From Muribaculaceae bacterium (lineage in GTDB: Bacteria; Bacteroidota; Bacteroidia; Bacteroidales; Muribaculaceae), in NCBI GenBank assembly GCA_017427945.1, contig JAFRRT010000013.1:87311-151310 (forward strand): 64,000 nucleotides of DNA, in the 5' to 3' direction. Position 1 is the stretch's first letter, and each line of letters begins with the position of its first letter. Shown here piece after piece: positions 1-64,000 of this stretch. Under the pieces are notes generated by a model, which ran no database searches, had not been told where the DNA came from, and saw only the letters and a list, made by a program, of their open reading frames with translations. A program made the translations under genes and the position numbers.

Positions 1-285
1 TTCACCTTCATGCATCGAGCTATCGATGGTAATGATGGCACCGCCCACACGCTGGCCGTCGGCATCGACAGCCTCGTAGGCTTCGGCGCCCTCAGCCCTC
101 AATGACCTGTAAAAGTCCTCATCAGGCAGCACCTGCCACTGGTTGGGGTCTTTTCCATCGTCTTTATTATATGCCTGGAAACCATGCTGGAACGCTTCCT
201 GCATCTCTTCCTTGAAAGCAACAGTGTGCTCCTCAACGAGCCGAATCAATTGTATTCTCTTTTCCATTGGATATAGAGGTTTCAT
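1..285 (-). CDS. GNAT-like N-acetyltransferase, partial (C-terminus outside window)
   Basis: The first 95 codons are visible; the gene runs off the left edge. The N-terminus reads MEKRIQLIRLVEEHT and continues to a GGAIITID stretch that looks like a beta strand of the GNAT fold. No acetyl-CoA loop is visible, so the family call is tentative. The start is ambiguous: ATG at 285 overlaps the crcB stop in an ATGA tetranucleotide, which suggests coupled translation, while ATG at 267 gives the more family-like start MEKR. It lies directly downstream of crcB on the same strand and probably shares its transcript. Confidence 0.55.
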   Translation of the reverse strand, partial: MKPLYPMEKRIQLIRLVEEHTVAFKEEMQEAFQHGFQAYNKDDGKDPNQWQVLPDEDFYRSLRAEGAEAYEAVDADGQRVGGAIITIDSSMHEGE

Positions 286-647
286 TTAGCTAGCCAGTAA
301 CCTAGGGCAACACAAGAGACACCAAGGACAACACTTCCTATCGCATACAGACAAAAGGCGGTAATATTGCCATTCTGTAGAAGGGTCAGTGCTTCTTTAG
401 AGAAGGTTGAGAATGTGGTGAAACCGCCACAAAGTCCAACGGTCAAGAACAAATTGACACTTGGCGAGAAGTTGGGATGCCTGCCGGCAAAACCGCAGAT
501 TAACCCTATGATTAGACAACCAACAAGATTCACCGTGAACGTGCCCCACGGAAACACGTTATGTGACCTCATAGCTATAGCAATCAGGTAACGCAACACG
601 CTACCAAGAAAGCCTCCAGCCCCGATATAAAGAAGATCTTTTATCAT
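282..647 (-). CDS. crcB: Fluoride channel CrcB/FluC
   Basis: Small inner-membrane fluoride exporter of 121 residues, a normal size for the family. The glycine-rich GGFLGSVLRYL segment after the first helix and the GGFTTFSTFSKE motif (about residues 74-85), with the conserved polar track residues, are clear. Four hydrophobic segments fit the dual-topology dimer known for FluC. The start is fixed by a TAtcTTTGC promoter box only 10 bases upstream, which leaves no room for a fluoride riboswitch. The stop overlaps the next gene by four bases. Confidence 0.93.
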   Translation of the reverse strand: MIKDLLYIGAGGFLGSVLRYLIAIAMRSHNVFPWGTFTVNLVGCLIIGLICGFAGRHPNFSPSVNLFLTVGLCGGFTTFSTFSKEALTLLQNGNITAFCLYAIGSVVLGVSCVALGYWLAK

Positions 648-656
648 AATGCAGGT

Positions 657-665
657 GCAAAGATA
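657..665 (-). promoter_or_regulatory. -7 promoter box of crcB
   Basis: TATCTTTGC on the minus strand matches the Bacteroidota TAnnTTTG box. It ends 10 bases before the crcB ATG. I see no clear -33 TTG. Confidence 0.6.
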
Positions 666-712
666 CAGCTTTTTCCGAGATTTCTATGGGCTCTTCGCAT
701 AGTATTTACGCC

Positions 713-741
713 GATTTTGGTCATGATTGAGACCAAAAATC
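713..741. promoter_or_regulatory. Inverted repeat in divergent promoter region, candidate operator
   Basis: ATTTTGGTC and GACCAAAAAT form arms of 8-9 bases around an 8-base spacer. The repeat lies between the crcB box and the methyltransferase promoter. Its size and spacing fit the site of a dimeric regulator. No regulator gene is adjacent. Confidence 0.4.
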
Positions 742-755
742 CCCTGTTTTAGGTA

Positions 756-788
756 TTGCCGCGCGTGTTATTCTCGCTGTACATTTGC
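756..788 (+). promoter_or_regulatory. Promoter of the methyltransferase at 813
   Basis: TTG at 756-758 and TACATTTGC at 780-788 are separated by 21 bases, giving a 5' leader of about 20 bases before the ATG at 813. Confidence 0.6.
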
Positions 789-812
789 AGCCTAATATAA
801 ATCATTAAAGTT

Positions 813-1424
813 ATGGGATTATTAAAATCTTTTTTTACTAATTGCGCCAATCCTAAAGGACGGATGGGGCGACTGATGCTATGTTTTATGAATTTCGGTC
901 ACGCGCCGCTCACCAACTGGGGGCTGGATATTGTCGATTTTCAGGACGAATGGACCATGCTTGACATCGGCTGCGGTGGTGGTGCTACACTGAAGAGGCT
1001 GCTCAAGAGAAGCAACGGCAGCCGGGTATATGGTATCGATATCTCGGAGGAGAGCGTAGCAAAGGCACGCAAGGTGAATGACGCACTGCTCGGCAAACGG
1101 GTGTTTGTGACACAAGGTTCTGCCGAGAAACTGCCTTACGACGATGGCCTGTTCGACCTCGTGACTGCGGTCGAGACGGTCTATTTCTGGCCCAGCCTGC
1201 CCGACTGCCTACAAGAGGTGCACAGGGTGCTGAAGCCGGGCGGTAGTTTTGCCATCATGGTGGAAGTGCTGGAGGCGGACTCTAAGTGGACAGACCTTTG
1301 TGAGGGCATGACCGCCTATACACCAGAGCAGTTGAAAGACTTGCTCGACGAAGCGGGATTCATCCAGACGGGAATCCACCGAAAGAAACCGTCATACGCC
1401 ACTATCCTCGGCGTAAAGCCATAA
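813..1424 (+). CDS. Class I SAM-dependent methyltransferase
   Basis: This 203-residue protein carries the SAM-binding motif I LDIGCGGG (about residues 51-58), the acidic ribose-binding loop YGIDIS, and the later LPYDDGLFDLV and VLKPGG motifs typical of UbiE-like small-molecule methyltransferases. The substrate is not evident. It starts a same-strand run with the membrane protein at 1446 and the second methyltransferase at 2065. The two methyltransferases are not close copies. The upstream inverted repeat suggests it is regulated. Confidence 0.85.
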   Translation: MGLLKSFFTNCANPKGRMGRLMLCFMNFGHAPLTNWGLDIVDFQDEWTMLDIGCGGGATLKRLLKRSNGSRVYGIDISEESVAKARKVNDALLGKRVFVTQGSAEKLPYDDGLFDLVTAVETVYFWPSLPDCLQEVHRVLKPGGSFAIMVEVLEADSKWTDLCEGMTAYTPEQLKDLLDEAGFIQTGIHRKKPSYATILGVKP

Positions 1425-1445
1425 CTATGCACACAATTAAAAACT

Positions 1446-2000
1446 ATGAGCAAAATCAGCTATTTACGGACTTTGGGCTTTGCGGCCCTTTATGTAGTGA
1501 CCATCTTCATGACCGCTTTTCTGGGATTTCTTGCCCCCTGGGCTTGGGTTTTCTTTCCTGTTGTTACAGCCCTGATAGGGGCCTTATCCTATTATTGCAC
1601 AGCTATTAGATGGCAAAAGTTTGGAGTAGGCACATTACTCGCTGTTGCCCTTGCTGCCTTCCTGCTGGCAGTTGGCGAGTGCGACCTGTCAAAAGCCCTA
1701 CTGATGCTGTTGTCTGGCGTGTTGTCTGATGTTGTCCGACATCTCATCGGTTATGCCACATTGAAAGGACAGTCGTTAGCTTATCCCGTATTATCAATAG
1801 GTGTCATTGCCTGGATTCTGCCGCTGTGGACTCGCACGGAATGGTATTACCAGGGTGCCACCGAAGAAATTGGGGTTGACTACGCAAACGGATTAATGAC
1901 GTTTGCCAGTCCTTGGTGGCTTCTGGCTGTTGTACTGACGACAGCCGTGGCTGGATTTTTGGGCATCAGGTTTGCTTCAAAGGTTATCAAGTCAAAATAA
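1446..2000 (+). CDS. MptD/Trep_Strep-like ECF transporter S component, orphan
   Basis: Hydrophobic protein of 184 residues with five to six predicted membrane segments. The pattern (an APWAWVFFPV segment, a long middle helix pair, an SGVLSDVVRHLIGY loop and a final helix ending in lysines) resembles the MptD/Trep_Strep family of substrate-binding subunits of energy-coupling factor transporters. Such subunits need an ECF T subunit and two ATPases, and none is encoded in the window. It sits 21 bases after the first methyltransferase and 64 bases before the second. The substrate is unknown. Confidence 0.6.
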   Translation: MSKISYLRTLGFAALYVVTIFMTAFLGFLAPWAWVFFPVVTALIGALSYYCTAIRWQKFGVGTLLAVALAAFLLAVGECDLSKALLMLLSGVLSDVVRHLIGYATLKGQSLAYPVLSIGVIAWILPLWTRTEWYYQGATEEIGVDYANGLMTFASPWWLLAVVLTTAVAGFLGIRFASKVIKSK

Positions 2001-2002
2001 CC

Positions 2003-2039
2003 TTGCAACCTGGTTGCGCTCAGTCTGGTGTGCCTTTGC
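2003..2039 (+). promoter_or_regulatory. Palindrome and possible promoter before the methyltransferase at 2065
   Basis: GCAACC-T-GGTTGC (2005-2017) is a perfect short palindrome directly upstream of TGCCTTTGC (2031-2039), an imperfect -7 box. It could be an operator over an internal promoter. Confidence 0.35.
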
Positions 2040-2064
2040 ACACACAAACGAAAGCAAAACGATT

Positions 2065-2727
2065 ATGGCAGACAGAATCAAGAAATCATACAAGTTTAGT
2101 AAACGTTTCTATGACGATGCGCTTACGCAGAGCAAATGGTGGAGCCGCTTGTATTTCAAGTGGCTGTGGGGCGGAGTCGATGACAACCGGATTGCCGACG
2201 CAGTCTTGGGTTACATCCCTGATGACTTCTCGGGACGGCTGCTTGACGTCCCCGTCGGCACGGCTGTGTTCACGGCCGAAAAGTATGGCCGCCTTACTCA
2301 AGCCGACATCACTTGTGTGGACTATAGCCGAGACATGTTGGAACAAGCCGAAAGACGGTTCCGTGAAGCCAACATCAGCAATATCAAGACTATGCAAGGC
2401 GATGTGGGCGCACTGCCGTTCAATGACGGTACGTTCGACATTGTGCTTTGCATGAACGGGCTTCATGTGTTCCCCGACAAGTACAAGGCATACGACGAAA
2501 TCCTCCGCACCTTGAAGACGGGCGGCAAGCTGCTGGCCTGCTTCTACATTGCAGGCGAGAAAAAGACCGCCGATTGGCTTGCCAAAACCGTCATGACGCG
2601 CATGAGCTGGTTCACGCCGCCTTTCGACACCGTCGATGATGTGCGGCGCCGACTGGAACCAAACTATGAGATTCTTGATTTCCAAGTGGAGGGTGCTATG
2701 CTTTATTTCAGGGCAAAAAAGAAGTGA
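2065..2727 (+). CDS. Class I SAM-dependent methyltransferase (UbiE/Methyltransf_11-like)
   Basis: From ATG 2065 the protein has 220 residues (MADRIKKSYKFSKRFYDD). The motifs are LLDVPVGTAVF (motif I, with Val-Pro-Val instead of the usual Gly-x-Gly start), CVDYSRDML (acidic loop), GDVGALPFNDGTFDIVLCMNG and LKTGGKLL. An upstream in-frame extension to 1972 lies inside the previous gene and is not supported. The substrate is unknown. The gene is followed directly by the remnant of a thioredoxin reductase gene. Confidence 0.85.
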   Translation: MADRIKKSYKFSKRFYDDALTQSKWWSRLYFKWLWGGVDDNRIADAVLGYIPDDFSGRLLDVPVGTAVFTAEKYGRLTQADITCVDYSRDMLEQAERRFREANISNIKTMQGDVGALPFNDGTFDIVLCMNGLHVFPDKYKAYDEILRTLKTGGKLLACFYIAGEKKTADWLAKTVMTRMSWFTPPFDTVDDVRRRLEPNYEILDFQVEGAMLYFRAKKK

Positions 2728-2983
2728 TGTGGATACGATACTGATTGGATTGTTTGTACCGATGCTTGGCATCGTGCTCGGCTCGACAATGGTGTTCCTG
2801 AACGGCCAGATTTACCTTGATGAGTAAGGCTACATCAAGTTGACAAGTCATAACACCGCTACCAATGTCGAGGGCATCTTTGCCGCTGGCGACGTCGCCG
2901 ACCTGCACTACCGTCAGGCCATCATAGCAGCCGCAGCAGGCTACCGAGCCGCCATCGATGTGAAACACTACATATCACAATAA
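2728..2983 (+). pseudogene. trxB: Thioredoxin reductase C-terminal fragment, broken by a stop codon
   Basis: Read in one frame, this stretch gives LNGQIYLDE, a TAA stop at 2825-2827, then GYIKLTSHNTATNVEGIF, AAGDVADLHYRQAI and AAAAGYRAAIDVKHYI, ending at a stop at 2981. This is the conserved C-terminus of low-molecular-weight thioredoxin reductases: the second FAD-binding motif GDV followed by HYRQA. The stop replaces the glutamine usually found before GYI. The N-terminal FAD and NADP domains and the CxxC are absent. It is therefore a decayed fragment, and the break lies next to the ssrA-like scar at 3142. Confidence 0.75.
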
Positions 2984-3141
2984 TTTTGTCCTCATTCTTA
3001 TAAAGAACGACGCAAAGGCTCTGAATATCTTTGAAATAGACATTATTTTCCAATATAAAATCTATCAATCCCCAAATTTGACTAAAATCAATTACCCTAT
3101 GCCGAAAACAGTGGGTTCAAGAGCAGGGTCTTAAAAAGAAT

Positions 3142-3196
3142 AAAAATAAGTCGCTGATATTCAGCGACTTAAGTCGGTGGAGCTGGAGGGGCTTGA
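3142..3196 (-). repeat. Direct-repeat copy of the tmRNA 3' end plus terminator (att-like scar)
   Basis: The first 50 bases match 10081-10130, the 3' end of ssrA and its terminator, with only three differences, all in the hairpin loop. Similarity fades after 3196, inside what would be the T-loop. The orientation is the same as ssrA. The body of a tmRNA is missing, so this is a fragment and not a second gene. A duplicated 3' end downstream of ssrA is the usual footprint of tyrosine-recombinase integration. Confidence 0.8.
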
Positions 3197-3298
3197 GAAT
3201 GATATGACTTTTTAATACTTGATGTTATATTTTAATGATTTTCAGCGGGTTATGAGATTTTGATTAAAATGTCACATCAGCAACTATGCTTATTATAT

Positions 3299-3344
3299 CA
3301 CAAAAGGGGGGAATACAAAACGGCCTTTATTCCCCCTTTTGTGT
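3299..3344. repeat. Long inverted repeat/hairpin
   Basis: Arms ACAAAAGGGGG...GAATA and TATTCCCCCTTTTGT pair over about 15 bases around a 12-base loop, with one bulged G. No clean T-run follows on either strand. It may end ccsBA transcription or be a remnant of the integrated element. Confidence 0.5.
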
Positions 3345-3488
3345 CCGTAGAAAATCATTTACTGGTTGCCCATGAAAATCTAAAGGCGGATTACTATTAC
3401 AGGAAATCTGCACTTTACTAACTTTTTAGACATGAATCTAATTATTTGGCTCTAACAGAGCCCTCATTAAGGGTCTTTTTTTATTACG

Positions 3489-5699
3489 TTATGCGTAGCT
3501 GTGCATGCCTCCGAGGATGAAATTGACGCCGAAGTAGGTGATGAGAACGCTAAGGAAGGCGATGATGCAGTAGCCGTGGAAAAACATGGGTTTGCTGAAC
3601 AACTTCAGTGATTGGTTGTGCAGGGGCAAAGCATAGACAATGAGCGTGATCAGTGCCCATGTTTCTTTGGGATCCCAACTCCAGTAAGTTCCCCATGAAA
3701 CATTGGCCCATACAGCACCGATGAACACACCTGCAGTCAAAAGAAAAACGGCAGGATAGAGAATGACCTGCCCCACAACGTGCAGACGCTCAACCATGGC
3801 TTGGTCACGACGAACCGTGAACGCCAGCACTCCTCCCAACATAAGGAAGGCCAGCAGGGCATAAGCGACCATAATGACCGCGACATGGATGCTCAGCAGC
3901 GGTGAGGCAAGCACGGGCATCAACTGGGTAATCTGCGGGTTGCTCTCGCCGAAGGATGCCACCATCAATGCCAGTCCTGCTGTGAGAATACCGAACGGCA
4001 GAATCAGCATCAGTTTTCTGTGGGATAACAGGGTCAGCGCCATCGTCGCCCATGCCATGAACTGCATGGTTTCAAATCCGTTGCTCATGGGCACATGGCC
4101 ACTGATAATCCAGCGCAGGATGAGTGCGGTAGTGAGGTAAGCCAGCGAGAGGGCAAGAATGACAATGGCTGCAATCCTTACCCCTCGCGGCAACCGCTGC
4201 GAACGTGCCACACAGCGGCATGTGATGATGAACAGGATGATGCCTAGGGTGGCTAGTGCCATCGACAACGGGCGATCCCATTCCATGCTGTTGTACAGTT
4301 TTTCAGCCCTGAATGCGGTGTCGCTGGGCAGCATGTCACCGCATTCTTTGGTCTGATACTTCTTGAGTTTGGTTATGAATTGGTTTGCTCCGTTCCAGTC
4401 TTGTGCGCTGACCATCTCATAGAGATAGTCCATGCCGTTGCGCAGGAATAGCCATTTGCCGTCGTCAATGTCGTGTGGTACTTCTAGCGAGCCGTGGCTG
4501 TACCATTCGAGTTTGCCGCCATGATTGAGAGGGAACAGTTTTATCATAGTGCCTGCTGCGACCATGTTGGCTATCTGGTAACGCTCGTCGGATTCGCCCA
4601 AGGCGCGTATGGTGGCCTGGTCATCGACGGCCTGCAGGCTGTCGATGGCTTGCTGAATCTTTCCGGTTGAAACCGTACGGTAGAAGTCCTCGAGCGAGGC
4701 ATACTTGCCATCTATACCCAAAAGGCGTCGCACGTTGCCGTTTTTCACCTTAATCATCGGCTCGTCTTTCCAGTCATCATAGTAGAATATCCATCCTGAT
4801 GCCACCTGCTCGGCAGTGAGACCTTTATAGGTTGTTTTACCGCAGAGTTTTGCCGTGAACTGGCGGGCAAACGTCTGGAACGGGCAGATGCGATTGTTGT
4901 GAAGTATGTACAGGTTACCCATATTGTCAGCGACATCGCGTGGCAGTGTGCGGGGTTGGGCACTTGCCGTGAAAGTGGCTGTAAGGAACAGAATCACAGC
5001 CAAAGTGCCACGTTTGAGTAGGGGGTGGCGTAGCAGTGCCCTGAAAGCCGTCCTGCGGTCAATAAGCACGGCAATCATGCCCGCGAGTAGCAGACCATAG
5101 CCCACGTAAGTCACACCGATGCCCCACGGGTCATGCGCCACGGTGAAGACAGCCCCGCGTCCCTCAGCGTCATAGCCTGACTGGTAGAAGCGGTAACCGC
5201 GATGGGAGAAAACCTTGTTCATAGAGACTGTTCCCGTTACGGTCGTGCCGTCGGCATCATTGATTTGGATACGGCTCACAAAGTCCATCGGTGACGGCGT
5301 GCCGGGATAGGTCTGGATATCGAAGGACTCGAGTGTGACCGTGAACGGCAGCGTGTGGCGGGTGCCGTCGGTTGTGGTGAAAACATCGATGGCTTGATCA
5401 TTCATCACCTGCATCTTACCATGCAGGGCCGTGAACCAAGTGATGCCCGCACCACACAGGATGATCAGCAGTGCAAGGTGGAGCAACATTACCGCAGGCC
5501 GTTTCCATATCCTGCGCAACAGCATGTAGCACAGCCCAGAAACCGCAATGGCTGTCCATAACGCCACAAAGGCGATGTTGTCATAAAACCAGGCTCTTGC
5601 CGCTGGCGTTCCATTGGTTTTCTCTACCACAGTGGCTGTTGCCAATACTGCAAGCATGACGATAAGGCACCCAAAGGATATGCGTTTCAATGTTTTCAT
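3489..5699 (-). CDS. Cytochrome c biogenesis protein CcsBA (ResB-CcsA fusion)
   Basis: Membrane protein of 736 residues, the heme exporter and cytochrome c synthase of system II. The N-terminal part (about 1-230) resembles ResB/CcsB, with three early membrane helices and a further helix near 195-215. A large periplasmic region follows (about 240-470). The C-terminal CcsA part (about 490-736) has many helices and the tryptophan-rich WWD heme-handling signature at 664-680, ending WSWDPKETW. It is the last gene of the porin-imelysin-cytochrome operon. Its likely client is the di-heme protein just upstream. Confidence 0.88.
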   Translation of the reverse strand: MKTLKRISFGCLIVMLAVLATATVVEKTNGTPAARAWFYDNIAFVALWTAIAVSGLCYMLLRRIWKRPAVMLLHLALLIILCGAGITWFTALHGKMQVMNDQAIDVFTTTDGTRHTLPFTVTLESFDIQTYPGTPSPMDFVSRIQINDADGTTVTGTVSMNKVFSHRGYRFYQSGYDAEGRGAVFTVAHDPWGIGVTYVGYGLLLAGMIAVLIDRRTAFRALLRHPLLKRGTLAVILFLTATFTASAQPRTLPRDVADNMGNLYILHNNRICPFQTFARQFTAKLCGKTTYKGLTAEQVASGWIFYYDDWKDEPMIKVKNGNVRRLLGIDGKYASLEDFYRTVSTGKIQQAIDSLQAVDDQATIRALGESDERYQIANMVAAGTMIKLFPLNHGGKLEWYSHGSLEVPHDIDDGKWLFLRNGMDYLYEMVSAQDWNGANQFITKLKKYQTKECGDMLPSDTAFRAEKLYNSMEWDRPLSMALATLGIILFIITCRCVARSQRLPRGVRIAAIVILALSLAYLTTALILRWIISGHVPMSNGFETMQFMAWATMALTLLSHRKLMLILPFGILTAGLALMVASFGESNPQITQLMPVLASPLLSIHVAVIMVAYALLAFLMLGGVLAFTVRRDQAMVERLHVVGQVILYPAVFLLTAGVFIGAVWANVSWGTYWSWDPKETWALITLIVYALPLHNQSLKLFSKPMFFHGYCIIAFLSVLITYFGVNFILGGMHSYA

Positions 5700-5777
5700 C
5701 TGGAAAGACTGAAAGGTGGAGAGCGGTTAAACCGACCCTCCACCCGAATTATACTATATGAAGAGTTGTTATAGCCA

Positions 5778-7370
5778 TTAAATGGACTCGATAAAGGTCA
5801 CCATCGCATCACGGTCAGCCTTACTGAGTTGGCGGAACTTCTCGACGCTGCGGCGGGCATCACTCTGGGCGTTGCCGTGCCACATGATGGCCTCGATGAC
5901 ATTGCGGGCGCGGCAGTCGTGCAGACGGTCGTCGGCACCGGTGCATTTCTTGCTCAGGCCACGTCCCCACAGCGGTGTGGTACGGCACCAGCCCGTGCGG
6001 ATGTCATTGACCATGTACATGCGGTGCTGAATCAGGTCGGTATAGGGCCAGATGGTCTGATGCGGATAGCGGGGCAGCATGTCGGCATAGGCTCCGACAA
6101 AGAAGTTGTTCGGGTCGCGGATGACGTCATCGCCCGTAGTCCAGCTGGGACGGTGGCAATAGGCGCAGCCAATCTCGGTGAACAGTTCCTTGCCCCGCAG
6201 GAAGTCGGCATCATTGACGTTTCGGGCTGCAGGAACAGCAAGGCCACGGTGCCATGCCATAAGGTCGATGTACTCCTGGTCGGTCATCTCCACGTCGAGC
6301 GTCTTGCTCATCAGGTAGTTGTAGATGTCGGTCTCGGGGTCGCCGGTCACATTCTGCTTGGGGAAGTACTTGTAGAAGTCGGCCTGCACCTCAGGATCCT
6401 TACTGGCGATGGTGGCGTAGGCAGCGGTCATGTAGTGATAGCGGCGGTCGCTGCGGGTGACGTTGGTGATGTTCCAGATGGCGTTAGCACCAGCGCCGTC
6501 CTGCAGGTTGGCACGTGACAGGGCATAGGTGTAGCGGCGCACGTACTTGGTGCCGTCGCCTTGTGCAGTGTTGGAATAGTAGTTGAAGTCGCTGCCATTC
6601 CAGATGGCGGGGTTGAGCGTCACACCTGCGGCCTGTTCAGCCTCGTACTGGGCACGGATGTCCTTCTCATCAATGGCGTCGAGCAGACCTGTTCCATAGA
6701 GACCGATGGTGCTCTCCAGGCGCACGCGCAACTGGCTGTAGTCGATGTCCTTGCCTCCTACCTGCAACGGCACATAGAATGCGCTCAGCGGGATGGTGAC
6801 TTCGGGATAGATGAGGCTGTAGGTCTCGCCGTCAGGGAAGCGGTTGCCCCACTCATCGGTGTATTCGCGCCAGTCGATGACGATCTGGCTCTCGTCGATG
6901 GGTGCCTTGAAAGGTTTTTGAGCCTGGGTCTGCGGCATACCCGTAAGCGACGACAGGTAAGTGTCATTCTCATCGGTGAGCACAAGCAGGTAGCCGTTGC
7001 CCTGCACGTTGGAATTATAATTCAACTGTCGGGCGCCATGACCGTAGCTAGGATGGCAGGTGATGCAGGCATCGCGCACCCACAACGGTCCCAATCCGCG
7101 CATAGGCGTTGACATGCTCGTATCGGAGTCAAACGGTGATTCAAAGATGCGCTCACCACGTTTGAATGATGCCAGCAGTCCCTGCTTATTGATGGCTTCG
7201 GTTTCTTGTTCGTAAGCCGAAGCGGTTACATTGCTGGTTGTGCCCAATCGGCCACCTGTGTAATAGTAGTCGGGCAATTCGGGCGTCACTTCATTGCCAC
7301 CGCCCTTCTCATCGCTGCACGATGCCAGGGCTAGAAATGTCAGCGCCAATAATATCCAATGCTTTTTCAT
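5778..7370 (-). CDS. Di-heme oxidoreductase (DHOR/DUF1111, putative peroxidase) lipoprotein
   Basis: This 530-residue protein begins with a lipoprotein signal (LALASC, Cys18). It has two c-type heme sites, CITCH (102-106) and CAYCH (402-406), spaced as in the MauG/CCP-like DHOR family. It should sit in the periplasm or on the outer membrane and be matured by CcsBA. The gene lies 21 bases after the imelysin gene on the same strand. Pairing of imelysin and DHOR genes is known in iron-acquisition loci; a role in iron redox chemistry here is inference. Confidence 0.88.
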   Translation of the reverse strand: MKKHWILLALTFLALASCSDEKGGGNEVTPELPDYYYTGGRLGTTSNVTASAYEQETEAINKQGLLASFKRGERIFESPFDSDTSMSTPMRGLGPLWVRDACITCHPSYGHGARQLNYNSNVQGNGYLLVLTDENDTYLSSLTGMPQTQAQKPFKAPIDESQIVIDWREYTDEWGNRFPDGETYSLIYPEVTIPLSAFYVPLQVGGKDIDYSQLRVRLESTIGLYGTGLLDAIDEKDIRAQYEAEQAAGVTLNPAIWNGSDFNYYSNTAQGDGTKYVRRYTYALSRANLQDGAGANAIWNITNVTRSDRRYHYMTAAYATIASKDPEVQADFYKYFPKQNVTGDPETDIYNYLMSKTLDVEMTDQEYIDLMAWHRGLAVPAARNVNDADFLRGKELFTEIGCAYCHRPSWTTGDDVIRDPNNFFVGAYADMLPRYPHQTIWPYTDLIQHRMYMVNDIRTGWCRTTPLWGRGLSKKCTGADDRLHDCRARNVIEAIMWHGNAQSDARRSVEKFRQLSKADRDAMVTFIESI

Positions 7371-7391
7371 GTTTCTCGTGTTTTAAGATTT

Positions 7392-8546
7392 TTATTTAAG
7401 TCCTTCGATGGCTGCATCCAGGGCATCAAGCAACTGGTTGCAGGCGTCAACGGCCTTCTGTGTCTCGCTTTTGCTCAGGTGGTTGCGGAAAGGAGCGGGC
7501 ATGCACGATACTTCCTTGATGGCGTTATCGATGGCACTGCGCACGTTGCTGTCGAGTGATGCGTTTACCTTATTCATATAGGCTGCCAACGAGTTGTTGT
7601 TGACTGTGCCGTCAAGTGAGCCGTAATAGGCGTTGCGCACGCTGCGGATGTTGTCGGTGAAGTCGGCGATGGAATTCCAGCTGTACCAGGACTCCACGTC
7701 AAGAACGTTGCCCGAGTTCACGGGGTCGGTGATTTTGGTATTGCCCACCTCGTCACTGATGTCGCTGGCACCGGTCAGGATCTGTTCCATGGCTGCAAGT
7801 TGAGTCTTGTAAAGACTGTTTCCAGCCTTTCCGGCATCAATCATGTTCTCACCGTAGTTGAAAGAAGGCTCCAGTTCATGTTCCTCAAGGATAGCACGTT
7901 TGGCGCTGCTGATGTTGTTCATGCCCGCCCATGAGGCTTCAAGACGCACGGTCTGGTTGGCGAGGTCTTGGGCAACGGCAGCGTTGTAGATGAGTTCGCG
8001 CTCGGTGATGTCGCCCACGTTGCGGGCGGCACCGTCACGGAAGAGCACGTACTCCACAGCATGGAAACCCAGCAGACCATAGCCCAACGTTGCAAAAGCG
8101 TCGGCTCCCGCGCCATCCTCGTCGAGGGCTGCGATGAGCGAACTGTTGTTCAGGATGTTGTCTAGTTGGGACTTCTGCAGGGGCCATGAGTCAATGTGCG
8201 GATCAATGTTGTAGTCGGCGGCGGCACCGAACAGGAAGGCCTCGCTCAGTTCCCAATATTTGCGGGCACTGATCCACTTGTCGCAGCACTCCTGGACTTT
8301 GCCCTGTGTTGGATTCTCGCGCAACTGCTGGCACAATGCGGCCAGTTCATTGGCTTCATCGGCCAGAGATTTGTAGGTGGGAACGACAACGCCGTTCACA
8401 TACTGGGTGATGATGGCCGTTTTCTTGCTGTCAAGCTGGTTGGGATCAGGGTCATCGTTACTGTCGCTGCAAGCGGCAAACCCCAGCGTCATGCCCGCAA
8501 GTGTGACGAGCATGAGCGCGTTCTTGAAAAGTTCAATTGCTTTCAT
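7392..8546 (-). CDS. Imelysin-family (M75, IrpA-like) lipoprotein
   Basis: Lipoprotein of 384 residues (lipobox GFAAC, Cys26). The imelysin signature GxHxxE is present as GFHAVE (His162, Glu165) in a mostly helical sequence. A GAAADYNIDPHIDSWPL stretch matches the conserved first half of the domain. Imelysin proteins such as EfeO and IrpA bind iron or serve in its uptake; protease activity is doubtful for most members. It lies between the porin and the di-heme oxidoreductase, with gaps of 46 and 21 bases. Confidence 0.88.
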   Translation of the reverse strand: MKAIELFKNALMLVTLAGMTLGFAACSDSNDDPDPNQLDSKKTAIITQYVNGVVVPTYKSLADEANELAALCQQLRENPTQGKVQECCDKWISARKYWELSEAFLFGAAADYNIDPHIDSWPLQKSQLDNILNNSSLIAALDEDGAGADAFATLGYGLLGFHAVEYVLFRDGAARNVGDITERELIYNAAVAQDLANQTVRLEASWAGMNNISSAKRAILEEHELEPSFNYGENMIDAGKAGNSLYKTQLAAMEQILTGASDISDEVGNTKITDPVNSGNVLDVESWYSWNSIADFTDNIRSVRNAYYGSLDGTVNNNSLAAYMNKVNASLDSNVRSAIDNAIKEVSCMPAPFRNHLSKSETQKAVDACNQLLDALDAAIEGLK

Positions 8547-8592
8547 TTGTTCTATCTTTTTATGGTTAACGTGTTTGTGTCATAGTGGTGTC

Positions 8593-9915
8593 TCAGATAT
8601 GGAAAAGGCCACTGTAGCAGATGCCCAGGCTCACTGTCGGTTCGTTGTTGTACTGCGATGAAAGGATGCGGTAGCTGTATTCGCCCTTGATGACGATCTG
8701 CGGTATGGGATAGTAGTTGACGCCCGCAGTGACCTTCTGGCGCTGCCACATCTTCTCGTCGGTCATGTTCTTGACCGTCTTGTACATCGAGTCATAGTAG
8801 TCATAACGTCCGAACAGATACAGCCGTTGCCCGTCGGCATGCAGGCGGGCAACTTGTGAAAAGATGTCATAACCTGCCTCGATGCCCAATGCGATAGCGG
8901 CCTCACCGATGTTGGTCTTGGGGAAGGGAGAGTCAGCACGGGTGGACATGTTGGCGGTAGTGATTTCGAGCGAGTTGCTCAGGTGGCCGTAGTCAAAGTT
9001 GCCGCGAGCCACGATGTTGTGGTCATTGTACAGGAAGTCCACCGCACCGATGGCTACGGTGCCGTGCAGACCATTGTACTTGCCCGTGGCGTTGAGCGTG
9101 TTATTGGCGCTGTTGCCCAGATAGCCACTAACACTCAGGCGCAGACCTTTGATGGAACGGTTGTCGATGCGCAGCGCACCGGCATAGGAGGTTGCCATCT
9201 TGAACTCGTAGGGGCTGCCTGCGCCATCGTGGATCCATCCCTTGTTGCCGAATCGGTCAGCGTCCAGGCCTGCGATAAACATCGCCTCGTAGCGCCACTT
9301 GCCCACGTTTCCCCACAGGCTCACGCCTGTCTCATGCCATGTGCAGGGCATGATTGTGTTCTCGCCCTCGGGACGATAGACAGTGAAGAATTCGGTGGGC
9401 ATGTGCGCGTTATTCGTTCCACCCACAGGCACAACCATGTGGCCCATGCGCAAGTTCACAGCGTGCGAGAAAGATTTCTGCAGCCAGAACTGCTCGAGGG
9501 CGACTTCGCCTCCACGTTCCACTTCAGATTCATATTCGCCGGTCTCTTCTTCCTCGATTTCGACAGCGCTCTCGGTGCCGCCGTGCTCAAACTCAATCTC
9601 GGTTCCCAGCGACCACCCTTTGCCGAAGTCGTAGCCCAGATAAAGGACCACATGGGGCAGGTCAAACTGACCGAAGCCCTTGTCACCCTTGTAGAGTTCG
9701 GCATTGGTGTAACGCTTGTAGTTGTTGCTATAGAACATGCGACTGGCCACAGCCTCGCCATAGCCGCCGATGGTCAGCCGGTGGGTAGGCGTCTCGGTGG
9801 GTGTCTCAGACACTTCGGCCTGGGGCTTCTCCAGCAGATTGTCAGCGTGAATTGCTGCCGTGCCTATCGTCATACATGCCAGCAGTGTTGTCAGTAATCT
9901 CGTTGCCATTTTCAT
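8593..9915 (-). CDS. Outer-membrane porin-like beta-barrel protein
   Basis: Protein of 440 residues with a signal peptide (cleavage probably after ADA-like sequence near residue 25) and many alternating-hydrophobicity strands rich in Tyr and Gly. It ends in a typical barrel strand, SLGICYSGLFHI. An acidic loop of Glu/Ser residues lies near 120-140. It resembles the phosphate-selective porin O/P and related families. It is the first gene of the operon with imelysin, di-heme oxidoreductase and ccsBA. It could let the substrate of this module cross the outer membrane. ATG 9915 was chosen because a promoter box sits 22 bases upstream. Confidence 0.75.
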   Translation of the reverse strand: MKMATRLLTTLLACMTIGTAAIHADNLLEKPQAEVSETPTETPTHRLTIGGYGEAVASRMFYSNNYKRYTNAELYKGDKGFGQFDLPHVVLYLGYDFGKGWSLGTEIEFEHGGTESAVEIEEEETGEYESEVERGGEVALEQFWLQKSFSHAVNLRMGHMVVPVGGTNNAHMPTEFFTVYRPEGENTIMPCTWHETGVSLWGNVGKWRYEAMFIAGLDADRFGNKGWIHDGAGSPYEFKMATSYAGALRIDNRSIKGLRLSVSGYLGNSANNTLNATGKYNGLHGTVAIGAVDFLYNDHNIVARGNFDYGHLSNSLEITTANMSTRADSPFPKTNIGEAAIALGIEAGYDIFSQVARLHADGQRLYLFGRYDYYDSMYKTVKNMTDEKMWQRQKVTAGVNYYPIPQIVIKGEYSYRILSSQYNNEPTVSLGICYSGLFHI

Positions 9916-9936
9916 ATTTTATATAGTTTATCGGCT

Positions 9937-9945
9937 GCAAAATTA
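9937..9945 (-). promoter_or_regulatory. -7 box of the porin-imelysin-DHOR-ccsBA operon
   Basis: TAATTTTGC on the minus strand, 22 bases before the porin ATG. It lies below two terminators that follow ssrA, so the operon has its own promoter. Confidence 0.65.
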
Positions 9946-9983
9946 CCCAGACGGTGACCGCTATACAATCCCAAAATCAAATG

Positions 9984-10020
9984 AAAAAAAACGCTCCCCC
10001 TCACTATTTTTGGGGAGAGC
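9984..10020 (-). terminator. Second terminator downstream of ssrA
   Basis: On the minus strand GCTCTCCCC and GGGGGAGC form a hairpin followed by a run of eight Ts. It separates ssrA from the porin operon. Confidence 0.75.
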
Positions 10021-10080
10021 CTGCATTTGTCGCAACTATTTTTAACCAACCAATATTACTAAATAAAAATACAGGGGGTA

Positions 10081-10112
10081 AAAATAAGTCGCTGAATATC
10101 AGCGACTTAAGT
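10081..10112 (-). terminator. ssrA terminator
   Basis: AAGTCGCTGA-TAT-TCAGCGACTT forms a ten-base stem on the minus strand just after the tmRNA 3' end, followed by ATTTTTT. Confidence 0.85.
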
Positions 10113-10116
10113 CGGT

Positions 10117-10512
10117 GGAGCTGGAGGGGTTTGAACCCTCGTCCAAACGTGGAACTAATAAGGTTTCTACATGCTTAGTCCTGACTTGGTTTTCGATTGA
10201 CGGCAGGCTCTGGACCACCAACCGCCAACTTATCCTCTAAATTTCAGACGCGGCCCGAGGCTTGCCTTGTCCTATCGCCGATATTCCTGCACCACCGTTT
10301 CAACCCGCCTCGGCGCGAGGGCAGTTGGGTGATGTCTCGTCACAACCCCTTGGGCTGTGATAAAGCCGAACTTACTGTGCTTCGGTTAGGCAGCGAGAGC
10401 GTAGTTGTTTTCGCCATTTAAAAATGTCAATGACTGATATTATAGAGCATAGCCATTATCGCTCTGCATGCTTGCTTACCACTTCTACACGCTGTCAAAG
10501 CCAGTCAGCCCC
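10117..10512 (-). ncRNA. ssrA: Transfer-messenger RNA (tmRNA)
   Basis: The 5' end GGGGCTG (10512) pairs with the 3' end CAGCTCC (10118-10124), followed by the discriminator A. The T-arm is GGGTTCAAACCC. The bases after the discriminator are CCG, so CCA is probably added after transcription. The tag frame ends GENNYALAA and a stop (10386-10415), as in other Bacteroidota. The tmRNA rescues stalled ribosomes and marks the peptide for proteolysis. A consensus promoter lies about 20 bases before the mature 5' end. Its 3' end is duplicated at 3142. Confidence 0.97.
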
Positions 10513-10539
10513 AATTGCATGTGTCCGCATAAACGGCCT

Positions 10540-10570
10540 GCAAAATTACAACAAATTTCGTGCCAGACAA
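10540..10570 (-). promoter_or_regulatory. ssrA promoter
   Basis: TTG (10570-10568), exactly 19 bases, then TAATTTTGC (10548-10540). This is a full Bacteroidota consensus promoter. A short leader would be removed to make the mature 5' end. Confidence 0.8.
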
Positions 10571-10612
10571 GCGTTTTGCCGGGGATTTTTTGAAAAAATA
10601 TTGAAAAACGGG

Positions 10613-11236
10613 CTATTTTTCTTCTATGAGTTCGTGCCAGTAGGGTGATTCCTCAGGAATGAAGGCGCCGGACTGCAGGAATTGGTAGATTTTCAGACAT
10701 GCCCATGCGTCGATGGCAGCATAGGATTGCTGGCCCTCGGTGAGGTATTGCGCCTCCCAGTTGGTGAGCTGCTGCCCCTTGCTGATTTTTTGCTCAAAGA
10801 GGATGGCATAAATCTTTTGCAGACTCATGTCGCTGATCTGGAATTGCTTGACGAGCTGTTGCAGCTCAACAAAGCCTGCCGGATGGATGTCGCAGACGCG
10901 TGTCAGTTGGTTGAAGTCGTCGGTGGTGGACAGGCCGACCTTGATGATGGAATCATCCTCGATAAGCTCCTTGAGGGGAGCGGGGATGCCGGTCATGTTA
11001 AGCCTGAAGAGGAAGGCGTCGTCATCGGTCGACAGCTGTAGCAGTGCAACGGTATGGCGGTCGCCACGCTTGAAAGTAGGTCTCGTCTCGGTGTCAAAAC
11101 CAATGACAGGCGCTGTGCGCAGGGCGTTAACGGCGCTCTTGACTTGAGAAATGGCATCGACGATGTGAATATGACCGGGGAAGGTCACCCTGGTCATCTG
11201 GTTCACGGCCTGTTTTTCGATTGATACTACATGCAT
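10613..11236 (-). CDS. 3'-5' exonuclease, RNase D-like (DEDDy)
   Basis: The 207-residue protein is a single exonuclease domain. The FDTETRP motif (Exo I), the middle Asp region TDDFNQL, and YAAIDAWACLKIY (Exo III with Tyr and Asp) identify the DEDDy superfamily. There is no HRDC domain, unlike full RNase D. Bacteroidota homologues have the same short form; the substrate, RNA or DNA, is unknown. The first ATG (11236) is favoured because the residues before the catalytic core align with the usual N-terminus, and the promoter box is only seven bases away. Confidence 0.85.
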   Translation of the reverse strand: MHVVSIEKQAVNQMTRVTFPGHIHIVDAISQVKSAVNALRTAPVIGFDTETRPTFKRGDRHTVALLQLSTDDDAFLFRLNMTGIPAPLKELIEDDSIIKVGLSTTDDFNQLTRVCDIHPAGFVELQQLVKQFQISDMSLQKIYAILFEQKISKGQQLTNWEAQYLTEGQQSYAAIDAWACLKIYQFLQSGAFIPEESPYWHELIEEK

Positions 11237-11243
11237 GTCGACT

Positions 11244-11252
11244 GCAAAGGTA
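11244..11252 (-). promoter_or_regulatory. -7 box of the RNase D-like gene
   Basis: TACCTTTGC ends seven bases before the ATG, predicting a leader of only a few bases. Confidence 0.55.
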
Positions 11253-11329
11253 GTGATTTTTGGTGAATAGTCGATAGTTAATGGAGAATAGTTTTGTTTT
11301 TCACGCCTAATATCTTGCCCTTGATATGT

Positions 11330-13555
11330 TTACAGGCGGTTGACTTGCTTGACCCCCTTGATGTTAAGGATTTTCCTGATAAGCTCGTCGAGCAATGAGA
11401 TGTTGCTGATATTGACGGTCAGCATGCCCTCAAAGAATCCGCCCTCGGCCTGTACCGAGATGCTTCGCAGCAGGCAATCGTCGGTCTTATTGATGACCGA
11501 GGTGATGGATGAGACAATGCCTATGTCGTCACGGCCCAGGACTTTGAGCGTGGCGATAAACTGGCTCCCTGCTTTGCCTGCCCAGCGCGTGCGGATGAGG
11601 CGATAGGGGTAACGCTCCTTGAGGTGCTTCAGATTCTTGCAGTCGGTGCGGTGAATTTTGATGGCACCGTCGCTGGCGACAAACCCCTCGATGGGGTCGC
11701 CGAAGATGGGGTTGCAGCAACGTGCCAGCTTATAATTGATGCCCTTGATGTCGTTGCCGATGGTCAGGATGTCGTCGCTGAAGCGGTGGTGGCTCTCGCC
11801 CTCGGTGGGCTGTTGCAGGACAAACTCCTCGGCCGTGCCCCTTGCTGTGCTGGTATCAGCCGGTTTGGCAGCGAATGCCATGTATTGCTCAACCACGGTG
11901 TTCACGTCGATGATGTCTTCCTGTATGGCGGCATAGAACTCGGTCGTCGTTTTATAGCCCATCTTCTTGATGACGCGTGCCAGAGTGGCATCGTCGGCCT
12001 CGATTTTGCGGTTCTTGAAACGCCGTTGCAGTGTTTCCCTTGCCAACTGTGCCTGATGTGCGCGCCGCTCGTTGATGGCGTTTTTGATCTTGTTACGCGC
12101 CTTACTGGTGACAGCGATGTTGAGCCAGTCAAGGCGCGGCGTCTGCGTTGCCGACGTGATGACCTCGACGGTGTCACCGCTCTTGAGGCGGTAATTGATT
12201 TTTTGGTTCTTGCCATCGACCTTGCCACCCATGCAGGTGCTGCCCACGCGCGTGTGGATGTGGAAGGCGAAGTCGAGTAGCGTGGCGCCTTGCGGCAGGC
12301 GGAAGAGGTCCCCCTTGGGCGTGAACACAAACACCTCGTTGTTATACAGGTTCGTGTCCATGTTGCGCATCAGATTCATCTGTCCCTCCTGTCCGCTCGC
12401 TTCAAGCATTTCGCGCACATCGTTCATCCACTTGTCGGCGCTGCCGTCGCTCTTGATACCCTTGTAGCGCCAATGGGCCGCCACGCCTCTCTCGGCCGTC
12501 TCGTCCATGCGGCGGGAGCGTATCTGTACCTCTACCCACTTGTCTTCGGGACCATAGACGGTGATGTGCAGTGACTCATAGCCGTTGCTCTTGGGAATGG
12601 TAATCCAGTCCTTGAAGCGCGATGGGTTGGCTTTGTAGATATCGGTAACGATGGAGTAGGCGAGCCAGCAGGCGCGTTTCTCGTCCTTCTCCTGGGTGTC
12701 GAGAATGATGCGAATGGCAAACAGGTCATAGATGCCGCCCAGGTCCACGCCCTGCTTCTGCATCTTTTGCCAAATCGAGTTGATGGACTTGGTACGCCCC
12801 TTGAGCTCATATTTCAGACCCTCGGCTTTGAGCCTCTCGTCGATGGGTTTGATGAAGTCCTCCACGTATTTGTCGCGCTCTTCCTTGGTGACCATCAGGC
12901 GGTTGGCAATCTGTGTGAACACCTTGCGGTTAAGGTACTTCAGGGAAGTGTCTTCCAGCTCGGTCTTGATGGCATAGAGTCCCAGTTTGTGGGCCAGCGG
13001 AGCATACAGGTAGCGGGACTCACTGGCAATCTCGTGCACGAATTTCTCGTTGGGGTGATGGTTGATGGCACGCATGAGCGCCAGGCGGTCGGCGGTCATG
13101 ATAAGGATGACGCGCACGTCCTCGGCAAAGGTGAGCAGCAGTTTGTGGAAGTTCTCGTCCTCAACGGCAGCCTGTTTCTTGTACAATGGCGCAACATTCA
13201 GTAGTCCGTGAACCACACGGGCGATGTCCTCGTCAAACAGCGCTTTCACTCGCTCCGGGTTCAAGTAATTGTCACGGCACAAGTTGTAAATCATTGTGGC
13301 GATGACCATCGTGCGGTCAGGAACGATGTTGTCGCACAAGGTGAGAGCGGTGCGCAGATGCCTAATGACCGGGTTGAGACCGTACTGGTCACGGCGGAAG
13401 ATGCCCGCCTCGGTGATGCCTCGCTTGATGAGGCCGTGCACCGTGTTGATGTCCTGGCATGACAACTGACTGCCAAGGCGTTCGTTGATGTCCTTGACAA
13501 GCTGCAGCAATAGCGCTCGCTCCTCTGCGGTGAAATAATCCTGTGTCGTTGCCAT
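11330..13555 (-). CDS. relA: RelA/SpoT-family (p)ppGpp synthetase with degenerate hydrolase domain
   Basis: From ATG 13555 the protein has 741 residues. The order is a pseudo-HD domain (about 20-200), a synthetase domain (about 230-350; RTKSINSIW, GYESLH and EVQIRSRRMDETAERGVAAHW), TGS (about 390-450; FTPKGDLFRLPQGATLLDFAF) and a C-terminal ACT domain. The hydrolase HDxxED is replaced by YNLCRD, so hydrolysis is probably lost and the protein should act as a RelA-type synthetase. A longer start at 13633 is ruled out by the promoter box at 13569-13577. Confidence 0.9.
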   Translation of the reverse strand: MATTQDYFTAEERALLLQLVKDINERLGSQLSCQDINTVHGLIKRGITEAGIFRRDQYGLNPVIRHLRTALTLCDNIVPDRTMVIATMIYNLCRDNYLNPERVKALFDEDIARVVHGLLNVAPLYKKQAAVEDENFHKLLLTFAEDVRVILIMTADRLALMRAINHHPNEKFVHEIASESRYLYAPLAHKLGLYAIKTELEDTSLKYLNRKVFTQIANRLMVTKEERDKYVEDFIKPIDERLKAEGLKYELKGRTKSINSIWQKMQKQGVDLGGIYDLFAIRIILDTQEKDEKRACWLAYSIVTDIYKANPSRFKDWITIPKSNGYESLHITVYGPEDKWVEVQIRSRRMDETAERGVAAHWRYKGIKSDGSADKWMNDVREMLEASGQEGQMNLMRNMDTNLYNNEVFVFTPKGDLFRLPQGATLLDFAFHIHTRVGSTCMGGKVDGKNQKINYRLKSGDTVEVITSATQTPRLDWLNIAVTSKARNKIKNAINERRAHQAQLARETLQRRFKNRKIEADDATLARVIKKMGYKTTTEFYAAIQEDIIDVNTVVEQYMAFAAKPADTSTARGTAEEFVLQQPTEGESHHRFSDDILTIGNDIKGINYKLARCCNPIFGDPIEGFVASDGAIKIHRTDCKNLKHLKERYPYRLIRTRWAGKAGSQFIATLKVLGRDDIGIVSSITSVINKTDDCLLRSISVQAEGGFFEGMLTVNISNISLLDELIRKILNIKGVKQVNRL

Positions 13556-13568
13556 GCGGTAATTTTTG

Positions 13569-13577
13569 GCAAATTTA
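13569..13577 (-). promoter_or_regulatory. -7 box of relA
   Basis: TAAATTTGC, 13 bases before the ATG at 13555. It is divergent from the DUF4301 promoter 44 bases away. Confidence 0.6.
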
Positions 13578-13620
13578 GTCTTTTTGTGGCTATTTTTTTG
13601 CAAGAACGTGTTTAAAAATG

Positions 13621-13628
13621 TAATTTTG
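13621..13628 (+). promoter_or_regulatory. -7 box of the DUF4301 gene
   Basis: TAATTTTG, 25 bases before the ATG at 13654. Confidence 0.6.
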
Positions 13629-13653
13629 GGCAAAATTTAAAAAACCAAGTGAT

Positions 13654-15177
13654 ATGTGGAACGAAAAAGATCAACGACTGATGTCTGACAAGGGCATTAC
13701 CGAGTCAGTCATCGAGGCTCAACTCAAGAGGTTTGAAACAGGTTTCCCGTGGCTCAAGCTTGCTGCTGTGGCAACCGTGGGCAACGGTATCATCCGTCTT
13801 GACCCCAAAAAGGAAACTCAATGCATAAAGAGCTGGAAAGAGTTTCAGGGCGGTGGCACAACGATAGAAAAATTCCAGCCCGCATCGGGCGCAGCCAGCC
13901 GCATGTTCAAGAACCTGTTCGCATTTGTCAACGAGGGCAAAGCGGCACCCGATACCGATTTCGAACGTCAGTTCTTTGAGGGCATCACGCAGTTCGCCTT
14001 TTATCCTCAGCTGAACAAGACCTGCGTGAGCCTGTACCAGAACAATGTGGGCGAACTCATGGAGGCAGGACGCTATGTTGACATACTCAAGGCGCTGCTC
14101 CTGCCCGAGGGCATGAATTACGGCGCTCTGCCCAAAGCGTTGCTTCGTTTCCACCGTGCTGCAGCAGGCACTGTCCATACGCCTCTCGAGGAGCATCTTG
14201 AAGAGGGCGCACAGTATGCTGCCGACAGCCGTCGCCGTGTGAGCATCCACTTCACTGTATCTCCCGAACACCGTGCAGGCTTTGAAAAACTCATCAAGGC
14301 CAAGGTGCCCTTGATGGAGAAGGTGTGGGGCGTGACTTATGACATCACCTTGAGCGAACAAAAAGCCTCGACCGACACGATTGCCGTGAAGATGGACAAC
14401 ACTCCATACCGCGACAACGATGGCAATCTGTTGTTCCGTCCTGCAGGTCATGGAGCCTTGCTCGAAAACCTCAACGAGCGTGATGCCGATGTGGTATTCA
14501 TCAAGAACGTTGACAATGTGGTGCCTCTGCGCTTACGCAGCGTGACCACGCGTTACAAGAAGGTACTTGGTGGCTATCTCGTACAGGTTCAGCGACAACT
14601 GAAGAAATACCTTGAAACCCTCGATAAGCCCAATCCCAAGAGCAGCGACCTCAAGGCGATGCTGCGCTATGCACGCCAGACGCTGTTTATCGTTGACGAG
14701 GCTACCGACAGCATGGACGATGCTGCCCTTGCCGAATGGCTGCGCGACAAGTTCAACAGGCCCATCCGCGTGTGTGGCGTTGTGCCCAACGAGGGAGAAC
14801 CCGGTGGTGGACCATATCTGGCATACAATCCCGACGGCTCCTATTCGCCTCAGATTCTTGAGTCGGCCCAGATTAATCCCGATGCCCCCGAAGCTGTCGA
14901 GATGATGCGCAGCGGCACCCACTTCAACCCTGTTGACCTGGTGTGCTACATCAAGGACTACAAAGGCATCAAGTTCGACCTCCGCAAGTTTGTCGATCCT
15001 GACACTGGCTTTATCAGCATTAAGAGCAAGGACGGTGTGGACATTAAAGCCCTTGAGTTGCCCGGATTGTGGAATGGCTCAATGAGTAATTGGAATACCG
15101 TGTTTGTCGAAGTGCCTATCGACACCTTCAACCCTGTCAAAACCGTCAATGACCTGTTGCGTCGAGCACATCAGTAA
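13654..15177 (+). CDS. DUF4301 family protein
   Basis: Soluble protein of 507 residues found mainly in Bacteroidota. Recognisable family stretches are the N-terminal KGITESVIEAQLKRFETGFPW, PASGAASRMFKNL, the VPNEGEPGGGPY segment and the C-terminal GLWNGSMSNWNTVFVEVP. The function is unknown. The glycine-rich nucleotide-like segments suggest a sugar-nucleotidyltransferase-type fold, which is only an inference. There is no signal peptide. It lies 12 bases before the thioredoxin-like gene, probably on one transcript. A second in-frame ATG at 13681 is possible. Confidence 0.82.
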   Translation: MWNEKDQRLMSDKGITESVIEAQLKRFETGFPWLKLAAVATVGNGIIRLDPKKETQCIKSWKEFQGGGTTIEKFQPASGAASRMFKNLFAFVNEGKAAPDTDFERQFFEGITQFAFYPQLNKTCVSLYQNNVGELMEAGRYVDILKALLLPEGMNYGALPKALLRFHRAAAGTVHTPLEEHLEEGAQYAADSRRRVSIHFTVSPEHRAGFEKLIKAKVPLMEKVWGVTYDITLSEQKASTDTIAVKMDNTPYRDNDGNLLFRPAGHGALLENLNERDADVVFIKNVDNVVPLRLRSVTTRYKKVLGGYLVQVQRQLKKYLETLDKPNPKSSDLKAMLRYARQTLFIVDEATDSMDDAALAEWLRDKFNRPIRVCGVVPNEGEPGGGPYLAYNPDGSYSPQILESAQINPDAPEAVEMMRSGTHFNPVDLVCYIKDYKGIKFDLRKFVDPDTGFISIKSKDGVDIKALELPGLWNGSMSNWNTVFVEVPIDTFNPVKTVNDLLRRAHQ

Positions 15178-15189
15178 TTAGATGCAGAA

Positions 15190-15645
15190 ATGAAAAAAGT
15201 GATTTTGCTGATGCTGGCACTGGTGGCAATGAATGTCAGTGCCCAGAATAGAGTGGGGAACTATTATGACGACGAAGATGTTGATACGGTTTATACCGTA
15301 CACTCCATCAATCAGGAGACATTCAGGGAAATAATTGCCGATTGGAACGCCGAAGACTGGGTGATGCTCAACGAGCGCCCTGTTGTGGTGGACTTCTATG
15401 CCGATTGGTGCCAGCCCTGCAAGCGCCTGTATCCCATCCTTCGTCAAATTGCCCAGTATTACAATGGCACGGTCGATTTCTATCGCATCAATGTGGACGA
15501 GAACAGCAGCATTGCCGATGTGTTCCAGATTCGCAGCATCCCCTTCTTGCTCATTTGCCCGCTCAAGGGCGAACCCAAAAGCGTTGTCGGCCTTTATCCA
15601 CAACGCGAGTACATTCGAGTCATCAATCAGGCATTAGGAATCTGA
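15190..15645 (+). CDS. Periplasmic thioredoxin-like protein
   Basis: The protein has 151 residues, with a signal peptide (MKKVILLMLALVAMNVSAQ). The thioredoxin domain carries the active site WCQPC (Cys74, Cys77) and the cis-proline loop RSIPF. It probably reduces or exchanges disulfides outside the cytoplasm. About 40 residues between the signal and the domain are acidic and Tyr-rich. It follows DUF4301 by 12 bases and is closed by a strong terminator. Confidence 0.87.
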   Translation: MKKVILLMLALVAMNVSAQNRVGNYYDDEDVDTVYTVHSINQETFREIIADWNAEDWVMLNERPVVVDFYADWCQPCKRLYPILRQIAQYYNGTVDFYRINVDENSSIADVFQIRSIPFLLICPLKGEPKSVVGLYPQREYIRVINQALGI

Positions 15646-15664
15646 TAAGTCGAGACATACTAAT

Positions 15665-15698
15665 AAAAGGGTGGGGGCATAGGCTCCCACCCTTTATT
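15665..15698 (+). terminator. Terminator after the thioredoxin-like gene
   Basis: AAAGGGTGGG pairs perfectly with CCCACCCTTT (15666-15695), followed by ATT. Confidence 0.75.
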
Positions 15699-15910
15699 GA
15701 TGACAACACAAATAATAATAGGTACAATTGCCCATTGTTATGTTCGCTGTTCCGCATTTCTTACGCTAAGCCGCTATGATTGTTTGGGCTGTCGCACACG
15801 CTTTTATGGTAGGCGGATTCAGATCATTTTTCTTGGGGTTGCATCACATGTCGCCTGAAACATCAAACCGTGCTATGCACGGGAAATTGAAACAAATTAA
15901 TAATAGAATA

Positions 15911-16125
15911 TAATATAACGTGAGTTCGATGAAATTATTAATTGTCAATCAGTGCGTTAGCAACTCCCCCTCTAAGATTAGAGGGGGCAGGGGGGCGTTG
16001 ATACCCCAAGAGAAAGTGCTTTGATGGCAAATCATACTCCTCCGGCGCTACACGCCACCTCCCCTATCTTAGGGGAGGAATTGAGTATCAGTAACTTATT
16101 GTCGTCGAACTCACGTTAATATAAT
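15911..16125. mobile_element. MITE-like element with terminal inverted repeats
   Basis: The ends carry AACGTGAGTTCGATGA (15917-15932) and its inverted counterpart TCGTCGAACTCACGTT (16102-16117), 15 of 16 bases matching, with AT-rich flanks extending the similarity to about 24 bases. Inside are two strong hairpins, CTCCCCCTCTAA/TTAGAGGGGG (15964-15987) and CCTCCCCTA/TTAGGGGAGG (16058-16078). There is no open frame. The design fits a non-autonomous transposable element or a dispersed structured repeat. Confidence 0.6.
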
Positions 16126-16270
16126 ATATATATCTAATGTTGCTTAATTTCTTGCGAGCCGATGCGAGCAATTTATAACACTTAGTGCCTTGGCTTGGGG
16201 ACCTTGAGCAGTTGCGCCTTGTTTATTTCTGTAATTCGTAGTTTGTTATATAGTTGCTCTGTTTCATTGA

Positions 16271-16306
16271 AAAACTGATGCGGCCTGGCAGAACCGGGCC
16301 GCATCA
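16271..16306 (-). terminator. Terminator of the MBG-type protein gene
   Basis: On the minus strand TGATGCGGCC and GGCCGCATCA form a stem followed by GTTTTTC. Confidence 0.75.
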
Positions 16307-16331
16307 AGTTTAAAGGTTTGTTACGCCGTGA

Positions 16332-18140
16332 TTACTTCACGATGTACTTCTTACCGTTGTGGATGTAGATGCCACGCTCGGTGGGAGCAGCAACACGGCG
16401 ACCATCGATGGTGTACCATGCGCCATTGTCATTGGTGCCAACGGTGAGCTCATTTACCGAAACTTCGGGTGAATAAATCTCGAACGTGCCTACGTAGGTC
16501 TCGGGAATACCATAGTAGTACTCACCCTCAGTGATGATGATATATACATCATATACGCCAACCTCGGTGGGAGCCTCGGTGGTCCTTTCACCAACTGCGT
16601 TCTCATAGATGATGGTAACGGCACCGCTGCCTTCGGGAACGGTTACGGTAGCAGCATGAGCCTCGCCGTCATACTCAATCCTCGGGAAGGGCAGTTCAAC
16701 GTCATATACGCACGGAGCCTTGTCGATGGTAACGATGATGGGCTTGATGCCGATGGTGTTCAAGTCAAAGTCGCCCTCGTAGGTGCCGACGGTGTATTCA
16801 CCGGGAACAACCAAGTCGGTGTTGAAGGTAAGGGTCTCACCGTTGATGCTTACAACGAAGGTCTGAGGCTCGCCATTGTAAACGGCGTCGGTGCCAGTGG
16901 CCTCAAAGGAACGAACGTCGATCCAGCTAAGACCGTCGAGGTTGGTGTAGTTGTCCAGACCGTCGTTGAAGCGCACTGCGATCAAGTGGTCGGTGTCACG
17001 GTTCTCATTGAAGGAGATGTTGAAGTTGAACTCATAATCCTCGCCAGAGGTGAGCTCGCCCAAGGAGTGCCAGCCGTTCTCATCATCAACCTGATACTCA
17101 AGGTAACCAGCCTGTCCGTAGGGATGCTCATAGTGACCCCAGATGTGGATGGGATGATCTGCGCTCAGGTCATTCCATGCGTCACAGTCAAAGGCTTCGA
17201 TGTTATAGGTGAAGATGTCCTCACCGGGCTCGGGATCGGGATCGGGAATGATGGGTTCCTCGAAGTCAATCTCACCAACGCTGATGAGGTATGACAGCTC
17301 GATGCTCTCGCCGGCCTCGATGGTGCGATCACTCCAGCAGAAGCCCAAACCACTGTCATAGCTACCGTTCTCAATCATGTAATACTGTGCATAGGACTGG
17401 CCCCAGTTGGTGTTGGTGTTATAGATATAGCTTGAGTATTCACCGCAGATTTCGTTAGCATGCCAGTTGGAGCTGAAGAAACCGAACCAGAAGCTATCGA
17501 TAGGAGTTACACCGGTGAGGTGCTCGCCAAAGAGGACACACAGCAGGGGAGGATTCTCACTGTTGTTGTCGTGTTTCATCTTGATGCCATAGGCTTCACC
17601 TGTTGACATGTTCAGACGCTCGAGGGGAGCCTCATCATTGTCACCAATCATGATGTCGGCCCACACACCGGCATCCACGCTTACAGCCTGATTGTTGTTG
17701 TTGGTCAGGGTATAAACGATGCGTGCGCAAACCTCACCTTGAGGCTCGATTCTTGCTTTCATGTTCACGCCGTTAACGGTATTACCGGTAGCAGCGTTGA
17801 GGTAGGTGGCGGTGCCATCGTTTACGCGGAATGCGGCAATGAAACCAGCACCTTCATGATTCTCGGTCCAGAAAAGGTGATCCTCGTTGGCCTCGTAGGT
17901 GGACGAGTAATAATAGTTGCCAATCTTACCGAGAAGGCTGAAACCGGTCTGGGCACCGGGACCTGCAGCATTGCGTTCCGAAACGTTGTAGTAGATTGAA
18001 GTGTTACCCAACTGCTGGAAACCAGAGGGGAGGGAACTGAAGATAGCCGAGCGCATGGGAGCTTTACCCGGCGCAGCATTCATCTGCATAGCGAAAGCGC
18101 CAGCAATCAATGCGATTAAAAGAACTGTAATTTTCTTCAT
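16332..18140 (-). CDS. Secreted multidomain protein with MBG-like domains and T9SS-like C-terminus
   Basis: The 602-residue protein has a signal peptide (about 1-22, ending MNA-APG). Residues 30-300 form an unrecognised beta-rich domain with many Tyr, Asn and Trp. About 310-410 is a second beta domain, and 415-560 holds two MBG-like repeats (YNGEPQTFVV and YDGEAHAATVTVPEG). The last 40 residues (VNELTVGTNDN, WYTIDGRRVAAP, RGIYIHNGKKYIVK) resemble type A sorting domains of the type IX secretion system. It is probably surface-exposed; the ligand is unknown. It is monocistronic with its own terminator. Confidence 0.7.
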   Translation of the reverse strand: MKKITVLLIALIAGAFAMQMNAAPGKAPMRSAIFSSLPSGFQQLGNTSIYYNVSERNAAGPGAQTGFSLLGKIGNYYYSSTYEANEDHLFWTENHEGAGFIAAFRVNDGTATYLNAATGNTVNGVNMKARIEPQGEVCARIVYTLTNNNNQAVSVDAGVWADIMIGDNDEAPLERLNMSTGEAYGIKMKHDNNSENPPLLCVLFGEHLTGVTPIDSFWFGFFSSNWHANEICGEYSSYIYNTNTNWGQSYAQYYMIENGSYDSGLGFCWSDRTIEAGESIELSYLISVGEIDFEEPIIPDPDPEPGEDIFTYNIEAFDCDAWNDLSADHPIHIWGHYEHPYGQAGYLEYQVDDENGWHSLGELTSGEDYEFNFNISFNENRDTDHLIAVRFNDGLDNYTNLDGLSWIDVRSFEATGTDAVYNGEPQTFVVSINGETLTFNTDLVVPGEYTVGTYEGDFDLNTIGIKPIIVTIDKAPCVYDVELPFPRIEYDGEAHAATVTVPEGSGAVTIIYENAVGERTTEAPTEVGVYDVYIIITEGEYYYGIPETYVGTFEIYSPEVSVNELTVGTNDNGAWYTIDGRRVAAPTERGIYIHNGKKYIVK

Positions 18141-18399
18141 TGTAAAATGATTTAAAAAGTTAATAATTATACTAATAGTATTGGATTCAGTTATTTATGG
18201 AATCAATGTTATAGCAAAACTCCAAACCATTCCTATCATAATGGGGATTTTCAACCACAAAAATACAATTATTTTAGTGATAGGGACAAATCTAAGTGTT
18301 AAATAAACATAATGTTTTATTTAGCCTTATGTGTTTGGTGATATGCGACGGATTTTGAATCGTTTTAAGGATTTGTCTCGCTATGTGTCATAAGCTGCT

Positions 18400-19713
18400 T
18401 TACTTGTTGAGCGTCAGCTCTAAAATGGTGTCAACGCCGGTGGGCACTGCCGGTAACTGAACGGTGATGCCGTCGCCCGTAGCGGTGTAGCGCAAGCGGC
18501 TTTTGTCGCTGAACAGACGAGCCTGTTTCACCCGCTTGCCGCTCAATGGCAGATATAGGGCGTTGTCCTTGAGATTCAGGATGTGCACATAGAGGGTGTT
18601 CCCTTTTTGGGTGGTAACTCCCCAGTCATGTGGTGCGATGATGCCGCCGCGTGTGCTGTAGATGCTCTCACCGTTCTGGCGCATCCATTCACCCAGCTGA
18701 TGCAGACGCTCGATGGCCTCGGTGGGCAGACAGCCGTCGGGGCGCGGTCCCACGTTGATGAGCAGATTGCCGTTACGACCGGCGGCACGTACGAGGGTGC
18801 GGATGATTTCTTCGCCGCTCTTGTAGTTCTTGTCGGTGATGCGGTAGCCCCATGTGCGGTTCATCGTCATGCAGGTCTCGAGGGGTAGTAGGCTGATACC
18901 ATTTTCGCCAGAATAACCCGCGGTGTTCTCGCCAGGTACATCCTGCTCAAAAATCTGGATGTCCTCGCCAGGGAACGGCACCTCATGGTGATTATTGCCA
19001 ATAAGGCAGGAGGGTTGCAGGCGGTGGATAAGGGCATATTGCTCGTCGAGCTGCCAGTCAAATGGGGTAGGGTCGGTATCGTGTTCCCACTTGCCGTCGA
19101 ACCAAATGGCGCCCACAGGGCCGTAGTTGGTCAGCAGTTCGGTCAACTGGTCATTCATGAACTTGTAGTAGGCGGGCCAGTTGGTGGTCTCGGGGTCGTG
19201 AGGCAAATCCTTCTGGTGGCGACCCAACGGATAGTCCAAACGGTGCCAATCCAGGTGGGAATAGTAGAAATGCAACTTGATGCCATGACGTTGACAGGCG
19301 TCGGCGAGTTCCTTGAGCACGTCGCGCTTGAAGGGGGTGGCATCGACGATGTTGTAGTCGCTTGCCGCGCTCTTGAACATCGAGAAACCGTCGTGATGGC
19401 GCGATGTGATGGTGATGTAGCGGGCGCCTGCATCCTTGATGGCACGCACCCATTCGTCGGCATCAAATCGCGAGGGGTAGAAACCCGCAGGCAGCTGGGC
19501 ATACTCGTCACGGTCGATTTTCTTGTTGAGCATCACCCATTCGCCGTCAGCCAGCATGGAATAGACACCCCAGTGGATGAAGACTCCGAGCTTGTTGTCC
19601 TGGAACTCTTCACGGGCGCGCAGGTTTTCCTCGGTAGGTGTGTAAACGGTCTGTTGGGCATTAACACTCAGCCATGCAGCAGCAAGCAGGATTGTGATTG
19701 CAATAGTTCTCAT
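18400..19713 (-). CDS. Alpha-L-fucosidase (GH29)
   Basis: Secreted enzyme of 437 residues with a signal peptide ending near residue 19 (SVNAQ). Family motifs are HWGVYSM, SRHHDGF (about 105-110), HFYYSHLDWH and WFDGKWE, with the predicted nucleophile Asp206. A small beta domain closes the C-terminus. It should release L-fucose from host or plant glycans. It follows the carboxylesterase by eight bases, so the two are surely cotranscribed. That suggests joint trimming of acylated, fucosylated glycans. Confidence 0.9.
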   Translation of the reverse strand: MRTIAITILLAAAWLSVNAQQTVYTPTEENLRAREEFQDNKLGVFIHWGVYSMLADGEWVMLNKKIDRDEYAQLPAGFYPSRFDADEWVRAIKDAGARYITITSRHHDGFSMFKSAASDYNIVDATPFKRDVLKELADACQRHGIKLHFYYSHLDWHRLDYPLGRHQKDLPHDPETTNWPAYYKFMNDQLTELLTNYGPVGAIWFDGKWEHDTDPTPFDWQLDEQYALIHRLQPSCLIGNNHHEVPFPGEDIQIFEQDVPGENTAGYSGENGISLLPLETCMTMNRTWGYRITDKNYKSGEEIIRTLVRAAGRNGNLLINVGPRPDGCLPTEAIERLHQLGEWMRQNGESIYSTRGGIIAPHDWGVTTQKGNTLYVHILNLKDNALYLPLSGKRVKQARLFSDKSRLRYTATGDGITVQLPAVPTGVDTILELTLNK

Positions 19714-19721
19714 ATTATCGT

Positions 19722-21518
19722 TTATTGGTTTGATTTTTTCTTAAACAGTCGGCGAATGCGCACGATGAGCCAGATGAGCAGCAGCACGAGGGCTACTGAT
19801 GTACCGATGGCAATGCCGGCATACCACGGCGCCTTGTCGAGCAGGTCACTGAAGATGGGCGAGATATACTCCTTCATGAGCGGCGCTATCAACTTGCGTT
19901 GCTCGGGCAACGGGTCATTCAACAGCATGACGTTGTCGCCCAACATCATCGTAGCCCGCTGAGTGGACTCATAGGCGGGCCAGTAATGGGTTGTGCTGCT
20001 GGGATTGCCTGTTGAGGCAAAGTTTACCCACATTTGCTGCACTTCGGCGGCAAGAAAAGGATTATGGCGATCTCCGTTTTTGATTTGGCGTCCCGTGTTG
20101 AGTATATAAGACACCTCGGTACCATGGCATGCACCATAAATGGGGTCGCTCAATCCCTTGGTCCAGTAGTACATGTAGGTCTTGCCGCCCGATGCCGCAT
20201 GCCGCTGCGCCATCTCAATGGCGGGGCCGCGGAACATCAGGTCATTCAACAACTCGGCGGCAGGCCAAGGTTTGTCCTTGGTAACGACATCCAGGAAACG
20301 GCTGGCGTTGTCGTTCTGAGCGCTGTCGAGGGACATGGAGATGTAACGATACCATAACTGCACGGCGAGTTCAAATTTCTCTTCACCTCCCATGGCGTCA
20401 ATCCAGAAGTTTGACTCGTCGCTGTTCGAACCAATGAGCATATCGATGCCGGCGTTGAAACCATCAAAGCGGCTGTAAGGATCCTCGGGAATGAGGTTGC
20501 CGTCACGCTCGGGGAAACGGTAAAATTCACCCACCTTGTCGTTGAGGGCGATGATTTCATCCTGGGAAAGTGCCTGCAAGTCAGCGACCGTTTTGGCGCC
20601 CGTGGCATCGAGCACACGCTTAGTGAGGCTTTGGCAGTCTTCGCGGCTGCTGGTGAAAGCGACGCTACCGCTTTGGGCAATGGCACGACGGAACAAACCC
20701 TGTGCCTCATCGATGCTTGACAGCAGCATCACGCTGCCAGCACCCGCCGAGTGGCCGAATATGGTCACGTTGTCGGGGTTACCACCGAAGGCCGCAATGT
20801 TGCGTTTTACCCATCTCAGCGCCTCCACTTGGTCCAGAATGCCCAAGTTGCCGCTACGGGAAAAGGCCTTTCCGTCGGGTAGCGACGAGAGGTCCAAAAA
20901 GCCCAACAGTCCCAAACGGTAGTTGATGGACACAAACACCACCTCGGGGTGGGCCTTGACAAACTTGTCGCCCCAGTTGCGGGGATTTACCGTGCCGTTG
21001 CTCACATAGGAACCGCCGTGTATCCACACTATCACGGGACGACGAGCCTGGCGCATGCCGTCGGCAGCAGTCCACACGTTCAGCGTCAAGCAATCCTCTC
21101 CTTGAGGATAGAGTGACGCGGCATTGCCCTCGGAGCGATGTTGGATAGCGGAATGCCCGAAGTATTTCGCCTCGCGCACAAGACGGCTGTCGGGTTCGGG
21201 CTTGGGTTCACGCCATCTGAGGTCTCCGGTGGGTTGCACGGCATAAGGGATGCCCTTGAAACTGAGCAGACCATCATCCCGTTGTCCCACAAATATGCCA
21301 TTGGAGGCCTGTACAGCCAATTCGTTGTCATAGTCCCCTTCAATGATCTTGTTTTCGCCATAAAGGGCCGTCATTTCTTGCTCCAGTGCTGAAGGCTCTT
21401 CGTCGGCAGTCTGCTGGTCGGAATTGCAGGACACCAGCATCAGAGACAGCAAGAGCGGGAGGGACAAGGCGAGCAGGCGCTTTAACGTTATGAGGTTGAT
21501 TCTTTGTAACACAGTCAT
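19722..21518 (-). CDS. Carboxylesterase type B, lipoprotein with C-terminal membrane helix
   Basis: This 598-residue protein has the nucleophile elbow GHSAGAG (Ser257), the oxyanion HGGS, acid-loop candidate SNSDESNFW and the histidine region CHGTEVSY, all typical of alpha/beta-fold carboxylesterases. A lipobox (LMLVSC, Cys31) and, unusually, a C-terminal membrane helix (about 568-588) followed by basic residues are also present. Two anchors in one protein are odd: the second could be an inner-membrane anchor or a processed tail. It is the first gene of a pair with the GH29 fucosidase. Confidence 0.85.
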   Translation of the reverse strand: MTVLQRINLITLKRLLALSLPLLLSLMLVSCNSDQQTADEEPSALEQEMTALYGENKIIEGDYDNELAVQASNGIFVGQRDDGLLSFKGIPYAVQPTGDLRWREPKPEPDSRLVREAKYFGHSAIQHRSEGNAASLYPQGEDCLTLNVWTAADGMRQARRPVIVWIHGGSYVSNGTVNPRNWGDKFVKAHPEVVFVSINYRLGLLGFLDLSSLPDGKAFSRSGNLGILDQVEALRWVKRNIAAFGGNPDNVTIFGHSAGAGSVMLLSSIDEAQGLFRRAIAQSGSVAFTSSREDCQSLTKRVLDATGAKTVADLQALSQDEIIALNDKVGEFYRFPERDGNLIPEDPYSRFDGFNAGIDMLIGSNSDESNFWIDAMGGEEKFELAVQLWYRYISMSLDSAQNDNASRFLDVVTKDKPWPAAELLNDLMFRGPAIEMAQRHAASGGKTYMYYWTKGLSDPIYGACHGTEVSYILNTGRQIKNGDRHNPFLAAEVQQMWVNFASTGNPSSTTHYWPAYESTQRATMMLGDNVMLLNDPLPEQRKLIAPLMKEYISPIFSDLLDKAPWYAGIAIGTSVALVLLLIWLIVRIRRLFKKKSNQ

Positions 21519-21574
21519 ATTTCTAATCTAAATAATTACTGCCCTAAAGTGGCAGATGGTCAGTTTATTGTTTA

Positions 21575-21582
21575 CAAAATTA
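21575..21582 (-). promoter_or_regulatory. -7 box of the esterase-fucosidase pair
   Basis: TAATTTTG on the minus strand, 57 bases before the esterase ATG. Confidence 0.5.
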
Positions 21583-21656
21583 CAAAAAATCCGCAATTCA
21601 ACAGCCTCTGGCTGGGAATAATGAGAACATAATTAAATAAAAATTGATGAAAGTGT

Positions 21657-21687
21657 TTGCTGTTAAAGAAATTATGTGTAACTTTGC
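21657..21687 (+). promoter_or_regulatory. Promoter of the rpsF-rpsR-rplI operon
   Basis: TTG (21657-21659), 19 bases, then TAACTTTGC (21679-21687). Consensus spacing; a leader of about 55 bases follows. Confidence 0.8.
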
Positions 21688-21747
21688 CCCGCTTTTTGGC
21701 GCAAATTTTGCGCAAACATTTATTAATTAACTTATTTTTAACGATTT
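21688..21747 (+). promoter_or_regulatory. Leader of rpsF, possible S6:S18 autoregulatory structure
   Basis: The leader contains CCCCG and the hairpin GCGCAA-ATT-TTGCGC (21699-21713). Many bacteria control this operon through an S6:S18-binding leader with a CCG bulge. Whether this one matches that motif needs a covariance search. Confidence 0.3.
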
Positions 21748-22245
21748 ATGAACAAGTACGAAACCGTTTTCATTTTGACTCCCGTTTTGTCTGATGATCA
21801 GATGAAGGAAACGGTAGAGAAGTTCAAGAAGGTGCTCACCGATGAGGGCTGCACCATCGAGAACGAAGAAAACTGGGGATTGCGCAAGCTCGCATATCCC
21901 ATCGAGAACAAGAACACTGGTTTTTACACCTTGATTGAGTTTGAGGGTGAGCCCACTATCGTTGGCAAGCTGGAAACCGCTTTCCGTCGTGATGAGAAAG
22001 TCATCCGATTCCTCACCTTCCGCTTGGACAAGTATGCTGCCGAGTATGCTGTAAAGCGTCGCGCCGTGCGCAAGGCCAAGCTCGAGGAGCGTGCCGCACA
22101 GGAAGCTGCCGCTAAGGAGGCTGAAGCACGTATCGCCGAAGAGGCTCCCGCAGTAGTGGAGGAAGCTCCTGTAGCACCTGCCGTCGAGGAGGCTCCCGCT
22201 GTTGAAGCGCCCGCTTCCGAGGCAAATGAAGAAACCAAAGAGTAA
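21748..22245 (+). CDS. rpsF: 30S ribosomal protein S6 with Ala/Glu-rich tail
   Basis: S6 binds 16S rRNA in the platform together with S18. The first 115 residues are a normal S6 domain ([41 protein letters not shown]). The protein is 165 residues long because about 50 residues of Ala, Glu, Pro and Val are added at the C-terminus, several times repeating EEAPAV. A similar tail occurs in L9 of the same operon. It is the first gene of the rpsF-rpsR-rplI operon. Confidence 0.96.
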
Positions 22246-22269
22246 AACTTAATGAAGGAGAAAAAAACT

Positions 22270-22557
22270 ATGGCACAAGAACAACAAAGGCCCTACAATC
22301 AGGGTGAAATCCGTTATCTCACTCCCCTGTCGGTTGACACGCGCAAGAAGAAATATTGTCGTTTCAAACGCAGTGGTATCAAGTACATCGACTACAAGGA
22401 TCCCGATTTCTTGAAGAAGTTCCTCAACGAGCAAGGCAAAATTTTGCCCCGCCGCATCACTGGCACATCGCTCAAGTTCCAGCGCCGCGTGGCTAAGGCC
22501 GTTAAGCGCGCCCGCCATCTGGCTTTGCTGCCCTATGTGACCGACTTGATGAATTAA
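22270..22557 (+). CDS. rpsR: 30S ribosomal protein S18
   Basis: The 95-residue protein has the conserved core [16 protein letters not shown] and the RNA-binding end [31 protein letters not shown]. The start is ATG 22270, because a good Shine-Dalgarno sequence AAGGAG (22255-22260) lies nine bases before it. The in-frame ATG at 22252 would place that sequence inside the gene. It partners with S6 in the ribosome and is encoded between rpsF and rplI. Confidence 0.97.
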
Positions 22558-22584
22558 TTAACACATTTAAGGAGGAATACAATT

Positions 22585-23187
22585 ATGAAGATTATATTGA
22601 AAGAAGATATCGTCAATCTTGGTTACAAGAATGACGTGGTGGAAGTGAAGAACGGCTATGGCCGCAACTATCTCATCCCGACCGGCAAGGCCGTCCTGGC
22701 TACGCCCAGCGCATTGAAGGTGCACGCCGAGAACCTGCGTCAGCAGGCTCACAAGCTGGCCAAGGTGAAGGCTGATGCCGAAGAGGCCGCCAAGGCTTTC
22801 GAAGGCGTATCGCTGACCATTCCCGTTAAGGTTAGCCCCACGGGAACCATCTACGGTTCGGTCGGTGCTCAGCAGGTTCATGAGGCATTGCTCGCAGCAG
22901 GTCACAATGTTGACCGCAAGCTCGTGAGCGTTCATGAGACTGTTAAGGTTCCTGGCAAGTACGTGGGTATCGTACGTCTGCACAAGGAAGTGGCTGTTGA
23001 GATCCCCTTTGAGGTGATCGCCGAGAATGCTGAGGAACTCGCTGCCGAGCGTGCTGCACGCAAGGCTGAGGAGGCCGCACATCAGGCTGCTCTCGCTGCC
23101 GCTAAGGCTGCCGAGGAAGGCGCTGAGGAGGCTGCCGAGGAAGCTCCCGTTGAGGATGCTGCTCCTGAGGCTCCTGCCGCCGAGTAA
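22585..23187 (+). CDS. rplI: 50S ribosomal protein L9 with Ala/Glu-rich tail
   Basis: L9 has an N-terminal RNA-binding domain (MKIILKEDIVNLGYKND through GYGRNYLIP), a long linker helix and a C-terminal domain (to about residue 150). The total of 200 residues is about 50 more than usual, all in a tail of Ala, Glu and Pro resembling that of S6. A strong ribosome-binding site AAGGAGG lies upstream. It is the last gene of the operon and is closed by a terminator. Confidence 0.96.
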   Translation: MKIILKEDIVNLGYKNDVVEVKNGYGRNYLIPTGKAVLATPSALKVHAENLRQQAHKLAKVKADAEEAAKAFEGVSLTIPVKVSPTGTIYGSVGAQQVHEALLAAGHNVDRKLVSVHETVKVPGKYVGIVRLHKEVAVEIPFEVIAENAEELAAERAARKAEEAAHQAALAAAKAAEEGAEEAAEEAPVEDAAPEAPAAE

Positions 23188-23210
23188 TAAAACAACAAGA
23201 TAATGTTGAA

Positions 23211-23247
23211 GGCACCGGTCTCCTCCACATGACCGGTGCCTTTTTTA
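23211..23247 (+). terminator. Terminator of the rpsF operon
   Basis: GGCACCGGT and ACCGGTGCC form a perfect nine-base stem followed by TTTTTTA. Confidence 0.9.
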
Positions 23248-23298
23248 TTGGGGATGCGAAATCCTCCAAATATAACCCATAAATTCTAAACTATCAAT

Positions 23299-23595
23299 AT
23301 GATGACCAAGCACATTGTAATGTTTAAATTGCGGGGCAGTGATGAACTGCGCCGAGAGACCGCCATGCGGTTCAAGGCTGCACTCGAAGCCCTGCCTGCT
23401 CAGATTGACGTGCTGCAAAGCATCGAGGTGGCCCTGAATGAGAATCCCGCCGAGGACTGGGATATCGTTCTCACGGCCATTGTTCCCACGATGGAAGACG
23501 TCGCGGTTTATGCCAAACATCCTGCACACGTCGCTGCCGCCGCCATCATCAAGGATGTAAAGCAGTCGCGTGCATGCGTGGACTACAATCTGTAG
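23299..23595 (+). CDS. Dabb (stress-responsive alpha/beta-barrel) family protein
   Basis: Small cytosolic protein of 98 residues with the Dabb pattern: KHIVMFKL at the start, a central helix, and the late histidine region YAKHPAHVAAAAIIKDV. These dimeric ferredoxin-like barrels have varied, often unknown roles. It stands alone between two terminators. The second of two tandem ATGs (23302) could also be the start. Confidence 0.85.
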   Translation: MMTKHIVMFKLRGSDELRRETAMRFKAALEALPAQIDVLQSIEVALNENPAEDWDIVLTAIVPTMEDVAVYAKHPAHVAAAAIIKDVKQSRACVDYNL

Positions 23596-23640
23596 TTCCC
23601 TCTCTCAGCGCTTTCTGGGAAACGCTTACCAAGAAGCTTA

Positions 23641-23680
23641 AAAAAGGACAGGATCCCAATTCGGAATCCTGTCCTTTTAT
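23641..23680. terminator. Bidirectional terminator
   Basis: AAAAGGACAGGAT and ATCCTGTCCTTTT form a long perfect stem with A-run and T-run on its two sides. It can end both the Dabb gene and the convergent gene at 23711. Confidence 0.85.
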
Positions 23681-23710
23681 TAGTTTATGAACTATGTTCC
23701 TAAAAAGGAA

Positions 23711-25432
23711 TTAGTTCCAGGTGTGGCTCAACAGATAGTCGATCAGTGCAGTAACGTCAGCGATGCTGATATTCTGATCCTGGTTGCAGTCAGCGTTGTC
23801 CAGATTGACGTTGGTTGCATCGTGTGAGAGCAGGTAGTCAATCAGTGCGGTAACGTCGGCAATGCTTACGTTCTCATCACCGTTCACGTCACCACGCAGG
23901 CCTACAGGCTGAGCGACTGCCGCGATAACGAGGGTCATCTCGTCAACACTCAAGGTCAAATCCCAGGTACCGGCGGGAATCTTGAAGGCGTTGGCCGCAT
24001 TGGCCAGACCAAGCTCTTCACCGAGCAGGGCCTCGGTAATCTCGAAGTCATTTACTGTGGCGCCGAAGCGATCACCTGCGATTTCGTCCCAACCACCATT
24101 CTCGTTATCATTCACGGAGAGTTTCTTGGTGAAGCTGAAGTAGCTGTAACCATCGTTCTCACCAGCGGTAGTGATGGTTGCAGTGTAAACCTTGTTCTCG
24201 GCATCACGGACCATCTTAGTACCAACATTGGGGAACCAGCCGCCGTTCTCGTTCACCTCACCCAGGATGTAAACATCGCCCTCATAGGGCTCGGGACCGG
24301 GAACATCACCCTTCTTGACCAACTTCACATAGTTGCTGCTCAAGCCAACCTCAACATCATAGATACCGGGGAGCACCTTGAAGGCATTGTCGCCAGAACC
24401 CCAGTCAGCGAGAACAGCGCTCTCACCGTCAACAACCTCAGTGCCGTCAACCTCTGCACCGCGACGATAAGCACCGAAGCTCCAGTCATTCTCGTCAACA
24501 CCGATCTTAGAGGTGAAGCTGAAGTAAGCATAGCCGTCACCGCCGTCAGTGAAGGTAGCGTCGGCAAGGGTGTAAACATCCTCATCGGCGGTCTCCATCT
24601 CAATGCCAGTGGAAGGATTCCAGTTGTTGCTGTTTACCTGACCAAGGATGAAGAGGTCACCAGTGATGGGATCAATCACGGGACCAACGGGACCGTCCTC
24701 AATCTTGGTGGCTTCGAGTGATACAGTCTCATTCTCCAAGTCGAAGAGGAACACAATGTTGTAAGTACCGCCTTCGTTGAAGGTGTAGGTCTGATTGTCT
24801 CCATTGGGGGTTGCGCCCCAGTTGGTGCCCCAGCCATGGTTTTTGCAGACTTTGTATTCCAAGGTGTAGCCACCTTCAATCTCAATGCTATCCTTTGCTA
24901 GTTTGTACAGGCCGTCGGCAGGATCCAGGGTCATGTCGTTGGCAGCCTCACCGGGAGCCCATGCGGTGCCGAAGATGGCAGCATTGCCACCGGCAACGGT
25001 ATAGGTGTCCTCGGTGATGGGTTCTACATAGCCGTCAATTTTGAACTGCAAGGCTTTCAAGCTAAAGGTAACAGTGTACTTGTCGCCTGAGCCACGGAAA
25101 TAGTAAGAACCACTACCATTGCCTTGTTTTTGGGTCGTGATCCATTCGCCAGCGGTGACCGTCTGGTTGGTACCGCCAGTGGGGCCATAACGATACTGGC
25201 CATTGAAAACATCCCAGTTGTTAGCTAATGCTTCTGCAAAGCAGAACCATACTTCACCGTTAATGATAACATCATAGGTATACGTGCTATCACCATTGTC
25301 GGTCATTTCAATACCTTTGCTGGGATCCCAACCCTCTCCGAGGGGCTCATTTCCCACAAGGTACATTGCTGCGTTAGCATTGAAGCCAACGAGAGCAAGC
25401 ATCATAATGAGAGTTAACGTTAATTTTTTCAT
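23711..25432 (-). CDS. Secreted SusE-like repeat protein with C-terminal dockerin
   Basis: The 573-residue protein has a signal peptide (to about residue 21). Four similar beta-sandwich units follow (about 22-130, 140-245, 258-370 and 385-500), each opening with a YLVGN/LFILGQVN/VYILGEVN-type strand and containing a WDPS/WNPS-type motif, as in SusE/SusF starch-binding repeats. The last 65 residues are two dockerin-like calcium loops (GDVNGDENVSIADVTALIDYLL and a degenerate second copy with CNQDQ). It may bind glycans at the cell surface. No SusC/D or glycosidase is adjacent. Confidence 0.72.
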   Translation of the reverse strand: MKKLTLTLIMMLALVGFNANAAMYLVGNEPLGEGWDPSKGIEMTDNGDSTYTYDVIINGEVWFCFAEALANNWDVFNGQYRYGPTGGTNQTVTAGEWITTQKQGNGSGSYYFRGSGDKYTVTFSLKALQFKIDGYVEPITEDTYTVAGGNAAIFGTAWAPGEAANDMTLDPADGLYKLAKDSIEIEGGYTLEYKVCKNHGWGTNWGATPNGDNQTYTFNEGGTYNIVFLFDLENETVSLEATKIEDGPVGPVIDPITGDLFILGQVNSNNWNPSTGIEMETADEDVYTLADATFTDGGDGYAYFSFTSKIGVDENDWSFGAYRRGAEVDGTEVVDGESAVLADWGSGDNAFKVLPGIYDVEVGLSSNYVKLVKKGDVPGPEPYEGDVYILGEVNENGGWFPNVGTKMVRDAENKVYTATITTAGENDGYSYFSFTKKLSVNDNENGGWDEIAGDRFGATVNDFEITEALLGEELGLANAANAFKIPAGTWDLTLSVDEMTLVIAAVAQPVGLRGDVNGDENVSIADVTALIDYLLSHDATNVNLDNADCNQDQNISIADVTALIDYLLSHTWN

Positions 25433-25511
25433 GCTTGTAAAAATTGGTTAATAATTAAACATATAAATGAGTTGGTTTGTTCTTGTAACCTGAAACTTTT
25501 TTAAAGTTGCT

Positions 25512-25519
25512 CAAAATTA
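25512..25519 (-). promoter_or_regulatory. Possible -7 box of the SusE-like gene
   Basis: TAATTTTG on the minus strand, about 80 bases before the start, would give a long leader. Confidence 0.4.
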
Positions 25520-25659
25520 CTACTAATTTTGCAAATACATTATATATTATAAGAAAATTTCAGAAAAATGAGTGCAATCGTTTGCGCTGTTATGGCTTTG
25601 TTGATGGGCTGAAATAGAGCGGTTTATAAGCAGGAATTTGTGTGCACGAAATCACATCA

Positions 25660-26955
25660 TCAGCATACATCGGCAATGAGTTCAAATGGCATGGCCTGCG
25701 TGATGCGTACTTGGGCAAAATCGCCAATAGTGAGGGGTGTATTCTTGGTGATGAGCACTTCGGGGTCCACCTCGGGGCTGTCCCATTGTGTGCGCCCAAT
25801 GTAGTAGTCTTCTTCCTCGCGGTCCACAATGACGCGCAAGGTATGGCCCACCTTCTGTTCCTGAATTTCGAGAGAAATATCTTCTTGCAGTGCCATGAGT
25901 TGCTGTAGGCGTTCCTGCTTTACCTTTTCAGGAATGTCGTCGTTCAGGTGCTCCGCTGCCCAGGTCCCTGCCTCCTCGCTATATGCAAAGGCGCCCATGC
26001 GCTCAAATCTCGCCTCGCGTGTGAAGTCCATCAGTTCCTCAAACTCTTTCTCGCCTTCGCCCGGAAAGCCCACCATAAGCGTTGTGCGGATGTGAATGCC
26101 CGGCACCTCACGGCGCAGGCGAGCCAGCAGGTCGAGTGTCTCCTGGCTGGTGAAATGGCGGCGCATGTTGCTGAGCACTTTGTCGCTGATGTGCTGCAGG
26201 GCGATATCCAGGTAGCTGCACACGTTGTCGCGGCTTGCCATCACTGGCAGGATGTCATAGGGGAACTGGGTGGGGTAGGCGTAATGCAGGCGTATCCACT
26301 CCACGCCTTCGATATCTGCCATGCGGTCGATGAGCTCGGGCAGCATCATGCGTCCATTCAGGTCGGTGCCGTAGGATGATAAATCCTGTGCAATGACATT
26401 GAACTCCTTGACACCTTTTTCTGCAAGAATGCGCACTTCATCAAGCAGTTGCTCCATGGGCACCGACGTGTGACGGCCCGTGATGAGCGGAATGGCGCAG
26501 AAGGCACAAAAACGGTTGCATCCTTCAGAAATCTTCAGGTAACAATAATGCGGTGGGGTCGTAAGACATCGTTCTCGAGCCAGGTCATCGCGATAGGCGT
26601 GCCCCAAATCGGTTAGCATGCCTTTCCAGTCAAACTTCCCATAAAGGCGATCCACCTCGGGCAATGCTTCCATCAGGTCGGCACGGAATCGTTCCGACAG
26701 GCAACCCATGACGATGAGTTGGCGGATTTTGCCTTGCCGCTTTGCCTCACCCAGTTGCAGGATGGTATCGATGGATTCTTGTTGGGCATCGGCAATAAAG
26801 CCGCAGGTGTTCACCACAACGGTCTCTCCGTTGATGCGGCTGGGGTTGTGTTCTACACGGAAACCGGCCGCTTGGAATTGGCGCATAAGTTGCTCGCTGT
26901 CCACAAGGTTCTTGGAACAGCCCAGCGACACGATGTCTATCTTGTTTTTCCTCAT
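25660..26955 (-). CDS. rimO: Ribosomal protein S12 methylthiotransferase RimO
   Basis: Radical-SAM enzyme of 431 residues that methylthiolates Asp of S12. The N-terminal domain carries three cluster cysteines (Cys13, 51 and 85; VSLGCSKNLVDSE is diagnostic for RimO over MiaB). The radical-SAM CxxxCxxC is GCNRFCAFC (146-153). A TRAM domain fills the last 65 residues. It follows ftsY with a 36-base gap holding a palindrome, so the two are probably cotranscribed. Confidence 0.95.
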   Translation of the reverse strand: MRKNKIDIVSLGCSKNLVDSEQLMRQFQAAGFRVEHNPSRINGETVVVNTCGFIADAQQESIDTILQLGEAKRQGKIRQLIVMGCLSERFRADLMEALPEVDRLYGKFDWKGMLTDLGHAYRDDLARERCLTTPPHYCYLKISEGCNRFCAFCAIPLITGRHTSVPMEQLLDEVRILAEKGVKEFNVIAQDLSSYGTDLNGRMMLPELIDRMADIEGVEWIRLHYAYPTQFPYDILPVMASRDNVCSYLDIALQHISDKVLSNMRRHFTSQETLDLLARLRREVPGIHIRTTLMVGFPGEGEKEFEELMDFTREARFERMGAFAYSEEAGTWAAEHLNDDIPEKVKQERLQQLMALQEDISLEIQEQKVGHTLRVIVDREEEDYYIGRTQWDSPEVDPEVLITKNTPLTIGDFAQVRITQAMPFELIADVC

Positions 26956-26962
26956 AACAGTA

Positions 26963-26984
26963 GAGACGCAAAATCTTGCGTCTC
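26963..26984. repeat. Short palindromic repeat between ftsY and rimO
   Basis: GAGACGCAA and TTGCGTCTC form a nine-base hairpin with a four-base loop. The type GAGACGCAA..TTGCGTCTC is, to my knowledge, a common intergenic palindrome in Bacteroidota genomes. Confidence 0.55.
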
Positions 26985-26991
26985 AATCTGT

Positions 26992-27960
26992 TTATTGTTC
27001 TTCTGTTACTCCGAACAGCGATTTCACAAACTCTCGTTTGTTGAAAATCTGCAGGTCGGTCATCTGCTCACCCAGACCGATGTATTTCACGGGTATCTGG
27101 AACTGGTCGCTCACGCCGATGACTACACCACCCTTGGCGGTACCGTCAAGTTTGGTAATGGCAAGAGCATTGACCTCGGTGGCAGCCGAGAATTGTTTTG
27201 CCTGCTCAAAGGCATTCTGTCCGGTTGAGCCGTCAAGAACGAGCAGCACCTCCTGCGGTGCATCGGGCAGCACCTTGCGCATGGTGTTCTTAATCTTGGT
27301 CAACTGGTTCATCAGGCTCACATTGTTGTGCAGGCGACCGGCGGTGTCGATGATAACCACATCGGCATTCTGGGCCTTGGCGCTCTGAACGGCATCGTAA
27401 GCGACTGCAGCAGGGTCGGTGCCCATCTTGTGCTTGATAACGGGAACGCCCACACGGGTACCCCAAATCTCGAGCTGCTCATCGGCGGCGGCGCGATAGG
27501 TGTCAGCGGCACCAAGCACCACTTTGTTACCGGCTTGCTTGAACTGGTAGGCGAGTTTACCGATGGTGGTGGTCTTGCCTACACCGTTCACACCCACGAC
27601 CATGATGACATAGGGCTTGCTGTCCTCTGGAACCGTGAAGTCCTCGAGTTCGGCGTTATTGTTGTCGGCGAGCATCTGCGAAATTTCATCACACAGCAGC
27701 TCGTTAAGTTCTTCGGTGCCTACATACTTGTCGCGGGCCACACGTTCTTGCAGCCGTTCGATAATTTTAACTGTGGTATCTACTCCCACGTCGCTGGTGA
27801 CGAACACCTCCTCCAGATTGTCCAGCACATCGTCATCGACAGTGGATTTTCCGGCCACGGCATGCTTGATTTTCTCAAAAACTCCTTGTTTGGTCTTTTC
27901 CAAACCTTTGTCAAGCGTCTCTTTTTTCTCGTGCGAGAAAAACTTTTTGAACAGTCCCAT
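26992..27960 (-). CDS. ftsY: Signal recognition particle receptor FtsY
   Basis: SRP-type GTPase of 322 residues that docks SRP-ribosome complexes to the membrane. The N domain covers about 1-100. The G domain has GVNGVGKTTTIGKLA (P-loop), DTYRAAA, DTAGRLHNN and TKLDGTAKGG. There is no long acidic A domain, as usual in Bacteroidota. It is the first gene of a pair with rimO. Confidence 0.96.
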   Translation of the reverse strand: MGLFKKFFSHEKKETLDKGLEKTKQGVFEKIKHAVAGKSTVDDDVLDNLEEVFVTSDVGVDTTVKIIERLQERVARDKYVGTEELNELLCDEISQMLADNNNAELEDFTVPEDSKPYVIMVVGVNGVGKTTTIGKLAYQFKQAGNKVVLGAADTYRAAADEQLEIWGTRVGVPVIKHKMGTDPAAVAYDAVQSAKAQNADVVIIDTAGRLHNNVSLMNQLTKIKNTMRKVLPDAPQEVLLVLDGSTGQNAFEQAKQFSAATEVNALAITKLDGTAKGGVVIGVSDQFQIPVKYIGLGEQMTDLQIFNKREFVKSLFGVTEEQ

Positions 27961-27987
27961 AATTGGTTGCTTTTAATTATTTTGAGT

Positions 27988-27996
27988 GCAAAGTTA
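27988..27996 (-). promoter_or_regulatory. -7 box of ftsY-rimO
   Basis: TAACTTTGC, 27 bases before the ftsY ATG. Confidence 0.6.
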
Positions 27997-28059
27997 CACA
28001 TTTTATTGCGCTTAAAGGGAGTGATGGGTGTTTTTTTTGTTTTCCTGTTGTGCGATGGA

Positions 28060-28088
28060 TTGAATTTGAAAACTTTTCACTACTTTTG
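28060..28088 (+). promoter_or_regulatory. Promoter of the C45-type hydrolase gene
   Basis: TTG (28060-28062), 18 bases, then TACTTTTG (28081-28088), about 35 bases before the ATG. Confidence 0.65.
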
Positions 28089-28123
28089 TACCCAACGATT
28101 TAGACATTATTAAAAACGATAAT

Positions 28124-29257
28124 ATGAAAAGAAGATTGATTCTCGTATTGTTGGCAATCGTGGGCATTGCAATCGTCTCCGATGCTTGTACATCAGCTAT
28201 TGTGAGCGGTAAATTGACTGCCAATGGACGTCCGTTGTTGTGGAAAAACCGTGATACGAACGACTTGAATAACCGTGTGGAGCGCATAAAGGCCCATGAT
28301 GGTTTGTATGAGTTTGTCGCTTTGTTTGATGCCCGCGACTTACGTGACACAGCCGCTTGGATGGGTTTCAATGAAGTGGGCTTTGCTGTCATGAATACCG
28401 CATCATACAACCTGAATGGCAACGATGGAGTCAAGAATATGGATCGCGAAGGTGAGCTGATGCGCTATGCGCTTGAGCGTTGCAAAACGGTAGATGATTT
28501 TGAGGATTTGCTCAAGAACTTGCCCAAACCCCTTGGTGTCGAGGCAAACTTTGGTGTTATCGATGCCCAGGGTAATGGCGCCTATTTTGAGACAGGCAAT
28601 TATAAGTATGTGAAGTATGACCTTGCCGATGCCCAGGATGGCATTCTCATGCGCACGAACTATTCTTATAGCGGCGTTGCCGACAAGGGCTATGGTTACG
28701 TGAGGGAAAAGAACGAAAAAGCATTGCTCGCTCCCCACATTGCTGCTCAGGATATCACTCCCGCTGTATTTACCGAGGAACTGTCCCGTACGTTCTACAA
28801 TTCACTGTTAGGAAAGGATTTCACCCGCAGCGGTGACACATGGATAGTTGATCAGGACTTTATTCCGCGGCGCATTTCCACTGCAAGCGTGGTCATTGAA
28901 GGCATTATCCCCGGTGAGAATCCTCGCTTGACGACCATGTGGATTGCGTTGGGTTATCCCCCTTGTGCCGAGGTGTTCCCGGTATGGGTAGGAGAGGATG
29001 GTGTCGCACCAGAGCTTACTGGTACCACAAAAGACAATCATTCGGTGCAATGTGACCTTGTGAACAAGCGCAAAGCCGAGGTGTTCCCTGTAGAGCGCGG
29101 CAACGGCAAGCAGTACCTGAAGTTGTCCAAACTTTATAACAACGAGGGAACGGGTTACTGCCAGGTGCTCACGTTGAAAAACCGTCAGACTTACAAGCGA
29201 GGATACGAGGAAATTGCTCGTCGTCGCAGCATGTACAATAAACACAAAAAGCATTAG
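28124..29257 (+). CDS. C45/choloylglycine hydrolase-like Ntn-hydrolase, secreted
   Basis: The 377-residue protein has an N-terminal signal (to about residue 21) followed directly by Cys22 in ACTSAIV. That is the expected catalytic N-terminal nucleophile of Ntn-type linear amide hydrolases and acyltransferases. RPLLWKNRD and MGFNEVGFAVMNTASYN fit the conserved core (Arg/Asp and Asn regions). Likely substrates are N-acyl amides, but the sequence does not show which. The gene overlaps nothing and is followed 28 bases later by a small membrane protein gene. Confidence 0.72.
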   Translation: MKRRLILVLLAIVGIAIVSDACTSAIVSGKLTANGRPLLWKNRDTNDLNNRVERIKAHDGLYEFVALFDARDLRDTAAWMGFNEVGFAVMNTASYNLNGNDGVKNMDREGELMRYALERCKTVDDFEDLLKNLPKPLGVEANFGVIDAQGNGAYFETGNYKYVKYDLADAQDGILMRTNYSYSGVADKGYGYVREKNEKALLAPHIAAQDITPAVFTEELSRTFYNSLLGKDFTRSGDTWIVDQDFIPRRISTASVVIEGIIPGENPRLTTMWIALGYPPCAEVFPVWVGEDGVAPELTGTTKDNHSVQCDLVNKRKAEVFPVERGNGKQYLKLSKLYNNEGTGYCQVLTLKNRQTYKRGYEEIARRRSMYNKHKKH

Positions 29258-29285
29258 CCTGCGTTTGCTCGAGGAGAACAAGACA

Positions 29286-29756
29286 ATGACCATCGACAAT
29301 TGTAGTGTGTCGGCCGGTTTTTATATGCGTCACCTGGGTGCGCTGTTTCTTGCCGACAACTGGTTTTACATGGTAGCGCCACTTGCCTTGTGCGCAGTGC
29401 TTGCCGTCTGGATTGACGTGCGTTTTGTTATTGTTGCCATGATGGTGTTGTTTATGGTGATTCCTTTATTATTGGCAATGCTCTATTTCTATTATGGTTT
29501 GTCGCCTGAAGCTCGTTGGTCAATAATGGAAAAGGAGATATCAATCGATAACCAATGCTTAACATTGTCATTTGTTGACGAGCGCATGAAAAAACACGTC
29601 ATCCGGTGGGATGACGTGCGTCATATCATTGAAAAGGATGGTGCGTTTTTGTTTATGCTTCGTGGCAAGCGCTATACATGCTTGATGTTGCCTGCCTCAG
29701 CTGTAAATCCAGATGTCGCGCAGGCGCTGAGGCAATTTGCCTCTCAAACTCATTAA
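29286..29756 (+). CDS. Small membrane protein, YcxB-like C-terminal domain
   Basis: From ATG 29286 it has 156 residues, with two membrane helices (about 36-75). The soluble domain that follows has strands like EKEISIDNQCLTLSF and IRWDDVRHIIEKDGAFLFML, resembling the PH-like YcxB C-terminal domain. The function is unknown. Its last 60 bases overlap the end of the convergent HU-CCDC81 gene. The longer frame from 29214 would overlap the previous gene and is not favoured. Confidence 0.6.
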   Translation: MTIDNCSVSAGFYMRHLGALFLADNWFYMVAPLALCAVLAVWIDVRFVIVAMMVLFMVIPLLLAMLYFYYGLSPEARWSIMEKEISIDNQCLTLSFVDERMKKHVIRWDDVRHIIEKDGAFLFMLRGKRYTCLMLPASAVNPDVAQALRQFASQTH

Positions 29757-30626
29757 CTGGTTGTAATCGTCGCTGCGGGCAATGTAAACGCAAGTCAATC
29801 CTTTATAGCTCAACAATTTCATATAAGGCACGAGGTCGCTGTATTTCTTCTTGAAAGCATCGAGCTCATGCTGGTTGCGCAAGGTTGCGATGACCATGTA
29901 ATACTTTCCTGACGTATTACCAACGCCACCGAATGCAGGGTTGGATTCCACCACTTCAATCTCTTGCGGGGCAATGCCTTCTTGAACTGTCATGCCCAGC
30001 TGCTGGGGCTGAGGTGCCGTTACTGTTGGAGTCATGCTCGCCATGTTGTGACCTTCACGGTCGGCAATTATGGGTGTCGTGAGCATGATGCCTAAGCCTA
30101 TCAGTACAGCGATTGAAGCAGCGATGCGTGCGGCTTTGCGTGAGAAGAGGTTCTTACCTTGCAACACGTTAGGTGTTGATGCAACGTTCTCTTCCTTTTG
30201 CTCTAGCGCTTGAAGTGTCTGGATTTCCAAATTGGTCAAACCGAAGAAGTAGTTGCATGCATTGCACTGCATGGACGGCGCAAACTCAACGTTTTTTCCC
30301 GAAGGACGAAAATGGCCTAATTTCCCCATGGATACTTCAGTGCCTTTGGCCAATTGCTGACGGAAGGACGTCACGGCATCGTCAATGACGTGTAAGGCAT
30401 CATCATAGCTAATTCCTTCACGTCTCATGATAGAATGGGCCAAAAGTCCATCGTTGTGAGAAAGGCTTGAATTAAAACCGATGGAACGCTGCGGGCACTG
30501 CATCGAAGAGCTCCCTTGTTGATAATGAGCAGGATTATCGTTGGCAATAAAAGCACCCCAACCAGGAACAGTCACGCAGTCATGGCACGTTATCAGGTAT
30601 TCTATATGTTCAATGATTGAAAACAT
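29697..30626 (-). CDS. HU-CCDC81 and SPOR domain membrane protein
   Basis: The 309-residue protein starts with a bacterial HU-CCDC81 tandem (about 1-125; VPGWGAFIANDNPA, SLSHNDGLLAHSIM and GKLGHFRP). A single membrane helix follows (about 168-187), and a C-terminal SPOR domain (about 238-309) that should bind denuded septal peptidoglycan. It is a Bacteroidota architecture, probably linked to division, with the HU part in the cytoplasm. A consensus promoter ends four bases before the ATG, so its mRNA should be leaderless. Confidence 0.82.
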   Translation of the reverse strand: MFSIIEHIEYLITCHDCVTVPGWGAFIANDNPAHYQQGSSSMQCPQRSIGFNSSLSHNDGLLAHSIMRREGISYDDALHVIDDAVTSFRQQLAKGTEVSMGKLGHFRPSGKNVEFAPSMQCNACNYFFGLTNLEIQTLQALEQKEENVASTPNVLQGKNLFSRKAARIAASIAVLIGLGIMLTTPIIADREGHNMASMTPTVTAPQPQQLGMTVQEGIAPQEIEVVESNPAFGGVGNTSGKYYMVIATLRNQHELDAFKKKYSDLVPYMKLLSYKGLTCVYIARSDDYNQLMSLRGKLPQRLRDIWIYS

Positions 30627-30630
30627 CTCA

Positions 30631-30660
30631 CAAAAGTACTCATTTTGGCTCCCTCGGCAA
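30631..30660 (-). promoter_or_regulatory. Promoter of the HU-CCDC81/SPOR gene
   Basis: TTG (30660-30658), exactly 19 bases, then TACTTTTG (30638-30631). The ATG starts four bases later. Confidence 0.75.
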
Positions 30661-30704
30661 AATTTTTAAGTCAAAAAAGTTATTAACAGCGATGCTTTTA
30701 CTCA

Positions 30705-31280
30705 TCATCTGAAAATTTGCCGATATGCTTCGGCTTTCTTTTCCAAAGCAAGAGGATAAGCCCTGGAAGTTGATGGCATGCGCCACAGTGTAAAGTCGTG
30801 AGTGCCAATTCTGCATGCAATAGGTTGACCGATAGGAGGAATACTGGTTGCAGTTTGCTCAGCGACTACACATGCCGCTTTTTCGCCAGTGGCTATAACA
30901 TGTGAAATACTCGGGTTGTCATCAAGCAGAGTTCGCAAGTCGATGGGTTCTACAATCTCTAGGAACTTGTCACTTGCATTGCCCTTGAGTCTTCTCACAG
31001 CCATGGCGGTATCCCACAAAGCAATCTTTTCTTTTGCCAGAAGTCTCTTAATCTTTTCTAAATCAAACCGTTTAAGGTTTTCGTTCCATAACGCATTGCG
31101 ATCGTCATAGAAAATAATGCCCATCACACGCCAGAAGTCGTTTGTCCGATTCGGGTAAAAGAAATCCATTGACCAACGTTCTGGCTTAGGCGGGAAAGTA
31201 CCAAGAAATAGAAACTTTGCGCCTTCTGAAATGAACGGAGGCCATGGGTGCCGCTCTATTTGTGGTTGCTGATTATTCAT
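30705..31280 (-). CDS. Uracil-DNA glycosylase family protein (TDG/Mug-like)
   Basis: Protein of 191 residues from ATG 31280 (MNNQQPQIERHPWPPF). It has the FLGTFPPKPERW motif, a variant of the family GxxPG water-activating loop, then YPNRTNDFWRVM and a late MPSTSRAYP that corresponds to the leucine-loop region. It probably removes damaged or deaminated bases. An upstream extension to 31358 is Phe-rich, contains the likely promoter region, and is not part of the gene. Confidence 0.8.
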   Translation of the reverse strand: MNNQQPQIERHPWPPFISEGAKFLFLGTFPPKPERWSMDFFYPNRTNDFWRVMGIIFYDDRNALWNENLKRFDLEKIKRLLAKEKIALWDTAMAVRRLKGNASDKFLEIVEPIDLRTLLDDNPSISHVIATGEKAACVVAEQTATSIPPIGQPIACRIGTHDFTLWRMPSTSRAYPLALEKKAEAYRQIFR

Positions 31281-31358
31281 AACTGCAAAGAAAACGAAAA
31301 AAATTGCTTTAGCAAGGTGTTTTTGCTGAAAAAAATAATGATTGTTTCGATTTTTCAT

Positions 31359-31367
31359 TAATTTTGC
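31359..31367 (+). promoter_or_regulatory. -7 box of the polysaccharide export gene
   Basis: TAATTTTGC, 36 bases before ATG 31403. It rules out the in-frame ATG at 31364. Confidence 0.6.
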
Positions 31368-31402
31368 ACATCAGAATACAAATCAATCAAAATATCAAAA
31401 TT

Positions 31403-32212
31403 ATGAAATTACATCATCTTTTTTCAATTTGCATTGCGGCCTTGCTGCTTGTGGCATGTAAACCTGACAAGGACATTACCTACATGACCAATATTGACAA
31501 AATCCCATCTGCAGCTCTTACGGCAGCAACAACTCAGGCTGGTGACTTTACCATCAAACCTGGCGACTTGCTACAAATTAATGTGGCATCAACCAATTCT
31601 GATGCAGTGAAGCCATTCAACAAAATCCAGTATGTGCCGACTTTGGGTACCAGTTCAACATATGGTTTGGGAGACCAATCGGTTGTTTACTATCTTGTTG
31701 ATGATGATGGTAATATTGATTTCCCTGTTATTGGAAGAATCCATGTTAAGAACATGACAAAGAGATCTATTCAAGAGTACATCGCATCATTGATTTATCC
31801 GCGTTATTTGACCGAGAAACCTGAAGTAGAATGCCGTATCCAGAACTTCCGTGTGTTCTGTGTCGGTGAATTCAATCATCCAGGAGTTATTTCTGCTGAC
31901 AATGGACGTCTTAATCTGATTGAGGCCATTGCCCAATGTGGAGACTTGACGCTTCAAGGTGAACGTGATAACATTATGCTTATCAGAACAGATGCTACTG
32001 GCCAGCGTTACATGAAGCGCATTAATCTTAATGATGCGAACTTCATGACAATGCCTGAGTTTGAGCTTCAGCAGAATGATATCCTTTATGTTTCCCCTAA
32101 CGTATACAAGAAACGCAGCGTATGGCAGGTATCTCCTATGTTCTCTTTTGGCGTCTCGATGTTAGGAACAGCAATGTCTCTCATTACTTTTGTAACAGTG
32201 TTGGCTAAATAA
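31403..32212 (+). CDS. Polysaccharide export lipoprotein (Wza/BexD-like)
   Basis: Outer-membrane lipoprotein of 269 residues (lipobox LLVAC, Cys19). The Poly_export domain starts near residue 47 (FTIKPGDLLQINVAS), and an SLBB-type unit follows (about 155-235; VFCVGEFNHPGVIS). A hydrophobic C-terminal stretch (about 245-267) is normal for Bacteroidales members. It forms the exit pore for capsule or exopolysaccharide. Unusually, no Wzc-type tyrosine kinase or glycosyltransferase is next to it; clpB follows after a terminator. Confidence 0.87.
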   Translation: MKLHHLFSICIAALLLVACKPDKDITYMTNIDKIPSAALTAATTQAGDFTIKPGDLLQINVASTNSDAVKPFNKIQYVPTLGTSSTYGLGDQSVVYYLVDDDGNIDFPVIGRIHVKNMTKRSIQEYIASLIYPRYLTEKPEVECRIQNFRVFCVGEFNHPGVISADNGRLNLIEAIAQCGDLTLQGERDNIMLIRTDATGQRYMKRINLNDANFMTMPEFELQQNDILYVSPNVYKKRSVWQVSPMFSFGVSMLGTAMSLITFVTVLAK

Positions 32213-32235
32213 CGTAGAAGAATAAATACAGAAAG

Positions 32236-32272
32236 AAGCGGCTCCCCGGACCCTGGGTGAGCCGCTTTTATT
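32236..32272 (+). terminator. Terminator after the export lipoprotein gene
   Basis: AAGCGGCTC and GAGCCGCTT form a nine-base stem followed by TTATT. Confidence 0.85.
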
Positions 32273-32371
32273 AGACTGACAAAATGGCAGTCTCAGCCCA
32301 TTGGCATAAGTTATGATTGTAATTATGAGGACTATGTGTTACTACATTTTGAACGAAAGGAGAAACAATAT

Positions 32372-34960
32372 ATGAACTTTAACAATTTTACAATCAAAGC
32401 ACAAGAAGTTGTGCAAAAGGCAGTGGGTCTGACCCGGAGTGGTGGACACCAGGCAGTTGAGCCAGAGCACCTGCTGAAGGCTTTGTTGTCTGAGGCCGAT
32501 TCGGTGATAAAATTCATTTTCCAGAAATTGGATGTGAATCTCGTCAATATTGAACGTCCTTTGGAGGCTGCCTTGCAGAAGCTGCCGCATGTGAGTGGAG
32601 GCGAACCATATCTTAGCAATGACGCAAGTAAGGTCCTCGAGAAGGCCAATAGCATTGCGAGCAAGAACGGTGACCAGTATGTGACTGTTGAAGCCATACT
32701 GATGGCATTGTTTGAGGTGAAGTCTACGGTATCTACCATCCTGAAAGATGCCGGAATGACCGCTGACGATCTGAAAGCGGCCATCGACGAGTTGCGCAAG
32801 GGTAAAAGCGCCACTTCTCAGAGTGCCGAGGAACAGTACAACGCCTTGAACAAGTATGCTATCAATCTGAATGAGCGTGCTCGCCAAGGCAAACTTGACC
32901 CTGTCATCGGCAGGGATGATGAAATCAGGCGTGTGCTGCAGATTTTGAGTCGACGCACAAAGAACAACCCCATCCTTATTGGTGAGCCCGGTACAGGAAA
33001 AACGGCCATCGTAGAGGGTCTAGCCCAACGTATTGTGCGTGGAGATGTGCCCGAGAATCTCAAGATGAAGCAGGTTTATTCACTTGATATGGGCTCTCTG
33101 ATTGCCGGTGCCAAGTATCAGGGTGAATTTGAGGAACGTCTCAAGTCAGTCATCAATGAGATTACACAGGCTAACGGCGAAATCATCCTGTTCATTGATG
33201 AGATCCACACCCTCGTGGGTGCAGGAAAGAGCAGTGGTGCGATGGATGCTGCCAACATCCTTAAGCCCGCTCTTGCACGCGGTGACTTGCGCAGCATAGG
33301 TGCAACCACTCTCGATGAATATCAGAAGTATTTCGAGAAAGACAAGGCTTTAGAGCGCCGATTCCAGATTGTCATGGTTGATGAGCCCGACGAAGAGAGT
33401 TCCATTGCCATCTTGAGAGGCTTGAAGGAAAAATATGAGAACCATCATAAGGTGCGTATCAAGGATGACGCAATTATTGCTGCCGTGCAGTTGAGCCAAC
33501 GTTATATCAGTGACCGTTTCTTGCCTGATAAAGCTATCGACTTGATTGATGAGGCTGCGGCTAAGTTACGCATCGAGATGGACAGCGTGCCCCAAGGACT
33601 TGATGAGATTTCCCGTAAGATTTCGCAGTTAGAGATTGAGCGTGCCGCCATCAAGCGTGATGGAGATGCCGACCGCATTGCAGTGCTGGACAAGCAGATC
33701 GCAGAGCTCAAAGACCGCGAGAGCGACTACAATGCCAAATGGAAGAGTGAAAAGGAGCTGATTAACAAAATCCAGCAAAACAAAATTGATATTGAGCATC
33801 TGAACTTTGAAGCCGAGCGTGCTGAACGCAATGGCGACTATGGCAGAGTGGCCGAAATACGCTATTCGCTGGTCAAACAGAAACAGGACGAGAATCTTCA
33901 GATTCAAGAAACCTTGCGACAGATGCAAGGAGATAAGGCGCTCATTAAAGAGGAGGTTGACAGCGATGACATTGCCGAAGTGGTATCCCGTTGGACGGGT
34001 ATTCCCGTGACTAAGATGCTTCAAAGCGAAAAGGAAAAGCTGTTGCATCTTGAAGATGAGTTGCACAAGCGCGTTGTGGGTCAGGACGATGCTATTAAGG
34101 CAATCAGCGATGCAGTACGCCGCAGCCGTGCAGGTTTGAATGATCCGCGCCGACCCATCGGGTCCTTCATTTTCCTTGGTACCACTGGAGTGGGTAAGAC
34201 AGAGCTTGCCAAGGCACTCGCAGCCTATATGTTCAATGACGAGAACATGATGACGCGAATCGACATGAGCGAGTATCAAGAGAAATTCTCGGTGACTCGA
34301 CTCATCGGTTCTCCTCCTGGATATGTGGGTTATGACGAGGGCGGACAGCTTACCGAGGCAGTAAGACGCAAACCCTACTCAGTTGTGCTGTTTGACGAAA
34401 TCGAAAAGGCAAACCCCGATGTGTTCAACGTGTTGTTGCAAGTGCTCGATGATGGACGATTGACCGACAATAAGGGAAGAACGGTCAACTTCAAGAACAC
34501 GATCATCATCATGACCAGCAACCTGGGTTCTAACCTTATCCGTGAACGTTTCGAACACCTGACTCCCGATAACAGGGAAGATGTGATCAATCACACGCGC
34601 GATGAAGTGCTGGAAATGCTTAAGAAAGCTATCAGGCCCGAATTCCTCAACCGCATTGATGAGATCATCATGTTCGCTCCGCTTGATGAAGAGCAGATCC
34701 GTGAGATTGTCACCATGCAGATCAATGGTGTTAAGAAGATGCTTGCTAAAAACGGGATTACGCTTGAAGCGACCGATGCTGCAATTACGCTGTTGAGCAA
34801 GGCGGGCTACGACCCCGAATTCGGCGCTCGTCCTGTTAAGAGAGCAATTCAGAGCCTTGTGCTCAACCAGCTCAGCAAGGACATCATTGCCATGAAGGTC
34901 AACCGTGAGCGTCCCATCACGATCGATGCCATTGACGGCCAGCTGGTCTTCAATAATTGA
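32372..34960 (+). CDS. clpB: ATP-dependent chaperone ClpB
   Basis: Disaggregase of 862 residues that works with the DnaK system. Order: Clp N domain (about 1-145), AAA-1 with Walker [10 protein letters not shown] and Walker [10 protein letters not shown], the coiled-coil middle domain (about 400-525; charged [18 protein letters not shown]-type heptads), AAA-2 with [14 protein letters not shown] and VLFDEIEKA, and the D2-small domain. The start ATG 32372 is set by the ribosome-binding site AAAGGAG (32356-32362). An upstream in-frame start at 32336 is not needed. Confidence 0.97.
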
Positions 34961-34978
34961 CATTAACGCAAATTGATT

Positions 34979-35026
34979 CATGTGTGGTCATCGCCCGTTG
35001 TGGGCCGTGGCCACACATGTTTTTTG
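34979..35026 (+). terminator. Terminator of clpB
   Basis: CATGTGTGG and CCACACATG form a stem followed by TTTTTTG. Confidence 0.85.
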
Positions 35027-35058
35027 TTTGAAGTGATGGCTGATAGCGATTAAAGTAT

Positions 35059-35067
35059 TAATTTTGC
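35059..35067 (+). promoter_or_regulatory. -7 box of the DUF6056 pair
   Basis: TAATTTTGC, 77 bases before ATG 35145, giving a leader of about 70 bases. Confidence 0.55.
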
Positions 35068-35144
35068 AGCAATGATTTATTGAGTTGATGTGGTGACTAC
35101 AAACATAGATTGCAGTCATGACATCATAAAAGTTTATTGATGCA

Positions 35145-36752
35145 ATGAAAACGAATAAAATTCTGTGTACCATTCTTCTTGTCATTGTGGCGGTTGTGAT
35201 GTATCTCATGAATTCTTTCACGCCCTTGTTTTGTGACGATTGGCACTATCGTTTTATTTATGGTACCCAGATACCTATCCGCAACATTGGCGATATCATA
35301 ATCAGCCAGTGGCACCATTATTTTGAGTTCAACAATGGCCGTTTTGTTCCGCACTTCTTTGTGCAGCTGTTTGACGGCATTTTGGGCAAACCGTTGTTCA
35401 ATGTGTTCAATGCTTTGGTTTTTGCCCTCTTCTTATTTGCGTTGACCAAGATTGTGCCTGACCGCAAGGGCCAGACCTATAAAATTATGTCAGTAGGCTT
35501 TGTGCTTGTATTCCTGCTGATAACGGGTTTTAAGTATGTTTGTCTGTGGATGAGCGGTTCATGCAACTATCTGTGGATGGCAGTCCTTCTTGTATTCTTC
35601 ATTCACTTGATTGAAAGGGATGATTTGCCTGCTAAGGCCAATGTGCCGTTGCTGCTTTATGGATTCATTTGCGGTTGGACTAACGAGGCTATGGTGGTTG
35701 GGTTGGGTGCCGCTTACTTCCTTTATTTCGTACGTCACAGGGAACAATTGACAACCCATCGTAAGTTTATGCTGATAGGCTTTTATCTTGGAGCAGCGAT
35801 ATTGGTGTTGTGTCCTGCATCTATCAACCGTGCGTTTACGGCAACGGCTCAGAACTTCACTCCGATGGACCGGTTGGTGCATATGAATAACCTGCGCATT
35901 TTCTACGTGATGTTACTCGTCGTGATAGGAAAGCTCGTTTTCGGGAGGATGAAATTCAAGCAGTGGGTTAAAAAAGAACAGGTCTTGGTCACAGCAGTGT
36001 TGGTGTCCTTGGTTTTTATCCTGTTGACTGGCTATTATCTGGCACATTCACGCTTCGGCATTGAGTTCTTCTCTTTGCTGCTGCTGTTAAGGACTATTGA
36101 GTGGAAGAAAGTAGGTATCGGTGCTGTATCTGTTGCCAATATCGCGACCTTAGCAGTCGCAATATATGCTTTGCCAATCTGTGCCAACGCTTATAAGATT
36201 GGCCAGGAAGAACTCTCTCATGTGGCTAAGGGAGAGATGCTTGTTTATACTTCGAGCCCGGTCAAAACGACATCATTTTTCCGCCGTTATGTGTTGTATT
36301 ATTACGGTTACGGTGTCAAGGATGGACTGGACGAGGAGAAATACTATGGCGATGATGATTGGATCCCGGATTATTATGGATATCATCCCACACTGCTGTA
36401 CATGTATCCGCAGATTTTGATTGATGACATAGAGTCAAACCACGATTTGTATAATGATTTCCGCACTTTTGAGGGACTGCCTTTCTATGCGATTAGGTTG
36501 TCTCCCGATCAGGACATTTGGTATGCAGTACTTTCCTATGAACCGTCTAAATACAATAAACTTCCTTGGCCCTTCAATAGGATATGCATGAAATTCATGC
36601 AGGATACCGACTGGGACATCTCTGATATCAAGTTCATGGATTACAAAGGTGAGCGTTATGCCTTGATACGTCGTCCCCGTCCTTCACAGGACTATCGCCT
36701 CAAAGAAATCAAGTTAATCGAACATGACCCCGTCAAGGAGGCCCAAAAATAG
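35145..36752 (+). CDS. DUF6056 family membrane protein, GT-C-like (copy 1)
   Basis: The 535-residue protein has about ten membrane helices in the first 360 residues and a soluble C-terminal part. Right after the first helix stands the pair Asp31-Asp32 in PLFCDDWHYRF. The location of this acidic pair, in the first outer loop, is like that of GT-C glycosyltransferases, so a lipid-linked-sugar transferase role is a reasonable inference. A second copy follows after nine bases. Both end in a shared RPSQD-x-RLKEIKLI motif. Confidence 0.75.
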   Translation: MKTNKILCTILLVIVAVVMYLMNSFTPLFCDDWHYRFIYGTQIPIRNIGDIIISQWHHYFEFNNGRFVPHFFVQLFDGILGKPLFNVFNALVFALFLFALTKIVPDRKGQTYKIMSVGFVLVFLLITGFKYVCLWMSGSCNYLWMAVLLVFFIHLIERDDLPAKANVPLLLYGFICGWTNEAMVVGLGAAYFLYFVRHREQLTTHRKFMLIGFYLGAAILVLCPASINRAFTATAQNFTPMDRLVHMNNLRIFYVMLLVVIGKLVFGRMKFKQWVKKEQVLVTAVLVSLVFILLTGYYLAHSRFGIEFFSLLLLLRTIEWKKVGIGAVSVANIATLAVAIYALPICANAYKIGQEELSHVAKGEMLVYTSSPVKTTSFFRRYVLYYYGYGVKDGLDEEKYYGDDDWIPDYYGYHPTLLYMYPQILIDDIESNHDLYNDFRTFEGLPFYAIRLSPDQDIWYAVLSYEPSKYNKLPWPFNRICMKFMQDTDWDISDIKFMDYKGERYALIRRPRPSQDYRLKEIKLIEHDPVKEAQK

Positions 36753-36761
36753 AGATAACAG

Positions 36762-38411
36762 ATGGCATTCAGATGGTCAAATAAGTTGCTTTGTGCCCTC
36801 TTCCTCATTATCGTGGGGATATTAATGTGGGCATTCAATTGTTTTACTCCGTTGTTTTGTGACGATTGGCACTATGTGTTCCGTTTTGGCACCCAGGAAC
36901 CTATTCGTTCCATCAGTGACATCATAGTCAGCCAGTATCATCATTATTTCGGCTTCAATGGGCGTGCCATTGTTCACTTTTTTGTTCAGGTGTTTGATGG
37001 CCTTTTGGGCAAGGGTGTGTTTAACGTGGCAAATGCATTGGTTTTTGTCCTTTTCCTTTACACACTGGCAATGAACACATCACATGATAAGAGTAGTTAT
37101 TACAAGATCATGTCAGTGGCATTCATACTCATTTTCCTGTTAATGACAGGATTCAAGTACACAATACTATGGTTGAGTGGCGCGTTCAATTACCTGTGGG
37201 TAGGAACGATTCTCCTTCTCTTTAATTATTTGATTGAAAAAGAGTCTCTACCATTTTGGGCACATCTGCCACTATTGCTGTTCGGCATCATTTGTGGCTG
37301 GAGTAATGAGGCTTTGGCTATAGGTTTGGGCGGTGCCTATTTTCTGTATTTCGCTTTTCACAGGAAGCGCTTGACTCGTCCTCGTATTTTCATGCTGGCA
37401 GGATTCTACTTTGGGATGTTGTTCCTTGTATTCGCCCCGTCCGCAATCAACCGCGCAATGACTGCATCTGTTCGTGAATTCAGCCTAATAGACCGCTTGG
37501 TGAATATGCAGAATTTGAGGCTTTTCTTTATTCTTTTGCTGTTGTTGTGTGTGAAAATCGCTTTTGGAAAATTGAGTTTCAGGGAATGGCTAAGGAAAGA
37601 ACAGGTATTTGTTATGGCGACTTTGATTTCGTTTGCCTTCATCATGTTCACCGGCTTTTTCTACAGTCATTCACGTTTCGGTATAGAGATGTTTTCGCTG
37701 ATATTGATTCTGCGTTTGATTGATTGGAATCGTGTCGGCATGATACCTGTCACAATTGCCAACGTTGCTGTGCTTGCATTTGCGGTTTATGCTGCTACAG
37801 TAAGTTCCCGTTGTTATGCAGTTGCACAGGAAGAATTGGCGTGCGTGGCTTCCGGTGAAACCATCATTCCCACCACCGACTTGATTGCCCCGTCTTCTTA
37901 TTTGAGGCGTTTTGTGCTTGATTATCAGGGCTTGGGTATCAAAGACGGCATAGATGAGATAAAATATTATGGGGAAGATGACTGGGTACCGAATTATTAT
38001 GGGTTTAACAAGAAGTTTGTGTGCTTTTTACCCAAGGTTTTAATCGATGATGTGCAGAAAAACTATGATGCTTATCGAGAGTTCCACACGTTGGAAGACT
38101 TGCCTTTCTATGCCATGAGATTAAATCCGGGACAAACTGTCTGGCGGGCCGAGTTTGTTTATGAGCCCTCCAAGACAGATACTTGGCCTTGGCCGTTAAA
38201 CCGTTTGCTGGCTAAAGTCAATGACGAAGTAGGCAACGAGGTGTTGCCTGTCCAGTTCGTGAAGATTAACGGTGAACGATATGTGCTGGTACTCAAGAAA
38301 AGACCCTCTCAAGACAACCGCCTTAAGGAAATCAAGTTGATTGATTATCCTGAGTGGTCCAAGCCGGCTGTCACATCAGAACCCGAGGAATTCTGGAGTC
38401 ATTTCATGTAA
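36762..38411 (+). CDS. DUF6056 family membrane protein, GT-C-like (copy 2)
   Basis: Paralogue (549 residues) of the preceding gene, similar along its whole length: PLFCDDWHYVF (Asp34-Asp35), MTGFKYTILWLSGAFNYLW, GIICGWSNEALAIGLG and the C-terminal KKRPSQDNRLKEIKLI. It has about 20 extra residues at the end. The last 36 bases overlap the end of the convergent rfbC gene. The tandem arrangement suggests a local duplication followed by divergence in acceptor or donor choice. Confidence 0.75.
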   Translation: MAFRWSNKLLCALFLIIVGILMWAFNCFTPLFCDDWHYVFRFGTQEPIRSISDIIVSQYHHYFGFNGRAIVHFFVQVFDGLLGKGVFNVANALVFVLFLYTLAMNTSHDKSSYYKIMSVAFILIFLLMTGFKYTILWLSGAFNYLWVGTILLLFNYLIEKESLPFWAHLPLLLFGIICGWSNEALAIGLGGAYFLYFAFHRKRLTRPRIFMLAGFYFGMLFLVFAPSAINRAMTASVREFSLIDRLVNMQNLRLFFILLLLLCVKIAFGKLSFREWLRKEQVFVMATLISFAFIMFTGFFYSHSRFGIEMFSLILILRLIDWNRVGMIPVTIANVAVLAFAVYAATVSSRCYAVAQEELACVASGETIIPTTDLIAPSSYLRRFVLDYQGLGIKDGIDEIKYYGEDDWVPNYYGFNKKFVCFLPKVLIDDVQKNYDAYREFHTLEDLPFYAMRLNPGQTVWRAEFVYEPSKTDTWPWPLNRLLAKVNDEVGNEVLPVQFVKINGERYVLVLKKRPSQDNRLKEIKLIDYPEWSKPAVTSEPEEFWSHFM

Positions 38412-38933
38412 TGGGAGACCGTGCAGGTCTTTCTCGCTCAGAATCATCTCGGCAGGGGTTATCTGCCAGTCGATACCCAATGCGGGCTCATCAAATCTCA
38501 GTGTCGCTTCACTTTGCGGAACATAGGGATTGTCCACCTTATATTGGAATTGCGCATAATCACTCAGTACGGCAAATCCGTGAGCAAAACCTCTCGGGAT
38601 AAACAATTGCCTGCCCGATTCGGCGTCAAGAATGACGGTGACATGTTTGCCCCAGGTGGGGCTTCCTTCCCTCAGGTCAACAGCGACATCAAGCACTTTT
38701 CCGTAAGACACGCGCACTAGTTTAGCCTGGCTCCACTCTCCGCGCTGGAAATGTAAACCTCGCAGGACTCCTTTTGATGAGAAGGATTCATTGTCTTGGA
38801 TGAAATCGATGTGTCCAATGTGCTCATCAAAAACCGCTTGTTTGAATACCTCGCAGAAGTACCCTCTATTGTCTCCATATTTGATGGGCTCGATGACCCA
38901 AACGCCTTTGATATTCTGCTCAATAAAGTTCAT
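38376..38933 (-). CDS. rfbC: dTDP-4-dehydrorhamnose 3,5-epimerase
   Basis: Cupin enzyme of 185 residues for dTDP-L-rhamnose synthesis. Conserved: DNRGYFCEVF, QDNESFSSKGVLRGLHFQ (catalytic His), KLVRVSYGKVLDVAVDLR, PRGFAHGFAVLSD and the Tyr in FQYKVDNPY. The rfbA, rfbB and rfbD partners are not in the window. It is divergent from the GlmU-like gene and overlaps DUF6056 copy 2 tail to tail. Confidence 0.95.
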   Translation of the reverse strand: MNFIEQNIKGVWVIEPIKYGDNRGYFCEVFKQAVFDEHIGHIDFIQDNESFSSKGVLRGLHFQRGEWSQAKLVRVSYGKVLDVAVDLREGSPTWGKHVTVILDAESGRQLFIPRGFAHGFAVLSDYAQFQYKVDNPYVPQSEATLRFDEPALGIDWQITPAEMILSEKDLHGLPLHEMTPEFLGF

Positions 38934-38961
38934 GTTCCTGTTAAACGTGGTTAATCAACCT

Positions 38962-38993
38962 GCAAAGATAGCTATTTTTGGGCAGGATGGCAA
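38962..38993 (-). promoter_or_regulatory. rfbC promoter
   Basis: TTG (38993-38991), 20 bases, then TATCTTTGC (38970-38962). Confidence 0.7.
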
Positions 38994-39013
38994 CGCATTT
39001 CAAGAAAATCAAC

Positions 39014-39022
39014 TACCTTTGC
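39014..39022 (+). promoter_or_regulatory. -7 box of the GlmU-like gene
   Basis: TACCTTTGC, 22 bases before the ATG; divergent from rfbC. Confidence 0.6.
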
Positions 39023-39044
39023 CGAAACTTAAAATTGAAACTCA

Positions 39045-40241
39045 ATGAAAAAGACTGCACGCAATGTCATTTTGTTTGACGACAATGAGTTGCGCAAGCA
39101 CCTGATGCCGTTCACCTATACACGTCCTGCCGCCTTATTGCGGATAGGCATTACTACTATCGCCGATAAATGGCAGGCCATGCTGGGCGAGGCGAATTAT
39201 AGCTACCTGACTGTCAGGTATCTGAAAAAGAAATACCCCCTTCGTGTGCGCCGTACGACTAACTTGTTGGTTGCAGGGCACGTGATACCCACACCCGCAC
39301 TTGCCAAGCAGGTGCTGGCCTTGGAGGCTGGAGAGGCGTTGATGTCAGGTGAGGAACTCATCGCCTTTAACGGTAGCGCTCAGGATTTTGATGCACGCCA
39401 CTATACACGTGTGGTGTATCCTAGGAAAAAACCGCTTATTGTACGACATTTGTATGATATCTTTGAGTTTAATGCTGAGGTGCTTAAGCAGGACTTTGAC
39501 CGCTTGACGGCAGGTCGGGAGTCTCAACCGCTCTCGGCGAGCAACACTGTCATTGGCGACCCGTCCCGCATCTTTATTGAGGAAGGTGCGTATGTCGAGG
39601 GTGCCATGCTCAACACCCAAGAGGGCCCCATTTACATCGGCAAGGATGTCGAGGTGATGGAGGGCGCTTGTATCAGGGGCGGTTTTTCCGCATGCCATGA
39701 TGCGAAGGTGCGCATCGGTGCCAAGGTCTATGGCGCCACAACTCTGGGACCGTATTGTAAAATCGGCGGCGAAGTCGAAAACAGCGTCTTCATCGGCTAC
39801 AGCAACAAGGCACATGAGGGTTTCTTGGGCGACGCTGTCATTGGTGAATGGTGCAACATCGGTGGCGGAACCACCGCGAGCAACCTCAAGAATGATTACG
39901 GCGAAATCAAGCTGTGGAACTACGCCAGCAAGCGTTTTGAGCGCACAGGACTGCAATTCTGTGGTTTGTTCATGGGCGACCACAGCAAGATTGGCGTCAA
40001 TGGCATGATCAACACCGCCACCGTTTTGGGAGTGGGCGTCAATATTCATGGTACGGGCTTCCCCCGCAATTTTGTCGCCTCATTCCAAGAGGGTAGTGCT
40101 TCAGCAGGTTTCAAGAATGTGCCCATCGAGACATTCTATACCATCGCCGAGCGTGTGATGGCTCGTCGTGGCGTCACCTTGACCGAAATAGACCGTGACA
40201 TCTATAAGGCCATTTACAGTATCCGAGACAAGTACAAGTAA
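39045..40241 (+). CDS. GlmU-like sugar nucleotidyltransferase with left-handed beta-helix
   Basis: This 398-residue protein belongs to the Bacteroidota GlmU-type family (NTP_transf_4). The N-terminal half begins NVILFDDNELRKHLMPFTYTRP, a variant of the nucleotide-binding start, and lacks the classic LAAGxGTRM loop. The C-terminal part (about 165-360) is a hexapeptide left-handed helix (IYIGKDVEVMEGACIRGG, IGGGTTASNLKNDYGEIKLWN). It may supply an activated sugar for surface glycans; whether it replaces GlmU is unknown. Confidence 0.83.
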   Translation: MKKTARNVILFDDNELRKHLMPFTYTRPAALLRIGITTIADKWQAMLGEANYSYLTVRYLKKKYPLRVRRTTNLLVAGHVIPTPALAKQVLALEAGEALMSGEELIAFNGSAQDFDARHYTRVVYPRKKPLIVRHLYDIFEFNAEVLKQDFDRLTAGRESQPLSASNTVIGDPSRIFIEEGAYVEGAMLNTQEGPIYIGKDVEVMEGACIRGGFSACHDAKVRIGAKVYGATTLGPYCKIGGEVENSVFIGYSNKAHEGFLGDAVIGEWCNIGGGTTASNLKNDYGEIKLWNYASKRFERTGLQFCGLFMGDHSKIGVNGMINTATVLGVGVNIHGTGFPRNFVASFQEGSASAGFKNVPIETFYTIAERVMARRGVTLTEIDRDIYKAIYSIRDKYK

Positions 40242-40242
40242 A

Positions 40243-40283
40243 GAAAAAATCAGCAGGAGGCTCTGATAAACCATCCTGCTGAT
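40243..40283 (-). terminator. Terminator of the endonuclease I gene
   Basis: On the minus strand ATCAGCAGG and CCTGCTGAT pair and are followed by TTTTTTC. Confidence 0.8.
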
Positions 40284-40300
40284 ATGTCGCTATAGGTTAA

Positions 40301-40334
40301 GGCGTCAGCGTTACAATACGCTGATGCCTTTTCT
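40301..40334 (+). terminator. Terminator of the GlmU-like gene
   Basis: GGCGTCAGCG and CGCTGATGCC form a stem followed by TTTTCT. It overlaps the far side of the convergent endonuclease gene's end. Confidence 0.8.
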
Positions 40335-40338
40335 CTTG

Positions 40339-42147
40339 TTACGGCGCGATAATGATGTCGATGATGGCATTGACGTCGGCGATGTTGATCTCGCCATCGC
40401 CATTGACGTCACACTTTGGATTGTTGGGAGTACCCAAAATGCTGTCGATGACGGCATTGACATCTGCGATGTTGATCTCACCGTCACCGTTCACGTCGCC
40501 TTTTAACACGGTCTCACTGGCGCGGCCATACACGGTGATGTCGTCGATATTGACGCGTGAGCCTGAGGTCTGGACGATGCGGAATCGTACGCTTTCTGTC
40601 ACATCAACCTCCATGGTGATGTGCTGCAACGCCCCTTTTGTGAAAGTGAAACTGCCAAGGGTGCTCCATGATGTTCCTTGATTGGTGCTGTAATCTACGC
40701 GCAGGTTGGCATCAGCGTCACTGCCGAAGCAGCCCGCCCAGAAACCAATAGCACTGGAGCCTCCCTCTACGTCCTCGGCCATAGCGATTGAACTACTGCT
40801 GGACTTACCCAAGCGGCAGGACTGCTGACCTATACTCAGGTTGTCGGCCCAAATGCCGGCATCGCTGAAGTCCCACTTCCAGGTATGGCCTTGCACCTGT
40901 TTGGTCCAGTAGCCCCCCGTCGTGCAGCTCTCCCAATCTTCGGTGATGCTGTCACACAATGTGGGATCGGGACCCGGGCCAGGAGGCGTTTCTCCCTCTT
41001 TGTTGGCCGTGGCTGTGACAATGAATGTGCTGGTCACCTCGTCGTTACTCATGGTGACAACGTTGGTGAATGAGCCCTCATTGTCGGCAGTGAAACCTAC
41101 ATCCACCGTAATACCGCGATTGACTTCATCGGCACTGAATGAGCTCCTGCTGAGATAAAAATCTTCATTATTCTCCATGGTAAGGACAAGTCCTTTTGTC
41201 AGTCCGTTGCCCTTAATGGTGATTGTGCGTTCCAGGACAACACCCAAGGTGGTGGTGCCCAAGTCGAAAACTGTGCCGTTTTCAGGCATCGTAATCTCGG
41301 CAGGAATCTCTTCACCAGAGCCCTCCCATATTTGGTTCTGCATGTTACCCCAAATGTATTCTGCCAGTTCGGGGTGGTCAATGAACGGGTTGCGGTTTCC
41401 TTGTATGCCGAAAACAGCATCGTTGCGCTTGATTTCTTTATCGCTTACGGGGTCAAGTCGTGTCCATTCCATGAGCATGTTGATGCTCCAGGTCGAGAAG
41501 GCCTTATATCTGTTTGTGCTGTAGTCGAGCTGGGGACTGCCGCTCCAATTGGGAAGCTCGTTCTTGTAGCAGGTCACCATATAGAAATAGGTGCGTGCAA
41601 AGTCACCCTTGTATTCGTCGTCAGGCTCAAAAACGGTGCCGGAGTAGCCGGGATATGAGCTTTTGCCCAACTTGCCCTTGCCGTACAGATTCCCGTTGAT
41701 AAGGCGTGAGCCGTCCTTGCACACGCCAAAGGGATAGTTGCTCCTTTGGTTGTTCACCCTGATATCGGTGGGATAGAGGTGGAACAAGTCGGTGTACATC
41801 GGGTAATCGTCATTAAACCAGCTTTTGGGAAAACTGTGTTCACGGTTATAACCACCTCCCACAGCCGATGAGTTGCCACCATGCTGGTCGGGACGGTACC
41901 GGCAGTTGCTGTACATGTCGATGATGTAGCCATCGGCATCAGTATCGGTGGTCTTGAAGGCTTCCCACAAGGCGTTGTAGCTAAGTTGTCTGTGTTCACG
42001 TATGATGTTCCTCAATGCTGTCATAAGCGCCTCATCGTGCTTGCCCTTGGCCGTGTTGTAATAACTGGCGGAGGCGGCAGCAAATGCCGTTTGGGCGGCA
42101 AATAGCATTGCCGCAAGCATGATGATGAACCTAATGGACTTATTCAT
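40339..42147 (-). CDS. Secreted endonuclease I with dockerin C-terminus
   Basis: The 602-residue protein has a signal peptide (to about 24). The endonuclease I domain (about 25-275) has the catalytic GYNREHSFPKSWF and TDLFHLYPTDIRVNNQRSN signatures. A beta-sandwich (about 283-385), a jelly-roll-like region with WKWDFSDAGIW (about 395-530) and two dockerin-like loops (GDVNGDGEINIADVNAVID, then CDVNGDGEINIADVNAIID) follow. It should degrade extracellular DNA or RNA for nutrients. It lies 27 bases after rlmN and may be cotranscribed with it. Confidence 0.88.
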   Translation of the reverse strand: MNKSIRFIIMLAAMLFAAQTAFAAASASYYNTAKGKHDEALMTALRNIIREHRQLSYNALWEAFKTTDTDADGYIIDMYSNCRYRPDQHGGNSSAVGGGYNREHSFPKSWFNDDYPMYTDLFHLYPTDIRVNNQRSNYPFGVCKDGSRLINGNLYGKGKLGKSSYPGYSGTVFEPDDEYKGDFARTYFYMVTCYKNELPNWSGSPQLDYSTNRYKAFSTWSINMLMEWTRLDPVSDKEIKRNDAVFGIQGNRNPFIDHPELAEYIWGNMQNQIWEGSGEEIPAEITMPENGTVFDLGTTTLGVVLERTITIKGNGLTKGLVLTMENNEDFYLSRSSFSADEVNRGITVDVGFTADNEGSFTNVVTMSNDEVTSTFIVTATANKEGETPPGPGPDPTLCDSITEDWESCTTGGYWTKQVQGHTWKWDFSDAGIWADNLSIGQQSCRLGKSSSSSIAMAEDVEGGSSAIGFWAGCFGSDADANLRVDYSTNQGTSWSTLGSFTFTKGALQHITMEVDVTESVRFRIVQTSGSRVNIDDITVYGRASETVLKGDVNGDGEINIADVNAVIDSILGTPNNPKCDVNGDGEINIADVNAIIDIIIAP

Positions 42148-42174
42148 GGTCTAAAGAATGTTGATGGTGGTTAA

Positions 42175-43281
42175 TTATTTCTTGCTTCTGCTGTTGCGAG
42201 TCTTTTTGTCAGCATTCTTGCTGTCCTTGGTCTCCTTGGCGGCTTGCTGCTTGCGCACTTGGCCTGCAAGCATGCCGCAGGCAGCTTGGATGTCCTCGCC
42301 ACGGCTGCGACGAATGGTACACGTCACGCCCTTGCTGTTCAGGTAGTCACGGAAGTAGGCCATGCGTTCGTCGCTACTGGTGCGCAGCTTTTCAATCCCT
42401 GGGATGGGATGGAAACGTATCAGGTTCACACGCACGTGCTCGTTGGGAAGCAATTCACGCAGCTTTTCGGCATGCTGTATGTCGTCGTTGAACCACTGCC
42501 AGCAGATATATTCCACCGACAGACGGCGCTGATGGGCAAAGTCATAGTTGCTCAGCAATTCCATGATTTGGTCGATGGGGTAGAGGCGCTCGATGGGCAT
42601 CATCGACGAACGCTCCTCCTGAACTGCGTTGTGGACGCTCACGGCAATGTGGACGTTTGTCTGCTCACACAGGATTTTCAGCTCGGGTTTCTTACCCACT
42701 GTAGAGACAGTGACGCGCTTTGGGCTCCATGCCAGACCCCATGGTTCGGTGAGGATGGCGATGATACGCAATACTTCATCGATATTGTCGAGCGGTTCGC
42801 CCATGCCCATGAACACGACATTGGTCAACGTCTCGCTCTCGGGAATACTCAACACCTGGTTGATGATTTGGTTCGCTGTGAGGTTGCCGTGGAATCCCTG
42901 CTTGCCTGTCATGCAGAAGTAGCAGTTCATCCTGCACCCTTTTTGTGACGAGATGCACAGCGTGGCGCGGTCATCTTCGGGGATATAGACTGCTTCGACA
43001 GCCTGCTTGTCGCCCACATCAAACAGGTACTTCACTGTGCCGTCCTCGCTGGCGGCAGCTTGGCTGGGCGGGTACAGTCCCACACAGTAGCGGCTTGCCA
43101 ACAGCTCACGGTTGGCTTTTGAGATGTTCAGCATCTGTTCAAAATCGTTGACGCGTTTCTGGTAAATCCATTGCGCCAACTGCTTGGCTACAAACCTGGG
43201 CATCCCCAATGCAGTAACAGCATCCTGCATATCCTCGAGTGTCATTCCAGCCATTGGCTGCAATACTTTGTCGTTGCTCAT
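42175..43281 (-). CDS. rlmN: 23S rRNA and tRNA adenine-C2 methyltransferase RlmN
   Basis: Radical-SAM methyltransferase of 368 residues that makes m2A in 23S rRNA and some tRNAs. The cluster motif is CRMNCYFC (Cys116, 120, 123), preceded by LCISSQKG. GMGEPLDN and the C-terminal catalytic Cys in DIQAACGM are present. A 25-residue basic tail ends the protein. A consensus promoter lies upstream. The secreted endonuclease follows 27 bases later. Confidence 0.95.
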   Translation of the reverse strand: MSNDKVLQPMAGMTLEDMQDAVTALGMPRFVAKQLAQWIYQKRVNDFEQMLNISKANRELLASRYCVGLYPPSQAAASEDGTVKYLFDVGDKQAVEAVYIPEDDRATLCISSQKGCRMNCYFCMTGKQGFHGNLTANQIINQVLSIPESETLTNVVFMGMGEPLDNIDEVLRIIAILTEPWGLAWSPKRVTVSTVGKKPELKILCEQTNVHIAVSVHNAVQEERSSMMPIERLYPIDQIMELLSNYDFAHQRRLSVEYICWQWFNDDIQHAEKLRELLPNEHVRVNLIRFHPIPGIEKLRTSSDERMAYFRDYLNSKGVTCTIRRSRGEDIQAACGMLAGQVRKQQAAKETKDSKNADKKTRNSRSKK

Positions 43282-43312
43282 GTCTTGATTCCTTTTATTG
43301 GTGATTAATCGA

Positions 43313-43343
43313 CAAAGTTACACATTATTGTTATATGCTCCAA
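43313..43343 (-). promoter_or_regulatory. rlmN promoter
   Basis: TTG (43343-43341), 20 bases, then TAACTTTG (43320-43313), 31 bases before the ATG. Confidence 0.75.
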
Positions 43344-43498
43344 CAACCTGAGCGTTTTTCCAGACTTTTTCTGACCCATCAACTATATTCATGTGCCATT
43401 ACCCTACGATGCTTCCCCAATAGACTGGGAAACGTCTTATGCCTTGACACACGAGATGCATGCCAACAGCGTCACAAAATGAGGAAAAGAGATAGAAG

Positions 43499-44320
43499 CT
43501 AAGGCATTACCGGTTGGCCCAGCATCTGTTTCAGATGTGTCTCGAGGATATGGAAACCGGGCAATATCATGCCGTTGTGCCCGTGACCATCAATCTCATA
43601 GAGGTAAGTCTGTTGATGCCCTGCCAGTTTCATCATGCGGGCAAGGTACTGGTTCTCGTCATAGCGGCCGTAGAGTTCCAACTCCCTGTCTCCGCAAATC
43701 AGTACCATGGGCGGACAATCGCCGCGAACCCAGTAGAGCGGTGCATACTCGTCGATGGTGGCTTGTAGGGGTGGTATGCCCTGCATCTTGCGCACATTGA
43801 AGTGGGTGATAGCTTGACCGCTGAAGGGGGCATACATCATCATGTCGTCGGCATTCACGCTGTAGGCAGCAAGCCACGATTTGTCCAAACATAGCATCAA
43901 CGAGATGTAGCCACCCGCCGAATGACCTGTTACGACAATCTTGCGTGTGTCGCCACCATACTCGGCAATGTGCCTGAACACCCATGCCACCGCTTCGGCG
44001 GCATCGTCCAGCGTCTCCTTGACGGTAACCCGTGGCAACAGCCTGTAGTTCACCCCAACAACCACAAGACCCTTTTCCTTCAATGGTGTTGGAATTTCCT
44101 TATTGCCAGCCTCGAGCCCGCCACCATGAAACCAGACGATGACAGGGCAGTCCGTAACACCTTCAGGATGATACACGTCAAGTTTCAGCCTCTCGAGAGA
44201 GTAGGCATCACTCTTTTGTGTATAACTGATATCATTGACTTGTCTATAGGTCTGGGCCGACGCAACGGCGCAGAACAGGCTCAAGATGAGCAATACTGTA
44301 ATTTTGGTTATTCTGTTCAT
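43499..44320 (-). CDS. Secreted alpha/beta hydrolase (esterase, BD-FAE/HSL-like)
   Basis: The 273-residue enzyme has a signal peptide (to about residue 22). It has the oxyanion motif FHGGG, a YRLLPR stretch, the nucleophile elbow GHSAGG and a late DGHGHNG with the catalytic His. Such secreted esterases often remove acetyl or feruloyl groups from glycans; the substrate here is unknown. An imperfect inverted repeat (44341-44379) separates it from pruA. Confidence 0.83.
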   Translation of the reverse strand: MNRITKITVLLILSLFCAVASAQTYRQVNDISYTQKSDAYSLERLKLDVYHPEGVTDCPVIVWFHGGGLEAGNKEIPTPLKEKGLVVVGVNYRLLPRVTVKETLDDAAEAVAWVFRHIAEYGGDTRKIVVTGHSAGGYISLMLCLDKSWLAAYSVNADDMMMYAPFSGQAITHFNVRKMQGIPPLQATIDEYAPLYWVRGDCPPMVLICGDRELELYGRYDENQYLARMMKLAGHQQTYLYEIDGHGHNGMILPGFHILETHLKQMLGQPVMP

Positions 44321-44410
44321 GATGCTTCGTATTATATTCTAATTGAGGGTGAGCCAAAATCAATTGACACACCCTCAATATCGATTTCTTAAGACTATAA
44401 GTCTAAAGCC

Positions 44411-46036
44411 TTATTTCAAATAAGTATAGCGGTAGTCGGTCGGTGACACGAGGGTCTCCTTGATGACGCGCGGGATAATCCAGCGGATGAGGTTGAACTC
44501 ACCACCGGCCTTGTCGTTTGTACCGCTGGCACGTGCGCCGCCAAAGGGCTGCATGCCCACAACGGCACCAGTCGGCTTGTCGTTGATGTAGAAGTTACCG
44601 GCTGCATAGCACAGCTTGTCGGTGATCTTCTCTACCTCAAGGCGGTCGCGGCCCCAAACGGCACCGGTCAGACCATAAGGCGAGGTCTCGTCACACAGGC
44701 GTACGGTCTCGTTCACCTTGTCATCATCGTAGGGGTAAACCGTCAGCACGGGGCCGAAGATTTCCTCTTCCATCGACTTGAAGCGCGGGTTGGAAGTCTC
44801 GATGACAGTGGGCTCAACAAACCAGCCTTTCTTCTTGTCGCACTTGCCACCGATGACGATCTTGGCATCATCGGCCTTCTTGGCGTAGTCGATGTAGAAT
44901 TTGCACTTGTCGAATGAGGCTTCGTCAATCACAGCGTTGATGAAGTTGCCGGGATCCTTCACGTCACCCATCTTCACCTCCTTGCACATAGCCTTGATGT
45001 CCTTCAGCACATCGGGCCACATGCTCTTGGGAATGTACATGCGCGATGCAGCCGAGCACTTCTGGCCCTGGAACTCAAACGCGCCGCAGAAGGCTGCCGT
45101 GGCAACGCCCTTCCTGTCGGCACTGGGGTGAACAAAGATGAAGTCCTTGCCGCCGGTCTCGCCCACGAGACGGGGGTAGGAGATGTATTTGTCCACATTC
45201 AGGCTGGCTTGTTTCCACAGCGACTTGAAGGTGGCGGTGCTGCCGGTGAAGTGGATACCGCTGAAGTACTTGCTCTGGGTAGCAACCTCGCCGATAAGGG
45301 CGCCGCTACCGGGCAGGAAGTTGATGACGCCGTCGGGCAAACCTGCCTCTTTGTAGAGCTGCATCAGGTAGTAGTTGCTCAGCAGGGCGGTGGTGGAGGG
45401 CTTCCACAGTGCCACGTTACCCATGAGCACGGGGGTCATGCACAGGTTGCTGGCAATCGAGGTAAAGTTAAACGGGGTTACAGCCAGGATAAAGCCTTCG
45501 AGGGGACGATACTCGGTGTGGTTCAGTTGGCCCACGCCGTCCTTGGGCTGCATGCCGTAAATCTTGCTGGCATAGTGCACGTTGTAGCGGAAGAAGTCGA
45601 TGGTCTCGCAAGCCGAGTCGATTTCGGCCTGGAAGATGTTCTTGCTCTGGCCCAGCATCGTAGCAGCATTCATGATGGGACGATACTTGGTGGCAAGCAG
45701 CTCGGCCATCTTCATGGCGATGGCAGCTCGAGTAGTCCACGGTGTGCGGCTCCACTCTTTCCATGCCTTCATAGCGGCATCGATAGCCATCTTAATCTCT
45801 TTCTTGGTCACCTTGTGGTAGGTGGCGAGCACGTGCTTGTGGTCGTGTGGGCAGGTCACCTTGCCCGTGTCACCGGTGCGGATTTCCTTGCCGCCGATGA
45901 TGATGGGGATGTCAACCACGATTTTGCTCTGGCGCTCGAGTTCGGCCTCGAGGGCAACACGCTCGGGAGAACCGGGCATATAGGCCTTCACCGGCTCATT
46001 GGCGGGAAGGGGAAAATTGATAACAGCGTTATTCAT
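44411..46036 (-). CDS. pruA: L-glutamate gamma-semialdehyde dehydrogenase (P5C dehydrogenase)
   Basis: NAD-dependent aldehyde dehydrogenase of 541 residues, the size of stand-alone P5C dehydrogenases. The catalytic Cys sits in EFQGQKCSAASR, the catalytic Glu in RLVGETGGKD. Other hallmarks are FNFTSIASNL and GAVVGMQPFGGARASGTN. It oxidises glutamate semialdehyde to glutamate. It follows rocD, which makes this substrate, on the same strand after 166 bases. Confidence 0.95.
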   Translation of the reverse strand: MNNAVINFPLPANEPVKAYMPGSPERVALEAELERQSKIVVDIPIIIGGKEIRTGDTGKVTCPHDHKHVLATYHKVTKKEIKMAIDAAMKAWKEWSRTPWTTRAAIAMKMAELLATKYRPIMNAATMLGQSKNIFQAEIDSACETIDFFRYNVHYASKIYGMQPKDGVGQLNHTEYRPLEGFILAVTPFNFTSIASNLCMTPVLMGNVALWKPSTTALLSNYYLMQLYKEAGLPDGVINFLPGSGALIGEVATQSKYFSGIHFTGSTATFKSLWKQASLNVDKYISYPRLVGETGGKDFIFVHPSADRKGVATAAFCGAFEFQGQKCSAASRMYIPKSMWPDVLKDIKAMCKEVKMGDVKDPGNFINAVIDEASFDKCKFYIDYAKKADDAKIVIGGKCDKKKGWFVEPTVIETSNPRFKSMEEEIFGPVLTVYPYDDDKVNETVRLCDETSPYGLTGAVWGRDRLEVEKITDKLCYAAGNFYINDKPTGAVVGMQPFGGARASGTNDKAGGEFNLIRWIIPRVIKETLVSPTDYRYTYLK

Positions 46037-46168
46037 TGATTTAATTATAAAGTTTTAAGTTGTGAGTTTTTAGTTTTAAGTAAGATGAGTTTCGCCATGC
46101 GATTCCTCATCTTTCAAGTCCAGAATATCAAGTGAGAGCAATCCACTTTAAACTCTAAACTTTAAACT

Positions 46169-46199
46169 TCGAGTATCGCAAAATTTGCGATACTCGAAT
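46169..46199. repeat. Perfect palindrome between rocD and pruA
   Basis: Arms TTCGAGTATCGCAAA and TTTGCGATACTCGAA form a 14-15 base stem with almost no loop, just after the rocD stop. It is neither a classic terminator (no T-run) nor a known operator; it may be an intergenic palindrome that shapes rocD-pruA mRNA. Confidence 0.6.
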
Positions 46200-46202
46200 A
46201 AA

Positions 46203-47504
46203 TTAACCGAACATCTGCTCGAAGGTCTTCTTGATGATGCCGATGGCCTCCATGAGTTCCTCCTTGTTGATGCACAAGGGAGGAGCGAAGCGGATGATGT
46301 GGTCGTGGGTCGGCTTAGCCAACAGGCCGTTGTCGCGCAGCTTCAGGCAGATGTCCCAAGCGGTCTTGCCTTCGACGGGTTTGGTCACGATGGCGTTCAA
46401 CAGACCGCGGCCACGCACCTGCACGATGAACGGCGAGTTGATTTTCTCAATCTCTTTGCGGAAAATCTTACCCATTTTCTCTGCATTCTGGACGAGTTTC
46501 TCTTCCTTCACCACCTTCAGTGCCTCAACGGCAACGCGGGCTGCCAAGGGGAAACCGCCAAAGGTCGAACCGTGCTCGCCGGGCTTCACATTGAGCATGA
46601 TGTCGTCGTCGGCCAAGCATGCCGAAACGGGCAGCACGCCACCACCCAGGGCCTTACCCAGGATCACGATGTCGGGACGAATGCCGTCGTGCTGTGAGCA
46701 CAGCATCTTACCCGTACGAGCGATACCGGTCTGTACCTCATCAGCAATAAACAGTACGTTGTGCTTGTGGCACAGGTCGAAGCATTTCTTCAGGTAGCCG
46801 TCATCGGGAACGAAAACACCGGCCTCACCTTGGATGGGCTCAGCGATGAAGGCGGCAACCTCTTTGCCATGCTCCTTGAGCGCTTTCTCCAGCGCCTTGG
46901 GGTCATTATAGGGGATGCGAATGAAACCGGGAGTCAGCGGGCCGTAGTTGGCATAGCTCTCGGGGTCATTACTCATGGTGATAACGGTTACAGTGCGGCC
47001 GTGGAAGTTACCCTCGCAGCAGATAATTTTAACCTTGTCATTGGGTATGCCTTTCTTGACAACGCCCCAGCGGCGGGCGAGCTTCAGAGCGGTCTCAACG
47101 CCCTCGGCACCGGTGTTCATGGGCAACACCTTGTCGTAGCCAAAGTAGGAGTGCATGAATTTCTCATACTCGCAGAAGGCCTCGTTGTAGAATGCACGCG
47201 AGGTCAGGCACAACGACTTGGTCTGGTCGGTCAGCGCCTTCACGATGCGCGGGTGGCAGTGACCTTGGTTTACTGCCGAGTAGGCCGACAGGAAGTCGAA
47301 GTATTTCTTGCCTTCAACGTCCCATACATAGATGCCTTTACCTTTCTTCAAGACTACGGGCAGGGGATGGTAGTTGTGTGCGCCATAGCGGTCTTCCATC
47401 GCGATGTAGCGCTTGGTCTCGGCGCCCAGCGGATTGGGCTGGCAATTACATTTTTTACACTTGGATACTTTCTTCACAGCAGGTTTTGTTTTCTTTGTTG
47501 CCAT
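46203..47504 (-). CDS. rocD: Ornithine-oxo-acid transaminase with Cys-rich N-terminal extension
   Basis: PLP aminotransferase of 433 residues that turns ornithine into glutamate semialdehyde. The core starts near residue 36 ([17 protein letters not shown]). [16 protein letters not shown], the [15 protein letters not shown] segment and the PLP lysine in LGKALGGG are clear. The first 35 residues are unusual: they are lysine-rich and carry KCKKCNC, absent from typical RocD. ATG 47504 is supported by the promoter box at 47557. With pruA it forms an arginine/ornithine-to-glutamate route. Confidence 0.94.
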
Positions 47505-47556
47505 GTTGTAATGTTATTGGTTTAAAGGATTAATGAAGTTATGTTGTGATTACACT

Positions 47557-47565
47557 GCAAATATA
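47557..47565 (-). promoter_or_regulatory. -7 box of rocD
   Basis: TATATTTGC on the minus strand, 52 bases before the ATG at 47504. Confidence 0.6.
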
Positions 47566-47742
47566 GCCCATTTTGGTCAACCGCGTTTCAGTTTCACATT
47601 ATTTAACGCAACGAATCCGCACTGCTAACAGCCCTCTCTGTTTACCTGTTGTTCGCGGGCTTTTGTATGTATAAGGCGGCGCTGTCGACGTCCCGCTCAT
47701 CGCAGCATTGTGTGATGAAATACTTAGGGTTATTTGGGTATG

Positions 47743-47781
47743 AAAAAAGCCGTTCCCGCAGGTATCTTGAGGGAACGGCTT
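47743..47781 (-). terminator. Terminator of rng
   Basis: AAGCCGTTCCC and GGGAACGGCTT pair perfectly on the minus strand and are followed by TTTT. Confidence 0.88.
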
Positions 47782-47825
47782 GGATGTCTGTCACAGGGTG
47801 ATGCGCGGATGTGGGGAGAGTGTCA

Positions 47826-49475
47826 TCATTCCTGGTTGTCGTTGTCGTCGGCAGCTGCGGCTCGTTGTTTGGAGCGGCGCTCCTTCTTGCTTGTCTCGCT
47901 GCTGCTGGTGTCTTTTTCTTCTTTAAGGTCTATCTCGTTACGATCTTTGTCGAATACCTTATATTCCAGGTAATTGAGTGACTGGTCGGGCAGGATGCGG
48001 AATTTGCGCTTGAATTCCCTGCGCCATTTCCAGTATTCGCTCACCAGACCTTTCTTGAGGTAGGCATCGACAAATGGATGGACATACATAATGAAGCTGT
48101 TCACGTTCAACGTGTGGACAAGGTAATCAATCTTGTCTTTCAGCTTGTCGGTAAAAAGCAGTGATGGCTGCACTACGCCCTTGCCGCCGCATGACGGACA
48201 GGTCTCCTCGGTGGTGATGTCCATTGCTGGACGGACGCGTTGGCGTGTGATTTGCATCAGTCCGAATTTGCTCAGCGGCAATATGTTGTGTCGTGCACGG
48301 TCCTTTTGCATCACTTCGCGCATGTGCTTGAACAGCTCGTTGCGATGCTCTGACTTGGCCATGTCGATGAAGTCGATCACGATAATGCCGCCCATGTCCC
48401 TCAGGCGCAACTGGCGGGCGATTTCATCGGCAGCCAGCAGATTGACGTTCAGCGCATTGCTTTCCTGGTCGGTGCTGGTGCGCGAGCGGTTGCCTGAGTT
48501 CACGTCGATGACGTGAAGTGCTTCGGTGCTTTCTATGATTATGTATGCGCCCGACTTGATGGATACCGTTTTGCCGAAGGACGACTTGATCTGCTTGGTA
48601 ATGCTGAACTTGTCGAAGATTGGCACGTCGTCACTGTAAAGCTTGACGATATCACTGCGATCGGGGGCGATTAGGTTCACATAGTCGTGAATTTGCTCAA
48701 ATACGTCGGCATTATTCACGTGAATACTCTCAAAATCGGGATTGAAGATGTCCCTGATTTCACCAACGGCACGGCTTTCCTCTTCATATACAAGGGTGGG
48801 AGGGGTTGCCTGTTGAATCTTGGCAATAGCGTCATCCCAAGCTTTGAGCAACGACTTGAGTTCGTTGTTGAGTTCTGCGGCGCGCTTGTTTTCGGCCGAT
48901 GTGCGCACGATAATCCCGAAGTTCTTGGGTTTCATGCTCTCGATGAGTCGGCGCAGGCGGGTTTTCTCGGCGTGGTCCTTGATTTTTTGTGAGACCGAGA
49001 TGCGGTCGTTGAATGGAGTGAGCACCAGGAACCGTCCAGTGAAGGTGATTTCGGTGGTGAGTCGTGGACCCTTGGTCGAGATGGGCTCTTTTGCGATTTG
49101 CACCAGTAGTTCCTGTCCCTGGGTCAGCACGTCGGTGACGGTGCCGTGTTTGTTGGTTTCGGGCAGGTTCTTTATCTTGCTGATGCTGGCAGGCCGCTTG
49201 TTGGGATTCTCTCGTACCGTCTTGATGTATTGAGAAAGAGTGTTGAATTGTGAACCCAAATCAAGGTAATGAAGGAATGCGTCTTTGGGATGGCCGACGT
49301 TGACAAATGCGGCATTCAGTCCCGGCATTAGCTTCTTCACCTTGGCAAGGTAGATGTTGCCCACGGCATAGGAGATATCTCTTGTCTCCCGTTGCAATGA
49401 CACGAGGCGGCCGTCTTCGAGCAGCGCCGTTGTCATGTCTCGGGGCGTAACGTCAACTACTAATTCACTTCTCAT
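47826..49475 (-). CDS. rng: Ribonuclease E/G family protein
   Basis: The 549-residue endoribonuclease has an S1-like domain near the N-terminus (about 35-125), the RNase H-like and DNase I-like catalytic core with conserved Asp residues (VIDVNSG and IVIDFIDM), and the zinc-link CPSCGGKG (about 420). The tail is charged and disordered. It should act in rRNA maturation and mRNA turnover. It is downstream of HU and the COX24-like gene but separated from them by a structured 300-base stretch. Confidence 0.93.
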   Translation of the reverse strand: MRSELVVDVTPRDMTTALLEDGRLVSLQRETRDISYAVGNIYLAKVKKLMPGLNAAFVNVGHPKDAFLHYLDLGSQFNTLSQYIKTVRENPNKRPASISKIKNLPETNKHGTVTDVLTQGQELLVQIAKEPISTKGPRLTTEITFTGRFLVLTPFNDRISVSQKIKDHAEKTRLRRLIESMKPKNFGIIVRTSAENKRAAELNNELKSLLKAWDDAIAKIQQATPPTLVYEEESRAVGEIRDIFNPDFESIHVNNADVFEQIHDYVNLIAPDRSDIVKLYSDDVPIFDKFSITKQIKSSFGKTVSIKSGAYIIIESTEALHVIDVNSGNRSRTSTDQESNALNVNLLAADEIARQLRLRDMGGIIVIDFIDMAKSEHRNELFKHMREVMQKDRARHNILPLSKFGLMQITRQRVRPAMDITTEETCPSCGGKGVVQPSLLFTDKLKDKIDYLVHTLNVNSFIMYVHPFVDAYLKKGLVSEYWKWRREFKRKFRILPDQSLNYLEYKVFDKDRNEIDLKEEKDTSSSETSKKERRSKQRAAAADDNDNQE

Positions 49476-49776
49476 CGCAGAAGGTGGGTGGAATACATTT
49501 GAATTATTAGGTGATATTCAATAAAAATGTCAATGTTCTGTCAAAACAGCACTGTTCTGTCGGCGGTGGTGGCGCCCCGCTGGGCGCGATGCCGGGTCAG
49601 AAGTGCGGGGGAACTGGAGGGAACGGTAGCCCGCGTTGCGGGCTGGAAGAACAAAAAACAGAAACAAACTAGTTGACGTGATGAGGGTGGTCATTGAATG
49701 GTCAATGTGCCGCTCATCATGCGTGCCAACTCGTTTGTTCCCGCTATTTCACAGTCGTCACAGATTGACTACGCAA
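49476..49776. other. Gene-free, GC-rich and highly structured stretch
   Basis: No open frame is credible. Going up: a 9-base direct repeat TGTTCTGTC (49534 and 49553), a hairpin GCGCCC/GGGCGC (49572-49587), a G-rich run, a hairpin AGCCCGC-GTT-GCGGGCT (49628-49644) and a nested 77-base stem structure (49663-49739). A TACATTTG box on the plus strand (49494-49501) could start a transcript through it. Confidence 0.6.
49650..49739 (-). terminator. Extended hairpin and terminator after the COX24-like gene
   Basis: Three nested stems pair: AACAAACTAGTTG with CAACTCGTTTGTT (one mismatch), TGATGAG with CTCATCA, and CATTGA with TCAATG. On the minus strand the structure is followed by CTGTTTTTTG. It is much longer than an ordinary terminator. 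Confidence 0.55.
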
Positions 49777-49869
49777 TTATTTCTTGTTTTTGTGACGGTT
49801 CTTGCGCAGTCTTTTTTTGCGCTTGTGCGTTGCCATCTTGTGGCCTTTGCGTTTCTTTCCGTTTGGCAT
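49777..49869 (-). CDS. AURKAIP1/COX24-like small basic protein
   Basis: A 30-residue protein beginning MPNGKKRKGHKMATHKR, with 20 Lys, Arg or His residues and no acidic ones. The HKMATHKRKKRLRKNRHK core matches the COX24 C-terminal motif, which in mitochondria belongs to the small-subunit protein mS38. Bacteroidota carry short versions of this kind. It is probably a ribosome-associated protein, an inference from the motif. It lies 55 bases after the HU gene on the same strand and ends before a large hairpin. Confidence 0.85.
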   Translation of the reverse strand: MPNGKKRKGHKMATHKRKKRLRKNRHKNKK

Positions 49870-49924
49870 GTCTGTAAATGTTAGTTATTGAACATTATGA
49901 TGTACTGTCATCAACAGGAAGCAA

Positions 49925-50197
49925 TTACTTCACCTGGTCCATGAACACCTTAGCGGGCTTGAATGCCGGAATCTTGTGCTCGGGGATAATGATAACAGAG
50001 TTCTTGCTGATATTGCGGGCGGTCTTCTGTGAACGGGTCTTCACGATGAAACTGCCAAAACCGCGAAGGTATACGTTTTCGCCATTTGCCAGTGAATCCT
50101 TTACGGTGTCCATGAATTTTTCAACAGTCTCCAAAACCGATGCTCTGTCAATACCGGTGGACTGAGCGATCTCTCTTACGATTTCTGCTTTAGTCAT
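49925..50197 (-). CDS. HU family DNA-binding protein
   Basis: Nucleoid protein of 90 residues with the HU/IHF fold: MTKAEIVREIAQSTGIDRASV, the beta-arm region LRGFGSFIVKTRSQKTARNISKNSVIIIPEHKIP (here with Ile-Pro-Glu in place of the usual NP tip context) and PAKVF at the end. It bends and compacts DNA. The first gene of a run with the COX24-like gene. A weak promoter box (GATATTTG, 50344-50351) would give a 145-base leader. Confidence 0.93.
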   Translation of the reverse strand: MTKAEIVREIAQSTGIDRASVLETVEKFMDTVKDSLANGENVYLRGFGSFIVKTRSQKTARNISKNSVIIIPEHKIPAFKPAKVFMDQVK

Positions 50198-50541
50198 TTT
50201 TCTATAAATGATTTTTTAGTTAAATAATAAAAAGTTAATTCATTCGGTAAACGCTTAATCAACAAGCGATTGAGTCACTGGCTACCAGGGTGTTCCGGTA
50301 GCGATTTAGTGCTCAAAAAAGACCCCTTGCGATTTTGCGCCTGCAAATATCGGAATTTTTTTCCAATTAGAAACCAATTAATGCAAATTTTTTATGAAAT
50401 TTTTTGATTTTCACCACTTTTAAGTCTTTCGGGAGGTCTCCAAAAGCGCAATTTTTTAGCGATTTTAGGGCAATATTTGGGCGATGGAACGATGGCATGC
50501 ATTTTGATGAGAGTTTTGAAGAGTGTTTACGGGATTTTGAT
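50198..50541. other. AT-rich gene-free stretch between divergent HU and DUF59 genes
   Basis: It holds a weak minus-strand box at 50344-50351 and poly-A/T tracts at 50350-50410. No gene or strong hairpin is seen. Confidence 0.55.
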
Positions 50542-50550
50542 TAACTTTGC
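50542..50550 (+). promoter_or_regulatory. -7 box of the DUF59-lpxH pair
   Basis: TAACTTTGC ends eight bases before ATG 50559, predicting a leader of about four bases. Confidence 0.6.
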
Positions 50551-50558
50551 GGCCAGTT

Positions 50559-50879
50559 ATGGAACAAGAACTGAAGTTGAAAATAGAGGAGGACATCGTC
50601 AAGATGCTCAAAACGGTTTATGACCCGGAGCTGCCGGTTGACGTCTATAGCCTGGGGCTGATATACAAGATTGACCTCAACGACGATGGGCATGTGGATA
50701 TCGACATGACCTTGACAGCACCCAATTGTCCCATTGCCGACTTCATCTTTGAAGACGTGCGTCAAAAGGTGGAGAGCGTAGATGGAGTGACGTCGGCAAC
50801 GGTCAATCTGGTGTTTGAACCCGAGTGGGACCCGCGCATGATGACCGATGAGGCCAAACTTGAGTTGGGCATGATGTAA
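50559..50879 (+). CDS. MIP18/DUF59 family protein (iron-sulfur assembly factor, SufT-like)
   Basis: The 106-residue protein has the DUF59 pattern: MLKTVYDPELPVDVYSLGLIYKI, then LTAPNCPIADFI with the conserved Cys, and a VNLVFEPEWDPRMM end. Relatives (SufT, MIP18, PaaD) help to mature Fe-S proteins. The start is ATG 50559, because the promoter box overlaps any earlier start. lpxH follows after 17 bases. Confidence 0.88.
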   Translation: MEQELKLKIEEDIVKMLKTVYDPELPVDVYSLGLIYKIDLNDDGHVDIDMTLTAPNCPIADFIFEDVRQKVESVDGVTSATVNLVFEPEWDPRMMTDEAKLELGMM

Positions 50880-50896
50880 TCCTTATTATTAGGAAT

Positions 50897-51658
50897 ATGG
50901 CTGGCAAGAACACTTATTTCATTTCCGACTTGCACCTGGGAGCAAAGTATATGTCCGACCATTTGGAGCGGGAAAGGCGTGTGTGCCGTTTCCTGGACAG
51001 CATCAAGGACGATGCTGCCGAGCTTTATCTGTTGGGCGATATACTTGACTACTGGTATGAATATAAGTATGTGGTGCCCCGTGGCTATATCCGCTTCCTG
51101 GGTAAACTGGCCGAGTTGGCTGATGCCGGCGTGAAATTGACGTGGGTGACGGGCAATCATGATGTGTGGCTCTTTGACTACCTGCGTGACCAGTTAAACA
51201 TGACGGTGCTTAATGGAAACACCGAGGTCGAGACACAAGGACGGCGCATCCTCATCTCCCATGGCGATGATGTGGGCGTGCAACCTGCCATGTACCGTTT
51301 CACCAGGTGGTGCTTTTATAATAAGGTGTGCCAGTGGCTCTATGCCGCGATTCATCCTCGGTGGACCTATCCCATTGCCACCGCGTGGTCCAACGAGAAC
51401 CGCACGCGCCGTGACCCCGATGAGCAAAAGGCGATTTCGGAGCGCGCGGCAAGCCGCCTGATTGACTTCTCGCGCGACTATCACGCCAAGCATCCCGCTG
51501 TTGAGGCGTTCGTTTATGGCCACATCCATCTGGCGCGTGTCAACCGTCAGGACGACATGCCGCCCATTATTTTCCTGGGTGAGTGGATTACCCTGAACTC
51601 TTATGTCGTGCTTGACGCCTCGGGCAACTTTGAACTCAAGTATTTTGAAAAAGAGTAA
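50897..51658 (+). CDS. lpxH: UDP-2,3-diacylglucosamine diphosphatase LpxH
   Basis: Metallophosphoesterase of 253 residues for lipid A synthesis, cutting UDP-2,3-diacylglucosamine to lipid X. The metal motifs are SDLHLGA, LLGDILDYWYE, VTGNHDVW, SHGDD and YGHIHLA. The family typing to LpxH rests on the whole pattern and on the size. It is the second gene of a pair with DUF59. No terminator is close behind it. Confidence 0.9.
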   Translation: MAGKNTYFISDLHLGAKYMSDHLERERRVCRFLDSIKDDAAELYLLGDILDYWYEYKYVVPRGYIRFLGKLAELADAGVKLTWVTGNHDVWLFDYLRDQLNMTVLNGNTEVETQGRRILISHGDDVGVQPAMYRFTRWCFYNKVCQWLYAAIHPRWTYPIATAWSNENRTRRDPDEQKAISERAASRLIDFSRDYHAKHPAVEAFVYGHIHLARVNRQDDMPPIIFLGEWITLNSYVVLDASGNFELKYFEKE

Positions 51659-51779
51659 TTTTTTTTGAAAACGTTTGCATGGGTGATTCCCAACGGGTTA
51701 GGGCCAAACGAGGCTCGATTTTGCGAAAAATATGTTTTATAACATATATTTTTAATGCCCATGGTAAGAAAAATGGCTA

Positions 51780-51881
51780 TAAATTTGCGCCATAAACCTG
51801 AAACAATCTTTTTTACCTTAGAAATTTTACCTATTTGAAACCTAAAAAGGAATTTTAAGCCGAGGCTTAAGGTTCCTTTTT
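51780..51881 (+). ncRNA. Candidate small RNA with own promoter and terminator
   Basis: A TAAATTTGC box (51780-51788) faces right, and a strong hairpin with T-run (51844-51881) ends the stretch about 90 bases later. No frame of any size lies between. It is on the same strand as lpxH and ispD, so it could also be a leftover leader, but ispD has its own box after the terminator. Confidence 0.4.
51844..51881 (+). terminator. Terminator between lpxH and ispD
   Basis: AAAAAGGAA...TTAAGCC and GGCTTAA..TTCCTTTTT form a long stem around GA, followed by AAATTTTT. Confidence 0.8.
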
Positions 51882-51913
51882 AAATTTTTAATTTATAATC
51901 ACCGAAAAATCAC

Positions 51914-51922
51914 TACCTTTGC
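51914..51922 (+). promoter_or_regulatory. -7 box of ispD-recG
   Basis: TACCTTTGC, 19 bases before ATG 51942. Confidence 0.6.
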
Positions 51923-51941
51923 GGTCGCAAAACGTAAGAAG

Positions 51942-52625
51942 ATGAAGACGATAGCTATCATAGTCGCTGGTGGAAGCGGCTCCCGCTTTGGCGCCGAGAT
52001 GCCCAAGCAGTTTATTGATTTGAACGGTAAGCCGATACTCATGCACACGATAGATGTGTTTGAGCGGGCGCTTGCCGGGCACGACCATGAACTGTTGGTG
52101 ACCTTGCCTGCCGCCGAGTTTGATCAGTGGCGGCAGCTGTGCGACCGCTATCGTTTCGATGTGCCTCACCGTGTTGTGGCGGGTGGAGAGACCCGTTGGC
52201 ACAGCGTCAAAAATGCACTCACGGCCGTGGGTGATGGCATTGATGTCGATGTGATTGCCGTCCATGACGGGGTAAGGCCCTTGGCCTCGGTGGAACTTAT
52301 CAACCGTTGCTTCGATACTGCCCGCCGCATGGGCAGTGCCATACCAGTAGTGTCGCTCAATGACTCGGTACGACAAATTGAGGGCGAGGCAAGCCGTGCA
52401 CTGGACCGCTCCTCGCTGTGTGCGGTGCAGACGCCCCAGACTTTCGACGCGCGTCTGCTGTTGGATGCCTACAACCTGCCGTTTGAATCCACATTCACAG
52501 ACGACGCTTCGGTTGTCGAGCGCGCAGGACACGAAGTGACCCTTGTTGAGGGCGACCCCAGTAATCTGAAAATTACGCGCCCCATGGACTTGGCGCTTGC
52601 TGAATACCTGTTAGCTCATGCCTGA
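51942..52625 (+). CDS. ispD: 2-C-methyl-D-erythritol 4-phosphate cytidylyltransferase
   Basis: MEP-pathway enzyme of 227 residues. The nucleotide loop is IIVAGGSGSRFGAEMPKQF. VIAVHDGVRPLAS, VQTPQTFDA and TDDASVVERAGHEVTLVEGDPSNLKITRP are the usual IspD motifs. Its stop overlaps the recG start by eight bases, so the two are translationally close. Confidence 0.95.
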   Translation: MKTIAIIVAGGSGSRFGAEMPKQFIDLNGKPILMHTIDVFERALAGHDHELLVTLPAAEFDQWRQLCDRYRFDVPHRVVAGGETRWHSVKNALTAVGDGIDVDVIAVHDGVRPLASVELINRCFDTARRMGSAIPVVSLNDSVRQIEGEASRALDRSSLCAVQTPQTFDARLLLDAYNLPFESTFTDDASVVERAGHEVTLVEGDPSNLKITRPMDLALAEYLLAHA

Positions 52626-54717
52626 CCTGCGTCATACCGACATACAGTATCTGCACGGTGTGGGACCCAAGCGCGCCGAGTTGCTGCGCAAGGAATTGGG
52701 CATCAGCTCCTATTATGACCTGCTCTATTATTTCCCGTTCCGCTACGTTGACCGCAGTGTCATCAATCACGTGAACGAGTTGAATGGCGACGAGGCAGCG
52801 GTCCAGCTCAAGGGCCGTTTCCTCACGTTCACCACAGCGGGTGAGGGTCGCAAGCGCCGACTTCAGGCTTTGTTCACCGATGGCACAGGGACTATCGAGG
52901 TAGTGTGGTTCAATCGTGTAGCCTCGATTCAAAAGACTTATAACACGAGCACGCAGTATATTCTGTTCGGCAAGCCGTCGTTGTTCAATGGCCACCTGAA
53001 TATCGTCCACCCCGAGGTGGATGTGGCAGGCAACGAACTTGTCACTCAGGGCTTGCAGGGTGTGTATAACCTGACCGAGACGCTGCGCAACCGCTCGTTT
53101 TCGTCACGCGCCATCCATAAGCTTGTCATCAACTTGCTCGACACGCCTGCCGTGAAGAATATTGCTGAGACGTTGCCTCCCGAGCTGATGCAGCGTTATC
53201 ACCTAATGCCGTTGGCCGAGGCATTGCGCAATATCCATGTGCCTGCCGACCAGCATGCCTTGCAGCGGGCGCAGTTGCGTCTCAAGTTTGAGGAGCTGTT
53301 TTTCCTGGAACTGAACATCCTACATTATATTAAAGGTAGTACCCGCCGACTTGTCGGTCATGTCTTCAGCCGTGTGGGGGCTTATTTCAACGGCTTCTAT
53401 CACAACGTTTTGCAGTTTCCCCTCACAGGGGCGCAAAAGCGTGTCATCCGCGAGATGCGGCATGACATGGGCAGTGGTAAGCAAATGAACCGCTTGCTGC
53501 AGGGCGACGTGGGCAGCGGCAAGACTGTTGTGGCATTTATGACGGCGCTCATCGCTCTCGACAACGGCTATCAGGCATGCATCATGGCACCCACCGAGAT
53601 TCTGGCAGGACAGCATCTGGAAACAATTCGCCCGCTTGCCGAAGCCATCGGCGTGAAGGTGGCGCTCCTGACCGGCTCGACACGCAAACGTGAGCGTACC
53701 GCCATCCACGAGGTGTTGATGAGCGGCGAGTTACAGATTCTCATCGGCACACATGCCCTCATCGAGGACACGGTGAAGTTCCACAACCTGGGCCTCGCCA
53801 TTATTGACGAGCAGCACCGCTTTGGTGTTGCGCAGCGTGCGCGGCTGTGGGGGAAGAACCGTGTGGCACCGCCCCATGTGCTGGTAATGACTGCCACGCC
53901 CATTCCCAGGACATTGGCGATGACGGTATATGGCGACCTTGATGTGTCGGTCATCGACGAACTGCCACCGGGCCGCAAACCCGTCACGACAGTGTTACGC
54001 CATGAACCTGACCGCTTCAAGATGTACCAGTTCGTGGGGTCGCAGTTGCGTGAGGGCCGTCAAGCCTACATCGTTTATCCCCTCATCGAAGAGAACGAAA
54101 AGCTTGACCTTCACGCTCTTGAACAGGGATTTGAGCAGGTCAAGGACGTGTTTCCGCATTATAACGTGGCGATGGTGCATGGCCGCATGAAGCCAGCCGA
54201 GAAAGACTACCAGATGATGCAGTTTGCCAGTGGTAAGGCTCACATCCTTGTGGCAACAACGGTCATTGAGGTGGGTGTGAATGTGCCCAATGCCTCGGTC
54301 ATGGTCATCGAGGACGCTGAGCGCTTTGGCTTGTCACAGTTGCACCAGTTACGCGGCAGGGTAGGGCGCGGTGCCGACCAGAGCTACTGCATCCTCATGG
54401 CGCGCAGCGACTTGGGCCGTGACACGCGTCACCGCCTGCAGGTGATGACGCAGACCAACGACGGCTTTGTCGTTGCTGAGGAGGACATGAAACTGCGCGG
54501 ACCCGGCGATATGGAAGGCACCCAGCAGAGCGGTATTGCCTTCAACCTGCGCATCGCCAACCTTGCCCAGGACGGCCAAATCATCCAGATGGCACGAACC
54601 GCTGCCGAGGACTATCTGCATCTTGACCCGAAGATGGAATCACCATGGGGACGCAAGATGGCGGCCCACATCAAGGAAATCTTTGATAAACAGGCCAATT
54701 GGGGCCTTATCTCATAA
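52618..54717 (+). CDS. recG: ATP-dependent DNA helicase RecG
   Basis: Branch-migration helicase of 699 residues. The N-terminal wedge domain (about 1-250) includes the OB-fold. The helicase motifs follow: GDVGSGKT (Walker A), MAPTEILA, GTHALIED, DEQHRFG, VMTATPIPRTLA, and TTVIEVGVNVPNA with QLRGRVGRG in the second domain. It remodels stalled forks and recombination intermediates. It overlaps ispD by eight bases. Confidence 0.97.
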   Translation: MPDLRHTDIQYLHGVGPKRAELLRKELGISSYYDLLYYFPFRYVDRSVINHVNELNGDEAAVQLKGRFLTFTTAGEGRKRRLQALFTDGTGTIEVVWFNRVASIQKTYNTSTQYILFGKPSLFNGHLNIVHPEVDVAGNELVTQGLQGVYNLTETLRNRSFSSRAIHKLVINLLDTPAVKNIAETLPPELMQRYHLMPLAEALRNIHVPADQHALQRAQLRLKFEELFFLELNILHYIKGSTRRLVGHVFSRVGAYFNGFYHNVLQFPLTGAQKRVIREMRHDMGSGKQMNRLLQGDVGSGKTVVAFMTALIALDNGYQACIMAPTEILAGQHLETIRPLAEAIGVKVALLTGSTRKRERTAIHEVLMSGELQILIGTHALIEDTVKFHNLGLAIIDEQHRFGVAQRARLWGKNRVAPPHVLVMTATPIPRTLAMTVYGDLDVSVIDELPPGRKPVTTVLRHEPDRFKMYQFVGSQLREGRQAYIVYPLIEENEKLDLHALEQGFEQVKDVFPHYNVAMVHGRMKPAEKDYQMMQFASGKAHILVATTVIEVGVNVPNASVMVIEDAERFGLSQLHQLRGRVGRGADQSYCILMARSDLGRDTRHRLQVMTQTNDGFVVAEEDMKLRGPGDMEGTQQSGIAFNLRIANLAQDGQIIQMARTAAEDYLHLDPKMESPWGRKMAAHIKEIFDKQANWGLIS

Positions 54718-54759
54718 CCAGTTGAAACAGATTATAATCAAAACTAAATAATACTTCAG

Positions 54760-56235
54760 ATGATTAGAAACCGATACTTTTTTGCAGCGTTTTTCGCTAT
54801 CATTGCCTTTATGGCGCCGTCTACAATGGATGCCGCCACAAAGCTTCATGTCGATGTGAATGGTGATGGCGAAGTGAACATTGCCGATATAAACGCTGTT
54901 GTTGACTATATCTTGTATGGCCATGGTGGTCCTATTGTCGATGAGGATCAAAACTATCTCTCGGCCAAGGATTATGGCGCCGTTGGCGATGGTGAGACCG
55001 ATGATACCGAAGCGCTCGAGGCTCTGTTTAACGATGCCTTCAACATGAAAAAGGCCGTCTTCTTTGATCCCGGAACTTACATCATCCGTCGTTCATTGCT
55101 GTTAAGAACAGGCATGGAAATATATGGCGAGGACGCTACCCTGAAAAAGCGCGATGCTGTGACCACCACTTTGGACGAACCGACGGTTAAGGACCAGACT
55201 TATATTGAGGTCAAATCGGCTGAAGGCTTCAATGTGGGTGACCAGTTTTTTATTGCTGACCCCGCTGGCGCAAATCAGTGCACCTATTGCATCGTTACCG
55301 CTGTTGAGGGAAACCGCATCAGTTTCTACAATATCATCAGCGACCATCAAAGTAATTTCCCCGGATGTATCAAGAACTATGATTCGGGTCTGAAAGTATC
55401 TACATCATTCGCGTTACTGCGCTCGTGGTCAACCCGTTATGAGTGTGACGGCGTATTCATCCATGACCTCACTCTTGACGGCAACAGGAATAGCTCCGAG
55501 GCTCGTGAATGGTCAAACAGCTGCATTCACATCGACTCGTATTACCCCGGTGGATACACCGGCAACACCGGCATTGATTACCGTCAAGTGCAGCGTGACT
55601 TGCAGGTGCGCAATGTGGTAATAAAAAATTCTCCCTGCGATGCCATCAGCGACCAGGGCGAAGGTGGACTTATTGTGCGTGATTGCGTAATCCAGAACTC
55701 GGCTATGCATGGTGTACATGTGGGAACCAAGTACAATGCTGCAGTCATAGCAAACAATACCATGACGGGTAATGGTTCCGTGGGTTCGGGCGTGTTCTTC
55801 TGCCAGGAAGTTTACAACGTGATTGTGGACAACAACAAGATAACGTCCTTCAATCATGGATGCAGCGACGAGGAGTTTGGGACTGCGGCAAGGTATGTCA
55901 CCATCAGGAATAACGAGTTCCAGAGCATCAAGAGTTATGTGTTTGATTTCCTGAAGGCAAGGAGCAATTTCCATTGCACTGGACTGCAAATCAGCAACAA
56001 TCGCATCAACAACCTCAAGGCACCGTTGTTCTCAGGTGACTATCTGGATAATGTGATTCTGTCTGATAATGTCATTTCAAGTGTCACCACTACGCCGTCA
56101 AGCCTCATCAAGATGGAAGACAGCAAGAACATCATTATCTACGGCAATAAGTTGCCGGCAGGTGTGGAAATTGCTGAGCCGATAGCAGCAACTGACACCG
56201 AGAATTTGATAGAGAATTCCAATTCTTGGAACTAA
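54760..56235 (+). CDS. Secreted right-handed beta-helix protein with N-terminal dockerin-like loop
   Basis: The 491-residue protein has a signal peptide (to about 25), then directly one dockerin-like calcium loop (VDVNGDGEVNIADINAVVDYIL, about 31-52). A pectate-lyase-3 type start (AKDYGAVGDGETDDTEAL) and a long parallel beta-helix follow (about 65-480), rich in Asn ladders such as VIANNTMTGN and NVILSDNVISS. It is probably a polysaccharide lyase or hydrolase, but no catalytic residues can be assigned. In the other dockerin proteins here the module is C-terminal. Confidence 0.75.
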   Translation: MIRNRYFFAAFFAIIAFMAPSTMDAATKLHVDVNGDGEVNIADINAVVDYILYGHGGPIVDEDQNYLSAKDYGAVGDGETDDTEALEALFNDAFNMKKAVFFDPGTYIIRRSLLLRTGMEIYGEDATLKKRDAVTTTLDEPTVKDQTYIEVKSAEGFNVGDQFFIADPAGANQCTYCIVTAVEGNRISFYNIISDHQSNFPGCIKNYDSGLKVSTSFALLRSWSTRYECDGVFIHDLTLDGNRNSSEAREWSNSCIHIDSYYPGGYTGNTGIDYRQVQRDLQVRNVVIKNSPCDAISDQGEGGLIVRDCVIQNSAMHGVHVGTKYNAAVIANNTMTGNGSVGSGVFFCQEVYNVIVDNNKITSFNHGCSDEEFGTAARYVTIRNNEFQSIKSYVFDFLKARSNFHCTGLQISNNRINNLKAPLFSGDYLDNVILSDNVISSVTTTPSSLIKMEDSKNIIIYGNKLPAGVEIAEPIAATDTENLIENSNSWN

Positions 56236-56383
56236 ACCCATTCATTTGGGAACTGATGCTGTTTGCATTTGTGAATTTTTTATATCCCTGAAAGATAGCG
56301 GATTGACTTGCCCTGTTTAGGAACTGAAACCAAACTTTACACTTTTTAGCATACTAAATGCCCTCTTTTCCAAAATAAAAGTG

Positions 56384-56391
56384 TAATTTTG
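56384..56391 (+). promoter_or_regulatory. -7 box of the M23 peptidase gene
   Basis: TAATTTTG, 40 bases before ATG 56432. Confidence 0.55.
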
Positions 56392-56431
56392 AGCGTTCTT
56401 AAAAACAAATAGACTTAGAAAACAATCTGAA

Positions 56432-57475
56432 ATGAATATAAAAAGAATATATCTCGCCTTGACGGCGATAACCCTTTTTGCGCTTAGCATATCGGCTCAG
56501 AATATGCAATCGGCTTCTTTATACAGTAAGATGCACAGCGATCAATTGGCAAAGCAAAACCGCGTCAAAGATCAGATTCGTGTGCAGGAAGCCCAGAAAT
56601 ATGCCGCAGACCTTTATGAGGAGTGCGAGCCCGAGCCCGACATTTACACCGAGGGCTGGGACAGCGACCTCGTTAACTGCTATAAGGACGCCAATGTACC
56701 CAACACCAAGGTGCTTGACGTTCGTCACTATGTAATGCCCATTAAGGGTAACTATGTGACTTCCCACTACGGCTACCGTCCGCAGTTCGGTCGTACCCAC
56801 AAGGGTGTTGACCTGCGTTCGGCTATCGGCGACACCGTTTATTCGGCATTCTCGGGCCGTGTGCGTTTGACCCGCTTCGAGCGCGGAGGCTATGGCTTCT
56901 ATGTCATCGTTCGCCACGAGAACGGACTGGAGACGGTCTATGGCCACTTGTCACGCTTCCTGGTGAAGCCCGACCAGTATGTGAAGGCCGGACAGCCCAT
57001 CGCCTTGAGCGGTAACACGGGCCGCAGCACTGGTCCTCACCTGCACTTCGAGACTCGTTTCATGGGCTACGCTATCAATCCCGAGGCTATCTTCGACTTT
57101 GGTAACCGTTGCACCCACACCGACAGCTACACGTTCTCAAAGAGCACTTATACCAAGGCGCGCGACTATTCGCCCAGCAAGCGCTACAACCAGGCCAAGA
57201 AGTCTTCGGCTTCTGAGGAAAAGGAAAGCGCCAGTAAGAAGAGCAGCAAGAAGGAACAGGCAGTAGCTTCAACCAAGAAGGAGCAGCCCGTTGCCAGCAC
57301 CAAGAAGTCAACTAAGGAGAGCCGTGACAACAGCCGCTCGACTTATCAGGTGCGTGAGGGCGACAACCTCACCAAGATTGCCAAGAAAAACGGCATGACG
57401 GTTGCCCAGCTTAAGAAGCTCAACGGCTTGACCGATGACAATGTTGGAGCCGGTAAGGTCCTGCGCGTGAAATAA
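56432..57475 (+). CDS. M23 peptidoglycan endopeptidase with LysM domain
   Basis: The 347-residue protein has a signal peptide (to about 22). The LytM-type domain (about 100-215) has complete zinc ligands: His123 and Asp127 in THKGVDL, and His203/His205 in PHLHFE. A Lys/Ser-rich linker (about 228-300) leads to one LysM repeat (about 304-347; YQVREGDNLTKIAKKNG). It should cut cell-wall cross-links in the periplasm. It is monocistronic and followed by a good terminator. Confidence 0.93.
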   Translation: MNIKRIYLALTAITLFALSISAQNMQSASLYSKMHSDQLAKQNRVKDQIRVQEAQKYAADLYEECEPEPDIYTEGWDSDLVNCYKDANVPNTKVLDVRHYVMPIKGNYVTSHYGYRPQFGRTHKGVDLRSAIGDTVYSAFSGRVRLTRFERGGYGFYVIVRHENGLETVYGHLSRFLVKPDQYVKAGQPIALSGNTGRSTGPHLHFETRFMGYAINPEAIFDFGNRCTHTDSYTFSKSTYTKARDYSPSKRYNQAKKSSASEEKESASKKSSKKEQAVASTKKEQPVASTKKSTKESRDNSRSTYQVREGDNLTKIAKKNGMTVAQLKKLNGLTDDNVGAGKVLRVK

Positions 57476-57498
57476 AGACGCCATTAAGATTTAACAAG

Positions 57499-57533
57499 AG
57501 CGGCCAAGCTACATCAGTAGTCTGGCCGTTTTT
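57499..57533 (+). terminator. Terminator of the M23 gene
   Basis: GCGGCCA and TGGCCG(T) pair around a loop with a smaller stem, followed by TTTTTG. Confidence 0.75.
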
Positions 57534-57560
57534 GTATTCCGTTTGTTTTTTGCGGAAGGT

Positions 57561-58100
57561 CTAATATCCAATCAAGTAGCGGTAAACCGCCGTGAACTGT
57601 CGCCTGAAGTTATCTTGGAAATTGTTCAGTTTGCGGTCAAAGGTGAAGTCGTCGGTTTGTGCCGACATTTTGGTGATGCGGTTTCGTGTGATGCGCTGGA
57701 TGTCATAGTTGCTCATCAAGTAGTGGCAGGTCACATAGTAATCGTTGTATGTGCGGTAATGGCGCTTCATGATGTCGGCGCGGGTCACGTCGCGGTCTGT
57801 CTTGAGGACGATGCGGTCGCCGCCGCGCAGGACCAGTGTGAGACTGTCGCCGCGTGAGACATGGAGCATCCCTTCGTCATACGTCACTTCGAGCGAAAAT
57901 GTCACAATGCCGCCTGCGTCGGCAACGGCTGCCACGGCAAACTTTGCAGCATGGAAGAAGTCATCATACATCACCTCTTGCTGCGAGCATATATATCGGG
58001 AGCCATCTTCCCTATAGATGTCGACACTCACCTGTGCCAGGACAGGCGACAGTGCCGATGCCAGCAAGATGATAGCGCAGATGACCCTTTTGATTTTCAT
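57561..58100 (-). CDS. Secreted protein of unknown function
   Basis: Protein of 179 residues with a clear signal peptide (to about residue 22, SPVLAQ). The mature part is mostly beta strand at first (VSVDIYREDGSRYICSQQEVMYDDFF, SLTLVLRGGDRIVLKT), then basic and helical with many Tyr and Asn. I recognise no family. It lies downstream of the C10 protease gene on the same strand but has its own promoter, with ATG four bases after the -7 box. Confidence 0.7.
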   Translation of the reverse strand: MKIKRVICAIILLASALSPVLAQVSVDIYREDGSRYICSQQEVMYDDFFHAAKFAVAAVADAGGIVTFSLEVTYDEGMLHVSRGDSLTLVLRGGDRIVLKTDRDVTRADIMKRHYRTYNDYYVTCHYLMSNYDIQRITRNRITKMSAQTDDFTFDRKLNNFQDNFRRQFTAVYRYLIGY

Positions 58101-58103
58101 GCC

Positions 58104-58135
58104 GCAAAATTACCACAAAGGCGTGAAACCGCCAA
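58104..58135 (-). promoter_or_regulatory. Promoter of the unknown secreted protein
   Basis: TTG (58135-58133), 20 bases, TAATTTTGC (58112-58104). The ATG at 58100 begins four bases after the last box base, so the mRNA should be leaderless. Confidence 0.7.
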
Positions 58136-58166
58136 ATCATCACTTCGCGTCACACTATAGTAGCCG

Positions 58167-58200
58167 AAAAAGGCGGTGACCAATGTGTCGCCCGCCTTTT
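58167..58200 (-). terminator. Terminator of the C10 protease gene
   Basis: AAAAGGCGG and CCGCCTTTT pair; on the minus strand the stem is followed by T-rich sequence. Confidence 0.75.
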
Positions 58201-58226
58201 ATGTATCTTGTAAAGATGGATGTCGG

Positions 58227-60587
58227 TTACTCGGCCATCATCGAGTAGATGATGGCGTTGATATCGGCAATGTTTATTTCGCCATCACCATTAACATCGG
58301 TCAGTGACATGGCACAGGGTGAAGCATACCCGTCAAAGATGATGTCCAAGATCTCATTGACGTCAGCGATATTGATTTCGCCGTCATGATTCACGTCGCC
58401 GCGTTTCCAGTTGATCAACACACGCATTCGGTTGCTCCACGGAGACAGGACGTTATCGGTGTAAAGGGTCTGGATTCTCGTGCTGTAATAACCCGGAATC
58501 AGGTTGTTTACCGTGTAAGATGACTCGGTGATGCCTTCAAAATAGATGGCTTTGCTCAAATCAACCGGGTTGTAGTCGTCGCCGGCATAGATGTCGATTT
58601 GGCACAGGACAACTCGCTTACCTGTCGCACTACTCAGTTTGACTTTGGCGTCATCGGTAGCGGGGCAGGGCAACAGCACGCAATATGTCTCATCCTCTTC
58701 GTTACTGAGGACGAGGGTTGTATCTTTATCACCGCAGCTGATCTTGAGCGGAGAGCCGCTGTCTGAACCAGTGCTCTTGGCAATCACCTTGATGGTGATC
58801 ATACCATTATTGCCATACATGTCAAGCGCCGGAGTCTCGATCCATCCTTTGGCTTTGGTGGTACCCAGAATCAGGTCATTATTGCTGCGGAACAGCTTGC
58901 TGCCGGTCCAGCCGGGAATCGTCGTGATTTCATCGAGCTTGGAGGAACAATCGGTGGTACTGATGCCGGAGTATTCGGTCTTGTCGAAAGCCTCATGCAT
59001 GCGCAACTCATAGAAAGGCACAGGAGTGACTTCAAGGTTGTAGCTTACGACGTTGTGACTCGGGGTAGCATCCTGCCAGTGTGCATCAAACGATGATTCG
59101 GTCACGTTGTCGGCATCCATCATGACGGGGTCGTAAGTCTCCAGTATGCAAGTGCCGTACAGGTTGATGACTTTGTCTTCGGCACCTTCGCTGGAAAGGA
59201 CTACAGTCGCATGGTGCAAGCCCACAGCTGTCGGATGATACGTCACGTTCACGCGAGCGCCTTGCTGCTGTTGCAGAGCGTCCAGGCTGATGTGCTCGGT
59301 GCTGATGCTGAAGAATCCGCTTTGGTCGTTGAGGGTTACATTCACATCACTGGTGAGCAGGGCACCCTTAACGCTGAATGACGAGTATTTGGTGCTGTCA
59401 ACATAGGCCTTTGCGCTTACATTCGTTGACCAAGCCTTGATGGTGGGAACGGTGGCGGGAGGCTCAATGCCGATGATGACCTGCTGTCCAACGTTGAAAA
59501 GTTCACCACCTCCCTTGAAGGCATTCAGAGCATAGAATGCGTTGCCGGATCCACTCCAGCCCCAGTTGATGTGGTAAGTGTCCTCGTCGGCGTCATAGCC
59601 GTCGATGTCAAAGGCATGGCCCGACCAAGTGGGGGAGTAGGCGCACATCAGCACGGGGCGCTGGTTGGCGATTTCATCTTGTATGATGGCTCCCCATTCC
59701 TCATCGCTGTAATACTCGCCGCTCCACCAATTCTCTTTTGAGACAAGTCGCACGTCCTGGTCATAATTAAACCTCTTGACAGTATTCATAATGTCATAAC
59801 TGCCGGTTCCGCTGCCGTCGGGGGCATAATCCATCCTCTCGGACTGGCCCAGATAGCGCATCAGCTTTGCAACGGCATGGGCCTGCACATCAGAGAATCC
59901 TCCGTAATAATGATCGAGCATGTTATCCCAATCAAATGTCGTCGGAGGTAGGGCTTCGAGAAACAGGTTTCTGCTCTGGGTTGTATAAGCGGGTATTGAG
60001 GGCGTGGGCTCGGTCGGATATTTCCAGTGATGGAAAATCATCGCGAGAGCTGTAGCGCCACAACCGGTCACACAAGACAATTCGCCGGCAGTCGGACACT
60101 CCAGGTTATAGGGATAACCCTGATCCCACTCAGCGGTCAGCAAAGGCTCGACACTCTCATATCCTGACATTGAAGCGCGTAAAGAAGGATTGTTGTCCAC
60201 AACCAGGTCGGGATGCGCTTGCAGGTATTCAATTTGTTGTTTGTACCCCGTCAACCATAACTTCATGTTGCATGGAATGTTGTTGACGTCCAGAGGGCGG
60301 TCTCCATGAGCGAGTACCGCGCGGGCGCGGTCATCACCCGATACAATGACATAACTGTCGCTGGTGTTGAAGATGTAATAAACAGGTTGACCCGCAATGG
60401 TCGTGCTGGGCTCGGAGCGCACAAGCTGGACATCGGCTAGACGTGCTGGGGCCGCATGGCGTCCGACGTGGGCCGAAGCTTGCAAATATCGAAGTGCCGA
60501 CATTTGTGCCGTCGCTACATCAACATTAGCCGCCATAACTTGTAGAGCGGCAAACAATAAGGTGGAAAGGAACAGTATTCTTTTCAT
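58227..60587 (-). CDS. C10 (streptopain-like) cysteine protease with dockerin C-terminus
   Basis: From ATG 60587 the protein has 786 residues: signal peptide (to about 20), an inhibitory propeptide (about 21-140), and a C10 catalytic domain (about 145-390) with Cys176 in TGCGATA and His324 in GHAFDIDG plus YHINWGW. Beta-sandwich domains follow (about 390-720), then two dockerin-like loops (GDVNHDGEINIADVNEILD and TDVNGDGEINIADINAI). It should be secreted as a zymogen and degrade protein outside the cell. A longer start at 60620 lies inside the promoter and is excluded. Confidence 0.9.
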   Translation of the reverse strand: MKRILFLSTLLFAALQVMAANVDVATAQMSALRYLQASAHVGRHAAPARLADVQLVRSEPSTTIAGQPVYYIFNTSDSYVIVSGDDRARAVLAHGDRPLDVNNIPCNMKLWLTGYKQQIEYLQAHPDLVVDNNPSLRASMSGYESVEPLLTAEWDQGYPYNLECPTAGELSCVTGCGATALAMIFHHWKYPTEPTPSIPAYTTQSRNLFLEALPPTTFDWDNMLDHYYGGFSDVQAHAVAKLMRYLGQSERMDYAPDGSGTGSYDIMNTVKRFNYDQDVRLVSKENWWSGEYYSDEEWGAIIQDEIANQRPVLMCAYSPTWSGHAFDIDGYDADEDTYHINWGWSGSGNAFYALNAFKGGGELFNVGQQVIIGIEPPATVPTIKAWSTNVSAKAYVDSTKYSSFSVKGALLTSDVNVTLNDQSGFFSISTEHISLDALQQQQGARVNVTYHPTAVGLHHATVVLSSEGAEDKVINLYGTCILETYDPVMMDADNVTESSFDAHWQDATPSHNVVSYNLEVTPVPFYELRMHEAFDKTEYSGISTTDCSSKLDEITTIPGWTGSKLFRSNNDLILGTTKAKGWIETPALDMYGNNGMITIKVIAKSTGSDSGSPLKISCGDKDTTLVLSNEEDETYCVLLPCPATDDAKVKLSSATGKRVVLCQIDIYAGDDYNPVDLSKAIYFEGITESSYTVNNLIPGYYSTRIQTLYTDNVLSPWSNRMRVLINWKRGDVNHDGEINIADVNEILDIIFDGYASPCAMSLTDVNGDGEINIADINAIIYSMMAE

Positions 60588-60616
60588 TCTTTCTTGAACT
60601 TTAGTTTTTTTCGGGT

Positions 60617-60625
60617 GCAAAATTA
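60617..60625 (-). promoter_or_regulatory. -7 box of the C10 protease gene
   Basis: TAATTTTGC on the minus strand, 29 bases before ATG 60587. Confidence 0.6.
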
Positions 60626-60783
60626 TATAAAAAATGACAATTATTATCTTTTTGCCCTCAATATCTGCATCTTGCAGTGACCGTCATGAAAGAGCCGCAT
60701 GATGTCAATGACTGCGGCATTGTAAATGGGCCACGGCCAAACTGTAAGTTGTGATTAGATGGTCTCTGGTAAATGAAATTGGT

Positions 60784-61413
60784 TTACCGCTGGTTGAACG
60801 GGGAGAAGATACCGTAGAGGTTAGCATCAATCTTATCGCATACCTGCTGGAATGCCTCGGGACTGTCCCCGAACTTGATTTCGTCGCCGTTGATGATAAC
60901 TAGGTTGCCCTTGTAGTCGTTAATCCAGTCCTCATAACGCTTGTTCAGGCCTTCCAGATAATCCAGGCGCATCGTCTGCTCATATTCACGGCCTCGTTTC
61001 TGGATTTGCTGCACCAGGTTGGGGATGGTAGAACGGATGTAAATCATCAGGTCGGGCATCTTGACCAGCGACATCATCAATTCAAACAGGTCCTTGTAAT
61101 TGTTGAAGTCGCGGTCGCTCATGTGGCCCTGGCCGTGCAGGTTGGGCGCGAAGATGCAGGCGTCCTCATAGATGGTGCGGTCCTGGATGATGTCGATGTC
61201 GCTTTGCGAGATTTCCACCACTTCCTTGAAACGCTTGTTCAGGAAGTATATCTGCAGGTTGAAGGACCAGCGTGACATGTCGGCATAGAAATCTTCCAGA
61301 TAGGGGTTGTTGTCAACGGGCTCGAAGCGCGGGCTCCACCCGTAGTGCTTGGCGAGCAGCTTGGTCAATGTGGTTTTGCCGCTGCCGATGTTTCCTGCTA
61401 CTGCTATATGCAT
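60784..61413 (-). CDS. Deoxynucleoside kinase (copy A)
   Basis: This 209-residue kinase of the dCK/dGK type phosphorylates salvage deoxynucleosides. P-loop GNIGSGKTT, substrate region EPVDNNPYLEDFY, the DRTIYED motif (DRS-like) and the lid arginines in QKRGREYEQ are present. A second copy starts 63 bases upstream on the same strand. Two adjacent kinases could form a heterodimer, as in some lactobacilli, or differ in base choice; the sequence does not decide. Confidence 0.9.
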   Translation of the reverse strand: MHIAVAGNIGSGKTTLTKLLAKHYGWSPRFEPVDNNPYLEDFYADMSRWSFNLQIYFLNKRFKEVVEISQSDIDIIQDRTIYEDACIFAPNLHGQGHMSDRDFNNYKDLFELMMSLVKMPDLMIYIRSTIPNLVQQIQKRGREYEQTMRLDYLEGLNKRYEDWINDYKGNLVIINGDEIKFGDSPEAFQQVCDKIDANLYGIFSPFNQR

Positions 61414-61476
61414 ATCTGTATGGTTTTGTAGTTGATAGTCTATGGTTGAATGATAATTACTTGATTTGGCGTGAGG

Positions 61477-62103
61477 CTAATCCAAAGGCCCGAAGATACC
61501 GAACATCGTTGCGTCGATTCTGTCAACGATGGCGGCAAAATCCTCAGGGTTGTTCTTGTAGTCCATGTCATCAACATCGATGACGAGTTTGCGGCCTTGG
61601 TAGGTGTGCATGACAAACTCCTCATAGCGTTCGTTGAGGTTGGACAGATATTTCAGCGGAATGGTCTGCTCGTAGTCGCGCCCGCGCTTGCGGATGTTGT
61701 CCACCAGGTGCGGCACGCTTGACCTAAGGTAAATCATCAGGTCGGGCAGATGGACGATGGTCATCATTTGCTCAAACAATTCCATGTAGGTCTCAAAATC
61801 CCTGTCGTCCATGTTCCCCATGTCGCGGTTATTGGAGGCGAAGATATATACCCCCTCAAAGATGCTGCGGTCCTGGATGATGGCTTTGTCGCTGGCGTTG
61901 ATGGAAAGGATGTCCTTGAAACGCTGTTTGAGAAAGAAAACTTCAAGGGCAAATGACCACCGCTTGATGTCCTTGTAATAGTCGCTCAGGTAGGGGTTGT
62001 CCACTACGGGCTCCATGAACGGTTCCCAGCCGTAATGCTTTGCGAGCATCTCGGCCAGCGTTGATTTTCCGCTACCTATATTTCCTGCTATAACGATGTG
62101 CAC
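61477..62103 (-). CDS. Deoxynucleoside kinase (copy B)
   Basis: The 208-residue paralogue of the next gene has P-loop GNIGSGKST, EPVVDNPYLSDYY, DRSIFEG and RKRGRDYEQ. It is the first of the pair and carries the promoter. Differences from copy A are Thr/Ser in the P-loop, Val-Val for Val-Asp in the substrate pocket, and Ser-Ile-Phe-Glu-Gly in the DRS motif. These suggest distinct substrate ranges. Confidence 0.9.
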   Translation of the reverse strand: MHIVIAGNIGSGKSTLAEMLAKHYGWEPFMEPVVDNPYLSDYYKDIKRWSFALEVFFLKQRFKDILSINASDKAIIQDRSIFEGVYIFASNNRDMGNMDDRDFETYMELFEQMMTIVHLPDLMIYLRSSVPHLVDNIRKRGRDYEQTIPLKYLSNLNERYEEFVMHTYQGRKLVIDVDDMDYKNNPEDFAAIVDRIDATMFGIFGPLD

Positions 62104-62134
62104 GGTCGCTTTGGGTTGATTGTTTTACAATCCA

Positions 62135-62164
62135 CAAAGATACTCTTTTTCCCAGCCTCAACAA
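62135..62164 (-). promoter_or_regulatory. Promoter of the deoxynucleoside kinase pair
   Basis: TTG (62164-62162), exactly 19 bases, TATCTTTG (62142-62135). The leader contains a small hairpin GATTGT/ACAATC. Confidence 0.75.
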
Positions 62165-62270
62165 TCACCCTAAACAAGAAAGTTATTAACAACTTTATCG
62201 ATTAAAGAGACGTTTTTGGGAGTGCCCATATTTTTTATCTACAATTCATCTGTTATTGTGAAAAATTGCG

Positions 62271-62279
62271 TAATTTTGC
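62271..62279 (+). promoter_or_regulatory. -7 box of the flavin reductase gene
   Basis: TAATTTTGC, 25 bases before ATG 62305; it excludes the earlier in-frame ATG at 62266. Confidence 0.6.
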
Positions 62280-62304
62280 AGGATTATATAAGAGTGTTGA
62301 ACGC

Positions 62305-62880
62305 ATGAAACAAAACTGGAGACCTGGGACCATGATATACCCGCTGCCTGCCTTGCTGGTCAGTTGCGGCGCTTCGCCCGAGGAATACAATGTCTTCACG
62401 GCAGCATGGACAGGTACCATCTGCAGCGATCCAGCGTTGTGCTACGTCTCCATCAGGCCCGAGCGCTACAGCCACTCCATCGTGGAGCGCAACATGGCTT
62501 TCACACTCAACCTCACCAACCGCGATTTGGCACGTGCCACCGACTGGTGTGGCGTGCGTTCAGGACGAGAATATGACAAGTGGCGCGAAATGGGCTTGAC
62601 GCCCGTTAAGGGCGAAACTGTGGCAGCCCCTTATGTGCAAGAGGCTCCCGTAAGCATCGAGTGTCGCGTGCGTGATATTATGCGTCTGGGTACCCACGAT
62701 ATGTTTATTGCCGAGGTGATGAACGTCATCGCCGATGAGCGTTTTATCGACCCCGAGACAGGCGCCCTTGACCTCAAAGCCGCTGACCTCATTACCTACT
62801 GCCACGGCCACTATTATGCGTTGGGCGAGGAATTGGGCCACTTTGGCTGGACAGTCCGTAAGAAACCGAAAAATGACTAA
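62305..62880 (+). CDS. Flavin reductase family (FMN-binding split-barrel) protein
   Basis: The 191-residue protein from ATG 62305 starts MKQNWRPGTMIYPLPALLVSC. The FTAAWTGTICSDPALCYVSIRPERYSHSIVE segment matches the FMN-binding split barrel of flavin reductase-like proteins, and HDMFIAEVMNV is a later family strand. Members reduce or bind FMN; the partner enzyme is unknown. glyA follows after 34 bases, so they may share a transcript. Confidence 0.86.
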   Translation: MKQNWRPGTMIYPLPALLVSCGASPEEYNVFTAAWTGTICSDPALCYVSIRPERYSHSIVERNMAFTLNLTNRDLARATDWCGVRSGREYDKWREMGLTPVKGETVAAPYVQEAPVSIECRVRDIMRLGTHDMFIAEVMNVIADERFIDPETGALDLKAADLITYCHGHYYALGEELGHFGWTVRKKPKND

Positions 62881-62914
62881 ATAACTTTAATACTAACAAC
62901 TAGAAACTAAAAAA

Positions 62915-64000
62915 ATGGAACGAGACAAAGCGATTTTTGACATTATCGAGCGTGAACATCTGCGTCAGAAACATGGCATCGAGCTGATTGCCAGTGAAAA
63001 CTTCGTTAGCGACCAGGTCATGCAGGCCATGGGCAGCTGCCTGACCAACAAGTATGCTGAGGGTTATCCTGGTCACCGCTATTATGGTGGTTGCCAGTGC
63101 GTTGACGAGAGTGAGAACCTCGCCATCGAGCGCCTGAAAGAAATCTTTGGTGCCGAGTATGCCAACGTGCAGCCCCACTCGGGCGCACAGGCCAACATGG
63201 CCGTGTTCATGGCATGCCTCAAGCCCGGCGATAAGTTCATGGGCTTGAATCTGGCTCATGGCGGTCACCTGTCACACGGTAGCCCCGTCAACTTCTCAGG
63301 TTTGATGTTCGAGGCTTGTGAATATAATGTGACCCCCGACACCAACCTGGTGGACTATGACCAGATGGAAGAGGTGGCACAGCGCGAGCGTCCCAAACTG
63401 ATTGTCGGTGGTGCTAGTGCCTACAGCCGTGAATGGGACTACGAGCGCATGCGCAAGATTGCCGACAGCGTTGGCGCATTGCTCATGATCGACATGGCAC
63501 ATCCCGCCGGCCTCATCGCTGCCGGTCTGCTGAATAACCCCTTGAAGTATGCCCACATCGTCACCAGTACCACCCACAAGACCCTGCGTGGTCCCCGTGG
63601 CGGTATCATCTTGCTGGGTAAGGACTTCGACAATCCTTGGGGCAAGACCACCAAGAAGGGTGTTATCCGCAAGATGTCGTCGCTTCTCGACAGCGCCGTC
63701 TTCCCCGGTGTTCAGGGCGGCCCCCTCGAGCACGTGATTGCTGCTAAGGCTGTTGCCTTTGGTGAGATTCTCCAGCCCTCGTTCAAGGACTATGCCATCC
63801 AGGTGCGTGCTAATGCTGCTACCATGGCACAGGCCCTCATCGACAAGGGTTACAAGATTTGCTCGGGCGGTACCGACAACCACTGCATGCTGGTTGACCT
63901 GCGCACCAAGTATCCCGAGTTGACCGGTAAGGTTGCCGAGGCTGCCCTCGTTGCTGCCGACATCACCGTCAACAAGAACATGGTTCCCTTCGACGACCGC
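62915..64000 (+). CDS. glyA: Serine hydroxymethyltransferase, partial (3' end outside window)
   Basis: The first 362 codons are visible. It converts serine and tetrahydrofolate into glycine and methylene-tetrahydrofolate with PLP. Motifs: [39 protein letters not shown] and the PLP-lysine region [14 protein letters not shown]. An insertion after the lysine motif (about residues 230-250, containing [10 protein letters not shown]) occurs in Bacteroidota enzymes. The reading frame is open to the window edge. Confidence 0.97.

Follow-up and report, generated by a model that had tools for sequence, protein, structure and literature searches.

A probable integrase-less island at the 3′ end of ssrA in a Muribaculaceae bacterium

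The window, by which we mean the whole 64,000-nucleotide stretch of Muribaculaceae DNA analysed here, contains an intact tmRNA gene, ssrA, and a displaced copy of its 3′ end (Table 1). Four open reading frames, an iron and cytochrome gene set, nearly fill the segment of about 7 kb between these repeats. Pfam bore out three of the gene names given in an earlier note on this DNA, those of imelysin, the di-haem oxidoreductase and CcsBA; the fourth product, a 440-residue 'porin', had no Pfam match at E ≤ 0.001. The same note had described the segment as free of an integrase, and neither the list of open reading frames nor an HMM of the recombinase family revealed one between the repeats. Judged from the four reading frames, transfer genes are also absent. 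Base composition had been proposed as a check and does not mark the operon as foreign, the GC content being 0.55 against 0.49-0.53 in the surroundings, and we treat it as uninformative. No literature that we found on the operon mentioned 'imelysin'.

Table 1. Features of the window from ssrA to the outer segment, with window positions and strand
Feature	Position	Strand	Basis
ssrA (tmRNA), intact target gene, 3′ end is the attachment site	10113..10512	-	ARAGORN 10114-10512; Rfam RF00023 E=3.3e-51, 10113-10512
13-bp att core CCTCCAGCTCCAC, ssrA-side att, at the ssrA 3′ end	10115..10127	-	Core common to att copies in relatives
Hairpin terminator after ssrA	10085..10109	-	11-pair stem
Cargo: porin-like outer-membrane protein	8593..9915	-	ORF; name from the earlier note; no Pfam family; conserved in synteny
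Cargo: imelysin (Peptidase_M75)	7392..8546	-	PF09375 E=1.9e-57
Cargo: di-haem oxidoreductase DHOR, two CxxCH motifs	5778..7370	-	PF06537 E=7.4e-35; motifs read from translation
Cargo: CcsBA (ResB and CcsA parts), cytochrome c maturation	3489..5699	-	PF05140, PF01578
Right end (RE), integrase-side, inverted repeat GGGGGAATA..TATTCCCCC	3197..3345	+	Identity to copies in relatives
13-bp att core, displaced copy, far att	3177..3189	-	Repeat alignment; core in relatives
Hairpin terminator beyond far core	3147..3171	-	Repeat alignment; 11-pair stem
Outer (second) island, probable left end	3001..3120	-	Matches to left end of first island in G100
Decayed 3′ fragment of trxB-like gene, outer segment	2747..2980	+	In-frame stop; match to G046/G017

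The direct repeat at the two ends extends over 56 bp in the same orientation (3141-3196 and 10079-10134, 93% identity). Direct comparison agreed with the earlier report of a duplicated ssrA 3′ end and terminator, identical at 47 of 50 positions; the first interval, 3142-3191, stands, and the second is 10080-10129, one base off the 10081-10130 given before. The three mismatches form the terminator loop, where one copy has TAT and the other ATA. The repeat is made up of the 13-bp core CCTCCAGCTCCAC from the ssrA 3′ end and the hairpin terminator; only 13-15 bp are common to the att copies, and the rest of the 50 bp is terminator. A 66-bp query taken from the copy matched the ssrA end with E=8e-18 in the 2.77 Mb draft genome; its six remaining matches were two palindrome matches at the same two places and four of 14-19 bp (E about 1-2). 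The repeat is therefore neither dispersed nor due to chance, and with two copies only in the draft genome the idea of a dispersed repeat found far from ssrA, which would have spoken against integration, is ruled out. The number of terminator-like sites is uninformative (eight, against 6.9 expected from shuffles), and none of the others has a stem as long as those of the ssrA terminator and its copy.

Just inside the far copy lies the RE, a sequence of about 150 bp that is 91-96% identical over 123-144 bp to seven copies in relatives. Six of these seven adjoin the core; the one in genome G033 (C1) does not, and a further RE sequence with no clear core lies on contig C7 of the window's own genome (79043-79123). 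Alignment with the integrase-bearing element of G053 placed the RE homologue between the core and a tyrosine-recombinase gene. At the ssrA end, the 40 bp of 10081-10120, which take in the terminator and a portion of the core, match the left end of a G028 island without a difference; beyond the terminator, the left end of the window island (9916-10084) had no island-type match.

The flank outside the far copy is similar to the left end found in other islands. Two pieces of 3001-3120 (63 and 80 bp) match the left end of G100's first island at 84% and 87.5% identity, and the 73-74 bp nearest the core (3103-3176) share 80-88% identity with left ends in G028, G100 and G052. This resemblance suggests that the window locus is probably a tandem array with a second, outer island. 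Further out, the decayed trxB fragment that the earlier note had seen outside the repeat has an in-frame stop and is 79% identical over 62 residues to an intact TrxB-like protein encoded about 0.7 kb from an integrase in G046; its DNA matches the intact gene near an integrase in G046 and G017 (78% over 184 bp), whose product matches PF07992. The outer Trep_Strep gene has a close homologue only on C17 of G100 (85%; other matches are 24-32% identical), with two methyltransferase genes as neighbours, and no ssrA or RE match was found in 20 kb around that homologue. In no relative did we find the outer flank of the window directly beside ssrA.

In relatives the ssrA site is an island hotspot. Comparison with related genomes, a check proposed in the earlier note, gave islands of other content between ssrA and a duplicate of its 3′ core: the site is filled in this way in 11 further genomes of the 28 scanned and in G068, outside the scan, and a core in the same orientation lies downstream of ssrA in 12 of the 28. 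The units measure 3-25 kb, are bounded by the 13-bp core and in some genomes stand in tandem, up to four of them in G052. The family integrase is absent from 19 of 20 two-sided islands, a count from incomplete assemblies in which other recombinase families were searched in some islands only. A TOTE island is the first from ssrA in four genomes (G015, G082, G049, G019) and the second in G052. A 13.1-kb island with a polysaccharide-utilisation locus (PUL) is 99.4% identical between G052 and G093, against 82.9% in the upstream exonuclease and ssrA DNA, and its ends are sharp and fall at the cores. Immediately upstream of ssrA, 19 of the relatives' stretches have an exonuclease gene; it was not found upstream in 15 of the 37 fetched stretches, and G078 and G091 have it on the opposite side of ssrA at a distance of 14-16 kb, so the upstream flank is not uniform. 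The sequence after the outer att of G053 corresponds to that directly after ssrA in G067 (91% over 979 bp, from base 7 past the core). The pair may serve as an empty and filled comparison for the site, though not for the window island; the ssrA of G053 was not found in its assembly. The att pattern occurs in 15 stretches of genome contigs, 14 of them in MAG records named uncultured Prevotellaceae, Muribaculaceae or Porphyromonadaceae; the fifteenth, in a Pontiellaceae record, we take as chance. Viral contigs gave no match to the att pattern or to the G053 integrase.

The recombinases near the cores are of the tyrosine type (PF00589), and members of one family adjoin a copy of the ssrA core in G046, G017, G053 and G068, 4 of 19 family matches. 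The complete form, which also answers whether relatives carry an integrase between the repeats, is found on one contig of G068, where ssrA, an 8.4-kb island with a family integrase and a displaced core follow one another, each core with a hairpin-like sequence after it. In keeping with the integrase-side character of the RE, an A-rich/GGGGG motif precedes 15 of 18 family integrases. The family exceeded the cut-off in 16 of 101 genomes.

The window island itself was in no relative examined, and its own empty site was not seen either. Nor did any of the fetched ssrA stretches carry the operon beside ssrA, a finding that favours the integration idea of the earlier note. Elsewhere its neighbours differ from genome to genome. 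We searched 20 operon loci in 20 of the 27 genomes with an imelysin match, some on contigs of only 4-10 kb, for ssrA, RE and core. None had ssrA beside the operon; the one RE match, of 37 bp, lies between operon genes in G040, and four isolated core-like matches (two mismatches or fewer) were taken as chance.

The repeat, the core, the RE beside the far copy, the forms seen in G053 and G068 and the island hotspot in relatives argue that 3190-10114 is an integrative island that entered at the ssrA 3′ end, integrase-less, non-autonomous and CIME-like, a reading to which we give a probability of about 0.9. Against it stand the ordinary GC content, the left end without an island-type match, the RE sequences that lack a clear core, the few family integrases beside the ssrA core and the varied upstream flank. 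The checks suggested in the earlier note mostly favoured its integration scar, which gains support from the RE and core in relatives and from the complete island of G068. In the course of events that we infer for the window, including any order of accretion, a tyrosine recombinase of the G068/G053/G046/G017 family would have recombined the 13-bp core of the element with that at the ssrA 3′ end. The core would be restored in the process, so that ssrA keeps its full length, with the element supplying the sequence that follows, including the terminator, and the old 3′ end would be displaced to the far end of the island. Absence of the integrase together with retention of the integrase-side RE points to a non-autonomous, CIME-like unit, which a neighbouring island, or a recombinase encoded elsewhere, may at one time have moved. 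As we found no family integrase in its own draft genome, the island is probably stationary now. We found no intact parent from which it might have arisen by deletion.

Could the copy be a mere duplicated terminator next to ssrA sequence that arose by chance? Terminator makes up much of the 50 bp, and such hairpins stand at many att sites and may be easily copied. However, the core adjoins the conserved RE here and at other copies, in the orientation of ssrA, and adjoins family integrases in four genomes; this pairing, the RE alignment with G053 and the complete G068 island contradict the idea, which we regard as very improbable. It is less far-fetched, although still unlikely, that the operon entered by homologous recombination between the ssrA-end and terminator repeats of an existing array and replaced the interior of an older island, in which case the att repeats would be older than the operon. 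The RE, core and terminator match islands of G028 and G100 while the interior differs, the operon's neighbours vary, and no island-type left end follows the terminator. Yet the island boundaries seen in close pairs fall on the core at either end and are not random, as site-specific recombination predicts.

A possibility that we entertain tentatively is that a helper integrase routinely acts in trans on integrase-less islands and moves them as if they were very large cassettes. The rarity of the integrase in two-sided islands, the near-identical island with exact ends in diverged hosts and the retained RE are consistent with it. However, with the family in so few genomes the helper is not always present, mobilisation in cis with a neighbouring element or integrase loss after transfer would look alike, and the incomplete assemblies and partial search for other recombinases weigh against it too.

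The window island follows the pattern of tmRNA-integrated genomic islands in having an intact target gene, a displaced 3′ fragment in direct orientation and relatives whose sites hold other islands. CIMEs, as in the streptococcal ICE families, have att sites at both ends, lack integrase and transfer genes and occur in tandem. The window island shares the first two of these traits and probably the third, but no intact ICE is seen next to it. Integron cassette arrays consist mostly of single reading frames, each with an attC, behind an IntI integrase gene at the start of the array; units of 3-25 kb bounded by an ssrA core are not of this kind.

The closest precedent is provided by the ssrA-specific islands of Dehalococcoides. 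They too lie in tandem downstream of ssrA and carry niche cargo. Their boundaries are marked by a short direct repeat of the ssrA 3′ end, with a conserved motif beside it; 15 of 31 lack integration modules, and the authors suggest CIMEs and accretion (McMurdie et al. 2011, PMC3146451). There the integrase is a serine recombinase, DsiB, with the cut placed in the T-loop (PMC3146451), whereas here the neighbouring recombinases are of the tyrosine type, the host belongs to a Bacteroidales genus and the cargo comprises PULs, TOTE systems and others. The intact tmRNA gene, the displaced fragment in the same orientation and the island between them are also the arrangement of Islander-type tDNA islands (PMC4383910). 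Islander, as described there, accepts an island only with an integrase of its own, and the same holds for every member of a tandem array, so it would not report the window island, which we class as an integrase-less derivative rather than an autonomous island. The island of G068, by contrast, would qualify. The literature searched gave no account of arrays of ssrA islands in Bacteroidales; a paper on a Riemerella island names tmRNA, in the portion available, only in its reference list (PMC6764341).

Searches of the Islander type, demanding an integrase per island, would miss units such as the 19 of 20 described above. The core and RE give an exact handle for finding excised circles or empty sites in existing reads, and so open the movement of integrase-less islands to direct test. 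It is possible, at somewhat less than even odds, that in this probably ruminant-gut Bacteroidales genus ssrA is the anchor for an array of islands of 3-25 kb, most of them without an integrase, with a 13-bp core and often an RE of about 150-200 bp, which a tyrosine recombinase moves between species in trans; they would act as giant cassettes that carry polysaccharide-utilisation loci, TOTE systems or metabolic operons, and the window operon would be one of them. The islands at this site mark a path along which genes for carbohydrate use and for conflict seem to move from one gut Bacteroidales species to another.

The 3' end of ssrA, the tmRNA gene, recurs in the same orientation at 3141-3196, where its last bases and terminator are repeated with 93% identity over 56 bp. 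The repeat is two-layered: a hairpin terminator follows a 13-bp core, CCTCCAGCTCCAC, which belongs to the ssrA 3' end. The earlier note had counted 47 of 50 identical bases, which is correct; of its two repeat intervals the first was right and the second shifted by one base. The 3-base loop of the terminator differs between the copies (TAT in one, ATA in the other), with the centres inverted and the stem unchanged, and additional loop variants occur at other attachment (att) sites. In the whole draft genome (2.77 Mb, 39 contigs) we found the repeat in two copies only, at ssrA and at the far site, and thus not as the dispersed repeat that had been named as an objection to integration; the remaining matches were palindrome matches at those two places and four at chance level. 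The island between the copies (3190-10114) holds the porin, imelysin, DHOR and ccsBA genes previously read there, and a recombinase-family HMM detected no recombinase in it. A Pfam search gave no match for the porin-like protein. Base composition, proposed as a further check, is uninformative on origin, since the GC content of the four-gene segment is 0.55 versus 0.49 at 1-3100, 0.53 at 10613-16000 and 0.50 at 16000-64000.

Coordinates of the ssrA-related features and the cargo genes in the window
Feature	Position	Strand	Basis
tmRNA gene (ssrA)	10113-10512	minus	
Core, ssrA copy	10115-10127		
Core, displaced copy (far core)	3177-3189		
Hairpin terminator, ssrA copy	10085-10109		
Hairpin terminator, displaced copy	3147-3171		
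Porin-like protein, imelysin, DHOR, CcsBA (four genes)	3489-9915	minus	ORFs and Pfam

Among 101 genomes of the genus (G000-G100, the window's own included) ssrA was matched in 90, and downstream stretches (L-numbers) were fetched for part of these. Among the initial 40 stretches, two of which belong to the window's genome, 37 contain ssrA. The exonuclease gene lies directly upstream of ssrA in 20 of the 37, including our own; it could not be located in another 15, mainly of less closely related species, and in two (G078, G091) it is on the opposite side at a distance of 14-16 kb. On these two stretches (L048, G078 contig C44; L050, G091 contig C16) ssrA points towards the distant exonuclease and relA genes, as if ssrA and its downstream array had been inverted. 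Across the 37 stretches, the window's downstream genes were found in its own genome only. An att scan picked out the ssrA 3' end in 28 genomes by asking for the core with any one of the terminator stem, the right-end motif and the tmRNA sequence alongside; chance core-like matches were removed by eye, and ten stretches from distant species (L063-L072) were left out. At this locus, which the earlier note had proposed to align, a same-orientation core follows ssrA on the same stretch in 12 of the 28 genomes, the window's included (G000, G015, G019, G028, G049, G052, G058, G069, G082, G093, G094, G100), a lower bound because contigs often break off near ssrA. The 12 exclude G006, in which a further ssrA-like tail, lacking the right end, follows after 2.1 kb, and G078, where the core-like site and stem found 2.3 kb downstream are decayed. 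Four islands stand in tandem in G052 (13.1, 9.0, 12.7 and 25.3 kb) and two in G028; tandem att sites also occur on scanned stretches without ssrA in G100 C24 (three) and G053 C30 (two). Several of the contigs that match the att pattern are labelled as gut sequences of water buffalo or goat.

Between G052 and G093 the 13.1-kb PUL island is 99.4% identical, counted from base 5 past the core up to the island end, and the 0.9 kb of exonuclease and ssrA upstream is 82.9% identical. In 100-column bins, identity of 99-100% gives way to 83-91% on the side of ssrA, with 65-96% farther upstream, and to about 30-50% past the far core. The same island is found in G094 (97.4%) and G058 (about 95%), and its first 1.2-2.5 kb follow ssrA in G057 and G013 too; of these six genomes only G013 is among those matched for the family integrase, a tyrosine recombinase. 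A TOTE-type island follows ssrA immediately in G015, G082, G049 and G019 and takes second place in G052. A second PUL island (PfkB kinase, MFS transporter, GH32, SusC/SusD-like), probably dedicated to fructan, is preceded by another island in G028, G100 and G052. The first 979 bp after the outer att of G053, whose assembly has no ssrA match, correspond to the sequence directly after ssrA in G067 (91%). The relatives show that integrase-less units were inserted precisely, and by analogy they support such an insertion for the window island.

Representative islands run in Pfam or PADLOC carry SusC/SusD-type PULs with GH97 or GH32, a TOTE primase-helicase with an AAA ATPase (PADLOC candidate PDC-S27), DUF3990 (PADLOC candidate PDC-M13B) and TPR proteins. 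The 4.9-kb island at ssrA in G049 C13 (L042:1567-5957) has only two sizeable genes, a TOTE primase-helicase and an AAA ATPase that matches PDC-S27, and G019 and G082 have a related island of similar size. Several islands carry a DUF3990 (ADP-ribosyltransferase-like) gene close to their right end (L095:5036-5551, L046:13251-13766, L096:8740-9255); in G026 no other gene of any size stands between two att-like sites that are separated by 1.5 kb, one with a diverged core.

With membership set at E<=1e-40 to the G046 protein, the family integrase occurs in 16 of 101 genomes and is absent from the window's genome. The ssrA core adjoins it at four of 19 family loci (G046, G017, G053, G068), the others having flanking sequence of other kinds. 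G068 C17 has an ssrA core at 39457, the integrase at 46261-47646 (minus strand) and a displaced core at 47832 in ssrA orientation, with similar hairpin-like sequence after both cores. The segment C17:39457-47844 (L224:958-9345) is a complete ssrA island, containing the family integrase, four larger genes and the displaced core, and is a good model for the autonomous form. The family HMM found the integrase in none of 19 segments bounded on both sides and in three one-sided segments picked for having it; with G068 added, 1 of 20 two-sided islands has it, a count that covers this one family.

The right end, just inside the far core (3197-3345), has seven matches in relatives at 91-96% over 123-144 bp (two each in G028, G100 and G026, one in G033); a further match, at 81%, lies in G052, and the rest are shorter and weaker. 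At E<=0.001 it is matched in 21 of 101 genomes, including our own. A core adjoins six of the seven strong matches, diverged at G026 C52, and none was seen beside that of G033. In an alignment of 10 hand-chosen sequences, the G053 stretch between core and tyrosine recombinase gene is homologous to the right end, with a common inverted repeat GGGGGAATA..TATTCCCCC. For 15 of 18 family integrases, those away from ssrA cores included, a short A-rich/GGGGG motif is found no more than about 420 bp upstream. The right end therefore resembles the terminus that an element has on its integrase side, which alone is no proof of a former integrase at the window.

On the outer side of the far core, the window sequence is similar to the island left ends of G028, G100 and G052 (80-88% over 73-74 bp), and 3001-3120 is similar to that of the first island in G100 (84-88%). 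The window's contig (C7) also carries, about 11 kb farther on and past the window's edge, a partial right end at 79043-79123 (83% over 81 bp) and another 50-bp piece at 77255-77304, with an M28 peptidase gene between them (L059:17256-19124); no recognisable core was found near this split right end (77255-79123). A decayed outer island is likely, though not proved, from these similarities.

Arrangements of this kind are already known, the Dehalococcoides ssrA islands being nearly identical in layout, with 15 of 31 lacking an integration module (PMC3146451). Those islands use a serine recombinase, whereas the arrays described here involve tyrosine recombinases and Bacteroidales. A literature search, with most subscription papers outside its reach, found no account of such ssrA arrays in Bacteroidales.

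Of the 100 other genomes, 27 gave an imelysin match, in some cases a weak or partial one. The porin-imelysin-DHOR-ccsBA order is preserved at 19 of 20 operon loci, as far as contigs extend, and the neighbours vary, a few pairs excepted. In G056 C39 (L217:9544-11283) a deletion within the operon has joined part of the imelysin gene in frame to ccsBA. No ssrA was matched on the stretches around the 20 loci, and the conserved pairing of operon and ssrA that the earlier note had set against integration was thus not seen. In G094 C79 (L109:1-840) the operon adjoins phosphopantetheinyl transferase and MatE transporter genes, which in G028 and G026 lie directly outside an att of the ssrA array, a hint that the G094 unit is also connected with the array. 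Judged by their families, imelysin and DHOR point to iron handling in the periplasm that involves a c-type cytochrome, predicted to be matured by the adjacent CcsBA. On this prediction the operon is a self-contained cytochrome module carrying its own maturation protein, its gene order constant and its neighbours changing across the genus.
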